Source: Maylandia zebra (taxonomy: Eukaryota > Chordata > Actinopteri > Cichliformes > Cichlidae). Taken from it: 64,000 bases of DNA. Shown piece after piece: positions 1 through 64,000 of this stretch. A program made the translations under genes and the position numbers. The stretch's first letter is position 1, and each line of letters opens with the position of its first letter. The stretch covers positions 2,081,326 to 2,145,325 of the forward strand of contig NC_135170.1 in assembly GCF_041146795.1 (NCBI RefSeq), written 5' to 3'. The notes beneath the pieces were generated by a model. It was not told the DNA's origin and did no database searches. It was given only the letters and a program-made list of their open reading frames with translations.

Positions 1-1406
1 TTAAAAATGAAAGGCTTAAAACACTCATCCGGGGTCTCAGGGGAAGGGGGCCTACTGACAGGAGGCATGGTTTTAATCAGCCCAACCCCTTTTGGTTTAC
101 GTGAAGACGAGACTGATTGTTTCCGTCTGTAAGCTTCACAATCTGCGATCAGGTGGCCAGACTTAAAACAGAAAAAACACTTTCGGTCTGCCTTGGGACG
201 AAACACAAGTACCTCACTCTTTGGGTGCTGTGCAACTGGCACCTCGCTAGCCTTCACTGGGGCATCGCGCCGGTCACACCTACCGACACTGGTTTTATGG
301 ACGAGCGCGAACTCATCAGCCAGCGTCGCAGCCTGCTGTAGCGAGGAAACCTTCTGTTCATTAATATATACCGCGATGCGCTCAGCAATGCAGTTCTTAA
401 ATTCCTCTATGAGCATTAGTTCCCGGATCGAAGCCAGGTCAGTGGCTTTGCAGGCCGCACACCACCGATCGAAAAGAACACCTTTTTCCCTGGCGAAATC
501 AAGATAGGACTGACCCTGACCTCTTCTCAACCCCCGGAAACGCTGCCTATAGGCTTCTGGGACCAGCTCATAGGCCAGCAGGATAGCCCTTTTCAGCTTG
601 TCATAGTCCAAGCTGTCCTCAGCTGACAACGAGGAACAAACTTCTTGAGCCTTACCCGCCAGCTTACATTGGAGCAAAATGGCCCATGAATCCCGTGGCC
701 AGTGCAAGGCCGTGGCTATTCGTTCAAACGACTCGAAGTAGCTATCGACCTCAGTGTCACGGAACATCGGAACCAGACGACTGTTTTTCCCTACGTCAAA
801 CGGGGTGTCCGCCTGACGAATGAAGGCGGTCGGAGGAAGGGAAACCTGCCGGAGTTCCAGCTGTCGCAACCTCACAGCTGTCTCTGCCTCCACCTCCACC
901 TTCCTCAATTCGACCTCTCTGGCTCTAGCAAGCTCTGCGTCTAAACGCCTAAGCTCCAGCTCTTTCTTTAGCTGGAACTCCCTCTCACGGTCCTCCTTCT
1001 CTAACTGGAGACGAGCCAGGCGTACACGGAGCTTAGCATCCTGCTTCGAGCCTTCACTTGATTCAATGGAGAGGGGTTCGAAGCGAGGCAATGTCATGGG
1101 TTTGTCCACAGGCAGCCCCTGACCAACAGGTGTCGACACCAATGGACCTACAGCTTGAGCTGACGCCTGCGGAACAGGCTGAGACGCTGCACCATGCTCA
1201 AGTGGACTGGCAGATACTGGCAAGGCCACTATCCCTTTCTCCACCAAGCCAGCCACAAGAGCAGCTTTCAGCTCAGCCTTACGCAGAGCTGTGGAAACAG
1301 AAATGCTATAACCTGATGCCACCTCATGCAAGTCCCTCTTCCTACAGGCGTCCAGTTGGACAAGCGAGGGGTTTTTATTAAACACGGCAATATCAAAGGT
1401 AGCCAT
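1..1406 (-). CDS. gag: Gag-like protein of a Ty3/gypsy-type LTR retroelement (3' end beyond window)
   Basis: An open frame starts at ATG 1406-1404 and runs leftward without a stop past base 1, giving at least 468 residues. The N-terminus is followed by a long Glu/Arg/Leu-rich helix (about residues 120-195), a SCAN/retroviral-capsid-like helical region (about 210-355, with a Tyr-Phe-Glu-x-Phe-Glu start and a Trp-Ala core), and one CCHC zinc knuckle at Cys410-Cys413-His418-Cys423 (CX2CX4HX4C). This order is that of SCAN-type Gag proteins of fish Ty3/gypsy elements; capsid and RNA packaging roles are family knowledge. The start lies 450 bp inside the LTR and just downstream of a primer site, as expected for gag. 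Protease and polymerase would lie to the left, outside the window. No break is visible, so the element may be young. Confidence 0.85.
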   Translation of the reverse strand, partial: MATFDIAVFNKNPSLVQLDACRKRDLHEVASGYSISVSTALRKAELKAALVAGLVEKGIVALPVSASPLEHGAASQPVPQASAQAVGPLVSTPVGQGLPVDKPMTLPRFEPLSIESSEGSKQDAKLRVRLARLQLEKEDREREFQLKKELELRRLDAELARAREVELRKVEVEAETAVRLRQLELRQVSLPPTAFIRQADTPFDVGKNSRLVPMFRDTEVDSYFESFERIATALHWPRDSWAILLQCKLAGKAQEVCSSLSAEDSLDYDKLKRAILLAYELVPEAYRQRFRGLRRGQGQSYLDFAREKGVLFDRWCAACKATDLASIRELMLIEEFKNCIAERIAVYINEQKVSSLQQAATLADEFALVHKTSVGRCDRRDAPVKASEVPVAQHPKSEVLVFRPKADRKCFFCFKSGHLIADCEAYRRKQSVSSSRKPKGVGLIKTMPPVSRPPSPETPDECFKPFIF

Positions 1407-1876
1407 CAATTCTAAAAACAAAAAAACTACCTGAGGCTAACAATAACAACAAAGAAGCACCACCTCCAATACACAAATGAGAAAACAGGCGGGAAAAGTG
1501 TGGCCAGAGGTTAACCAATAAATAAAAGGACCGCCGACCCTCTCCCCAGACCTGCCTACTAAAATCTTAGCCTAGTTAGCTTCTGGAGTGTACCAGGCTC
1601 GAGGCAACTTTAAAGGCTAAGCATCAAGTGCACAAAGCACCGACAAGCCTACCCCCGACAGGGAACTAATCCCCACCCGGGATTACTCCGAAAATAATAA
1701 AGGAAAAATAAAAAATGAGTGCCTGAAGGAGGAGCTTACGCTCAGCTAGACACTCCCCTTTGCTAACTGGAGAGAGAGCGCAGCAGATACCATACAACTA
1801 AACAAGCCACCGGCAAACAACTCACTAAAACTCAATTGTTATTCCTTCCATTCATATCCCGGACGAGCCCCCACAT
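1407..1876 (-). promoter_or_regulatory. Retroelement leader with tRNA-Pro-type primer-binding site (1856-1873)
   Basis: Untranslated leader between LTR and gag. Read on the minus strand, the 18 bases at 1873-1856 begin TGGGGGCTCG and end CCGGGAT. This is the tRNA-Pro primer-binding sequence known from gammaretroviruses such as MLV. It lies three bases from the inner LTR edge. No other feature is seen in the rest of the leader. Confidence 0.8.
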
Positions 1877-2483
1877 TGTTACGTTCCCCCCGAAGGGGTC
1901 TAGGCATGTGAGAGAGGGGACCAGTAACAAATGAGTCTGGAATCAGAATGAAAAAGGAAAACAAACAGAGTTGTTCTGCATCAATAAAACTTTATTACAA
2001 AACGGTACAGGTTACCATTAACTTAAAGGGCCGGCAACGCCGTCTTACCAATAACGCCAAAGAAACAAAGAAAACGCTCGCAGCCACGAAAGGCAGGAGG
2101 ACTACCAAACAAACACAATAAAAAAGGAGGCACTTCCCACACTTCCTACCCTACTCCCCACCACGGGGAGACACTCTCAGGGCCCACAAGCCCGTCTGCT
2201 CACCGGTCAGAAAGAGGCTGTCTGTCCAAAATCTAGCACAGAACCGCGTAGAGCCACCGAGGAAAAAGCCACCCTGCTCACAGCTCATCCCCAGTTTAAA
2301 TAGCCTCAGAGGATGATTGCTGACTGGAGTCAGGTGGCAAACGAGGCTAATCAGCAGCAGCTGTGTCCTGGGGAGAGAGGAGAGTGAGAGACAGAGAGGG
2401 GTAGGAGTGGCAAGAGGGGTGGAGGCGGGGAGAGTGGGCAAACACCCCACCCACACACTCCCACAGCCTCACAGAACGTAACA
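1877..2483 (-). repeat. 5' LTR of the retroelement, 607 bp
   Basis: Bounded by TGTTACGTTC at 1877 and GAACGTAACA ending at 2483, perfect 10-bp inverted ends with TG...CA. On the minus strand it carries a TATA-like ctatttaaac near 2295 and an AATAAA signal near 1990. The outer flank at 2484 is where homology with the second duplication copy begins (57136), so the LTR edge is confirmed by an empty site. The matching LTR and target duplication lie outside the window. Confidence 0.88.
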
Positions 2484-4140
2484 ATAGTGTTACATCATAT
2501 TCTATAAGGATGTTATGTGTTTGTAGACTTTCTGCCCAGTTTGACCCATTTAGCAGACGTCAGCCTGTTTAAGGCTCTGATATCTATTCTGTGTGACTTA
2601 CAGCAGTTATGACATGGTCTGATTTTCTCACCCAATAAAGGAATATTTCATATATCAGTCTACTCTTCATTCTATCAGACACAGTTATCACAGCTCCTAC
2701 ATTTGCTTTTACACATATATGTAAGCACTGAGCCAAATTTAGTAATGACAACATATTAAATGAACAATATTTGTCTCTTATATATGATACATCTGTATAC
2801 ACACTGTCACAGATACTTGTCTGTGAGTGAAGTGATTAATATAATAACTATAATATTGGCCATATTATATTTACATTACCACAGTGAGATGACTTTAGTC
2901 TCATGAACAACATCAGCTAATTGTTATTTACAGCTAATCTTAAACGACTGTTCAGCACAGAAATGAAGCCCAACAATCATGTTTCACAGTCCTGTGGTCT
3001 CAGCCTCAGATACTCATCAAATCACACAGAGCTCATGTAGAAACAAATGAACTAAATATGTTCTCCTTCATTTCTGTCAAACAAAGCTGTATGAAACGTT
3101 TCCAGCTGTTAGTATCATGGTTGCTAGGCAACCTGGGCAGCGCGACGGAGGCTAGACGTCCCATTTCACGAGCCTACGAGCCTCGCACTTCGGCCTTAGC
3201 GGTCTTTGAGTACGCGGCCCTTGAGGACTTTAAAGCTGCAGAACCTGAATCGGGATACAGCCATGATGATCTCCAGCCTCGTGCTCGCCAACATTCTCAC
3301 CTGAGTTAAGAAGACGATCACTGAAATGGTCTCAGCAGGTCCTTTGATGACAGCAATGAAATGCAGTGGTAAGGCTTTTTGGGGATTAAGTTCGTTTTCA
3401 TGGCAAAGAAGGACGATGCAGTTCATCTGATCACTCCTCATAACATTCTGGAGTGCAGGCAAAATGCTATTATAAAAACTTAAGCAGCAACTTCTCCAGG
3501 TTCCAATATTTATGCAATTCTCAAACCTTTTGGCCACGACTGTATAACCTCTTCTGAAGTTTAGTGGATATTATACATGGTTATGCTCAGGATGTGTCGG
3601 CCAGTTTCCACTGGAAACGCCTTTTGGTTAAACTGTCAGCGAGGAATTTGCATTTGCACTGTTACATTTTTATATAACTTTAATGCACATAAACAACAGC
3701 TGCTTGTTTCAGTGAAAATACATTGATGGCTTTTTAATAAAGTTGTGCAGCTGTAAAGTATTTTGTCTGCTGTCAATTATATCGTCAGCTACATCGTTAT
3801 GGCAAATGTTCAAATGTATATGGTGATAAATATCTTTGGTCATATGGTCCTGCTCTGTCTGTCACCTTCTGTGTTGAGCTCATTGTTTCCTCTGTAGTGG
3901 CTGAGCTGAGTCCAAGTAGCTGAAAATGTTCCTCTGCTGCTCCGTCAGACTCTCCTCCTCCTGCTGATCAGCTGGGACACAAAACAGATCTTTGTTAGGC
4001 TCCACACTGCACTGAAGAGTCAAAGTGTCTCATATGTTCATCTGACAAGTAAAAGAACACATTTTTGTTTCCCGAGGTGGGCAACTTGTTGGAAACAAAC
4101 ACAAAAGCTTTGAGCACTGATACCTGCCATTGCTGGCTTT

Positions 4141-4794
4141 GAAAGATGCAACGCCAGCAATGTGGATTGTCAAGACTCAAACCAATCATCAAGCAAAGAC
4201 AACAGGGATCATTTGTTTCTGTTTATTTAGCATTCACAGCATTTGTAGTTGCCTTCTGTGCAGGGGAAGTCCACGCACACTGTGTGGTACCGCCATCCGC
4301 AGAAGGTGCATTCAACCTCTGTAAGAGAAACGAGGTTGTCTGAGACTGAAATGATATTCACTAAAGAAGTGGGGATTTGTAAAACTTCAAGTGTATGATA
4401 AGGTGAAAACAAATACACAACTGCATGTCATGTAGTTGAAGGTTTTTTTTCTTTTGGAAGACCGGAAAACACTGAAAGTTACAAATTAGTCCTTTATTTA
4501 TCCAGGTAAAAAAAAATCTCATTGAGATTAAAAATCTCATTTCCAAGAGAGACCTGGCGTCATGGCAACACAAGTCACATACCACACAGGTATATAACAT
4601 TTAAAACAAACACAATATCCCAACATGTGTAACAAATGTATTGTGCTTGAAACAAATTCAGAATAGGTGATAAAGCAGCTGCACATGTGTGTCACGAGTA
4701 AATCTGGCTGTATAACAAACAGAAACAAGTGATCCTGCTGTCTTTGCTCAATGGTTGGTTTGAGTCTTGACAATCCACATTGCTGCCATCTTTC
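4141..4794. repeat. Foldback (hairpin) element with about 83-bp inverted arms
   Basis: The segment 4141-4223 is the imperfect reverse complement of 4713-4794: both share the agcaatgtggattgtcaag core, the caaagac-a-cag block and the tttgtttctgttt block, with roughly 85-90% match. The roughly 490-bp centre contains the PHD-like exon below. It resembles a non-autonomous foldback DNA element or an inverted local duplication. The same structure is in the second duplication copy (58793-59446). Confidence 0.65.
4227..4318 (-). pseudogene. Terminal exon encoding the second half of a PHD-like zinc finger
   Basis: On the minus strand an acceptor (tttctcttacag) at 4319-4320 is followed by about 30 codons ending in TAA at 4227. 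The spacing is C-x2-C-x4-H-x2-C-x4-C...Tyr-x-C-C-x-C, which fits the last ligands of a PHD finger (H-x2-C ... aromatic-x-C-x2-C). No upstream exon with the first Cys pairs was found, so this is an orphan exon, either a TE-protein end or a captured host exon. The identical exon lies at 58879-58970 in the other copy. Confidence 0.4.
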
Positions 4795-6411
4795 AATATG
4801 TTTGAATGCACCAGTGTAAGTGCAGCCACTCAGACTCAATGTGTTCATAGAAACAGGTGCAGATGTGTCACGAGTTCATCCAGCAGTAGCTATGGCACTT
4901 GGCCACAGGGGGCAGCAGTGGACTGACCTGCATTTGAGACTGCTCCAGCTGCTGTGACAGTCAGTAGATCTGCTACAAATTGCAGATCATATGCAAGTTT
5001 TGAAATGACATTATAAATATTCCTAACTTAGCCACGGCAGCCATGTTGATGTATTACCTATATTGGCTGAAAATGTTCATTTGCAGAGAAAAGACACAGG
5101 CAGACTGTGCTTACAGGATGTTACATGTTATTATGTGATGTTACTGAAATCATCATGAATAACAGGAGTGGTGATTCCTGTAACTTTGTGTATATAATTT
5201 GGCATTTCTTACTGATGCAGGCCAAAAATAAATACATAAACTGAGCACCTGATGGCTTTGAACTTTTGTTGTCCATCTTCCATTGGTTTGAATTTTGCGC
5301 TCCAGTACAAACACAAATCCCCCAACCCGAGGATCAGCACAATTAACCTAACAGACCTACACCTTAGTTCACAGATTCACTTTGTCTAAGGTTGATTTCT
5401 GGGATTTCACACAACCCAGGATTCAGATCGTGAATCCATGATGGGCTTGGATTTACAACATTATAAATGAAATGTGCTCTACTTGGAAGCAGCCGGCCCC
5501 GCCCCTTTTGACGGGTTGTGTGAGACTTTAAATCATCAAACTGTAAATTATAAATTAAATTGTTATTGATCCTTTACCACGAGTCCTAAAGTTATATTTA
5601 TTTTCTTACTCTTCTTATATTTATTGTTTGTTTACTTGCACCGCTGTAACTGCAGCCTCGTCGTCTCGTCTCTCTATATGCTGGACTGTCTGTAGCGGAG
5701 ATGACAATAAAGTTTACTTTGACTTCAGCAGCGCGCAGGCGCACCGAGGGCTCTCGCGCTCACTTTATAGAATGTAGAAAAAACATGGGTGCAGATTATA
5801 AGTCTGTATCATAATATCTGTTTGTTGTTTTTATTTTGTTTTGCGAGTTGGTTATTAGATGCCGCTCCAGCCAGCCAGAGACTCCCCGCCGCCCCGCCCT
5901 CTCCTCCCTGTGCCGCCAGCAGCAGGCGCACCTCGCAAACGGAGGGCGCCCTTACTCCCAGCAAATGGCTGATAGAAAACCGATCGGTGCCTACGAATTT
6001 CCCAATATGCGCTGGCATGACGTCGGGGAAGCATGGGTACGACCGATTATTTTATTTTTTTCTTGCCCGTGATGCCCCCCCCACCACGATGCATTCTATT
6101 GGTTTGCACACTTACACACACCCAGCTGTGGTTTCCTGTTTTGCTGGACTCTGGAGAGCCCCGCCTTTAACGCTCTTCTCTCACAGAGAGCAACAGAAAA
6201 CTTGGAAAAACTCCAGATTGACTGAACTCAGTTCAAAGTTACCTTGACACCTTTAGATGTGAGACGTAGTGATGGTCCGCTTGAAGCTGACGCTCCGGTG
6301 CGTGTGTCAGAAAGATCAACGCGCTGCTTCAGAAGCACCGTGTCGAGGCTTGATTCGTTTGGCCGGAGTCACGTGATCAGTGACGTCTGAAGCTTCCTTT
6401 AGAACGTACCT
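4795..6411. other. Non-coding stretch inside duplication copy 1, with a LINE-like tail at about 5560-5730
   Basis: The only recognisable item is a 3' tail of the LINE/L2 type at about 5560-5730 (tgtttacttgcaccgctgt ... gacaataaagtttactttgac), which is common in fish. 5850-6400 is GC-rich with short ORFs conserved in both copies only because the copies are recent. No gene is supported. Confidence 0.5.
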
Positions 6412-7160
6412 TTTTTTAAATCGAACTTTATTGAAACACAATGAGTATACAACATACAAACAGATGAAGTTTACAAAAGAACAGAACATGAACATACAGA
6501 ACCAGGAGTAAAAAAATTATGATATGAGGAGGCGAAAAAAATCTACATATAAATATTGTTCTGAGAGGCTTTTTGTTGGTTGAGTCTGAAATTGATTGTA
6601 TGTACAATTCATATCCTTATAAAACGGCAGAAATATGGTGTTTTATTAATAAACTTACATTTATGGATATAAAATAGCTAAAAGTATTAACAAATTTTTT
6701 ATAAAAAAACATTTATCATTCTTCCTGGGGAACTTAAAGAAACAGAATAAAACATTTTCCCATCGTAAAGAAAACTCCCTTAAAATATGGACAATAACAA
6801 AACTGCTAAATTCTTCCAGAATCTCTGTGTAGAGGAACCAAAAGAGATGTGCCACAGTTTCTGGATGATCCCCACAGAAAGTTCAATTAGTATCTATGTC
6901 TCTTTTAAATGTTACCATATAGTGACTGGCTGGGTCACATTTATGAAGAATTTTATATGAGATTTCCTTCACCTTGTTCACAATTAGATATTTATGGGAT
7001 CATCCAGACTGTCTTCCAGGTGATATCTGGAACATGTCGGTTCCAGTAAGATATTCTATATATGGGAGAGAGACGATATCTTCTTGGAATAAACTACGTA
7101 TTCTCTTATTGCTGTTACCAAGTTCCTGTGAAAAGCAGATTTTTCCCACTGCTGACTCAG
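6412..7160 (-). pseudogene. 3' end of a Tx1/L1-type LINE (RT C-terminus, broken)
   Basis: Reading minus from about 7100, the frame gives an ...NKVKEISYKILHKC... block, then a Phe-Cys-Gly-Asp-His-Pro-Glu-Thr-Val-Ala-His-Leu-Phe-Trp block. This is the characteristic C-terminal zinc region of fish L1/Tx1 ORF2 proteins. It is interrupted by stops and frameshifts. The sequence ends in an A-rich tail with aataaagttcgattt near 6420. Copy 2 holds the same fragment (61073-61820), so the insertion predates the duplication. Confidence 0.7.
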
Positions 7161-8190
7161 CTGGATCAGGGAGAGTGACTGAGGCAGATATTGAGCTGTC
7201 AGTGTTTTTATATAACATTAAAGTCCCTGAGGGTATGGCACCAAGCACCATTGAGAATTCCCCACCACCACTTCCCCTGCCAGTGGCGGACTCCCTCAGA
7301 CATCGGTGCGTTGGTGGTTCTTTGTGTCTGGGGGTGGGCGTCCAGGTACACACCGGCTCACTCCCTGGTGACCGCTTATCGGGGCCTGGAGCCTGGGGCT
7401 CGCTCGGGCCACTTTGGAGGTGGGGTGCCCCCGGCCTCTCGGCCTGGGGCTCGGTCACTCAGGCACAGCTGGCTGCCGGCGGAGCTCACGGGCGCGTCAC
7501 TGCGACTCCCCCTGGCTTCTGCTCCGCGGCTGCTGAGTGAGCTCTCATCTGGGACTCTCCTCAGCTCTTACTGGGACAGTGGCGCGGCTGCCCCTCTGTT
7601 GGTCTTCCTTGGTCTCTTGTGTTCTGGGGGCCTCTGGATGTCTGGAGTTTTGATCTCCTCCATACCTGCTTCATGCCCTGGAGGACGGGGCTGTGGCCCC
7701 CCCACACCCTCTAGCAGATCGTTACATGGAGAAACCTTTGGAATACAAGCATGCTGATCCACACAGGTATGCACACAGGTGTACACACGGGTATTCACAG
7801 ACGCGGACTACAGCTTTCTTGGCTGCTGCCTCAAAGCACATTGTGCGCTGTCTATCTTGCGTGCTGCACAATATCGTTTATTATTTAGTATCTTCTGTTA
7901 TCTACTGCTAGCTAGTTTATTGTGATGGTGCTGTTTTTTTATTATGTTGCTCTTTGTTGTTTGCTTTCTCTTCTGTTTTTTTTCTCCATACAGGTGACCC
8001 AGGTGTTTGTTTTTTCTCTCTTCCCCCCCTTCTCACCGTCTCTTCTCCCCTTTGGTTTTCTTTCTCTCCCTCTCTTTCTTTCATTCTTTCTCCCTGTCCT
8101 ATCCTCCAGTCATGTCTGTCCCGTTTGTAGCAACTGAAAATAAAATAAATTCATAATTATAATAAAGGTCAATCAAATGGACCAATATGG
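7161..8190 (+). repeat. Retroposon-like segment with GC-rich body and A-rich 3' end, class uncertain
   Basis: GC-rich from 7290 to 7720, then T/pyrimidine-rich (7920-8110), ending in gaaaataaaataaattcataattataataaagg near 8140-8170. It looks like the 3' part of a plus-oriented retroposon. The overlapping 150-190 aa open frames (7000-7757, both strands) match nothing I know and follow from high GC content. Also present in copy 2. Confidence 0.4.
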
Positions 8191-8642
8191 CAAGGCCATG
8201 ATGATCCACTTGGTAAAATAAATCCGCTTGGCATCTTTCTTGGCCTTAAGACAACAATTCTGATGCTAAAGATCCAAACGGGACACAAAAAAAAAAAAAA
8301 ATCAAGCACATTGTCCTAACCTTAACACCATAATGTTTAACAGTTAATACCCTCAAGTTGAAGGATAACCACCCAACACTAGAAGTACCCACTGATGTTT
8401 TCTAGAGACCTTTGAAAGATACACTCTCAGAAAAGATGTCTTACCCACTTTTTGTGTTCATGTATTTTAAAACGCACACACACAAATAATTGAGCACATT
8501 ATTCTCCAATCACGTTGCAATTTGTGTGCACCATTATTCTATTTTTAACTGTCATAAAATGATCATTGGTTTCTTTTGGTGTGAGAGCTGAGGCGAGGAA
8601 TGAAACGAAAGAAAAAGACAGGAAAGTCAGTCATTCGGTTAA

Positions 8643-9885
8643 AGACATTCAGCAAAATAATATTCAGGTCACAATTTCTAAAAATGTATTCAGTAGAAAA
8701 CAGTAACTAGCGCATCCTAATGTGAGACTTTCCCATCCCCTTATTGAAAGATAAAAATGATTTACTGATGTTTTCCTGCTTTATATAGATGTGTGTTAAT
8801 CTTAGCAGAGTTGTGTTTTTTCTACTGATGATTTTTTTACAGTTAGAACTGCAGTAAATTATTTTAATTTACTCAGTTTTCATGCAACCTTTGGAAGCTT
8901 TCCATGCCACATCACCTTGTTTGAGTCTTTCTGTTGGAGCTATTTTATTTTTTTCAAGAGGTGCAGTAGTGAAGGGAGAGGAGTCGGATGCTGGGGGTCT
9001 GGGAGGATTTGTGGCTCCCAGAGTGGAGGAAGAGAGGAGGTAGGTCTGTGGGCAGGCTGGGTTCTGGAGCAGGGTAAAGAGCATGGTGGTTTGGGTCCAG
9101 AGCATATTGAGTCTCACAGAGGTGGGGAGCAATGTGGAAGGTGCAGGAAGCAGGGCCAGTTGAGAGTGGGAAAGTGAAAAAAAGAGAAACAGGAGAGTTC
9201 TTCTGGTGGTTGAGCAGGTGGATCATAAATTCATGAAGGTAGGTATAACAGTTTGCCAGAAAATCACGGCCACAACCGGTCCTTAAATATGGAGGTCTCT
9301 AATGAATTATTACTTCCAGATGCAGGGAACAGAAAGCCCAGGAAGGTAGCTCCACCGGAAGGAACCACCCAAAGCTTCCTGGAGAGAAAATGGTACAAAC
9401 CCCCCAGCCTGCCCTCAATGCTGACATAATAGGTTATATTGTGGTTCTAAACTGATGTGGTGTGAATGTGAGCATGAATGGTTAAACCTGCAACTGCTAA
9501 GATTGTATGGTGCTTCTCACCCTGTGATAGCTGGGATAGACTCCAGCAACCATATGTGGGTTAAGTCCCAGTTGGACATGTCTACTATGGCTGATAAAAA
9601 AAGAGAAATTACGATGACTGTTTAAAACGTATACATTGAGAAATAAAAGCATTTCTGATCGTTAAAAAAAAAAAAAAAAAAAAGAGAATTCCCCAACACT
9701 GTTTGACAAGTTTGACGAGCATCTTGACTTTTGGTCTTTGGATATTAACAGTCCTGGGTGTGTGACTTCTTGTTTAACAGAAATGTTACAGAGAGCATTT
9801 GCAGTGCAGCCTTTAATTGCTAGTAATTCACATGTTTTTAAGATTTAGACATAAACCAGATGCCTCAGAGAAATCACTAATAACA
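8643..9885. other. Non-coding single-copy stretch
   Basis: This is the continuation to the right of the duplication in copy 1; the equivalent in copy 2 would lie beyond its piggyBac insertion. I see only an A-run at 9664-9682 and short ORFs on both strands at 8870-9230. No gene is recognised. Confidence 0.5.
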
Positions 9886-10302
9886 CTAAGGGCTGGACGG
9901 ATTGTTCTTAGAAAGGTGTCTGTTTCTCATAAAGCCTGATTGTGTCTCATCCATAATTGTGTCCAAGAACTCTTTCATTCTGTTAGCAAGTACTAAAGCC
10001 ATAATCTCATAGTCATCATTGAGCAGACAGATGGGTCTCCAATTATCAATAAGAAGTAAGTCTTTGTTTGGCTTTGGAATAAGTGTTATGAGACCCTGAG
10101 TAAGAGTAGGAGGGAGGATGTTATTCTCTACACTTCCTATGAAAAGCTGCAGTAAGAACGGAGCCAGGAGATTAGAAAATGATTCATAAAACTCTGCAGT
10201 TAAACCATCTGTGCCGGGAGATTTGTTGGCCTTAAGTGCAGAAATAGGATTACAAACGTCCTCCACAGTCAGAGGGCTGTCACAGTGACTTCTATCTTCC
10301 AC
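9886..10302 (-). pseudogene. Reverse transcriptase fragment of a Tx1/L1-type LINE
   Basis: 139 residues on the minus strand contain the N-terminal RT motifs of L1/Tx1 elements: Ser-Pro-Gly-Thr-Asp-Gly-Leu-Thr-Ala-Glu-Phe-Tyr, then Leu-Ile-Pro-Lys-Pro-Asn-Lys-Asp, then Asn-Trp-Arg-Pro-Ile-Cys-Leu-Leu-Asn, then Gln-Ser-Gly-Phe-Met. The catalytic YADD box is absent because the fragment ends before it. Both ends run into unrelated sequence, so it is a truncated, dead insertion. The motif order makes the assignment secure. Confidence 0.9.
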
Positions 10303-11960
10303 AACAATAGTTTTTAGGTTTTTAATATTATTGAGAAACAGCGTTGAGACATATATATTCTACTTTTCTAAATGATTGACTATTTCAATGGAGAACCTAA
10401 ATGACACGGACCCGTGTTTGTTATTACATATCTCTATTTTGAATGTGACAAGTCTATCATTGCCTGTTATTCATAGGTATTAACAGAGTTTTTGGCCTTT
10501 TTTCCCTCTATAACAGTTAATTGACTCTTTACAGTGGCCTGCTATGGTTAATAATAACATGTTCAGTCATGAGTGAAATCAAAGCTTTTCTTCACTTTAG
10601 CATTTAACATTCCCAACAATATAATGTGATACCTTAATTAAAACACAGCTAATAAAACACAATTTTCTTAATGCAAACATCAGTGACTCAACATTAGCAA
10701 CCAAAGGGTTCAGTCTGCAGCTCACACTCATGTGAAGCTACAGCCTCCCCCTTTAGTCTCTGTCATCCTTCTGCTCCTGCAAACACAAAACAAAGCAAGA
10801 CAAAACCTCCACCCTTCTTCTACAGGCTGGGTGAATTGTTGTGGACATTCACTAATCCTAAAGTCGGCACCGTTTTTGTCTCAGTATCAAGTCTAGATCC
10901 TGGTTACCATAAAAATTGAAGGGGTCTACAACAACTACCATCCTCCTATCTTTATCCTGGTTGCAGCAGGGCCGGGAAATAACCCTGAAGTGATAGGTTA
11001 CCAGGCAGGGTACACCCCGGACAGCTCACCAGTCTATCAGATAGAAACACACAGCCGTTTACATTCATGGATAATTTAGAATCATCAGTTAACCTAGCTC
11101 TAATAACTGCCTGACTTTTCCTCTCACACTGGAAACCAGAATACCCAGAGAGAAACCACTGCAAACTAGCCAGACTGTGGCCTTGAGCCCAGGAGCTTCT
11201 TACTGTGGAGCAACAGCACTAACCAGCATGCCAACAATGGAGGAAATACAGGAAAGCTATGATTTCCTGTATTTGATGCAATGAAGTTGAATTTCGTACA
11301 GATCTTTAAAGCCTGAGGCAATCGTGTTAAACACACGCGAGATGCTCACGTAAATCCAAGAGCTGCCCTTTTTTGTTCCTTTTTTTTCTCAGTGTGTTCC
11401 TCCTTCAGTTTGTCAATATAAAATTGTACTTAGCAGTCAGTATAAGCTTTGAGTGATATAAGTTTGCATGTGACAGAATACTGCATGATGACCTTTTGAT
11501 GACTTAGATTTGATAAATTCTTCCTCACAGCGATAAAAGCTGAACCAGCTGTGATTATTTCACTCCTGCCAGGAAGAGGAGAGCTGGACACTTTATCTGC
11601 ACTAACAAGAAGAGAACCACACACACACTCCCTACACACTAACATCCCTCTGCCTATGAATAGATGTATTCACTGTTGTATTACGTTTGTATATAAATAA
11701 AGACAAGTGCAAGAACAGAGCGCACATCACAGGCCCCACTCTGGTGGGAGCATCTGTGATCATGCCCTTGCAAGTAAAAGCTGCAGCGTCTGTGTGTTTC
11801 TACCTTTAGATTCTCAGCTGAAGAAGTGTCTTTAGAATAAATCTCTTGAGGAGTAAACATGACTTGGGATCTGATGATTTTTTTAGATATCTACAGATCA
11901 GAAATTATTTTAATCACAACTTAATTTGTAGAAACATTCTTATTACTAACCAAATCTGAA
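10303..11960. other. Non-coding; an old dispersed repeat at about 10930-11240
   Basis: 10930-11240 resembles a very common degenerate fish repeat (ggttaccaggcagggtacac ... ctcaccagtctatcag ... ggaaaccagaatacccagag). A second diverged member is at about 31670-31910. Nothing else is recognised here. Confidence 0.4.
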
Positions 11961-12557
11961 GTGCAAAGTAAAATTATTTCTAAATTATATAACAGCATCC
12001 GGCGGTGTAAAAACGACAGCACTCTGTATATTAAAGCGAAGTGGGAAAAGGAGGGTAATTTGACAATTACAGAGAAGTGTTGGGCTCACGCATGCAAGAT
12101 ACAGTGGGCTACCACTGGGTCTAATGTTTGGCATGAATTTAGCTGGAAAAGCATCATGAGATTTTTCATTACCCCTGCTCAACAAAGATATCGAGGACTT
12201 GGTGATAAATGTTGGAGATGTGGGGGAGACGGAGCTAACCATTTCCACATCTTTTGGGACTGTAAAGATATTCGCCAGTATTGCTCTCTAATCCATGATC
12301 ATTTACAAAATGTTTTTTCATTTGTTTTTCCTTCAACTTTTGAGACCATGTTTTTGTGCAATGCACCAGTGGATAAACTGGATTCCAACGACAGAAGACT
12401 CCTGTACATCCTTCTGGCCGTAAGTAAAAAGCCTCTTACGAGAAGATGGCTTAAGCCTGAACCACCAACGATAGAAGACTGGATCCATTCTGTACAAGAG
12501 ATCTATACGATGGAAAAAGTGTCATTTTCTCTTAAACTTCCAGGGAATATGGTGTAA
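11961..12557 (+). pseudogene. C-terminal part of a Tx1/L1-type LINE ORF2, plus 3' UTR to about 12840
   Basis: A 198-residue frame ends at a stop at 12557. It carries Trp-His-Glu-Phe-Ser-Trp-Lys-Ser-Ile-Met-Arg-Phe-Phe-Ile-Thr-Pro, then a Cys-Trp-Arg-Cys-Gly-Gly-Asp-Gly-Ala-Asn-His-Phe-His-Ile-Phe-Trp-Asp-Cys zinc-binding block, and a final Trp-Ile-x-x-Val-Gln-Glu-Ile-Tyr helix. This is the standard C-terminus of fish L1/Tx1 ORF2. It is 5'-truncated. A TTTG-rich 3' UTR with a ten-base G run (12701-12712) follows, and an aataaa is near 12836. Its orientation is opposite to the RT fragment at 9886, so they are separate insertions. Confidence 0.85.
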
Positions 12558-12840
12558 ATGGACAGACTATGTTAAGCATATGAGGTGTGATTTTGTGTAC
12601 GATGTTACAACCCTGAGTACTACGTAAACCTGGCTGCCCTGCTGCCTCCTAACCCTAGTTTTTTTGTTTGTTTGTTTGTTTGTTTGTTGTTGTTTTTTTG
12701 GGGGGGGGGGGGTGTTTTTGTTTTTGTTTTTTTCTTCTTTTCTTTTCTCTTCTCTTTCTGTTTCTACCTGTGGCTCCCTATGTGTGTTTTGTTAGAGTCT
12801 TCCCAGTTTAGGTTTTGTAGAGTTTTGTGTTCAGCAATAA

Positions 12841-14665
12841 AAGCTGCCATTTTGAGTTCAGTCTTGTCTCCAGTGAGTTTGCGTTTGGGTCAAATTCCTG
12901 CCTGCACACAGCCGATCATGACATTATTGACCAAAGATAAGCTCACATGTCACCTCATGACACAGACACTTATTTCCACAGCATGCACGAGGACTGACAA
13001 TAAGTGTCTATAAAGCCACTTCTATCTGCCACACCTGTGCTTCTGTCATGGTTGCTCTCCTCTCACTCTGTCATTTATCCACAGTCTGCCTCCCTCTGCT
13101 CCGTCAGCTGACGTCCTCTCTACACCACCTGCTGTGTTTTATCCTGCAAAAACACATTTAAGAAGCGTTGCACCGAGTAACGGGAGGAACTGCTATAAAA
13201 TCCATTTAAAGGAGGTGGTGCTGAGTGCTGTGACTGGGGTCCCACCACTGACATCACGGGTGGAGGACATGTTGGAAAACTGCTACAAAGTGCTGTGCAG
13301 CCAGCAGAGCTTACAGTCTGTCCTGTGTGTCATACAGGCTCTCACACTTAGTGTTTCTGTGACACATTGAAGAGAAGTTTGTGTTGTTCACAGTTGTGCT
13401 TGTACTGAGTGACAGCTGACATGACCTAACAGGAATAATGTGTCTGTGCTGAATGAGAAGTAACACACAATGAAGTCTTGATGCATCTCAATCATCCAGG
13501 AAAGTGAGTCTGTTGCTTCTGTTCATCTGGACGCAGCGTTTTGTGGGAGAAACGTGTCGTCATCATCAGGTGACGTCTTCAGTCTCAGCTGCAGGTTTCA
13601 GTCTTACAAACAGGACATTTGCATAAAGACTGAAAGCAGCTGCAGGAACGATGGGCTGGGAGCTCCGTTCCTTCATCTTAATTATGCAGATTCTCAGGAC
13701 CATTGATCAACAACCACTGATCCATGTCCATGAGTCCCATTCACAGAGATGTGGGAATGGCTGCAGTCACAGCATGTAAGATGGAAAGAAATGAGAAGTA
13801 TTTAGCTGAAGTGGATTTGATTTATCTTAGTTCTTTTTTAACTTGTAGTTCTACATTGGAAGATTATTGTGATATTGAAATATAAAAATAAATTTATATT
13901 CTATTATTTTCTCAAAATAAGCGTCACACTCGTGGAAGCCGGTGTAGCCGCCGAAACGCCTGCATTTATGGAGACTTTCAGCCCCAGGTAGGCCAGTTAT
14001 GGATCTTGGGATCCACATTATGTCAGCAGCTCCACCGTGAACTGTGTTCAAACAAACACGCTCACGCCTCACAGACGACAGCTTACAGTCCTGTAGAGAT
14101 AAAGTGACTTCGTACAGCCCCGACCTGCAGACGCTGTGCGCAGAGGTTCAGGAGCAGAAGTCCCGTTGTAAACATACCACGGCAGACCCGACGATGTTTC
14201 CATGAACACGCTTTCAGCATCTCTTTATTGACCACTCAGCCTGTGAGTGGGTCCTGTCTTCTCCACGTCCACACCACCTTCATGAATGCGCGGGCACCCC
14301 CCTCCAGACCTGATCCCTCCGTCCGTGCACATACCACTCACACCCGTCTCCTCATAATGGGGCGAGTTTTATGAAGTGATATTTCAGTGTGAATTTATAC
14401 AATGACTTCATCTTTGATCCTGACACTGTGGGGCCCCCTTATACACAGACGCGTTTTAGACACTAGTCTGTAAAGGTGTATGTTAGACAAATTGTGTTGC
14501 CTTTGATGTACATTGTCATATTGTCTCAGTAACGGGACATTGGCAGATATTTTAGACAACCCCCCCCCTTCACTAAGGTGTCGGTTATATTCTCCTCACA
14601 AATGTCAAATGTAATAATAACTTCTAAGCTCTCCTGACAGGATAATAACACAAACAGACACACAT
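12841..14665. other. Non-coding; Penelope-like UTR fragment at about 13470-13650
   Basis: 13470-13650 (catccaggaaagtgag ... gacgcagcgttttgtggg ... cagtctcagctgcagg ... catttgcataaagactg) resembles the untranslated sequence of fish Penelope-type (Neptune/Poseidon) elements. A related short motif lies at 63530-63560. The rest of the stretch holds no gene I recognise. Confidence 0.4.
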
Positions 14666-15163
14666 TGTCATGGGTAGTGAGGCAGACTCAGCGCAGACCA
14701 GAAACTCCTTCAAACAAGAGTGAATTTATTTACAGTGCTCTCCACAGTGAAACATGTGTACAACGGTGTTTGGGAAAAGGGGCCGGGATTCCAGGGTCCG
14801 GGTGTGAAAGGGGCCGGAGTCCAGGAAGAGAAGGTTTTCACACGGATTTCACAAACAGCTCCTCTTCTCTCCACCAGCACTCTGGCTCACGCTCAGTCAC
14901 AGTGCACAGGGAACGGGTCCAGGGGGAATGCTGACGGCTCAACGATCCAGCGACGAGTTGAGCAGGTCCGCCATCTTAAGTAGTGCTCTAATTCGTGATC
15001 GGTGGCAGGGGTGCTGATCATCCCCAGGTGCGTGGGCCAGGGGCGGGAGCCCACACTGAGCTCCGCCCCGGCAGGAGAAAGAGAGAGCAGAGGCGAGAGA
15101 GGGAGAATGAACAAAACTAAGTGTCTGACTGGCGTCAGCTGGCGAGGTGCGGGGACCATGACA
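14666..15163 (-). mobile_element. Solo LTR, 498 bp, with 5-bp target duplication CACAT
   Basis: Begins TGTCATGG at 14666 and ends CCATGACA at 15163 (8-bp inverted ends). It is flanked on both sides by CACAT (14661-14665 and 15164-15168). An AATAAA read on the minus strand (at about 14727) suggests minus orientation. No internal retroelement sequence remains, so it is a recombination product of an LTR retroelement. Confidence 0.9.
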
Positions 15164-15168
15164 CACAT

Positions 15169-15639
15169 GGAGCTGACTGTGAGTCCACAGGAGGCCTCCG
15201 TCCCCTCACTGTCTCTGCTGTGGTGAACATCTGGAGTCCTTTAACTGCTCGTCTCACAGGAGACTCAGCGAGGACGCCTCTGGTCTGCTCACTTTATCTC
15301 CACCATCTCCACCCACATCACTGACACTCAGCCCCACCCTGTCTCTATCTGTGACCTTTCACCCACTTTAACTAAGGTGGTGATCTACTGTGATAAGTTT
15401 CATCAGAAGCTTCATGGTAGAATCAAACTCTGTTGGTTCGTTTGCACGATAATGTTAATCACACACACACACGCATGTACGCACGCACGCACACACGCGC
15501 ACACAACAATTCTCACACTGGGGTTTTTGCAAATGATATCAGTGACCACAACCAAGACCACAAATAGCTTTTAAAGGAGATTTGAAGCTTTTCTGGCAGC
15601 AAGCTTCATGATTTATGGGACTATAACTGGAACAGAATC
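15169..15639. other. Non-coding; alternating purine-pyrimidine tract at 15460-15505
   Basis: Contains a (CA)n / GCAC-rich microsatellite at 15460-15505. No gene is seen. The stretch leads into the Penelope fragment. Confidence 0.5.
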
Positions 15640-16132
15640 TACCTGATCACCAATGGTGACACTCCAGATCAAACCCTGATAACTCATAACCTACATGGTC
15701 ATTTCAAGTGTGGGGGATGCATTAATTGTCAATACACCAAAAATGTCAAATCATTCAAAGACCCTATAGGTGACAAAGCCATTGCCACAAAGGGCTTTAT
15801 CACATGCAGAACTAAAAATGTAATCTACATGATACAGTGCCCATGCAATAAGATATATATAGGAGAAACATCCCGCCCTCTTAAAGATTGAATTAATGAA
15901 CACAGAAGTTCGATCAAGAGGAATGATTCAACCAGCCCTGTTGCAAGACACTTCAACGATAAACATCCAAATTCACCATTATTTTTCCGGCATTGAAGCC
16001 ATTAAACTAAACCAAAGAGGTGGCAACATAAATTTTATCCGGAAAAAAAGAGAAGCATCTTGGATATTCCGTTTTAAGAGTCTGCACCCCAGAGGTATGA
16101 ATGAGCATTTTTCGATCAATGAGGTTTTATGA
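15640..16132 (+). pseudogene. GIY-YIG endonuclease domain of a Penelope-like retroelement (broken)
   Basis: The frame from about 15656 gives His-x-Phe-Lys-Cys-Gly-Gly-Cys-x-x-Cys, the Cys-rich lead-in of Penelope proteins. It continues with Val-Ile-Tyr-Met-Ile-Gln-Cys-Pro-Cys and Ile-Tyr-Ile-Gly-Glu-Thr-Ser-Arg, the variant GIY-YIG core, then Glu-His-Arg-Ser-Ser-Ile and Pro-Val-Ala-Arg-His-Phe. The family domain nicks DNA for element insertion. Two lesions are visible: an in-frame TGA right after the Arg-Pro-Leu-Lys-Asp stretch (about 15888) and a frameshift near 15985. The C-terminal part (Arg-Gly-Gly ... Gly-Met-Asn-Glu) ends at a stop at 16132. The reverse transcriptase part is absent. Confidence 0.88.
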
Positions 16133-16693
16133 ACTACATCTTTTTTAAAAAGAATTATTTTTATTTTTTTATCCTAATTTTATCAGTTAAATTACTCTCA
16201 CATGAGTAATGTTTATTCAAGTAATCTTGTTAGTTCAGCCAAAGAAGGAGTAGCGTGCTAGACATCTCACCTTAAGTCCTAATTTTAAGTCTAATCTTTA
16301 GAGACTTTACAATTTAGAGACATAAATAAGGTTCTTTTAACAAATGTGTTCCCATGTGATGATGTAATCTTGTTTTCTAATTCTAACGTGCTTTTACCAT
16401 TAAAGACTGCCCCCCTGTTTTTGTTTTGTTTGTTTAAAATCTGTGTGTATATTTATAGCATCCTTCTTATGCATTTCATGCATGTGTTATTTTCAGACAT
16501 ATGGGGGTTATGTCCCCCCCTCCTCATCATTAATGATCTAGCCCAGTATTTACTTGGGCGGGACTTAACCAATTAACCAATACCTACCTATTATATGTCA
16601 GCTGACCTATCTATGAAGTTTTGACTGGTTAATTTGAATTTTTTTCTGTTTCCTGTCTTGTATTTAAGCAATTCTTTACAATGTTTTACTATG

Positions 16694-16730
16694 ACCGTGA
16701 TGAAGGCCACAAGCCTAAACGCGGTGGTCA
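16694..16730 (+). ncRNA. Degenerate hammerhead-ribozyme-like core in the Penelope 3' region
   Basis: The sequence gtgatga-aggc-caca-agcct-aaac followed by gcggtggtc has the arrangement of the hammerhead cores known in Penelope-like elements: CTGATGA, short stem II, GAAAC, stem III, GTC cleavage triplet. Two invariant positions are changed (the first C of CTGATGA to G, and the G of GAAA to T), so self-cleavage is unlikely. Its place 560 bp after the endonuclease fits a Penelope terminal region. The stretch 16133-16693 is otherwise AT-rich with no gene. Confidence 0.5.
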
Positions 16731-16861
16731 ATTATTAAAGTTGTTCTTCTTCCCTCAAGTGTTGCTGGAGTTCCTGCTTTTTTTATATACAAGTTATATG
16801 CCAGACAAAGGAGGAGGTGATCAGTGCAATATAAGGTGCAATGTGATGGGTGGTGGTGCAC

Positions 16862-17060
16862 AGTGAGTGTCCAGGGTGCGAGGGGTCCTTGAGGATGACA
16901 TTGCCAGTATATAAATGTCTCTGAGGGAGGTTAGTGTCGGGCCCAGGGCCGCTCTGCTGCCCTCACCACCCGCTGCAGTTTCCTCTTGTCCTCCACAGCA
17001 GCTGAACCACAGTGTGCAGCAGAAGGAGCTCCATGGTAGAAGTTCATTAGCAGTTTGTGA
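16862..17060 (-). pseudogene. C-terminal scrap of a Rex1/CR1/L2-type LINE
   Basis: On the minus strand the translation shows Lys-Leu-Gln-Arg-Val-Val-Arg-Ala-Ala-Glu and, after a frameshift, Asp-Ile-Tyr followed by Lys-Asp-Pro-Ser-His-Pro-Gly-His. This is a familiar end of fish LINE ORF2 proteins. It is about 200 bp and clearly dead. Confidence 0.6.
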
Positions 17061-18888
17061 TTAGCATTCTTGGACATACGTAGATCTTGTGGAGATACAG
17101 AAATTATTTTTACTGCAATAATATAACCTGCATTATTAACATTGCCTTAATAATATTACTTACAGGATTGATATTGTATCAAAGATGTTTGCCATCATAT
17201 TAACCTTTTTCATTACAGGTGTAGCTATGATCATTTTATACACATTGCATATTTGTGCTCATTCAGAGTTGATGTTCAGTCTATTAAAGGTCTCAAGCTT
17301 TGTGAAGCGCTATGTCTTCACAATCCATTGTGTGGGTGACCTGGAACATAGAAGGCCGCGTACACGCTTGCAAACACATATAATCTAGAAACTTGCCAGG
17401 CCAAAGGTCTGGAATTCATTTAGCTTCTAACTGCATGTTAGTCTACTTGGTAACAGATGACAGGAGAGCAGTTAAGAAAGGGATCAGTCTTCAGGGACCA
17501 TGTAGGCTTGAAATGTATTACCATGTATGGCAGGTGTTATCAAAAACTGAACTTTTGTATCTCTTTTTACACATTTAAGATGTACCATTGACTGTAATCG
17601 ATGTATTTTAATCTGTAATTGACGCACGAGGGGGCGTAAAACCCTGATGCTATGAAATCATCATCTTGTGTATTCTTAGGGGGAGGCGTTTTGCTGATGT
17701 GATGCTGTATACTTCTTCTCCTGCGTGTGTTTTAATAAACTCATTGTCTGATTGCACTCTCCTGAGCCTCTGCTGGTGTGTTCTGTTGCTCAACATTTTT
17801 CGAACTCGAAACAATCTCAAATTAAAAACCAATGATTGATGCAAAACTCATTTGTTACTTTGGGTTTGCTAGTTTCAGTTTATTTAATATGAACTTTTAG
17901 TTATGTCATTTCTTCTTCAAGTAATGATTCAAGACAAAGAGAAGGTAATAAGGCAAAGACGTGGTATTGGCCACTAGTGAAGTGTGTGACTGTCAGGCTG
18001 CCAAACAAACCTCTTCTCCAGCACGTCACACTTGTGGAGCTTCCTGGAAACTGTGACTGTAACAAGAGCAGAGATCAGATGTGGAAAGGGCTCATTCAAG
18101 TTTAATTCAAATGTATCTGCACCTTTAACTTTATCTGCACCAAGTCTGATCTGTGTGATCATTCACATGATCTGAAAGCAACTTAAAATTCAAATATAGA
18201 TCTTGGGGAAGAAACACTGACTCCACATTCACAGGAGACTGAAGACACAAAAATAAAAGAAATGAATCAGCCAGTTGACCAGTGTGCTTATTTTAGGAAC
18301 TGTTTAATATTAGATTTTTCATAAACTCTGAGACATTGTAAGTACATTTGTAAATACACCCTCTAGTGTAAAATTTGTGTTGATGAAGATGAAACAAGGG
18401 TTGACATTTCAGCAAACAATGATCCCAAACACAGCCAGCTGGTTTCAGAGAGAGAAACTAAAGCTGATAGAACGGCCATTGACCTGAATCCTCACAGTTT
18501 ATAGAAGGGGCCCTGTTGATGTGGAGAAACATCTGAGCACATGTGATGTGCAAGTTAAGAGCATTTGAGCATCTCATGGTGGTTACCTCAGAGACTATCT
18601 GTCACTTTGTGTAGAGCCACGCCCACAGCGCACAGAATACATGTGTTCGACTAATTTGTCCACCAGGAGGCATCTTGATGCTGTCATCATACACAAAGGC
18701 TTTTGTACAAAGTGTTAAACAAACTGCAGCAAGTGTGTTCAAGACTTTTTCCCTGTCTTATTTCTCTTTATTACACATAATCTATGGAAACGTGTGGTTT
18801 GATTACTTTGCATGTGTGGATTTGATGGGTTGTTGCCACATCTGGTGAGATTTTCATGTCAACAGAACCTTCTGAAATATATTTCTTT
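17061..18888. other. Non-coding; possible LTR-like 3' end at about 17640-17792
   Basis: 17640-17792 has a retroviral R-U5 look (gtgttttaataaactcattg, then a stretch ending tgctcaaca), but no partner LTR, target duplication or primer site could be found, so it is only noted. The rest, including 17975-18880, shows no gene. Confidence 0.3.
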
Positions 18889-20060
18889 AGAAAATTGGTG
18901 ACATTGGTGACATTCGTCCAATACCCGCTCTAGAAGAAGCCCTACAGTACAGAGATTCTAAAGACTGCAAGGTGGCATCAGCAGGTATTGAGGTAAGGAC
19001 AGGAAGAAAGTGGAAGGCTGAGAAGGCAGTTGAGGTGGCGGAGTCACACCTAAGGAAGAAAACACTGGTGAGGGTCTTAGCAACAGGGGGAGCAGGCTTG
19101 GGGTACTTCCCAAAGGCCCAGGTCAGCAGGGCACAGGGAAAGGAGAGACACCAGCTACTCCAGGAAGAGGTCCGAGCAGGTGTGGAGGAGGAGCGAGTAA
19201 GTAGAGCTGTAGGCCTTAAGCGGCAGAGAGCATGGACAAGGTGGGAGAGCACCTTGCAGCGCAAGGTCACCTGGGCAAACATCATGCAGGCAGACTTCCA
19301 CCGGATCCGATTCCTAGTGCAGGCAGTATACGATACTCTGCCAAGCCCAGCAAACCTCCATCTGTGGGGGAAGAGCGAGACACCTGTCTGTCCCCTGTGC
19401 TCTGGAAGAGGGACCCTAGAACACCTCCTTAGCAGCTGCCCAAGGGCCCTGGCCGATGGTCGGTATCGTTGGCGGCACGACCAGGTGCTCAGAGTAGTTG
19501 CTGAAAAGATTGCCTCAGCAATCAGCACCAGCAAGCATCATCATGCTCCGAGGAAGGCAATCTCTTTCATTAAGGCTGGAGAGAAACCCCAGGTGCGCCC
19601 GAATTTAACAACCGGCCTCTTCAACACAGCCTCTGATTGGCAGCTACAGGCTGACCTGGGTAAACAGCTACAGTTCCCTCAGAACATTGCAAAAACATCC
19701 CTCCGTTCAGACATGATAATTATTTCTGAGGCCTCAAAACAGCTGATCATGCTGGAACTCACAGTGTCCTGGGAAGAGCAGATCGAGGAGGCCAATGAAA
19801 GGAAACGAGGAAAGTACTAGGAACTAGTGCAGGAGTGCAGGGGAAGGGGCTGGAAGACTTTCTATGAGCCCATAGAAGTGGGTTGTAGGGGCTTTGCAGG
19901 ACGATCACTCTGCAAAGTCCTAGGCTGGCTGGGCATGGCTGGGGCAGCCAAGAAGAGGGCCATCCAGGCTGTGAGTGAAGCGGCAGAGAAAGCCACAAGG
20001 TGGCTGTGGATCAAGAGGGCTGATCCGTGGGTAGCTACTGGTACGCAAGTCGGGGCCTGA
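18889..20060 (+). pseudogene. C-terminus of a LINE with restriction-like endonuclease (R2/R4/NeSL-Hero group)
   Basis: An open stretch from 18889 to a TAG at 19818-19820 continues in the same frame to a stop at 20060. It contains the zinc motif Cys-Pro-Leu-Cys-x7-His-x4-Cys. This is followed by Arg-Ser-Asp-x-n-Glu-Leu-Thr-Val-Ser-Trp-Glu, matching the PD-(D/E)XK-type endonuclease (CCHC plus REL) at the C-terminus of R2-like non-LTR elements. After the TAG the conserved tail continues (Glu-Val-Gly-Cys-Arg-Gly-Phe-Ala-Gly ... Trp-Leu-Trp-Ile-Lys-Arg). The single stop therefore splits an otherwise intact domain. The RT half is missing at the 5' end. The 3' UTR runs to about 20200. Confidence 0.85.
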
Positions 20061-20513
20061 TCACCCCCAGCTGGGTCGCCTGGGCGAGGGTGTATGATGT
20101 TGTGAGACCCGAAACACCTGATGACCCCAGGATACATCACTGAAGATGCGTACCAGTGCATCCCGGAGATGTGTCTTTATAGTCTTTTATAGTTATAGGA
20201 AAGCTTGGCTGAGGTTGGAATCTGCCACACATGGAGTTGAAATGACAAAAGATGAGACTGAGAAAAAAATATGAGAAAACCGAAGCAAAAATCCTCCTTA
20301 TATATGACTTTAATTATCCATAAAATCATCAACTACAACTATTGAACAGCGTATAAGTTAAAGTAAAAGCTTTAAAACCAAGTTAGTACAAACATCACTA
20401 ATGTCACATAACTTTGTCTTGGGCAGTTAAAGGTGAGTCTGTCACGGTTCTTTGTGACCCAGCATTTTAACTTGTATTTTATATTGTGCTTCTAAGTCCT
20501 TGGTTGTGCTGTT
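20061..20513. other. LINE 3' UTR then non-coding
   Basis: Holds the 3' UTR of the endonuclease LINE to about 20200, then AT-rich DNA with no recognised feature. Confidence 0.4.
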
Positions 20514-20558
20514 TTGTGGGGAAACAGGAGGTGTATCACTCCTCCTGTTTCCCCACAG
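20514..20558. repeat. 17-bp perfect hairpin
   Basis: The arms tgtggggaaacaggagg (20515-20531) and its exact complement (20541-20557) are separated by 9 bases. It could form a stable hairpin. No function is assigned. Confidence 0.75.
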
Positions 20559-20714
20559 CGTTTACACTTCAACCTGCTGTTGGTGGCTTTTTTGCTGTGA
20601 CATGTAAAAGTCACAGTGGTATAGTGTCTCTTTAAGACAACCCAAGTTGAGGGTTAATGTTGTCATCGGTATGCGCCACTGCCCTCTCTCGTTCAGTGAG
20701 AGACTGAGATTACC

Positions 20715-21690
20715 CATGATGCACCACTGAACGACACAGGAAATCTTTCCTGCCTGTGGCCATCTCCCTGTACAACGCATCCACTTAACACACTGTTTGC
20801 TGCTACAACTACACATGTTTCTTTTCCAAATATTTATTTATAAGTGACTTATGTATGTATGTGTCACGGCTGCACAGCAGTCGTGTGGTGAATTGAGAAA
20901 AGGATCCAAGATGCAGGCACTGACTGGGGTGCGAGTGAAAATTTATTTGCAGAGGTGATAAAGTGACAAAACAGGAAGAGCAGAGCGGGGAGTAAACAAA
21001 CCTAAACTGGGAAAACTAAAGAACAAAACTTAAACCAGACACTCACGGGAGGAGGAGCGAAATGCACAAAGAGAGATGGCAGAGAGACGCAGAATGAATA
21101 CCAGGTAACAGAATAATGCAGACTGACATGGAGTTAAACAGACGACACGACAGAGAGCACATGAAAACACAGGGCTTAAATACATGGGGAGTAATCAGGG
21201 AATGGGCCACAGGAGGGAGACACAGCTGGGAGCAATAAGGCTAACGAGACAGGGGAGAGGTAAAACTGAACACACTGACATGAGACATGAACTTTCAGAA
21301 TAAAACAGGAAACTAACAGACACAGAGAACCAGACCGGACACTGAACTTGACAGGCAGACTCATGAGCAGACACAATAACACCATGGACAGACAGAGGGA
21401 ACACAGAGAAGTGGAAGCAGGCAGGCAAAGAACAGAAACCTAACAAATGGCAAAATCACAACAGAATACACACTCTGAATGAACAAAAGCACAAGGAACA
21501 CAAAACACTGAGTCCTCAGACTCAGGACCATGACAGTATGTATGTATATATATGTATATATTGTACTATTCTTAGTTAGCGTATTGTCTGTCTTGTCTTA
21601 ATGTTGGTTTAAAATGGAGCACTGTAACAAAAAATAATTTCCCCCAGGGATCAATAAAGTATTCTGATTCTGATTCTGATTCTGATTTTG
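20715..21690 (+). mobile_element. 3' end of a CR1/L2-type LINE, split by a nested LTR, ending in (ATTCTG)n
   Basis: At 20730 the frame gives Lys-Ser-Phe-Leu-Pro-Val-Ala-Ile-Ser-Leu-Tyr-Asn-Ala, the last residues of many fish LINE RT proteins. After the nested LTR (20862-21535) the 3' UTR resumes and ends with gggatcaataaagtattctg followed by ATTCTG repeats at 21660-21690. This is the 3' signature of this LINE group. Confidence 0.75.
20862..21535 (-). mobile_element. Solo LTR, 674 bp, with 5-bp target duplication GTATG
   Basis: Runs from TGTCACGG at 20862 to CCATGACA at 21535, with GTATG at 20857-20861 and 21536-21540. AATAAA on the minus strand (about 20942) suggests minus orientation. It lies inside the LINE 3' UTR. 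It shares TGTCA...TGACA ends and a similar LTR layout with the solo LTR at 14666, but the bodies differ. Confidence 0.9.
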
Positions 21691-24205
21691 ACTATCCTGC
21701 TAAGTGTTTTTGCCGCCTCCTCTCAACCACTAAACACAACCCGACATTACAGACACTTAGTAGTAGAACTGACACACAAAACAAAACAACAACTACACTA
21801 ACTATATACTCTGCAACACACCCAGTGAGCTTGATTTGAAGTGGGTTTAATAAACACATTGCAATGTGGAGAGAGCATCCCAGTGAAACACCAGGACCAT
21901 CTCTGTGGCCACCGCCCTTACATCTTATATACAGACACACAGACAAAGAACATCCACAAACTTTCACATGCTCACACACATGTAAAGTGGAAACAAATAA
22001 ATCTCCTTTCTGACAGTTTCAGCACATTTCTTCTTCTCTTAGCTGCTCCTATCTGTATGTTTCAGCCTGTATTTTTGTAAGAACTATAACAGTGTGGACA
22101 GCAGGACCCTATGATTGTCTGTTATTAACAGTATTGAGTCTGAACTCTGTGGGGAAAAACGTAAGTTGGAAGAACATTGTTATTCAATATTTAACCCCAG
22201 TGCGTGCATTATGATAGAAATGGACAATGAACAGGACGCTGGACGCTCCTTAGAGGCACAGGCTGACACTCGATGATGTCTCAGACAAATCTGTGCTATG
22301 GAAACAAAGATCGGCATCATTCACTTTCAAATCAGCACATTTTTGGAACATTTCCTCCGATTTCAATGTCTGAAAAAGGACTAAAAGTGGGTGGAGGGAC
22401 CATTTTAAAAACATATATAAAAGTATTTAAAGCAGAAAATTCACATTGTTATGAATATAAACATTTTCTACCGTATAATTTTCCTACCATGTTGGAGCAG
22501 GAGGGTGGGTGACCCACCATCCTGTATTTGGACCTACTACATCAGAGCATCTGCGTTAAAATAGTGATGTCGCTCTATAATGAGTGACTTTGAGTTTAGT
22601 GAAAGAAATGTTCATTCTAATTGTAATTATGAACTATGTGCAGATATTCTTGATGCCATTACAACTGCTGAGCAGTACAGGCAATGTTTAAATCGCCACG
22701 CCTCACTGGAAGTGTTTTATTTGTGTTTTCTTTTAAGTGCTTCACATGTTAACTGTGTTGTGTTTCATACATGACTTCTGCTCTTTTGTTTCTTAGAGTT
22801 CTCGTTTCTACACTGTGAAGCCTGCATCAGCATTAAAGGATTTCTTCAGCCTGCTCGAGCTGCAGGTTCTTGCTTGGCAATAATAATCTTATGGTCGCCC
22901 GCTCGCTGTGTGTGCAGTTTCTTTCTCACAGCTCATCACTGGAGTGAATACTCACTCACTACTTAAGTGCATGGACGGCTGTTTATGTGTATCATAGATT
23001 TCAGTTATAAACCACAGACTTTATAATGAAGCAGCTTCTCTGGTTGAATCCTGTCATCCTCCTGAGATATCAGATTTCTCCAGAGAGCCGCTGTCTTACA
23101 GCCTCCGACTACCTACGTGGTCTCCGTTAGGGGGGGCAGAAGAGGCCCCAGCCCTCCATGCACCAACAATCTGCAACAGCTGATCCCGGGAAACACAGAC
23201 GTTCCCAGCATAGAGACAGAATCTGTCCACTGTGATCTTAGTGTGTGCAGTACTGCAGATTGTGGTATAGATGTGATACCAAGTAAATGTATGGCCAGTA
23301 TTGCTGATACCAATGCTGATACTATAAAAACAGCTTATGCAGGGGAGAGCAGTGTATCATAACTTATGACATGAATCATAAGTTTGCAACTTCTGCAGAC
23401 GTTTTTAATGAATCACTGTGATTCTGCAACACTGAGTTAATAAACACACCTGTGAGCTTTTCATTTGAAACTTTTTGTAGACCTGAAAGGTCCGTGTGCC
23501 TGTCTGCAGAGCACAGTGTATGAAATGTGCCTGAGACCTGAAAATATTGCCTTAACTGTTCACCAAAGCCTGCTGTATGTGACAGTGAAAGAATGATATC
23601 GATGCTCCAAATAGATTTAGACTTACAAACCGTTGTTTGAGGGCAAGTCAAGGCAGTTCAACTCTACTCAGTTATGGTGCATTATAAGCCATATATCTTT
23701 AATAATTTATATTTCAATTATGAACTATCAACACTTGAAGATTCCCCCATCTCCTCTGAACAGAACGGTCTAAGAATGACCGCTCCAGCCCCTACGGTTA
23801 GGAAATTATGGCCAGTCGTTTGACAGGAATCCATAAAACCAGGAAGATTCAAATTGAATATTCAGAGTGGTTGACTGACATCCTGTGTGTCTCTGTGCAT
23901 TTGTGTTTCCATATGTGCTCATATTTCTAATTGTGTGTATCTGCTGGCTGTTCTTTCGTGTGTTTTTAACATTTCTGCCAGTTTTTCACAGTTGAACAAC
24001 AAGTAGTTTTGAGTGAACGTCACCTTATTCAGCTTTTTTCAACTGCTCATTTTCCAATATTTCTGCTTAAGTTGTTACTTTTCTGCTGAATTGTCGTGTT
24101 TCTGCTCTGTTTTAGTTATTATGTTTCTCTTAAGTCACAATATTTTTCAATATTCAAAATGAGCAGATCCAGTTTCACTGGCATAGATACACACAGGCCA
24201 CACGC
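21691..24205. other. 2.5 kb with no gene seen
   Basis: AT-rich sequence with only short ORFs on both strands and no splice-supported exon or element end that I recognise. Confidence 0.5.
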
Positions 24206-24221
24206 TTAATAAGATAAGATA

Positions 24222-24252
<31 letters not shown>

Positions 24253-24343
24253 AACTTTATTAATCCCTCGGGTGGGTTCCTCTGGGAAATTCGACTTCCA
24301 AAAAAAAGCACAGCAACGACCGAAGTTACAGTTACAGAACTGT

Positions 24344-24433
<90 letters not shown>

Positions 24434-26690
24434 AATACAGAGACAAATATAAATAAAATATACAAAGGGGATAAATAGAATAAATAGGAATAAAAAATAA
24501 AAATACAAGTGAATTGCACATTTCAAGTATTGAGTCTATTGCACTGTTGACTATTTACAAAAAGTATTGCACAAGGTATTGTACAGTGAGGTGAAGAGGC
24601 ACTACAGCTTAGTTGTTCCCCCCTCCTTTGTCCTCCTGTTTCCCCTCCCTCTCCCCTCCAGAGAGGAGTTAAACAGTCTGATGGCGTGTGGGACAAAGGA
24701 GTTTTTAAGTCTGTTAGTTCTTGTCTTGGGGAGAAGCAACCTGTCACTGAACAGACTCTTCTGATTGTTTATGGCCGTGTGCAGAGGATGCCTGGCATTG
24801 TCCATAATGTCCATCAGTTTCTTTAGTGTCCTTTTCTCTGCCACTGTCACCAGAGTGTCCAGCTTCATGCCGACCACAGAGCTAGCCCTCCTGATCAGTT
24901 TCTCCAGCCTGGATGAGTCCCTCTTTGCTGTGCTGCTCCCCCAGCACACCACAGCATAGAAAAGTACTCCAGCAACCACCGACTGGTAAAACATCCTCAG
25001 GAGCTTCCTGCAGATGTTAAAAGACCTCAGCCTCCTGAGGAAGTACAGTCGGCTTTGGGCTTTTTTATACAGGTGCTCTGTGTTGCATGACCAGTCCAGT
25101 TTATTGTCCACCCACAGCCCGAGGTACTTGTACTTGTTGACCACCTCCACCTCCTCCCCCTCTGTCTGAACCGGCAGTGGACCTTCTCTGGACCTCCCGA
25201 AGTCCACAACCAGTTCCTTAGTCTTTGAGGTGTTGAGTTGCAGGTGGTTTGTGTGACTCCATGCGACAAAGTTCCTCACCAGACTTCTGTACTCCTCTTC
25301 CTGATCATCCCAGATACACCCCATGATGGCTGTGTCATCTGCAAACTTCTGAATGTGGCATAATTCAGAGTTGTAGCAGAAGTCAGAGGTGTACAGGGTG
25401 AAGAGAAGAGGGGACAGCACAGTTCCCTGTGGTGCTCCTGTGCTGCTGACCACAGTGTCAGACGTGATGTCCTTCAGCCTGACGTACTGTGGTCTGTCGG
25501 TGAGGTAGTCGGAGATCCAAGCCACCAGGCAGGGGTCCACCTCCATCCTGTCCGCTCTAGAGTCTTCATAAGATGTGACGTCAGTGCCACCGGTCGGAAG
25601 TCATTCAGCTCATTGGGCCGGTTCTTTTTGGGGACCGGGACGATGCAGGATGTCTTCCATAGGGCGGGCACTCTCCCCAGTCGCAGACTGAGGTTGAAGA
25701 CTCGTTGTAGCGGCTCCCCAAGTTCAGCAGCACACGCCTTTAGCATCCTAGGACACACCTTGTCTGGGCCTGCTGCCTTTCTGGGGCCAAGCTTCCTCAG
25801 TTGCCTCCTGACCTGATCCACTGTGACACTGGGAGATGTTTGGGAGGAGGGGAGGGGGGGAGATGTCTTGCTGCTGATTGGAGGAGGGGGGTGTCATGGT
25901 GTCAGGAAGGGGGGGAAGCGAGGGAGGCAGGAGAGTGGGGAGAAGACTCTGTAGTGAAGGTGAGGGTGAGGGTGGGGGGGTTGTGGGCTGGTCAAACCTG
26001 TTGAAGAAGTTGTTGAGTTCGTTTGCCTTCTCCACAGTCCCCCCCCCCCCCCCCCCCCCCACTGTGCTTTTCTTGGTGTTGTGGCCTGTGATGGTTTTCA
26101 CACCATTCCAGACCTCCCTCATATTGTTCCTCTCCAACTTCTGCTCCACCTTCCTCCTGTAGGTGTCCTTTGCTTCCCTCAGGCAGCGTTTCACCTCCCG
26201 CTGTGCTGCTTTCATCTCCTCCTTCACTTTGCTCCTGAAAGCCTTCTTCTTCATGTTGAGGACAGCTTTGACTTCCTGTGTTACCCACGGTTTGTTATTA
26301 GGATAACACCGTACCGTCTTAGCATGGGCGACTGTGTCCACACAAAAGTTGAGGTAGTCTGTAAGACAGTGTGTCGCCCCCTCTATGTCCTCACCATGTG
26401 GGCTCAGGAGCACATCCCAGTCTGTGGTGTCATAGCAGTCTCTCAGAGCATCCTCCTTTTCTGGGGTCCATCTCCGGATGGAGCGCGTTGTGACAGGCTG
26501 CCTTTGGACGAGGGGTGTGTATTGTGGCTGTAGGTAAACCAGGTTGTGGTCTGACTTCCCTAGTGGGGGGAGGGGGGTGGCTCTGTATGCATCTCTCACA
26601 TTAGCATACAGTAGGTCAATTGTCCTGTTGCTCCTTGTGGGACAATAATAGTCCCTGTTCACTCTATGCTCTGTGTGTGCGTGTCCTAAA
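24206..26690 (-). pseudogene. 5'-truncated Rex1/CR1/L2-type LINE: endonuclease tail plus reverse transcriptase
   Basis: On the minus strand three overlapping frames (26758-25748, 25821-25474, 25546-24602) make one ORF2 with frameshifts near 25815 and 25550. In order: the end of an apurinic-like endonuclease (Ser-Asp-His-Asn-Leu-Val near 26550), an RT lead region with a poly-Gly run, RT motifs (Lys-Ala-Ala-Gly-Pro-Asp, Asp-Phe-Arg-Pro-Val-Ala-Leu-Thr, Gly-x-Pro-Gln-Gly-Thr-Val-Leu-Ser-Pro, the catalytic Phe-Ala-Asp-Asp near 25340), and a C-terminal Phe-Val-Pro-His-Ala-Ile-Arg-Leu. The 3' UTR includes a (CA)n tract and ends in a (GATAA)n tail at 24208-24252. It is the same family as the short copy at 40103-40555. 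Confidence 0.9.
24353..24427. repeat. (AC)n microsatellite, about 37 units
   Basis: An uninterrupted AC run within the LINE 3' UTR. The related LINE copy carries (TG)n(TA)n at 40374-40436, so the tract belongs to the LINE family. Confidence 0.97.
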
Positions 26691-26729
26691 TTAAAGGTAA
26701 GAACACACACTCTGACACACGGATGCAAA

Positions 26730-27262
26730 TATAAGTCATCTTTATTTATATAGCACATTTAAAAGACATCAAGTGTCGGCCAAAGTGCTGAACAGAGGGA
26801 TGATATGGTGAAAAGAATTAAAATAGATAAGATGAAAACATCATAGAAACAGTGAGACATCCGTATATGTTTGTAAAAAAATATGTGTACATGCAAATAT
26901 GCACATCCATATACAAAAATGTACACATTCACACACAAACACACATATGTGAACTTAAACTACACGTACACGTGTCTACACATGCAAACATCATCCAATG
27001 AGATAAAAGAGCAGAATAGCTGAAACACAATAACAGAGGTGTCAGAGAGATCCTTGGAAAATAGGAGGGGCTTCAGATTGGATTTGAAGACTTCCAAGGA
27101 TGAAGAGGATTTCATGAAAGGGGGACGACAGCAATGGAGAAAGCTGTCACCTCTAGATTTGAACTGGGAGCGTGGAAATAATGACAGCATCTGACTGGAG
27201 GAGCGCAGAGTTCGAGTGGGGCGGTGTGGGCTGAGAAGACCTGAAATGTAACCTGGAGCCAT
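26730..27262 (-). pseudogene. Second LINE 3' fragment (RT C-terminus)
   Basis: The minus frame 27262-26960 gives Arg-Thr-Leu-Arg-Ser-Ser-Ser-Gln then Ser-Leu-Glu-Val-Phe-Lys-Ser-Asn-Leu-Lys, a widespread C-terminus of fish LINE ORF2 proteins. The stretch 26730-26800 (tttatttatatagcacattt) is its 3' end. It is a different family from the neighbouring LINE and abuts it at about 26700. 27263-27422 shows nothing. Confidence 0.7.
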
Positions 27263-27422
27263 AATAATAAACGCACACGCAGCTGCAGAAACCCAGCATT
27301 ACTGGGTTTCTGCAGCTCCTGGTTTCCTGTTTAATACATTCACACAAGCAATCAAACGCTATGAATCCTTCCACAATGTTTGCAGTCACTTTGTAAAAGT
27401 TGTACAAAGGCAGTCACGGATC

Positions 27423-29456
27423 AGCTCATGATCTGGATTCATTGTGGCTGCTACACAGATACTTCTGGGTCACTTCTCTCAGTTAGGAACCTTCCTCACC
27501 AAACTGACTGTTGGACCACACCCCTGGTTTCATGAGAAATTGTTTCAGCCATGATTTCTCTTCCTGTATTTCAGAGTAAAGACTGAAGTGACAAATGGAA
27601 GCATGTTTAAAAAACACAATGTGAGAGAGACGTTGAGGTCCTTAGAAGTTACCCTGGGTTTTTCTGTCACCCTGCTAGATGTTACACACCTTGTTATTGG
27701 ACTGATTTCTACTGCTGGACTACTCCTGCGGAGAGTAACAATACTCTTACTAATTAGCTCCCTTTCACAGCTTTGGGGATATTTATTTTTGTGTTTGCAG
27801 CGCTGTGAGCCAGAACAGCGAGAGAAAAATCTGCAGCAGCGACGAGCCGAATGCTTACGTGAATCGCAGCAGCTGCACATGTGCTACGCTGAATTAGAGG
27901 ATATCTTTGCTCTGGATTTCTATTTCTACTTTTTCATTTCTATATGATTCTTCTTGCATCTAAACAAAGATGATTCAATTTGCTAAATGTTGATGGCTCT
28001 TCGTGCTCAGGTGTAAATGAGACGTAATATTTGCTCTTGGTTTGGTTCTCCTGTACAGAACCTTGCAGTACAACAGAAACCTAAAAACATTATTTGTAGT
28101 TGTTATTCTTAGTTGTTCTGCTGCCTAAATACCACAGGGTCTGATTATGAAGTTATTGAGCTGCACATACTTTACGACCTGCTTAAGTTCGAGGTCACAG
28201 CGTCTGTAGAGCAGCTGGAACATAATGAAGTCTACAAGGTTAAAGTTTTCTCTTCAGTTATTGTTCTTTCTGCTGCTTGGTTTGATGGATCTGAGAGCTT
28301 TTGTTTTTATTATTGTTATTATAATTATCATGAATATTTTACTCTCTAGAAGCTTTAAAATAGTGTTTGTGTTTGAAAAAATTGATTTAAGAATTGAACA
28401 GAAACATCTGTCCTTCTGAAAATGGCCCAAAGGCACGGAGACAAAGTCAAAGGATGCAACCTGTAACTTTCTCTTCCTTCATGTCAGGACCATCATCCAT
28501 GATTTATATAAAATGCATATAGCAACAGTAGCACTTTAGTTTGGACTTTATGATTTCTGTAACTGGAAAATATTATTTTGTTCAAAGACAGAAGTGACCG
28601 CATAGTTGCAACATCAAAGGGAAATATTAATTAATTAGCATCAAGTATATTTGTTGCTTAAGCGTTTGCACTATAACTTAAGTAGGATTATAACTTTTAA
28701 GGAAGGAAAGATTTCAGATATTTAGTTCACTGTTTCAGTTATTTTATATGAAATTAAAACATTTACGTTGGTCAAATATGATGCTCTAAATCAAATAAAA
28801 GTTTGAAAATAAATGATGTATTTTTAAATGCTGCAACAAATGTTCACAAAAAGTAACTATAATTAAAACCAGTTAAACAAAATCAAATGTTTGAATCATG
28901 CTTAACCAAATGCCAGGCTGGAGAGCTGAACCTAAAGTATACGTAGAAAGATTTCAACATCTGAGCAGTTTTTAATGTTTTTATCACATATAAATGTCAC
29001 AGCAGTGGGTCCTGGCCCAATGCTTTGTGTTTTTGCTTTTCTTTGACTCTTGTTTTTCTTGCTTTTTGTTCTTCTTATTTATCAGGCTCTCAGTAATCTT
29101 AGTTCTCCCTCCCTCAGTGTTCATTTCAGCCTGTGTTTAGTTTCTGTTCCCGTGTCCCACGTTTCATCGTTTCATGTCGAGTCAGCCCTGTCTCTCTGTT
29201 TCCTGTGTCTCCCCAGTCAGCCCCGCCTCCCTCGGGCACTCATGTGTGATACAGAGTAATAAACCTGACTACATTTGCTACACTCTCTTTATTACCTGTG
29301 ACTTTAAAATTCATACACTAATTATGTCTGCCCATCTCTCTAATGTGAAGGTCAAAGGTCAACATCCCAGTGACATAAGAATAATCCCAAAGGGGCAAAG
29401 GCAGCGGTTAATTTAGCATAAATAGCATTAAGGGTACAGCAAGGATATACTTTTAC
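27423..29456 (+). repeat. 2.03-kb inverted repeat, arm A
   Basis: Reverse-complementary to 50120-52152 over its full length with about 1% or less difference seen by eye. It ends at acttttac directly against the left terminus of the KDZ/Zisupton element. Contents are unassigned: small frames at 27588-27947 and 28113-28349 flanked by splice-like sites, and an LTR-like stretch with an aataaa at about 29000-29290. These frames are not recognised and are not called as genes. Confidence 0.95.
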
Positions 29457-30003
29457 CAACCCGTTCTCACTCCCGACGCGTAAAATAATGACGATTTGTC
29501 ACGTCCCTTAACTTCTCATGCTGACGCCTAAGGTACCCTTCCACCTTTTTATGTGACGCTGTGGGTTGTCAATTCATTCCAATATGAACGCGCTCGCGGC
29601 GATCAGAGACGCTTCGAGCAGAGGCTCCAGCCATCCATTTACTCCAATAATAACCCCGTCACGGCGAAACATGACGCCGTGAAGCACAATCTAACTGGAG
29701 ACCCGGGGACCCTCTCCGCGAACGGGTTTTTCTCCCTAATTTAATGCTTTCTTTTAATGACATCGTTAACGTTTCTCAACAAAAACACGTGAAAGTATCA
29801 CTGATAATTCAACAATAAAATGGCTTCATGTTGTGGCCATCACACAGTGTTTTCCAAACTGATTCACGATCTGAAAGTGCGCAGATTTAACGTACATAAT
29901 CCTTTGTTAGGTTTATTATTTTCATTTCACACGTAAAACACATTTATAGATTCATTCACCACTCCTGTTAGTTTTGGATGCGCTCGGCTCCAGCCAATCA
30001 GAC
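29457..30003 (+). repeat. Left 547-bp terminal inverted repeat
   Basis: Exact-length match to the reverse complement of 44614-45160 with three substitutions and no indel. It contains a 63-codon frame (29553-29744) found in both repeats, which I treat as incidental. It may hold the promoter of the plus-strand gene, since a splice-donor-like site (ctaa|gtaagt) lies about 380 bp further in. Confidence 0.97.
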
Positions 30004-30820
30004 CAATTTACGCAGACGCACTAATCCCGTAACTGCACACTACCCATAATCCTCGACCGCCGTCGCTATGGGAATGAAGATAACAACAGCTTGGTGCTAC
30101 CCGTTATTCCTTTATTTACTCTAAAATAATAACCAGCGATAATACGAAATTAAACTGGCCCAGTGTTTAATTATGTAATTAAAAATTGCAAATTTTAGTA
30201 TTTTATTTTTTACAAATTGCAATATTTATCTACAGCGCGCCTTTAGCGACACGTCAACAGATCTTAAGCAAGGCGATTGGATGGTTTTTACTGCAATGCA
30301 TCTTGGGAGTCGCAGTAAATGTATCTTTCAACTCACGGTCCTGCAGCGAAGTTTTCGACTGGACACGAGGCAGATCCTAGCTAAGTAAGTTGTGATAAAC
30401 TGGGGGTAATTTGCATGTTCACTGAAATATTAATTTCAGTGATATTAAACTGATATTAAACTTGAAATGTTTTCACAGAGCAGTCTGTGTACCAAGAGAA
30501 CTACTTCTGCAAAAGTTTATTTAATTTTTTTTGTGATGTATTCTCATGTGTAAGACACTTGCTTGGCCACCCAGCTAATGTTAGTACTGCTCTATTTTAG
30601 CAATGTATCTTTTCTGTAATCAATTCAGGTTTTTTTTAACCCTATTCACGTAATTAACTCAATATTAACGACTTTAATCTCGTAATTGATTTTTTTTCTA
30701 AATATGGTGTAATACTGCCTCGTAATATAAGTTATTTCTTTGGTCATAAATTATTTTTGTAATCGTTTCACCAAAACAGACCTGAAATAATCCCTACATG
30801 TTCCATTTTCATTTGCAGAA

Positions 30821-33800
30821 ATGACAAAGCCAAAAACCAAACCATGCCCTTCCTGTCAGGCCCCAAACACCTGCAACAGGAAGACATGCAGTGGATGTCT
30901 GGGCAGCCTGAACCTAAAGGAGGGATTGAAAAAGAAACAAGAACAGTTTAAAAACAGTAACTGGGCTGCCTCTGTTAAAAAAAACAGAAATGCGAGCAGG
31001 GTGGTTAATTCAGCCCAGTTGTCAGTAAGTTTAAAAGTTCTGATCTAATAAGTGGTTGGTCTGATAGACAATTCTTTATTAATCACAGTTGTCAATGTTT
31101 TCTTGTATATCATGAAGTAAGAAACTAACAAGACATGTATATACACATAAAATATTAATTTATAAAAGAGCATAAATAAAAAAGTTATTCACATCAGAAT
31201 AACATCATCACACTAAAGACATCCAACTAGAAAAAACTTGTTAAAAACTATTTTTATTTAAGCTACTTCTGATTTTTAATTTAATCGGCTATTAACTGAG
31301 AGACAAAACATTTCAAGATGGATTTTATCATACATTTACAGGTTTGGTCACCATAAATACTTTTTAACTATCGACAACAATAAAACAACAAAGATGTGAA
31401 ACTTAAAGGTTTGTTATACATCCGTTTGCTTACATGAAAGACTGGCTGCATGTTTTTCTTTGTTGTTCTTGCAGGTTTCAAAGCTACACGCCCTGGGCTA
31501 CCAACCAATTCTGTTTCTTGGACAGTTTGACCGTAAGGGCCGTATAGTAGGGGACGTGATCACTCAGATCGAACCAGCGGAAGGTGCTGCACGTGACATC
31601 CTCATGAAGATGAGGAAGCTTTATGAACACCTTCTGAAAAGTAAGATATGCTTTGTCCATTATCTGTAACCAGGTGTCCTTATCAGGTAGCCTATCCTAG
31701 CTGTCTTTGGGTGATACTCATGGTACACCCTAGATAAGTAGGCAGATCATCACGGGGTACATAGAGACAAACAAGATGGTGAGGATGAGGATAGTTAACA
31801 GTCACCAGCTATTCTATTCTACTTACTCTATTCTGTTCTGTTCTATTCTAGTATTCAGCCAAGGTTCAGACCAGTAACCTTCTTGCTGTGAGGTGACAGC
31901 TGTCCTACATGTCCTGTTGCTAACATGAAAATAGTGTTATATCTGCCTTATTACCTCCCCATGTGTCGGTCACATCACCAAAGCTAGCCATACTGAACCT
32001 CTGGTGTTATCCACCTGAACAGCTTTGTATGTGTGTGTGTGTATAGTATGGTCTTTCACACTCATGTATATACAAATGTAATTTTAAAAATCTTCACAAA
32101 AACCAGACCTGATAATTCTCTTCGAGACTTTCTAGTATAACAAATGTTATAATGTTACCAATATGAACACCAAGATTCTTAAATAACTTATATACTTCTT
32201 AAGAGGTCACCTGATTACCTCCCTGAGGTAGTTAGCATCACCATTGTACAAAACTCCTAAGTCACAGTACTAGCTTGAAGTGTCAAATGTTATTCACTAC
32301 AAAGTCAGGAAAGTAGTGTCATCAGAGGAAAAAGTCATTATCTATCTGGATTTATAGTCACACTCATTAATTTTTTAATGTACAATGTAGAAAAGCACTA
32401 CAGATGTCACACTACCCCCGAGGGCACTTGTACTGAATGATTTGGGTCAGTGAGTGTGTGAGATGACTTATTTGATGCCAATATTTACCAGTTGTATCTT
32501 TAGTAAAACTTAACTGAAAACATGCAAATCACTACTTATTATGTGTTTATGTGTACTGTACATTTTTTCAACCCATTTTAATGAATGTTTAATATTTAAA
32601 ATTTTTCAGAATTACAAGCTTCACCTCCTGCTAAACGTTCTACACCAGCAGCTGGACCATCCTCTGCTGACAGTGTCGATGCTGGACCAGTCCCAGACCC
32701 AGAGGCTCTAAACGAGGAATTTATTCTTCATTTAGAGCCTGAACCAACATCTTCCCTCTGTCAGCCTCCTGCATCCTCCTCTTCATCTCTGCTTCCTCCT
32801 GCATCCTCCTCTCCAGCTCTGCTTCCTCCTGTATCCTCCTCTCCATCTCTGCTTCCTCCTGCATCCTCCTCTCCATCTCTGCTTCCTCCTGCATCCTCCT
32901 CTCCATCTCTGCTTCTTCCTGCATCCTCCTCTCCATCTCTGCTTCTTCCTGCATATTCCTCTCCATCTCTGCTTCCTCCTGCATCCTCCTCTCCAGCTCT
33001 GCTTCCTCCTGTATCCTCCTCTCCATCTCTGCTTCCTCCTGCATCCTCCTCTCCATCTCTGCTTCCTCCTGCATCCTCCTCTCCATCTCTACTTCCTCCT
33101 GCATCCTCCTCTCCATCTCTGCTTCTTCCTGCATATTCCTCTCTGTCTCTGCTTCCTCCTGCATCCTCCTCTCCGTCTCTGCTTCCTCCTGCATCCTCCT
33201 CTCCATCTCTGCTTCCTCCTGCATCCTCCTCTCCATCTCTGCTTCCTCCTGCATCCTCCTCTCCATCTCTGCTTCCTCCTGCATCCTCCTCTCCATCTCT
33301 GCTTCTTCCTGCATATTCCTCTCTGTCTCTGCTTCCTCCTGCATCCTCCTCTCCATCTCTGCTTCCTCCTGCATCCTCCTCTCCATCTCTGCTTCCTCCT
33401 GCATCCTCCTCTCCAGCTCTGCTTCCTCCTGTATCCTCCTCTCCATCTCTGCTTCCTCCTGCATCCTCCTCTCCATCTCTGCTTCCTCCTGCATCCTCCT
33501 CTCCATCTCTGCTTCCTCCTGCATCCTCCTCTCCATCTCTGCTTCTTCCTGCATATTCCTCTCTGTCTCTGCTTCCTCCTGCATCCTCCTCTCTGTCTCT
33601 GCTTCCTCCTGCATCCTCCTCTCCATCTCTGCTTCCTCCTGCATCCTCCTCTCCATCTCTGCTTCCTCCTGCATCCTCCTCTCCATCTCTGCTTCCTCCT
33701 GCATCCTCCTCTCTGTCTCTGCTTCCTCCTGCATCCTCCTCTCCATCTCTGCTTCCTCCGGCATCCTCCTCTCTGTCTCTGCTTCCTCCTGCATCCTCCT

Positions 33801-35745
33801 CTCCATCTCTGCTTCCTCCTGCATCCTCCTCTCCATCTCTGCTTCCTCCTGCATCCTCCTCTCTGTCTCTGCTTCCTCCTGCATCCTCCTCTCCATCTCT
33901 GCTTCCTCCTGCATCCTCCTCTCCATCTCTGCTTCCTCCTGCATCCTCCTCTCCATCTCTGCTTCCTCCGGCATCGTCCTCTCTGTCTCTGCTTCCTCCT
34001 GCATCCTCCTCTCCATCTCTGCTTCCTCCTGCATCCTCCTCTCCATCTCTGCTTCCTCCTGCATCCTCCTCTCCATCTCTGCTTCCTCCTGCATCCTCCT
34101 CTCCATCTCTGCTTCCTCCTGCATCCTCCTCTCCATCTCTGCTTCCTCCTGCATCCTCCTCTTCATCTCTGCTTCCTCCTGCATCCTCCTCTCCGTCTCT
34201 GCTTCCTCCTGCATCCTCCTCTCCATCTCTGCTTCCTCCTGCATCCTCCTCTTCATCTCTGCTTCCTCCTGCATATTCCTCTCCATCTCTGCTTCCTCCT
34301 GCATCCTCCTCTTCATCTCTGCTTCCTCCTGCATCCTCCTCTCCATCTCTGCTTCCTCCTGCATCCTCCTCTCCATCTCTGCTTCCTCCTGCATCCTCCT
34401 CTCCATCTCTGCTTCCTCCTGCATCCTCCTCTTCATCTCTGCTTCCTCCTGCATATTCCTCTCTGTCTCTGCTTCCTCCTGCATCCTCCTCTCCATCTCT
34501 GCTTCCTCCTGCATCCTCCTCTCCATCTCTGCTTCCTCCTGCATCCTCCTCTCCATCTCTGCTTCCTCCTGCATCCTCCTCTTCATCTCTGCTTCCTCCT
34601 GCATCCTCCTCTCCATCTCCACATCCTGCATCTCCCTCAATTTCTACGGTGTACACCTCGGATGTCCCAAACAAAAAAAGGACAAGGAAAGGTTAGACGT
34701 TATGGTATTGTAAATGTACGAAACACATGACAGGTTCGTTAAGTTTGTTAAGATTTCTTTTTCTTAATTTTTGCATTTTTTCCAGTTTTACAGAACTCAT
34801 GTAAATATTTCATTTGTTATTTTTCAGAATGCCGAAAACACCGTACACAGAAGATTTTCAAATATGAAGAGATAGTAGACAGGAGAGTTGTAAATGTAAG
34901 TAATTTAGCCTGCTGTTGTGCAGATTTGTTTGCGTCTTTGGACTTCCCAGATTTGAACTGTGCCTGACTGACTATCCATAAGCTTTTGTATTTGATGAAT
35001 CTTCACTAATTCAGCCACTGAGTCAGGATTTCGCTCCAAATAGGACATTAAATAAGAACAGACCACCTGATACGACCTGGTCATGCTGCCTTCCTGATGT
35101 TTACGTTCTTTAAAGTCCTCCTGACATCATGCTCATTATGAGTTTTGGAGGTGGACATGGTCAACACTTTTAAGAGTAGGCATAAGACTTTACTTCTTTA
35201 TAGAGCTTATAGTTAGGGCTGGTTCAGCTCAGCCCTTAGTTATGCTGTAATAGGACCAGACTGCTGGGGGTTAGTGTCCCCCCCCTCTCTCTCTGTCTCT
35301 TTCAGGGTTATGCAGGCTCAGTATTGGTTGAAGATGCAGTCACGTCTCCTTTTACTGAAAACTCTCCCCCTCTCCCTCACCACCATCTGTAAACATACAT
35401 GTCTCAGTAATGCAGTTCATGCATGTTACTAACTAAACTTCTTCCCTGGAGTTTCTGTGCTCTCTCATCCAGCAGGTTCCGATGGATCGTGGCTGCTGCT
35501 GTGGTCCTGCTTGACGTCTGCTTCATATATTAATACTCTCTGACTTGATTTGATTAATTTATATTACAATGAAGGTGTATAAAGCATGACATGAATATAG
35601 AAGATATTTCATCCTAAAAAATTGTCATATGTCACAACCTAAATTGTCCTATTTTGTGTGTGGTTGTTGTTTGTTATGTTTTTCTCCTGACAGTGGCAAA
35701 GTGTGGGATGACACATGGGAACCTGCGCAGTTTTACACACAGTAA
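30821..35745 (+). CDS. Second gene of the KDZ element: Cys-cluster / repeat / chromodomain-like protein
   Basis: Five coding exons follow from splice sites and continuous phase: 30821-31024, 31475-31640, 32610-34691, 34828-34895 and probably 35694-35745. The start ATG lies just after an acceptor (tttgcag), so an untranslated exon precedes it. Exon 1 has Cys-Pro-Ser-Cys ... Cys-x4-Cys-x2-Cys. Exon 2 encodes a compact domain rich in Gly and Ile (Phe-Leu-Gly-Gln-Phe-Asp-Arg). Exon 3 (694 codons) is mostly a 10-residue Pro/Ser/Leu repeat. Exon 4 gives Lys-Tyr-Glu-Glu-Ile-Val-Asp-Arg-Arg-Val-Val-Asn, like strand 1 of a chromodomain; the last exon gives Cys?-Gly-Lys-Val-Trp-Asp-Asp-Thr-Trp-Glu-Pro, like the chromodomain TWEP helix. 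The exon linking them (phase 0 to 2) is not visible in an 0.8-kb intron that holds repeat DNA, so this copy may be damaged. An aataaa is at 35810. Role is inferred only: DNA or chromatin binding for transposition. Confidence 0.7.
32760..34620 (+). repeat. 30-bp minisatellite, about 62 units, coding in the plus-strand exon
   Basis: The consensus unit encodes Leu-Pro-Pro-Ala-Ser-Ser-Ser-Pro-Ser-Leu on the plus strand. All units are exactly 30 bp with no indel, so the frame is kept; variants are substitutions (for example Tyr for Ser, Val for Ala, and ctgtct for ccatct). Higher-order repetition of variants shows recent unequal exchange. The complementary strand is also open in two frames (639 and 637 codons), an effect of the unit composition. 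Confidence 0.97.
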
Positions 35746-38547
35746 ACCAGGCACCACAGGTGGCAGAGATCGCACAGTTCACAGCTTGTAGTTCAGCATA
35801 AAAGTTCAAAATAAAATATTTACTATACATTTCAACCAGTGTCTCTGTTTCACTCTCTAATTGTGGCTTAAGTACCTAACATATTCATGAATCTGATCGA
35901 TCAATAATATCTTCCCTGCACTCGACATCTCATAGTTTTACATATCAGCCAACATTATTGTCTACATGCTCATAAATATAGAAGTGACTTGCTTATTATA
36001 ACATATTACAAGGTAAAGTAATACTGCACTGCACGTATAGTAAGTAACACCTACTGTGTATGGGAGCCTAAAGCAAAGTTAACTGCACCAGTACCAGCTT
36101 CAGAACATATTGTATATTATATGTTTCTACCTTTTTGTAATATGTCATGTTTAGATGCAGTGACAATTGCACATTTGGAGTTGTGGTCATATGTGGTTTT
36201 TATATACAGGGTATTAAAAAAATTGACATTTTTTGCTATTTTTCTTGTTTGTTTGCACAATATTATTGTGTACATATTACATATGTAACATTATGGTTAA
36301 TATTATTATTAGATATCAAAGATACAATTTGATTGAGGGTTTTCCTGTCATAATTTCAATAAAAATGCAATTACACACGTAAACAATAGGATCAAAATAA
36401 ACTTTTAAAAAGTCTGTTGATCAAATGCTGATTTTCAAAACATTCTAGAGGAAAACAGAGATAAAATAATCTGAACAGTAACAGTGATCGTGGATGATGA
36501 TGGAGGCTTCAATGGATTATTCTGTTTCAATCAATAGGTTCGTATCTATGACAATAATTTGATAAGTTTAACAGGTTGGTTTAGGCCTGGCAAAAAAGCA
36601 AATATTCACAAACTTTTGTTTTTGAAGAATGTTGATCTTTTTTGGGATGAAGCTATCTGGCAAAATGAGACAGCCCTTTAACCTCATCTGTACGTCTATC
36701 ATGTGGCTGTGGTACTGGATTTTGGTTAGATGCATATGCAGGTTACAGCTGGGGAATGGCAGTATGTTGTGGATTGATTTGGCATGTTCAACCACTGTTA
36801 CACCAAACTCTCTCACTTATAACATGATCAAGGCCTCTTACCCAGTGTCATGGATTCTCTGTAGTTTTGGGGACACGGGGCCAAAGTCTGAGGCAATAAG
36901 TCAGATCAAAGAAGGCAATGATTCTAAAATGGGAGTTTACTTATGTCATTGTATATATCCAGGAATATGTGCCAGAGGATAGTTGTCATGTAATCAATAT
37001 TAAATCAAAGTATTCCTTAATTACCACAGCTGACACGAGTTCTCCATAGCTGCCTGCTGTCTCAGGATCTGTCTCCAAAAAGGACCAGGGAGCGCTAACA
37101 TGTTATGTTCTAAACTGATGAAGAAAATGCACATTAAACATAGTATAAACTTACTGAGTGAAGTAATGTCAAGAGGATTCCTTTAGCTCCTATTGGGTTG
37201 GTTCCTTGATCAATGCAATACAGAATCATTAATCTGGTTTTATGTAATGTCCTCAAAACATGTCAAAATGAGGCTCACTAGTCTGTGTGGCCTCCACATG
37301 CCTGTATGACCTCCCTACAACACCTGGGCATGCTCCTGATGAAGTGGCAGATGCTCTCCTGATGGATCTCCTCCCAGACTCCAGGACTAAAGCATCTGCC
37401 CACTCCTGGACATTTTGTGGTGCAGTTGGTGGATGGAGCGAGACGTGATGTCCCAGATGTCCTCAAATGGATTCAGTTCTGGGGAATGGGCGGGCCAGTC
37501 CACAGCATCAATGCCTTCGTCTTGCAGGAACTGCTGACACACTCCAGCCACATGAGGTCTAGGATTGTCTTGCATTAGGAGGAACCCGGGGCCAACCGCA
37601 CCAGCATATGGTCTCACAAGGGGTCTGAGGATCTCATCTCAGTACCTAATGGCAGTCAGGCTACCTCTGCCGAACACATGGAGGGCTGTGCAGCTCCCCA
37701 AAGAAATGCCACCCCACACCAAAACTGACCCACTGCCAAACTCATGCTGGAGGATGTTGCAGGAAGCAGAAGGTTCTCCACGGCGTCTCCAGACTGTCAC
37801 AAGTGCTCAGTGTGAACCTGCTTTCATCTGTGAGGAGCACAGGGCGCCAGTGGCAAAGTTGCCAATCTTTGTGTTGTCTGGCAAATGCCAAACATCCGGC
37901 ACAGTGTTGGGCTGTAAGCACAACCCCACCTGTGGACGTCGGGCCCTCATACCACCCTCATGGAGTCCATTTCTGACCGTTTGAGCAGACGTGCACATTT
38001 GTGGCCTGCTGGAGGTCATTTTGCACAGCTCTGGCCTTTCTTTCCTACCCCACAGTACCTTCCCTTACCATTTGTTTCCTACTCTTTTACTTCTTCTTTG
38101 ATCACGGTTGTCTTTCTAGATAAGCAATTTCATTTGCTCTGGGGCGAGTCACTGGCTCGGGTGCATTCTGGGACTGTCAGTTCACCAGTGTGCTGGCATG
38201 CTTCTTAACAAACACACCACTACAGCAAACATCTCAAATGTACTTGTTGATTTCTTCGACAAAACACTGAACAAAAAATTTACTTGTGAGTGTGCTGCCT
38301 GGTGCTTTTAAATTTTGTGATAATTTGAGCAGCCCAGAAAGCATCCCATAAATTAAATTATGTTATCGTATCTGAACATGTACACTAGTCATTAAATTAG
38401 ATGGGAAATAATGATTCAGGGTAAACAACTGCACCAAGGAAATTCCATTTTTCTTCTCAAAATGTAAAATGTCTGTTGAAAAATCACATTAAACAGAGAT
38501 GTGATTAACTTTTTATTTTACCAAACAAAACATCAATGATGACACAA
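34896..38547. other. Last intron, 3' region and gap between the two convergent genes
   Basis: 35150-35520 resembles an inserted repeat inside the last intron of the plus gene. 35746-37261 is AT-rich with no gene seen. The Tc1 relic occupies 37262-38030 and the remainder to 38547 is empty. Confidence 0.5.
37262..38030 (-). pseudogene. Tc1/mariner transposase relic
   Basis: On the minus strand, from high to low coordinate: an Arg-Ala-Arg-Arg-Pro helix-turn-helix block (about 37930), Asp-Glu-Ser-Arg-Phe after a frameshift (about 37820), then Ala-Gly-Ala-Val-Gly-Pro-Gly-Phe-Leu-Leu-Met-Gln-Asp-Asn-x-Arg-Pro-His with Asp-Trp-Pro-Ala-x-Ser-Pro-Glu-Leu-Asn-Pro-Phe-Glu (37617-37400). These are the D-D-E regions of Tc1 transposases. 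Several frameshifts and stops make it inactive. It sits in the gap between the two KDZ-element genes. Confidence 0.88.
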
Positions 38548-40369
38548 TCAGTCTTCATCAGAAGTGCTCAAATCACTCTCAGTGGCATCGTCTGGAATGT
38601 CCTCCTCCTTCTCCGAGTCCATTTCCAGGAGTGGTTGGTGGCTGAGGATTCTCTTGTACACGTCCTTTACTTTGAGCATTTCAGCTTTCAGTTCACTTTG
38701 TTTTTTTAAAACCAGGCTACAGAGTCCCTTCTGTGCATCCTCCGACATGCCAACAAAGGAGGCTGTAAAAAGAACAAAACAAATAAATGAGAAAAGTAAA
38801 AAAAACAAACAAAAAAAAACATCACCTCATAAACACAAGGAATTAGGATGCTGTAATTAAACATTTTTTTAAAAGGGAGAAGGCAGTGTTAGCTAGCAAT
38901 CTAGATATAGGTAAAAGATCCAGTAAGACTTTAGCATCTGCTCTTATTTTCAATCGATTCATCAAAAAATTAATAAATAAATAAAGTGCTTACAGTCTGA
39001 GGAGATTGTCCCCAACACCACAGAACGCATTCGCAACACTGTCCAGTGATGCTGCATCTCCCTGCAGAGCATCATCTCCTCCTCTCTCAGGCGCCTCACA
39101 GCCATCACCTTCTCAAAGACCTTTCTCTTTGTCCGGAGGTCAGCAGCAGCTACAGTTTAACAACATCAGATGGGAAAACATAGCAGCATATTATGATTCA
39201 AGAACAAAACATTCAACTACTGCTCAGATACTGGGAGTTTGTTTAAAAAGGATATTTATAAATCAAGAGCTTACGTTCACTTGTGCTCTGCCAGGGCCAA
39301 ATATCGGTCTGCATGAGGGCATCACTGGATACGATTTGCTTTGTTGGTTCAGCGAGCTTGTTGTAGTCGTCAACAGCAGCCGCCAAGCGTTTCTTCTCAA
39401 CTAAGATGACCTTGCGAATTCTGTGTCGCCTCTTGTTGCTATCTGTAAATAAGCATAAAAAATTCACACCTTCACATAATGTATATAGTTTCATTTTAAT
39501 CTACACTCATCAATTTGTTTGCTGGAACAAATCACATCCAGCTCAAACAAACCTGGATCTGATTTGATTCTGTTTACAAAGTAGCTGCACAAGCTGTACA
39601 AACTCAGCATCAAACCGTCCGTTTCAAAGAAACTGGGACGTACCATTTTGTCTGTAAAGACTTTGTGTTCGCACTCTGATGATGACGACAAGCTCCTCTA
39701 TTCGTGCCTGCAACGCTCCAAGGCTGCCATCAGTTTGATCACTTTCTAAGTGAGAGGAATATTAATCAGAGCACAGGATGAGTAACAGTCACCAAACTAC
39801 ACTGGACTCTGTAATCACTGACTTGATGACATTCATTATAAGACATCTGGAGCCTTCATGTGCTGCTATCTCATGATAATCATGAGATAACAAGTATGTT
39901 GGTGTTCAGGTTTATAAAACCAACTAGTACGACATTATTTCAACCCAGGTTCTATCCAATTTGATGAAACGCAACAACTCTGCCATAAATTTGCTTTTCC
40001 AAGGCTTATTTTTCATTGTTTGTTGACACTGTCAGAAAGATCTTAACTCTAAGTTCTTTAATGAGGCCATGGTGGGTCCTATTGTTATACATGAGTTATA
40101 CATCCTTTGTCCCACACGCCATCAGACTGTTTAACTCCTCTCTGGAGGGGAGAGGGAGGGGAAACAGGAGGACAAAGGAGGGGGGAACAACTAAGCTGTA
40201 GTGCCTCTTCACCTCACTGTACAATACCTTGTGCAATACTTTTTGTAAATAGTCAACAGTGCAATAGAATCAATACTTGAAATGTGCAATTCACTTGTAT
40301 TTTTATTTTTTATTCCTATTTATTCTATTTATCCCCTTTGTATATTTTATTTATATTTGTCTCTGTATT

Positions 40370-40437
<68 letters not shown>

Positions 40438-43400
40438 ACAGTTCTGTAACTGTAACTTTGGTCGGTGCTGTGCTTTTTTTGGAAGTCGAATTTCCCAGAG
40501 GAACCCACCCGAGGGATTAATAAAGTTCTATCTTATCTTATCTTATCTCTTATCTCTTATTATATTGAGACTCACCTTCAGCCCATTGCTGCAGTGTGTC
40601 GTCATCCACACCCAGCTCATTTCTGCTCGCATTCAGGCTCCACTTGTTCTCTAAGGATCCTTATGATCTAAGAATGCATTCATAAATGTCATTCATATTG
40701 ACATTAAAAGAGTACTGGTGTTTTCCCCCCATTACCACACACATTAAAATGGGTGTTGAAAAAATGACCTTTAGATATCACTGGCTCAAAGTGCGGCCCA
40801 GTTGTTCCACTTTCCTTTTGTTCCACCCCAAAGCCAGGAGGGTCAGCATGTCTGTTCGCCCTGCATTTCAGTTAGTATACAAATAAGAATGAATGAGCAG
40901 GAGACTGAGTGGAATCTCAGACACGGACACACACCTGCTTTAGACATGTACTTCGTTGTGATGGCCGCCCTAGACAGGAAACTGTTTACTTGTTCCACCT
41001 CTTCTCCAACTGTTGAACCGGCCCCATCCTGAAACGCACCTCCCCATTTGATCTATAGAAAGGAGGTCACAATACATGACTGCTGAATTCATTCAACCTT
41101 ATAACAAAATGTCTCAAACTAATCCAAAACTACAAGCTGCAGTATACCTCGCATTTCCAAGTGTGAGCTTTGCATGCATGACGGAGAGAAGAGGAAGCAT
41201 TGACAAGAGGTTCCTCAGCTCAGGGCACTGCTGAGCCACCTTGGTTAAATAGGGGAAATATTTACAGGCCACATCGGAGCAAAGGAACGTAATATGTCCT
41301 GGGACGCTAGCTGCCAACTTCCTCTGGAGAAAAAGGGGGTAAGCAAAGATCTCCCCTCGAAACATGTTCAATGCAGCTAAGAGGACTCCGTGGCGACAAA
41401 CAGCTATTTCCATGCCCTCCTCATCCAACTTCCCAGTGGACTTTTTGGACGACTCCTTTGCTGCAGTCCAAGATGAAGATCCGCACAACCCTTTCCCCGG
41501 GACCTATACACTCAAAGATTTTAACATAAAAGACATGACATGATGAAGCCCTATCAGGGACAAACTTTTTAAAACAAATGCATAACAATTAGCTGAATTA
41601 GCCTCGAGTCACACAAGACCTCAGATCTCCCCAGGACAGCACTGATAACACAAAATAAAAATCATGTTGTTTTTTTTAAATACACATGGTGACAAAATTA
41701 AGTACACATTAAGATAAAGTAAAGTAAATAGTATTACGACAACACCAAGAGAAAAATAAAAAAAAAATATCGACCCATCCATATATGTCTACACACACAC
41801 ACACACACACGTAAGTGTATATGGTTACGGCATTAACGTCATTTTAACAAGATTAACAGCACTAATATATATATGTGTATCTTACATGATTTGTGTGTCT
41901 CTGGATGTATTTCACAAACTCAGCAACTTCCTCATCTTTCTCAATGAAGACACCTTCAAAGTTCCCCTGCTCTGAAGTGCTGAACGAACACAGTGACAGT
42001 TGTTTGAAAAGAAACATTAAAATACATTTTTCTACAAATCCATATTTGACTTATGTCCACAATGCATAATGTACCTTGCATTAGACTGAAAGCGATAAAG
42101 CTTGCGGTTTCCATCAACTGAGACGGCAAGCATGTGTGGAGTGCAGGCAGGGCAGCTAAAGCATGGCTCCTTGCACATCCTGTCCACCTCAAACTTTACA
42201 GCACTCCACTCCAAGAAACTTTTACTGAAGGCATCAGCTGATATTCGGCCATTCTTTTACATAGAGGACATACAACAGAATATTCAAGGACAGTCAGCAT
42301 AAACATTGATTTGCACAATTTCCTTAAACTTGGCAAATTTAGGAACTCACCCTTCCAAAATGGGCTGTTCGTTCATCCAGCATTTTGACAAATGCCTTAA
42401 GTGACATCCCTGGTGCAGCCTTCTTAATGTCATAGAAAGACTGAAAGGCATCCATTGAAAACAGGGTGCAGAAATTTAAGGTGCCAGGCCAATATCCACT
42501 ACCCAGGATGTCCTTAACTGAGGGGGACCACATTAGGCCACAGCTGGTGCAAGGTTATAACGGCCTTTAGAAAGGATCAGGAGAAATTCAGTCATGGCTC
42601 AAAGCATTCATTTTTTTCATGTTGTTTTCAAAGCGGTCTGGTAAATCCAAATGACCTTTGACAGGTGCCCACATATACTGCGGGCCGAGGGTAATTAAAA
42701 CAAAGATAGCAATGCACAATTTGCAATAAAACCTCCAAACACATCTATTGTGTATGTAGTGTGTGACAAAAGGGCAACTTACCATTTATGGTTACAAGAG
42801 CCACAATTGCACCGGGTGAAACCTCAACGTTACCTGCTGGGCAGTCACACACAGTCTGGCCTTTGCACAGGCAACAGCCGAACTAACATTAAAACACACA
42901 ATATATATAAAAAGAATTAGAAATTAACTGATACACAATAAATATACAATAACAGCACCCACTCATACTCATACATAGCAAGAAATGCATAAGACTTAAA
43001 AACTGTACCTATTGGCTTGTGAAACTCTGATGAAGGCTGCAAAAACCCTCCTGTTACTGCCTCTCTGCTGTGCAGGACAACGCGTGTGTGAACTGCAATA
43101 TCACAGTCAGCACAAAGGAATGGAAGAGACAGGCAGTCCAGACACCTCACAACTACTTGTTTGCCACACTGACACACACGGTGTGACTGTGGATCCAGAG
43201 TAGCTAACATATTGTCTATAAGACAAGGCCTGGCCTCTTTCCACTTTTGCGAGGACACCATGTTTCTGATCGCCCAGTGAGTAGCAGCTGACTCAGACGA
43301 CGTCTCACAAGTCATGGCTGCGTCCTCTTCTCCATCCTCCAACAACTGAAGGAGCTCCTGACGAAGCACCTCAGTTCCACACACTAACAGAAAAAAAATA

Positions 43401-44400
43401 AAGAAAGGAAGAAACTCTTCCACAAAGTGAAAAACACTCTGGGCAGTATGTTTCTTAGGACTGCACAAAAGCCCTGCATAACTCAACTATAACAACAAAT
43501 ATAAAAGTAAACAGAAATCACAACATATACAAGAAGGTAAAGTACCTTTTGTTGGGTTGACACTGGCAACATAACCAGGTTCTTCACGTGGACATTGATG
43601 CTGCTCTCTGGACACTGGGGGGGGGGGATGAAGAATATTTACTTACTGAAATTCTTCGGTGAAAACAAGTTGTGAGATAAAATCAATGGTTGTGTGAACA
43701 CTGACCACGTGGCATGCAACTAGTACTTCGACTGGTTGATGGTCTTTGAGGAATAAAAGCTCCCTGTCTGTCACGTGTTTTCCAGCGCACTGGTCTTGGC
43801 TGAGGTTCACTCCGTGCATCATTCTACGCAATTAACAAGGAAAAAAGGGAACACCTAAAATACAGTCCATGATTAAAGCAAAGATTATCAAACATCTTAA
43901 GTTAACCAACTTAATTTGACATAAACTTTAAACAAAAATTCAAATAACATAACGTTTACTCCGTACAAAATATGTGTTCCCTCTTTAACAACTGTTTCCA
44001 CTAAAAATGTTACCTGCATATCTTGAAGGAGTTCGTCAGCAGCCTGAAGCTCTTCCTCCAGCTCGGGATCCTCTGAATCACTCATTTTCAAGCTAAAGAG
44101 GAAAGAGATTTTTGCAGAACTCAGTGACATAAACACATAACTAACGCAACTCAAATGATTTTCAGTCTTGGCGCTCCGGTTAATGTTAGCAATTAACGTT
44201 AGCATCATCAGTTTGTAAAGAGCTAGCAGAACTCTTAGCGCAAAAACTGCTTTGCGCACCATGTGAGGGTATTTTGCAGCACACAAGTCCTTTAACGTTT
44301 GTAATAGATTTAATCCATCATCGTTGGATTAAATGGCTAATGCTGCAGTAGACACGTGTAGTCGTTACCTAGCAAGCATGCTGACGGTAGCTGTAGCCAT
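38548..44400 (-). pseudogene. KDZ (Kyakuja-Dileera-Zisupton) transposase gene, about 17 exons, with lesions
   Basis: Exons (minus strand): 44400-44369, 44092-44014, 43823-43707, 43614-43546, 43383-43009, 42882-42783, 42564-42351, 42253-42075, 41979-41886, 41503-41148, 41052-40935, 40860-40769, about 40650-40576, 39741-39644, 39442-39275, 39149-38994, 38762-38548; about 845 codons. An acidic N-terminus precedes the KDZ-associated Cys cluster (Cys-Gln-Cys-Gly-Lys ... Cys-Leu-Asp-Cys ... Leu-Cys-Ala-Asp-Cys), then Gly-Tyr-Trp-Pro-Gly-Thr, Cys-Pro-Ala-Cys with Ser-Val-Asp-Gly-Asn (first Asp), Cys-Arg-His-Gly with a Tyr-Pro-Leu block, Cys-Ser-Asp-Val-Ala-Cys (second Asp), Gly-Glu-Glu-Val-Glu-Gln (Glu), and a basic coiled C-terminus. 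Lesions: phase clash between exons 5 and 6, frameshift after Tyr-Asn-Leu-Ala-Pro in exon 7, one-base loss near 41165, TGA at about 40778 where Arg is expected, unclear frame in the 40.6-kb exon. Translation from the first ATG reads in frame through the first two splices. Confidence 0.88.
40103..40555 (+). mobile_element. 5'-truncated LINE copy inside a KDZ-gene intron
   Basis: Matches the reverse complement of about 24208-24695, starting within the RT C-terminus (tcctttgtcccacacgcc) and ending in a (TTATC)n tail. It carries a (TG)n(TA)n tract at 40374-40436. It lies in the intron between the 40.6-kb and 39.7-kb transposase exons, in antisense orientation to that gene. Confidence 0.93.
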
Positions 44401-44613
44401 TTTTAAATACATTACACCGTTTCCGAGATCAGTCACCTCTGTTTGTTTGAAGCGTTTATGAAAAAACTAACTTTGAAACACACATCAAGGTATTATGTTA
44501 AATATATGTATTTTTTACATACCTGCATTAGAATCAATCAGTTCCGCCTCATTTTCTTATTCTTATAAATGGGTCTCTCCGTTCTCCCGTCAGCCTTTGC
44601 TTACACAGGTTGC

Positions 44614-45160
44614 GTCTGATTGGCTGGAGCCGAGCGCATCCAAAACTAACAGGAGTGGTGAATGAATCTATAAATGTGTTTTACGTGTGAAATGAAAATA
44701 ATAAACCTAACAAAGGATTATGTACGTTAAATCTGCGCACTTTCAGATCGTGAATCAGTTTGGAAAACACTGTGTGATGGCCACAACATGAAGCCATTTT
44801 ATTGTTGAATTATCAGTGATACTTTCACGTGTTTTTGTTGAGAAATGTTAACGATGTCATTAAAAGAAAGCATTAAATTAGGGAGAAAAACCCGTTCGCG
44901 GAGAGGGTCCCCGGGTCTCCAGTTAGATTGTGCTTCACGGCGTCATGTTTCGCTGTGACGGGGTTATTATTGGAGTAAATGGATGGCTGGAGCCTCTGCT
45001 CGAAGCGTCTCTGATCGCCGCGAGCGCGTTCATATTGGAATGAATTGACAACCCACAGCGTCACATAAAAACGTGGAAGGGTACCTTAGGCGTCAGCATG
45101 AGAAGTTAAGGGACGTGACAAATCGTCATTATTTTACGCGTCGGGAGTGAGAACGGGTTG
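44614..45160 (-). repeat. Right 547-bp terminal inverted repeat
   Basis: Reverse complement of 29457-30003. The three differences lie near 44849, 44957 and 45071. The first transposase exon begins 213 bp inside it, so the repeat probably supplies that gene's promoter. The next base to the right (45161) starts unrelated sequence that does not match the left flank. Confidence 0.97.
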
Positions 45161-48100
45161 AGTTGGTGTACGGCGAGCTGTGAGAGGACAGAGATGGAGA
45201 ACGCACATTTAACTCTTTAACAGGAGATACGTTACGACTAACAGACGACTGCTGTCTACATGATGTCTTTGCAGCCCTTATGCTACATGTTACACAACTT
45301 TTCTTCATGCCAACAAGACTGAGGTGCCACATAGTCGACACATACAGCTGATTATGATGCATGTTTTACTATTGCTATGTTCACATCATCTGCTTGGCTT
45401 TATTACTGAGAGCCTGGAGATCCTCTGACGTGTGCATGGCTGATGTGAAGTATGATTAGTCCTACATGACATCAACAGCAGAGGCAATGAAAGCTTTGTT
45501 GTTAACAGGTTGTAGGTAAAGTCAAATGTCTACTTCTACACTTGTGTTGGGTAAAGTTCTTCTCACTGCAGCAGATTTATATCTGTGCTTTCACAGGGCG
45601 TGATGTGGAGCTCAGCGCTGAGGTGCAGGTCTCCTTGGAGACGCCATCCTGGCTGAAATATTATCATGCTTCCAAAACATTTCAGCTTTTATTTTGAAAG
45701 AAACAAGACTTGAAAACGAGTCCCCTTCTTCCTCTTTGTCTTTGTTCTTCAGAGGAGTGTCACCTGGACAAACTCAGGGCTGTTCTAGAGCCTTTCTTAT
45801 TATTTGACTCCATAGAAATAAAACTGAATGGAATCAAACAAAAACTCCCAAACAGCTAAAACACTTTGCTTTATTCTCTTTTTTAACAAATACGTTGAAG
45901 TCCATCCACAACAACACAGCTGAGATCTCCTTTGTAATCAAGTGTTTCCATCCTTTGTACAGATCTGCATACAAAACAATCATTTACGTCCCACAGAAGT
46001 CTAGTTACACGTAACTCTACAAGAACTGGTGAATGACAGAAACATGAGACACATGATCACAGGTGATAACAAAAAGAGAAAGAATTCATGTGTTAGTGAT
46101 GTTTTTCAGCCCTGATGGCTCATGTTGGAGAAACAAGCTGAGGTACGTGGAAAGTTCACACACACAAGTGGGCGTGAGCGCACACACAGAGAGAAACACA
46201 ACTGAAGCATCTGTTTGCTGTTTCTGCTTTCATCATCTCTGCTGCTGTGTCAGGCTGGGGTCTCTCAGTGACGTGGTTGAGGTGAAGTATGACGAGTATC
46301 CCTGATTCAGTCCATGGAGACAAAGGGCAAAGAAAGCTGTTGTTAACAAACTCTATGGTGATGTGGCATTTAGCTCCGACTCTACGCTCTGCTGAATCCT
46401 TTGAACCTGCTGATCAGTAAAGCTCTACGTGCTGCAGCAGATTGACCTCATCTGTGTTCACAGGTGTGGACCTCAGCGCTGAGGTGCAGGAGACTTTCAT
46501 TCAGTTCTCCCTGCAAACAGCATCCAGCCTGGAAATACTGTCATCTTTCCCAGAAACGGTGCTCTTATCTCAGAGAAGAAGTCTGATGTAAATAACTGCA
46601 ATCAACATAACTGCAATCAATAATGCCAACACGATGACTGTTCATAGCTCCTGCTTTGAAATACTGAACTTAAACATTGACCTGATGAAAGATCACAATT
46701 CACAGTGGCCCACTGTCAGAATCATTCTGAATATAAACTCATCGAGTTAATCTGAACCTTTCTCAAATGTGCTGTGAATAAATGCTGCTGCAAGCCACTG
46801 TGGGAAAGCTGTGTTATTATCATGGAAACATCTGTGACACATTCACAGAGGACGAGGACACAAAGGGACGACACGCAGAGGCTGTGTTAAAGTCAAAAAT
46901 CCAAATCTTTAGTCCTAAACAGGCAGTGGTTACAAACAGGAAGACGAGCAGTCCATTAAACAGTCTACAGGGTCAAACATACAGAGAATTCAAACAGCTA
47001 TTAAAAACAAATAACTGGACACTGAAAAACTTCAGTGATGTGTGAGGCACCAAAGGGAAGCAGCTGAGTATATTCAATGAATTATCTTCAAATACAAAGA
47101 CAGAAACTCCTACAGGCAGCATGCAAACTGAGCAGGATACACAAAGATCAGAGATTACAAAATAAATCAGACAAGGATTTCAAACTTACTGAGAGCAAGG
47201 CCTCTGTTACAAATCTGTCTAATAGAAAAACATGCTGTACAGATACAATACGCTCAGTGTTCATGGTCATTTAAAAACTGGCTCTACCTGAACCACTTCA
47301 ATATTTTATGAAGTCACTGAGTCGACGATTTCTACACTTTGTTTCCTTCATTGCAGTCAGAGTGTGGCTGGTAAGGATGAAAACACACACAGAGCGTAAA
47401 TTGTCTTTGTTAGTAAGAAACGTCAGCAAAGAAAAGACAAAACACACAAACACTCTCATGATATTCATGAATCATTAGAAAGCATCCAAACATTCTGCTC
47501 GTGGACTTTTACAGTCTTATTTGCACTCGCTCATCTTCATAATCATCCTGATCAATACATGACAGGGGAGGCTTTGAGGTAGGCGGGGCTCTCTGCTGAT
47601 GTCAGCATGAAAGGCAGGACCAGCGTCTGCCACATGTTGGTGAAACATCACAGTACACTGGCGTGGTTTCCTTTCCAGATGTTGGACGTTTGACACTTCA
47701 ACGTTGAGGCCAACAAGAAGACACAGTTTTGGGTCGGGTTGCTGCAGGGTTTCTAACTGAGCAAAAGCAGAAGCACACAGACCAACAGGGATCAGATGCT
47801 GAGTGTTAGAGGAACATCTGTGCTGATCACTGAATGCTGCTGTGGTCTCTTGTTGAAGTTGGCTGGTGGGACAGTCTAATAGTGATATCCTGCCCATCGG
47901 AGGAACACTTTTAAAAACACATGCAATACTTTGTTTGTATTACAGTCACAGTTTATGTTATTTTTGTCCTTTAAAAGTGTTGCTGTACTATAAAGTCCTA
48001 TAATTTGAGGCTAAAACGGCTCAGAGTCTCTCTCTCAGAGGATCTCCTTTGAAAGTGGAGACGGCTTTATCCGCTGATCCACGTCACTTTACCTGGATGT

Positions 48101-48658
48101 TTTCTTTGAAGCTGGATGAAGACTCCTCTCCCTCACTCCTGCTGCAGCTGTGTGGTCCAGTTGGCCTCTGAGGTCACAGTCAACATCTGTAGCAGAAGAG
48201 GGCAAATAAAAGTCCAGGTCACCAAAACTGGGAGCTTTTCCAAAATAGAGCGTAACTGGACTTTTTCAGCCTTACAGGCAGATAGTCGTCTGAAGCTGCA
48301 GCTTTTTCTTTTTAGCTTTTTCCAATCTCTGCTCTCGGCTTTCTTTGAGAACATGTCTGCTTTCTTGGCATGGGTCTGTCTGCTGTTGGTGAAGAGACTA
48401 AATCCACATACTCGCTACTAAGATCTCCTCAAGTAGTCTCAACCAGATTACAGTTTAAGAGTAAATGTCTCCTGAGAGTTTCACCTTGGGGAGATGCTGT
48501 CTTGCTAACATGCAATCATGAGCATTAATCTATGAGGTGAAAAAGTAATTTTAAAAGCTCCAGCCACAAGTTTTATTTCATCTGTGTTTTGGTCAGAGTC
48601 CCATCAGACCTCCAGAATGGTGTCAGAGTGTTTTCTATCCACGTGATGAGCACAGGCC
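45161..48658. other. Non-coding, with a diverged 300-bp tandem duplication (about 45390-45690 and 46255-46560)
   Basis: The two blocks share gctgatgtgaagtatga / gttgaggtgaagtatga, gctgcagcagatt and gagctcagcgctgaggtgcag in the same order. The last block is preceded in both by a splice-acceptor-like ttcacag. They could be duplicated exons of an unknown host gene. No continuous frame was found. The rest, including 46600-48600, shows no recognised gene. Confidence 0.55.
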
Positions 48659-48879
48659 TCAGGTCCAGACCTCCACGGGCACCATAGCCTCTTTGGAGCT
48701 AATAGGTGCAAGAAGGTTTTGTTGGGATAGGAACTGAAGAGGAAACTGACGAGGAAGGCAAGGATCTTCTTCAGCTCCTCCGAGCCGGGACCTCTTTGTG
48801 TAGGCCAGCATTGGCCAGGTAGCCCTCCAGCATCGCTGGATGGCCGACAGTGGAAAACCTAGAGGAGTAGGAGAGAGGT

Positions 48880-49070
48880 CCCGGTGGCGCCTGTGTCCGG
48901 CAGCCTCGCCTCTGTCAGTGCGCCCCAGGGCAGCTGTGGCTACAATGTAGCTTGCTATCGCCAGTGTGTGAATGTGTGTGTGAATGGGTGAATGACTGAA
49001 TGTAGTGTAAAGCGCTTTGGGGTCCTATGGACTAGAAAAGCGCTATACAAATGCAGGCCATTTAGGAGAG
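48880..49070 (+). repeat. Short dispersed teleost repeat
   Basis: ggcagctgtggctacaatg ... gtgaatgggtgaatgactg ... gtaaagcgctttggggtcc ... gcgctatacaaatgcaggcc is a repeat seen widely in fish genomes. I do not assign a class. It lies in the last intron of the PLD relic. Confidence 0.6.
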
Positions 49071-49189
49071 AAACAGCAGCTTGGAGCATGTCTTTATACT
49101 GTTTAGTCTTTAGAGCCACAGACTTTCTTTTAATGTCATTGTTCAGGATCTATGACTGATTATGTATTTATTGTATTCCTCCATTAGAG

Positions 49190-49508
49190 ATAGGGTGAGA
49201 AGTTCGGGAGGGGCTCAGAGTAGAGCATCTGCTGCTCCACATCGAAAGGAGCCAGCTGAGGTGGTTCGGGCATCTGACAAGGATGCCCCCTGGGCGTCTC
49301 CTGGGTGAGGTGTTCCAGGCATGTCCCACCGGGAGGAGGCCCCGGGGCAGACCCAGGACACGCTGGAGAGATTATATCTCCAAGCTGGAGGAGGTGGCTG
49401 GGGAGAGGGAGGTCTGGGCCTCTTTGCTTAGGCTGCTGCCCCCGCGACCCGGCCTCGGATAAAGCGGATGAAGATGGATGGATGGATGGATGGATGGATG
49501 GATGGATG
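49190..49508 (+). mobile_element. 3' end of an RTE/Rex3-type LINE with (GATG)n tail
   Basis: Contains the RTE C-terminal stretch (gaaaggagccagctgaggtgg, then ctcctgggtgaggtgttcc, then ggagagattatatctcc) and the 3' end ccgcgacccggcctcgg followed by GATG repeats at 49472-49508. It is 5'-truncated and lies in the PLD intron. Confidence 0.88.
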
Positions 49509-49891
49509 TATTCCTCCATGACTGTGTGACAGCAAGTGGAACAAACCAGCTTCACCTTTGTTGATATGCTTGTAATTTTAATATTGATTAAATGGCCCAT
49601 GAAATAATAGAAAGCTCATATATGAAAATGTATTTTAAGAAATAAAATGTTAATCTGAGTACAAAGGAGTACACTCACCTTCGGGTAGATGGAGGTGTAG
49701 CGAGCGCTGGTGAACATCCAGGCCTCCTCGTAGAACTGATCACTGATTGGATCCAAAACATCGATGGAGGATCTGTGTAAGCGCTGAGGATCGTCCTGAT
49801 GGACAGAACAGAAGGAGAGTGAGACAAGTGAAGATATACTAAACAACACTGTGACATAAACTGACCCACACACAGTTTGATTCACAGGTGA

Positions 49892-50119
49892 TTGACACAT
49901 TATTGGACCACGAGCAATCTTTTCTGGTTTGACGCCGTCTTTGTAGCCAGAAACCAGCTCTCTCCTCGGCTTCCTCCACTACACGCTTCCCCCACGCCAG
50001 TCTCCTCCGTCACTATAAAGGGGAGAGTCATGAGCTCCATCACCCTCACCTGTGCCGTCCAACGTCCCGCCACCAGCCTCCACTGCAGCAGGCCAGAGAC
50101 CACACCCCTGCCACAATAA
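49892..50119 (-). repeat. LTR-like GC-rich fragment next to inverted-repeat arm B
   Basis: On the minus strand it begins ttattgtggcaggggtgtgg at the arm B edge. It looks like the start of a fish LTR (TGTGGCAGGGG), but no partner or target duplication was found. Confidence 0.35.
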
Positions 50120-52152
50120 GTAAAAGTATATCCTTGCTGTACCCTTAATGCTAATTATGCTAAATTAACCGCTGCCTTTGCCCCTTTGGGATTATTCTTA
50201 TGTCACTGGGATGTTGACCTTTGACCTTCACATTAGAGAGATGGGCAGACATAATTAGTGTATGAATTTTAAAGTCACAGGTAATAAAGAGAGTGTAGCA
50301 AATGTAGTCAGGTTTATTACTCTGTATCACACATGAGTGCCCGAGGGAGGCGGGGCTGACTGGGGAGACACAGGAAACAGAGAGACAGGGCTGACTCGAC
50401 ATGAAACGATGAAACGTGGGACACGGGAACAGAAACTAAACACAGGCTGAAATGAACACTGAGGGAGGGAGAACTAAGATTACTGAGAGCCTGATAAATA
50501 AGAAGAACAAAAACCAAGAAAAACAAGAGTCAAAGAAAAGCAAAAACACAAAGCATTGGGCCAGGACCCACTGCTGTGACATTTATATGTGATAAAAACA
50601 TTAAAAACTGCTCAGATGTTGAAATCTTTCTACGTATACTTTAGGTTCAGCTCTCCAGCCTGGCATTTGGTTAAGCATGATTCAAACATTTGATTTTGTT
50701 TAACTGGTTTTAATTATAGTTACTTTTTGTGAACATTTGTTGCAGCATTTAAAAATACATCATTTATTTTCAAACTTTTATTTGATTTAGAGCATCATAT
50801 TTGACCAACGTAAATGTTTTAATTTCATATAAAATAACTGAAACAGTGAACTAAATATCTGAAATCTTTCCTTCCTTAAAAGTTATAATCCTACTTAAGT
50901 TATAGTGCAAACGCTTAAGCAACAAATATACTTGATGCTAATTAATTAATATTTCCCTTTGATGTTGCAACTATGCGGTCACTTCTGTCTTTAAACAAAA
51001 TAATATTTTCCAGTTACAGAAATCATAAAGTCCAAACTAAAGTGCTACTGTTGCTATATGCATTTTATATAAATCATGGATGATGGTCCTGACATGAAGG
51101 AAGAGAAAGTTACAGGTTGCATCCTTTGACTTTGTCTCCGTGCCTTTGGGCCATTTTCAGAAGGACAGATGTTTCTGTTCAATTCTTAAATCAATTTTTT
51201 CAAACACAAACACTATTTTAAAGCTTCTAGAGAGTAAAATATTCATGATAATTATAATAACAATAATAAAAACAAAAGCTCTCAGATCCATCAAACCAAG
51301 CAGCAGAAAGAACAATAACTGAAGAGAAAACTTTAACCTTGTAGACTTCATTATGTTCCAGCTGCTCTACAGACGCTGTGACCTCGAACTTAAGCAGGTC
51401 ATAAAGTATGTGCAGCTCAATAACTTCATAATCAGACCCTGTGGTATTTAGGCAGCAGAACAACTAAGAATAACAACTACAAATAATGTTTTTAGGTTTC
51501 TGTTGTACTGCAAGGTTCTGTACAGGAGAACCAAACCAAGAGCAAATATTACGTCTCATTTACACCTGAGCACGAAGAGCCATCAACATTTAGCAAATTG
51601 AATCATCTTTGTTTAGATGCAAGAAGAATCATATAGAAATGAAAGAGTAGAAATAGAAATCCAGAGCAAAGATATCCTCTAATTCAGCGTAGCACATGAG
51701 CAGCTGCTGCGATTCACGTAAGCATTCGGCTCGTCGCTGCTGCAGATTTTTCTCTCGCTGTTCTGGCTCACAGCGCTGCAAACACAGAAATAAATATCCC
51801 CAAAGGTGTGAAAGGGAGCTAATTAGTAAGAGTATTGTTACTCTCCGCAGGAGTAGTCCAGCAGTAGAAATCAGTCCAATAACAAGGTGTGTAACATCTA
51901 GCAGGGTGACAGAAAAACCCAGGGTAACTTCTAAGGACCTCAACGTCTCTCTCACATTGTGTTTTTAAACATGCTTCCATTTGTCACTTCAGTCTTTACT
52001 CTGAAATACAGGAAGAGAAATCATGGCTGAAACAATTTCTCATGAAACCAGGGGTGTGGTCCAACAGTCAGTTTGGTGAGGAAGGTTCCTAACTGAGAGA
52101 AGTGACCCAGAAGTATCTGTGTAGCAGCCACAATGAATCCAGATCATGAGCT
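50120..52152 (-). repeat. 2.03-kb inverted repeat, arm B
   Basis: Reverse complement of arm A (27423-29456). Differences seen include single substitutions near 50158, 50514, 50996, 51648, 51698 and 51806. Unlike arm A it continues at its inner edge into an LTR-like sequence, not into a transposon end. Confidence 0.95.
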
Positions 52153-52792
52153 TTATTAACTGATCAAAGTCTCTTCTTACATCTTCTGTATCATTCAGTT
52201 TGCATTGGTAATGCCCATTATTGTAATGCTTTTTTAAGACGAGCAAAACTTTATTTCACTTTGGGTTAGCTGGGATAAGTGATGGATGGAGGGAATTTTA
52301 CTTCAGCCACAGAAATCCTAAACAGGAAGGAGGAGCAGAGTTACAGTGGATCACTATCCAGCAGGGAAACAAGGTTTATTTCAATTTCTTGGCCATGAGT
52401 GAGATTTACTGAGTGGGCAAATTAGGGAGACGACACCATCAGATCCCGAGCCCTCCATGTGTTAATCAAGAGACGGCTGCTGTGCTACATCCATAAATAA
52501 TGAATAAATTAGGAGCTAAAGCTGAAAGGACAGTTTATTTGTACCATCAGTGAAGATATTTTACATTTGAATTTTTTATTTAACATTTGCAAGATTCAAT
52601 AACATAAAGAACCTGAACAAGAAAACATTTATGTGGATCAAAATACATTAAAACAAAAACTTTATAATAGGAAACAGAGTTTTCAACCAACTGATGAATA
52701 GAAAGCTAACCACTTGACATGAACACTACAGTAGGACAGTTTTGAAAGCTTAAAATGGAACTAGGGGAAGAGTTTGATTCACAGCTGCCTCA
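52153..52792. other. Non-coding; 3' flank of the zinc-finger gene
   Basis: AT-rich sequence between arm B and the zinc-finger stop codon, probably including the 3' UTR of that gene. aataaa-like signals are present in this orientation. No separate gene is seen. Confidence 0.5.
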
Positions 52793-54905
52793 TCAGATTT
52801 TTACAGGAGATTCTATCTGAACTCTGTGGAGCCTGATCTCAAGCTTTTTGAGTCTGACACAGAAACCAGAGGATCTTTCTGTGTCTTCAGATTCACTGTG
52901 ATCCAGTGATGGGAGTGATTTCAGCCCTGAGTGATCGCGCTGATGTTTGCACAGAGCAGACAATGAGGTGAATGTTTGGGCACATTGGTAACAGTGAAAC
53001 AGTTTATTAGTAACGTGGGATCGTTTGTGTGCAGAGTATGAACTGAGATTCCTGAAGCTCTTGTCACACTGGTCACAGCTGTAGTTTCCTTCCATGTGCG
53101 TACGTTCATGCCTGTTACGACCATGTGAATGTGAGAAGCTTCTCTCACAGTGTCTGCACTTGTGTGGTTTCTCTCCTGTGTGGACTCGTTTGTGTCTTTT
53201 AAGTTCACCTTCAGTGGTGAAGGATGACCCACACTGATCACAGAGGTGCTTTTTAACCCCACTGTGAATCAGTTCATGTGTTTTTAATCCACCTGATGTG
53301 GGGAAGCTTCTCCCACATTCTTTGCAGTATTTCAGTTTGTCTCCAGTGTGTCTACGTTGATGTACTTTTAGGGTATTTTGCTGACTGAAGATTTTTCCAC
53401 AGAGGTCACAAAGAAAGTCTTTCCCACCACCACGGTGATGACAGGGTTGAGAACTGGATCCATCTGTGTCGCCCTGCTTCTAAACAAAGACACAAAGACA
53501 GTGTAAGTCAGTCCTTCAACATTTGTATCCTGAACGTCGCCTGAAATAAAGAGCATCTCTGCAGACGTCCAACTACATTTGACTGTTTCAGTTAACACAC
53601 TCAGTTTACTGGGCTGCAATAACTACAATACTACCACCATAATACTACAGTAATACTAAAATCATAACTGAAAGGAAAATCTGAATAATCACTCAGAGCT
53701 GCTTTTCCATGCAGTAGAATTGCTAACATGCTAACACAGTTTAATGAGCAGAGTTGTTCCAAACAGTCAGGCTAAAATGACAAGATAACAATATAAATAC
53801 ATACCTCACAGTAGCTGCACTTGTAGAGTCTCTTTCTGGTGTGGATCTGTTGGTGTTGTCTCAGGTGACGTGGAGATTTAAAAGTCTTCTCACACAGGTC
53901 ACATTGATAAGGTCTCTCCTCAGTGTGGGTAAACATGTGTCGTTGTAACTGTGCGTCTGTTGTAAAGTATTTGCCACACTGTTCACAGCAGTACACATCA
54001 TGTCTGGTGTGAATGCGTAGGTGTTCATTTCGGTTCCCTCTTTGGCTGAAAGTTTTTCCACAGATGTCACAGCTGTATGCCTTAATTCCAGAGTGGGTAA
54101 CTAGATGCTTCTGTAAGCTGCTACTGCGAGTAAAAGCTCTGCCACACTGATCACAGCTGTACGCTTTAACTCCACTGTGGATGAGTTGGTGATTTTTTAG
54201 GGAACGCTTCAAGGAAAAAGACTTTCCACACATGTTACAGCTGAACGGTCTCTCTCCAGTGTGGATGACCTGATGATGTTTTAGTTTAGCCTTCTCAGTA
54301 AAACCCTTCCCACACTCGTCACAGCTGTATGCCTTAATTCCAGAGTGGGTAACTAGATGACTCTGTAAGTGGCTACTTTGAGTAAATGCTCTGCCACACT
54401 GATCACAGCTGTACGCTTTAACTCCACTGTGGATGAGTTGGTGTCTTTTTAGGGAACGCTTCAAGGAAAAAGACTTCCCACACTCGTCACAGCTGTATGC
54501 CTTAATTCCAGAGTGGGTAACTAGATGACTCTGTAAGCTGCTACTGTGAGTAAAAGCTCTGCCACACTGATCACAGCTGTATGGCTTAATTCCAGAGTGG
54601 GTAACTAGATGCCTCTGTAAGTGGCTACTGCGAGTAAAAGCTCTGCCACACTGATCACAGCTGTACGCTTTAACTCCACTGTGGATGAGTTGGTGTGTTT
54701 TTAGGGAACGCATCCAGGAAAAAGACTTTCCACACTGTTCACAGCTGAACGGTCTCTCTCCAGTGTGGATGACCTGATGCTGTTTTAGTGAAGCCTTCAG
54801 AGTAAACTCCATCCCACACTCGTCACAGGTGTGTTTTTTCTCTCCCTTTCTTCTGTGAGGTTTGTCGGCCTCCTGAGAGCGCTGACTTCTGGCTCCATGT
54901 TGGTC
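52793..54905 (-). CDS. C2H2 zinc-finger protein, last two exons, 18 fingers
   Basis: Exon 54905-53805 (367 codons, phase 0 at both ends, acceptor cactgcag, donor GAG|GTATGT) encodes 12 fingers of the C-x2-C-x12-H-x3-H type. The last exon 53479-52793 (228 codons plus TGA) encodes six more, then an acidic, Ser-rich tail. Both are free of stops. Linkers are mostly His-Ser-Gly-Val/Ile-Lys-Ala-Tyr, with the classical Thr-Gly-Glu-Arg/Lys-Pro form in a minority. Fingers 2-3, 5-6 and 8-9 form a repeated two-finger unit with almost identical DNA, a sign of recent internal duplication. A nuclear DNA-binding role is inferred from the family. No KRAB, SCAN or BTB domain is visible; the 5' exons are not recognised in 54906-57135 and may lie further right or have been lost. 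Confidence 0.92.
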
Positions 54906-55113
54906 CTGCAGTGACAGAGATACAAACAGAGGCAGTGAGTGAAATGCAGTCGTGGAACAAACTCAGCCTTCAAACTCCATTAACACTAGTTTTAAACCTG
55001 GAGGTGGAGCGTGGCACCAAACACCTTAAAGGTCTCTTATCCCCACCTGCTGGTAGTTCTAACACATTACATCCAACCTGCTGTTAAAGATAATTCATGA
55101 CTGTTCAAACACT

Positions 55114-55155
<42 letters not shown>

Positions 55156-57135
55156 TATTTTATAATTTAGATTATTTTGTTGGTTCCTATTACATATTTC
55201 TATAATTTGTATAGATTTATACAGAATTATTCAGTGATAATAAATCCTATGTTTGTTTATTCTAAAGGAACCCCGTTAGCTTCCACAACAGATGTTGCTC
55301 GTCTTCCGTCAAATACTCACATAAAATATTACACAATAAAGTGGATTCAAGATATCCACATAATTGCACTCTTACATCCACAGTGAGGTTTCACAATTGT
55401 TCAAATATAAGCAATCAATAATAATAATAATAATATCAATAACATTGAGGCACATTACACAAATTTCAAAATCAAATCATGTCTTACAATATTTACAACA
55501 ACTAAAAGCTCTGTAAATCGGCTTTTAAGTGTTCATTGAAGTTTTGAATAATTCTCTAATTTTTTAAGGCAACTTATTCCACTTAAAAGTTGCTCTAAAT
55601 GTAACAGTTTTACAAAACGTTACTTTTAACTCGAGCATTTACTAAATTGCAGCTTGTTGAAAACTGTGTAATATGATGATGTATTTCATCTGGATACTGC
55701 AGCTGAGCAGAATAAATGTGGTGTGTTTAACAGAATTGCTTTCTTTAGAACTACAAGTAAGCCATAGAATATTTTAGCCTGTACAGGAAGCCAAGAAAGG
55801 TTATTATGCATTTTATCAATATTAGTATAGTATGAACATCTTCACACTAATCTGGACGCCTTATTCTGGACTAACTGAAGTCTGTTAAGATCTGTCTTAT
55901 TAGCTGCTGACCAAATGATTGAACAATACTCCAGATGAGACATTACTAGTGCATTAATGACATCTTTCATAATGAAGAAGTGATACACAAAGAGCATTTC
56001 ATAGCCATAGCTATGCCTTGTCGGCAGAGTTATGTGACATTAGTGATGTTTGTACTTTCAGCGTTAACTTGGTTTTAAAGCCTTTAAAATATACGCCGTT
56101 CAATAGTCGACCTTCATCTGACAGAGAATGTGATGATTTTGTGGATAATTAAAGTCAGTCATATATCCACAAACACAACAAGCTGAAAGTCAGTGATGCT
56201 GCTCGGTTTGCAGTCCTGAACATCACGGCACAAGCAGGATCCACTGCACTGTTAATGTTAGCTGTGTTATATTGCTGCCTCTGTTCGGTGGTGTCGAGCC
56301 AAACGCACTTTAACGTGTGTTTGAACGAGCTGACGGTTCACTCGTTAAGCTGAAAGAAAGATGCTTTAATCACAGCAGTCACACATGTGTCCACTGTACC
56401 ATCTGGAACTCTTCTTGTTTACACTCGTAATAACACAAACACTAAATCCTGCTTCTCTGTGCTGTTGTGTAGCAGTGTGTACACCTGAGACTGTCACCTG
56501 TCTGTCTGTCCTGCACTCTCTCTCTGTTTCTTTCTCTCTGATTGTGGAATAAAAGTATGAACATGTGTTTATAAGTTACACTTGTGTTTGAATCCTGCAG
56601 CTTATCACACATTTGATTTCCATGTGTGACGACTGCAAGTGTCCAGAGTGAGGACAGACTGAGGGACCCACTGCTGCACATCATCTGTGAGGCTTTGCAG
56701 CCCTGATGATCCACCAGGACAAACTCAGCAGTGTGTGAGGAAGAGGAGGAGGAAGAGCCAGCAGCAGCTGACAGATGGAGAGAATAGACAGACTGTTCCC
56801 TGTTTGTGAAGGACTGCTAGGAAAGTTTAACATAACTGTCTGTGCTGAATCAGTCTTATTAGGTAATGTTCAAATAATGTGATCATCCCAGTGTTTCCAG
56901 TGTGGGAGAAAGTACTCAGAGTACTCAGGGCCTTCAAGTTACACACTATGAAAGGCAGCAACAAGTTTAATGTTCAGAAACCTAAAGTCTGTATCAGCAG
57001 CAGAATGGAGCTAAAATAAATGTTGGTTCCAGTTCTATGAAGCTTTGAGTATTTTGGATCAGTAGCTGCTGTGTTTGTTGCATCATATTGCTGTAACTGT
57101 TTATATGCTTTATATATTCTGAGCTAAGTTGATCT
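54906..57135. other. Upstream of the zinc-finger gene; (AC)n at 55119-55154, otherwise no gene seen
   Basis: Includes an AC microsatellite and AT-rich DNA. From about 56440 to 56770 there are exon-like GT/AG borders on both strands but no frame I can tie to the zinc-finger gene. The left boundary of duplication copy 2 is set only by comparison with copy 1 (57136); the true duplicated block may extend further left. Confidence 0.5.
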
Positions 57136-60100
57136 ATAGTGTTACATCATATTCTATAAGGATGTTATGTGTTTGTAGACTTTCTGCCCAGTTTGACCCA
57201 TTTAGCAGACGTCAGCCTGTTTAAGGCTCTGATATCTATTCTGTGTGACTTACAGCAGTTATGACATGGTCTGATTTTCTCACCCAATAAAGGAATATTT
57301 CATATATCAGTCTGCTCTTCATTCTATCAGACACAGTTATCACAGCTCCTACATTTGCTTTTACACATATATGTAAGCATTGAGCCAAATTTAGTAATGA
57401 CAACATATTAAATGAACAATATTTGTCTCTTATGTATAACACATCTGTATACACACTGTCACAGATACTTGTCTGTGAGTGAAGTGATTAATATAATAAC
57501 TATAATATTGGCCATATTATATTTACATTACCACAGTGAGATGACTTTAGTCTCATGAACAACATCAGCTAATTGTTATTTACAGCTAATCTTAAACGAC
57601 TGTTCAGCACAGAAATGAAGCCCAACAATCATGTTTCACAGTCCTGTGGTCTCAGCCTCAGATACTCATCAAATCACACAGAGCTCATGTAGAAACAAAT
57701 GAACTAAATATGTTCTCCTTCATTTCTGTCAAACAAAGCTGTATGAAACGTTTCCAGCTGTTAGTATCATGGTTGCTAGGCAACCTGGGCAGCGCGACGG
57801 AGGCTAGACGTCCCATTTCACGAGCCTACGAGCCTCGCACTTCGGCCTTAGCGGCCTTTGAGTACGCGGCCCTTGAGGACTTTAAAGCTGCAGAACCTGA
57901 ATCGGGATACAGCCATGATGATCTCCAGCCTCGTGCTCGCCAACATTCTCACCTGAGTTAAGAAGACGATCACTGAAATGGTCTCAGCAGGTCCTTTGAT
58001 GACAGCAATGAAATGCAGTGGTAAGGCTTTTTGGGGATTAAGTTCGTTTTCATGGCAAAGAAGGACGATGCAGTTCATCTGATCACTCCTCATAACATTC
58101 TGGAGTGCAGGCAAAATGCTATTATAAAAACTTAAGCAGCAACTTCTCCAGGTTCCAATATTTATGCAATTCTCAAAGCTTTTGGCCACGACTGTATAAC
58201 CTCTTCTGAAGTTTAGTGGATATTATACATGGTTATGCTCAGGATGTGTCGGCCAGTTTCCACTGGAAACGCCTTTTGGTTAAACTGTCAGCGAGGAATT
58301 TGCATTTGCACTGTTACATTTTTATATAACTTTAATGCACATAAACAACAGCTGCTTGTTTCAGTGAAAATACATTGATGGCTTTTTAATAAAGTTGTGC
58401 AGCTGTAAAGTATTTTGTCTGCTGTCAATTCTATCGTCAGCTACATCGTTATGGCAAATGTTCAAATGTATATGGTGATAAATATCTTTGGTCATATGGT
58501 CCTGCTCTGTCTGTCACCTTCTGTGTTGAGCTCATTGTTTCCTCTGTAGTGGCTGAGCTGAGTCCAAGTAGCTGAAAATGTTCCTCTGCTGCTCCGTCAG
58601 ACTCTCCTCCTCCTGCTGATCAGCTGGGACACAAAACAGATCTTTGTTAGGCTCCACACTGCACTGAAGAGTCAAAGTGGCTCATATGTTCATCTGACAA
58701 GTAAAAGAACACATTTTTGTTTCCCGAGGTGGGCAACTTGTTGGAAACAAACACAAAAGGTTTGAGCACTGATACCTGCCATTGCTGGCTTTGAAAGATG
58801 CAACGCCAGCAATGTGGATTGTCAAGACTCAAACCAATCATCAAGCAAAGACAACAGGGATCATTTGTTTCTGTTTATTTAGCATTCACAGCATTTGTAG
58901 TTGCCTTCTGTGCAGGGGAAGTCCACGCACACTGTGTGGTACCGCCATCCGCAGAAGGTGCATTCAACCTCTGTAAGAGAAACGAGGTTGTCTGAGACTG
59001 AAATGATATTCACTAAAGAAGTGGGGATTTGTAAAACTTCAAGTGTATGATAAGGTGAAAACAAATACACAACTGCATGTCATGTAGTTGAAGGTTTTTT
59101 TTCTTTTGGAAGACCGGAAAACACTGAAAGTTACAAATTAGTCCTTTATTTATCCAGGTAAAAAAAAATCTCATTGAAATTAAAAATCTCATTTCCAAGA
59201 GAGACCTGGCGTCATGGCAACACAAGTCACATACCACACAGGTATATAACATTTAAAACAAACACAATATCCCAACATGTGTAACAAATGTATTGTGCTT
59301 GAAACAAATTCAGAATAGGTGATAAAGCAGCTGCACATGTGTGTCACGAGTAAATCTGGCTGTATAACAAACAGAAACAAGTGATCCTGCTGTCTTTGCT
59401 CAACGGTTGGTTTGAGTCTTGACAATCCACATTGCTGCCATCTTTCAATATGTTTGAATGCACCAGTGTAAGTGCAGCCACTCAGACTCAATGTGTTCAT
59501 AGAAACAGGTGCAGATGTGTCACGAGTTCATCCAGCAGTAGCTATGGCACTTGGCCACAGGGGGCAGCAGTGGACTGACCTGCATTTGAGACTGCTCCAG
59601 CTGCTGTGACAGTCAGTAGATCTGCTACAAATTGCAGATCATATGCAAGTTTTGAAATGACATTATAAATATTCCTAACTTAGCCACGGCAGCCATGTTG
59701 ATGTATTACCTATATTGGCTGAAAATGTTCATTTGCAGAGAAAAGACACAGGCAGACTGTGCTTACAGGATGTTACATGTTATTATGTGATGTTACTGAA
59801 ATCATCATGAATAACAGGAGTGGTGATTCCTGTAACTTTGTGTATATAATTTGGCATTTCTTACTGATGCAGGCCAAAAATAAATACATAAACTGAGCAC
59901 CTGATGGCTTTGAACTTTTGTTGTCCATCTTCCATTGGTTTGAATTTTGCGCTCCAGTACAAACACAAATCCCCCAACCCGAGGATCAGCACAATTAACC
60001 TAACAGACCTACACCTTAGTTCACAGATTCACTTTGTCTAAGGTTGATTTCTGGGATTTCACACAACCCAGGATTCAGATCGTGAATCCATGATGGGCTT

Positions 60101-63100
60101 GGATTTACATCATTATAAATGAAATGTGCTCTACTTGGAAGCAGCCGGCCCCGCCCCTTTTGACGGGTTGTGTGAGACTTTAAATCATCAAACTGTAAAT
60201 TATAATTTAAATTGTTATTGATCCTTTACCCCGAGTCCTAAAGTGTAGATTTATTTTCTTACTCTTCTTATATTTATTGTTTGTTTACTTGCACCGCTGT
60301 AACTGCAGCCTCGTCGTCTCGTCTCTCTATATGCTGGACTGTCTGTAGCGGAGATGACAATAAAGTTTACTTTGACTTCAGCAGCGCGCAGGCGCACCGA
60401 GGGCTCTCGCGCTCACTTTATAGAATGTAGAAAAAACATGGGTGCAGATTATAAGTCTGTATCATAATATCTGTTTGTTGTTTTTATTTTGTTTTGCGAG
60501 TTGGTTATTAGATGCCGCTCCAGCCAGCCAGAGACTCCCCGCCGCCCCGCCCTCTCCTCCCTGTGCCGCCAGCAGCAGGCGCACCTCGCAAACGGAGGGC
60601 GCCCTTACTCCCAGCAAATGGCTGATAGAAAACCGATCGGTGCCTACGAATTTCCCAATATGCGCTGGCATGACGTCGGGGAAGCATGGGTACGACCGAT
60701 TATTTTATTTTTTTCTTGCCCGTGATGCCCCCCCCCCCCCCCCACCACGATGCATTCTATTGGTTTGCACACTTACACACACCCAGCTGTGGTTTCCTGT
60801 TTTGCTGGACTCTGGAGAGCCCCGCCTTTAACGCTCTTCTCTCACAGAGAGCAACAGAAAACTTGGAAAAACTCCAGATTGACTGAACTCAGTTCAAAGT
60901 TACCTTGACACCTTTAGATGTGAGACGTAGTGATGGTCCGCTTGAAGCTGACGCTCCGGTGCGTGTGTCAGAAAGATCAACGCGCTGCTTCAGAAGCACC
61001 GTGTCGAGGCTTGATTCGTTTGGCCAGAGTCACGTGATCAGTGACGTCTGAAGCTTCCTTTAGAACGTACCTTTTTTTAAATCGAACTTTATTGAAACAC
61101 AATGAGTATACAACATACAAACAGATGAAGTTTACAAAAGAACAGAACATGAACATACAGAACCAGGAGTAAAAAAATGATGATATGAGGAGGCGAAAAA
61201 AATCTACATATAAATATTGTTCTGAGAGGCTTTTTGTTGGTTGAGTCTGAAATTGATTGTATGTACAATTCATATCCTTATAAAACGGCAGAAATATGGT
61301 GTTTTATTAATAAACTTACATTTATGGATATAAAATAGCTAAAAGTATTAACAAATTTTTTATAAAAAACATTTATCATTCTTCCTGGGGAACTTAAAGA
61401 AACAGAATAAAACATTTTCCATCGTAAAGAAAACTCCCTTAAAATATAGACAATAACAAAACTGCTAAATTCTTCCAGAATCTCTGTGTAGAGGAACCAA
61501 AAGAGATGTGCCACAGTTTCTGGATGATCCCCACAGAAAGTTCAATTAGTATCTATGTCTCTTTTAAATGTTACCATATAGTGACTGGCTGGGTCACATT
61601 TATGAAGAATTTTATATGAGATTTCCTTCACCTTGTTCACAACTAGATATTTATGGGATCATCCAGACTGTCTTCCAGGTGATATCTGGAACATGTCGGT
61701 TCCAGTAAGATATTCTATATATGGGAGAGAGACGATATCTTCTTGGAATAAACTACGTATTCTCTTATTGCTGTTACCAAGTTCCTGTGAAAAGCAGATT
61801 TTTCCCACTGCTGACTCAGCTGGATCAGGGAGAGTGACTGAGGCAGATATTGAGCTGTCAGTGTTTTTATATAACATTAAAGTCCCTGAGGGTATGGCAC
61901 CAAGCACCATTGAGAATTCCCTACCACCACTTCCCCTGCCAGTGGCGGACTCCCTCAGGTGTCGGTGCGTTGGTGGTTCTTTGTGTCCGGGGGTGGGCGT
62001 CCAGGTACACACCGGCTCACTCCTTGGCGGCCGGTTATCGGGGCCTGGAGCCTGGGGCTCGCTCGGGCCACTTCGGAGGTGGGGTGCCCCCGGCGTCTCG
62101 GCCTGGGGCTCGGTCACTCAGGCACAGCTGGCTGCCGGCGGAGCTCACGGGCGCGTCACTGCAACCCCCCCTGGCTTCTGCTCCGCGGCTGCTGAGTGAG
62201 CCCTCATCTGGGACCCTCCTCAGCTCTTTCTGGGACAGTGGCGCGGCTGCCCCTCTGTTGGTCTTCCTTGGTCTCTTGTGTTCTGGGGGCCTCTGGATGT
62301 CTGGAGTTTTGATCTCCTCCATACCTGCTTCATGCCCTGGAGGACGGGGCTGTGGCCCCCCCACACCCTCTAGCAGATCGTTACATGGAGAAACCTTTGG
62401 AATACAAGCATGCTGATCCACACAGGTATGCACACAGGTGTACACACGGGTGATCACAGACGCGGACTACAGCTTTCTTGGCTGCTGCCTCAAAGCACAC
62501 TGTGCGCTGTCTATCTTGCGTGCTGCACAATATCGTTTATTATTTAGTATCTACTGATATCTACTGCTAGCTAGTTTATTGTGATGGTGCTGTTTTTTAT
62601 TATGTTGCTCTTTGTTGTTTGCTTTCTCTTCTGTTTTTTTTCTCCATACAGGTGACCCAGGTGTTTGTTTTTTCTCTCTTCCCCCCCTTCTCACCGTCTC
62701 TTCTCCCCTTTGGTTTTCTTTCTCTCCCTCTCTTTCTTTCATTCTTTCTCCCTGTCCTATCCCCCAGTCATGTCTGTCCCGTTTGTAGCAACTGAAAATA
62801 AAATAAATTCATAATTATAATAAAGGTCAATCAAATGGACCAATATGGCAAGGCCATGATGATCCACTTGGTAAAATAAATCCGCTTGGCATCTTTCTTG
62901 GCCTTAAGACAACAATTCTGATGCTATAGATCCAAACGGGACACAAAAAAAAAAAAAAATCAAGCACATTGTCCTAACCTTAACACCATAATGTTTAACA
63001 GTTAATACCCTCAAGTTGAAGGATAACCACCCAACACTAGAAGTACCCACTGATGTTTTCTAGAGACCTTTGAAAGATACACTCTCAGAAAAGATGTCTT

Positions 63101-63300
63101 ACCCACTTTTTGTGTTCATGTATTTTAAAACGCACACACACAAATAATTGAGCACATTATTCTCCAATCACGTTGCAATTTGTGTGCACCATTATTCTAT
63201 TTTTAACTGTCATAAAATGATCATTGGTTTCTTTTGGTGTGAGAGCTGAGGCGAGGAATGAAACGAAAGAAAAAGACAGGAAAGTCAGTCATTCGGTTAA
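57136..63300. repeat. 6.16-kb direct duplication, copy 2
   Basis: Same content as 2484-8642: the foldback with PHD-like exon (58793-59446), LINE-like tail, Tx1/L1 3' end (61073-61820) and GC-rich retroposon segment. It has small differences such as a longer C run at 60727-60742 and an extra base loss near 61420. It has no LTR element at its left end and a piggyBac element at TTAA 63297-63300 on the right. Confidence 0.95.
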
Positions 63301-64000
63301 CACTTAGACCCCCGGAGAGCAGTCATTTTGGTTTTCTACCTTAGACCCCCGCGGAGTCATCATTTTGCGTTTCTACCTTTAAAAGCCGGAGAGCAGTCAG
63401 TCAAATGCTGGAGTCATTCATATGTATATTAGGTCGTTACCTAGGAATTCTGGAGGGAGGGGAGTGGGGGTGAGTGATTGAGGGGGTGGGGGAGCTGCTA
63501 AAAGCTGTGAACTTCCTTTTGTGTTTCATCTTGATGCATTCTCAATCATCCAGGGAAATAAATCTCCAAAAGTCACCAACTTGGAGTGTTTCAGTTTGCC
63601 ATCTTGGGGAGAAATCAACACACATGGGTGTATGTCCTTTGTTGCTGAGATTTATTGATAAAAACAGTACAAAAAACCAACCATTTGTACACATATTTAC
63701 AAATAATTCAACATTGTCAGCAATCACTCACAATCCTGGCACTGCCACGGTATCTGTCGTCTGCATTTACCACATGTGTACCTGTAGCAGTGAACACATC
63801 GCACAGTGGCCTGATTTTTTTTGCATCTGTGTTTGACCTGACAAGTGGCCCTTTTTCCAGGGCTCGGTGTGGAGGGTTCTGCCCGAAGCAACTGATCTTT
63901 TCTTGCCTTCTTCGCAGCTACATGAGAGTGAGCCAACTCTGTTGCAAGCGCCACCAGGAAGTCCACCCGTCTTTCCTTCGTCCCGGTGCATGCTTGATAC
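63301..64000 (-). mobile_element. piggyBac-like transposon, left end and transposase C-terminus (runs off window)
   Basis: Starts directly after TTAA with cacttagacccccgg. A related subterminal repeat follows about 40 bp later (cttagacccccgcgg), and agccggagagcagtcag recurs at about 63383. A minus-strand frame ends at TGA 63726-63724 and is open to the right edge, giving Val-Asp-Phe-Leu-Val-Ala-Leu then a Cys-rich tail (Cys-Lys-Lys ... Cys-Val-His-Cys ... Cys-Gly-Lys-Cys ... Cys-Gln-Asp-Cys-Glu). That is the C-terminal zinc domain of piggyBac-type transposases. The catalytic domain lies outside. Copy 1 of the duplication shows the unoccupied TTAA at 8639-8642. Between 63400 and 63700 only untranslated sequence is seen. 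Confidence 0.8.

Follow-up and report, generated by a model that had tools for sequence, protein, structure and literature searches.

KDZ Transposons and Their Accessory Genes

Zisupton of the platyfish is a teleost transposon with a KDZ transposase gene of many exons and with terminal inverted repeats (PMC12730594, PMC12062965, PMC9297572), and these features are shared by the element described here from a 64,000-nucleotide stretch of the Maylandia zebra genome (the window). The platyfish transposase carries a CxC7 cluster and, in one isoform, an F-box (PMC12062965), whereas that of the window carries CxC3. Zisupton also creates 8-bp duplications (PMC12730594, PMC12062965, PMC9297572), whereas none is found at the window copy. 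The parts of these three accounts used here make no mention of a chromodomain partner. Cryptococcus KDZ1-KDZ3, which are ~9-11 kb in size, likewise combine a KDZ domain and a CxC cluster with terminal inverted repeats; they differ in that their cluster is CxC1, their repeats measure 139-241 bp and their new insertions create duplications of 4-8 bp, and a partner gene is not mentioned in the portion of the account drawn on here (PMC12810828).

Accessory genes on KDZ elements are already known from fungi and algae, as far as the excerpted accounts go (PMC12730594, PMC12477816). Fungal KDZ elements carry TET/JBP dioxygenase genes for which an escape from silencing has been proposed (PMC12730594). 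The accessory gene acts there on chromatin or DNA marks, as its counterpart in the window element would, but it encodes a dioxygenase rather than the zinc-ribbon chromodomain protein found in fish (PMC12730594). The giant DNA transposons of Ectocarpus, KDZ elements included, resemble the window copy in having extra genes, nested transposable elements fixed among copies and a transposase that is often a predicted pseudogene, while their host is an alga and a comparable partner is not named in the part consulted (PMC12477816). There, chromodomains are found on Gypsy integrases, where they are tied to targeted insertion; the Gypsy chromodomain is borne by the element, as in fish, but is fused to the integrase, whereas the fish domain sits on a protein of its own and has additional Cys pairs (PMC12477816). 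Among the matches listed from open PMC text, no title or abstract opening names a fish KDZ chromodomain partner, and the original Zisupton account may describe a second gene. The window element is probably a decayed teleost KDZ DNA transposon that has, in some lineages at least, two facing genes, one for a CxC3-KDZ transposase and the other for an accessory chromodomain protein.

Terminal Repeats and Flanking Sequences

The element is enclosed by a left terminal inverted repeat at 29457..30003 (plus strand), which begins CAACCCGTTC, and a right one at 44614..45160 (minus strand). Each is 547 nt long, there are 3 mismatches between them, and the borders of the initial annotation proved exact. 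The termini have the form CA..TG. The CpG observed/expected ratio is 1.28 in the left repeat and 1.27 in the right one, compared with 0.41 for the whole window, of which few other parts are as rich in CpG. The tip motif AACCCGTTC at 29458..29466 (plus strand) recurs in inverted form at 29720-29728, and the right repeat has the same pair at 44889-44897 and 45151-45159. These four matches, all in the repeats, are the only ones in 64 kb, with a mean of 0.15 in shuffles, a count for a motif that was picked only after its recurrence had been noticed. Rfam gave no match at the gathering score anywhere in the window.

A target-site duplication of 1-8 bp was not found at the repeats, whose flanks read ACTTTTAC and AGTTGGTG. 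The left flank, designated X (27423..29456, plus strand), stops exactly at the repeat and has an inverted copy at 50120..52152 (minus strand) with the same end base and 99.56% identity (8 mismatches and 1 gap in 2034). Since the inverted copy of X extends as far as the last base outside the repeat, the locus has been rearranged, and from the sequence this rearrangement appears to date from after or during the insertion. The terminal inverted repeats that are expected of the Zisupton superfamily are present (547 nt, 3 mismatches). Because the locus is rearranged and the 8-bp duplication is missing, the copy was not filed as Zisupton.

Two pieces are nested in the element. A relic of a Tc1-type transposase is located at 37390..37864 (minus strand) and also lies 3' of the KDZ exons in gene models of Maylandia and Sarotherodon; since KDZ exons and relic are joined in these models, the stretch downstream of the transposase is common to copies. 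A retroelement-like piece at 40103..40566 (plus strand) is 92% identical to the reverse complement of a stretch (24211-24700) directly downstream of a minus-strand reverse transcriptase open reading frame.

The KDZ Transposase Gene

The transposase gene extends over 38548..44085 on the minus strand in 16 exon pieces. The joined pieces match the KDZ profile PF18758 with E=6.5e-25 (88.5 bits, cut-off 26.6) and the CxC3 cysteine cluster PF18804 with E=2.2e-11 (44 bits, cut-off 26.6), which bears out the earlier call of a minus-strand KDZ transposase. A large part of the catalytic domain is encoded by one exon at 41114..41503 (minus strand), which alone reaches E=9.2e-13 against PF18758. CxC7 was not listed for the window transposase by hmmscan at E<=1, the platyfish CxC7 being known here by description. 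In the initial label "KDZ/Zisupton-type", the KDZ half stands but "Zisupton-type" is loose, because the window has CxC3 and platyfish Zisupton, from the part of its account used here, CxC7 (PMC12062965). The window transposase is identical to the Maylandia zebra protein of LOC112434374 (P0039) at 387 of 393 compared residues. It has four frame changes and one premature stop, and the window copy would be unable to encode an intact transposase and could move only in trans.

The Partner Gene and Its Protein Family

The second gene faces the first on the plus strand, and each begins inside one repeat, as had been noted initially: the partner ATG at 30821 is 817 bp inside and the KDZ ATG at 44085 is 528 bp inside. 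Exon A (30819..31024) carries this ATG and a CxxC..CxxC zinc ribbon, exon B (31475..31640) the bulk of an alpha/beta domain, exon C (32610..34691) a linker, exon D (34828..34895) the start of a chromodomain and the last exon E (35694..35745) its end, all on the plus strand. The borders across exons A-D are GT-AG and the protein sequence is matched in annotated relatives, so that an unrelated multi-exon gene is confirmed here. The long repeat tract described for it is a 30-bp tandem array of 61.8 copies (32765..34619, plus strand) within exon C, which encodes a 10-residue unit, mostly PPASSSPSLL. Relatives have a further exon for the central part of the chromodomain; the window copy has no such exon between 34896 and 35693, and exon E is for this reason out of frame with exon D. 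The same terminal read-through beyond exon D is found in the annotated Maylandia zebra partner (P0007). The element can therefore not be called complete, as it had been: a target-site duplication is absent, the transposase gene is broken by frame changes and a stop, and the partner has lost one C-terminal exon.

The partner belongs to a multicopy teleost family. Among the matches listed, one search gave 30 relatives and another 77 (61 of them new), and wherever the organism name is credible, it is that of a teleost. Several distinct entries each come from Oreochromis, Sarotherodon, Maylandia, Carassius and Onychostoma. The layout comprises a zinc ribbon, an alpha/beta domain, a hypervariable linker that varies from lineage to lineage, and a chromodomain in which additional Cys pairs are present. 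Searched against PDB sequences, the N-terminal part (134 residues) gave two matches only (E 0.45 and 0.72). Pattern searches of viral contigs gave 0 matches to KDZ relatives and 7 to partner relatives, 0 of which were confirmed.

The chromodomain-like end of the initial annotation is a true chromodomain in relatives, but it is cut in the window copy. In a profile search of PDB sequences, 45 of the 46 matches at E<=1 were chromodomain proteins (best 6.3e-4), as were 48 of the 50 Foldseek matches listed, none of which reaches E 0.001. The relatives have the three strands followed by a C-terminal helix of the chromodomain fold. Pfam Chromo was matched at E<=1 in seven of nine relatives and at the curated cut-off in none of the nine, and one relative (P0155) carries the source name "Chromo domain-containing protein". 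Chromodomains that read methyl-lysine have a cage of three aromatic residues. In 12 aligned sequences, F10 is retained or nearly so and W31 is retained, while the third position is an invariant Cys34; the domain was not assigned as a methyl-lysine reader because of this replacement. The invariant W41 might substitute for the third aromatic.

Association of the Two Genes

Three observations support the claim that both genes come from one element. In Maylandia zebra, the partner (LOC112434373, P0007) and the KDZ gene (LOC112434374) have consecutive numbers on one 38,717,768-bp contig; Maylandia is the only case of such numbering among the matches listed. In the catfish Silurus and the loach Misgurnus, 310 of 337 partner residues and 554 of 590 KDZ residues are identical (92-94%); this KDZ lineage is remote from that of cichlids, with 44-45% identity to the KDZ of the window. 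The two Silurus genes are on one 29,056,285-bp contig. Finally, matrices of the best partner and KDZ identities per species pair correlate across 18 species (r 0.418, 153 pairs, permutation p 0.0005, uncorrected for phylogeny), and also in cross-order pairs alone (r 0.356, 102 pairs, p 0.004, likewise phylogeny-uncorrected). Contigs shared in Maylandia, Sarotherodon, Silurus and Paramisgurnus were dropped as evidence, a rough estimate putting such sharing at about chance.

Some pairs disagree. Partner and KDZ identities are 75.0% and 84.7% between Carassius auratus and Maylandia, 80.6% and 61.4% between C. auratus and Oreochromis, 94.2% and 45.7% between C. auratus and Anabarilius, and 100% and 58.8% between two Gadus species. 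Among the matches listed, several species have KDZ without a partner and others the reverse. Centropristis has no partner there, and its KDZ, up to 96% identical to those of cichlids, is the best-scoring non-cichlid match listed after Phoxinus. Such one-gene species are not decisive because the KDZ relatives are 120 of 249 matches and the lists were made from 90% clusters. Movement of the partner with the KDZ gene in Maylandia and in the catfish/loach lineage is, on these sequence comparisons, supported but not proven.

Alternative Explanations

The partner could instead be part of a different mobile element, which jumped into a cichlid KDZ element and became a chance passenger like the Tc1 relic. 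Nested insertions are indeed present in the window copy, nearly all partner genes among the matches listed are missing a proven KDZ neighbour, and the identities of the two genes diverge in many species pairs. This origin is nevertheless unlikely in view of the Silurus/Misgurnus near-identity of both genes in a remote KDZ lineage, the correlation of the identity matrices and the start of each gene just inside its own repeat; moreover, no inverted repeat of at least 25 nt surrounds the partner gene alone in the window. Capture of a host gene by one KDZ family would explain why the partner is spliced, has ordinary domains and is an annotated gene in many fishes, but the multiple entries in each of the five genera named above, the linker that varies between lineages and the near-identity across orders make it highly improbable.

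The borders can be read differently, too. The 547-nt repeats might belong, as its inner part, to a larger inverted duplication of 2581 nt (27423-30003), with 4959 nt (45161-50119) separating the two pieces of the right arm. X abuts the repeat exactly, a target-site duplication is absent, and divergence is alike in X and in the repeat (3/547 in the latter). The split, however, falls exactly at the CA..TG terminus, the tip motif is confined to the repeats, these are exceptionally CpG-rich for the window with genes starting just inside, and the 4959-nt stretch has no flanking duplication. Rearrangement of the locus from a breakpoint at the tip of the repeat, of the kind that alternative transposition of Ac/Ds generates, accounts equally well for the arrangement, and an inverted duplication seems unlikely.

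Proposed Mechanism and Significance

In the two-gene transposon that we favor, both genes would be transcribed from putative CpG-rich promoters within or beside the repeats, and the CpG richness of the repeats is compatible with such repeat-driven transcription. The accessory protein would start with a zinc ribbon, continue with a small alpha/beta domain and a linker whose repeats expand freely, and end in the Cys-pair chromodomain. Its N-terminal part is predicted to bind element or host DNA and its chromodomain to bind chromatin. The protein may steer insertion to certain chromatin, or it may shield the repeats from silencing. A two-component system in which the partner is needed for transposition is unproven at the sequence level. 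More tentatively, and with considerable doubt, CxC3 teleost KDZ transposons might be two-gene elements as a rule, in which the zinc-ribbon/Cys-chromodomain protein, with an NRF1-like core, would bind unmethylated CpG-rich repeats and host chromatin, guiding or protecting the transposase, and the pair would cross fish orders as a unit.

Should the partner prove to be a standard constituent, these elements would be vertebrate DNA transposons with a chromatin-binding protein of their own apart from the transposase, and their choice or alteration of chromatin would become directly testable. A name would then also be available for a large number of multicopy proteins of fishes that are now labelled "uncharacterized". 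Unless one assembly is contaminated, the near-identity of both genes in loach and catfish would represent a case of two-gene horizontal transfer among fishes.

Structure of the KDZ element

The KDZ element is bounded by inverted repeats of 547 nt each (29457-30003 and 44614-45160) with 3 mismatches between them, which enclose, as the initial annotation had described, a KDZ transposase gene on the minus strand and an unrelated spliced gene, the partner gene, on the plus strand. The transposase gene (44085 to 38548, minus) consists of 16 exon pieces that match teleost KDZ proteins, and the joined pieces contain the KDZ catalytic domain (PF18758, E=6.5e-25) and the CxC3 cysteine cluster (PF18804, E=2.2e-11). 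Its nearest relatives are cichlid among the matches listed (120 of 249, each entry being one 90% cluster). With at most 10 exon pieces compared and low-scoring pieces left out, 387/393 compared residues (98.5%) are identical to the Maylandia zebra relative P0039, 539/562 to Simochromis and 554/578 to Oreochromis niloticus. The gene is broken, with a stop near 40780 and internal frame changes near 42850, 42560, 41168 and 40639, the one near 41168 being based on a weak alignment and on the window translation read against relatives. Elsewhere in the family, P0145 (Esox) and P0106 (Carassius auratus), from different orders, share 95.7% identity over 653 residues, and there are several further such pairs, which suggests that transfer of KDZ elements from fish to fish is frequent.

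Exons A (30819-31024), B (31475-31640), C (32610-34691) and D (34828-34895) of the partner gene form a single continuous frame with GT-AG borders, and exon C holds a 30-bp tandem array of 61.8 copies. The frame of the last exon, E (35694-35745, plus), does not match exon D; in relatives the two are linked by the residues EKEEVKVKWKPCSTC or similar, and a coding stretch for these was searched for in the window copy and not found. A donor-like site suggests a non-coding first exon near 30385.

Terminal repeats and flanks

Both repeats start with CAACCCGTTC. The window of 64 kb holds four occurrences of the 9-mer AACCCGTTC (mean 0.15 in shuffles), which was picked as a test motif after its recurrence had been noticed. 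All four fall within the repeats, each of which has one at its tip and an inverted one at its position 264. The CpG observed/expected ratio is 1.28 and 1.27 in the repeats, against 0.41 in the window and 0.28 in the element interior (30401-44100). A flanking duplication of 1-8 bp was looked for at the 547-nt repeats and none was found; given also the damaged transposase and the out-of-frame exons D and E, this copy is not the complete transposon that had been proposed.

The left flank (27423-29456) has an inverted copy at 50120-52152 (2.03 kb; 99.56% identity, 8 mismatches, 1 gap). Both copies stop at the identical base, and one directly abuts the KDZ repeat. This could be the footprint of alternative transposition. 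The 547-nt repeat might instead be part of a 2581-nt inverted duplication that was split on the right, a reading which agrees with the like divergence of the left-flank copies and of the 547-nt repeats, but against which the tip motif counts. Because of that motif, a rearrangement with the repeat tip as breakpoint is tentatively favoured.

The window also contains a 6.2-kb direct repeat (2484-8642 and 57136-63300, 99.1% identity) with differing flanks at both ends, a SCAN-domain ORF of 477 aa (6-1436, minus, E 8.7e-12), and one or more C2H2 zinc-finger genes with tandem fingers (53778-54962 and 52799-53479, minus), the longer ORF having 12 zf-C2H2 stretches. A reverse transcriptase ORF (RVT_1, 24605-25600, minus) also matches ALKBH8_N, and its downstream end is similar to a piece nested within the KDZ element.

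Probable association of the two genes in fishes

The first search gave 30 partner relatives at E<=10, and of the 77 that a masked-profile search gave at E<=1e-6, 61 were additional to these. The credibly named relatives are teleosts; the Mustela label on some Oreochromis records is taken for contamination. Among 91 relatives, many of them partial, the N-terminal cysteine pattern is present in 58, the C-terminal in 30 and both in 19, and the linker varies between lineages. The source annotation labels the Sarotherodon relatives P0002, P0015, P0020 and P0023 as, for example, Down syndrome cell adhesion molecule, interleukin 17F or dual specificity phosphatase 3, probably in error.

In Maylandia zebra, the partner (LOC112434373) and KDZ (LOC112434374) genes have consecutive numbers on the same 38,717,768-bp contig, and in Silurus the two also share a contig. 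The KDZ gene models of Maylandia and Sarotherodon continue into the Tc1 relic, a transposase remnant that in the window sits between both genes. Silurus and Misgurnus are identical at 310/337 partner residues and 554/590 KDZ residues; theirs is the highest cross-order partner pair (93.8%, the second being 80.6%, in local alignments) and ranks 4th among cross-order KDZ pairs. Over the 18 species with both genes, best-identity matrices are correlated for all 153 pairs (r 0.418, p 0.0005) and for the 102 cross-order pairs (r 0.356, p 0.004), the p values coming from 2000 permutations without phylogeny correction. Counter-examples include the two Gadus species (partner 100%, KDZ 58.8%), Carassius auratus-Anabarilius (94.2%, 45.7%) and Carassius auratus-Oreochromis (80.6%, 61.4%). 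Centropristis has short KDZ stretches up to 96% identical to cichlids and no partner among the matches listed. The Centropristis and Carassius-Oreochromis cases slightly weaken confidence in a two-gene element.

Possible mechanism and precedents

The gene arrangement and the domains are directly evident. The CpG-rich repeats would most likely act as promoters for both genes, and the transposase would most likely mobilise copies in trans. The partner protein, a zinc ribbon plus chromodomain in relatives, may connect element or host DNA with chromatin, a link that could serve targeting or counter-silencing. In fungi, TET/JBP genes carried by KDZ elements are proposed to oppose silencing (PMC12730594). 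The giant transposons of algae have extra genes, nested TEs that are fixed, and transposases that are frequently broken (PMC12477816), and are the closest precedent for the window copy. We make no claim to the first description of a KDZ partner gene. On balance, we think it probable that this is a decayed teleost KDZ transposon with a partner gene aboard, at least in some lineages. The element is real and informative even as a decayed copy, and the partner family is its interesting part.
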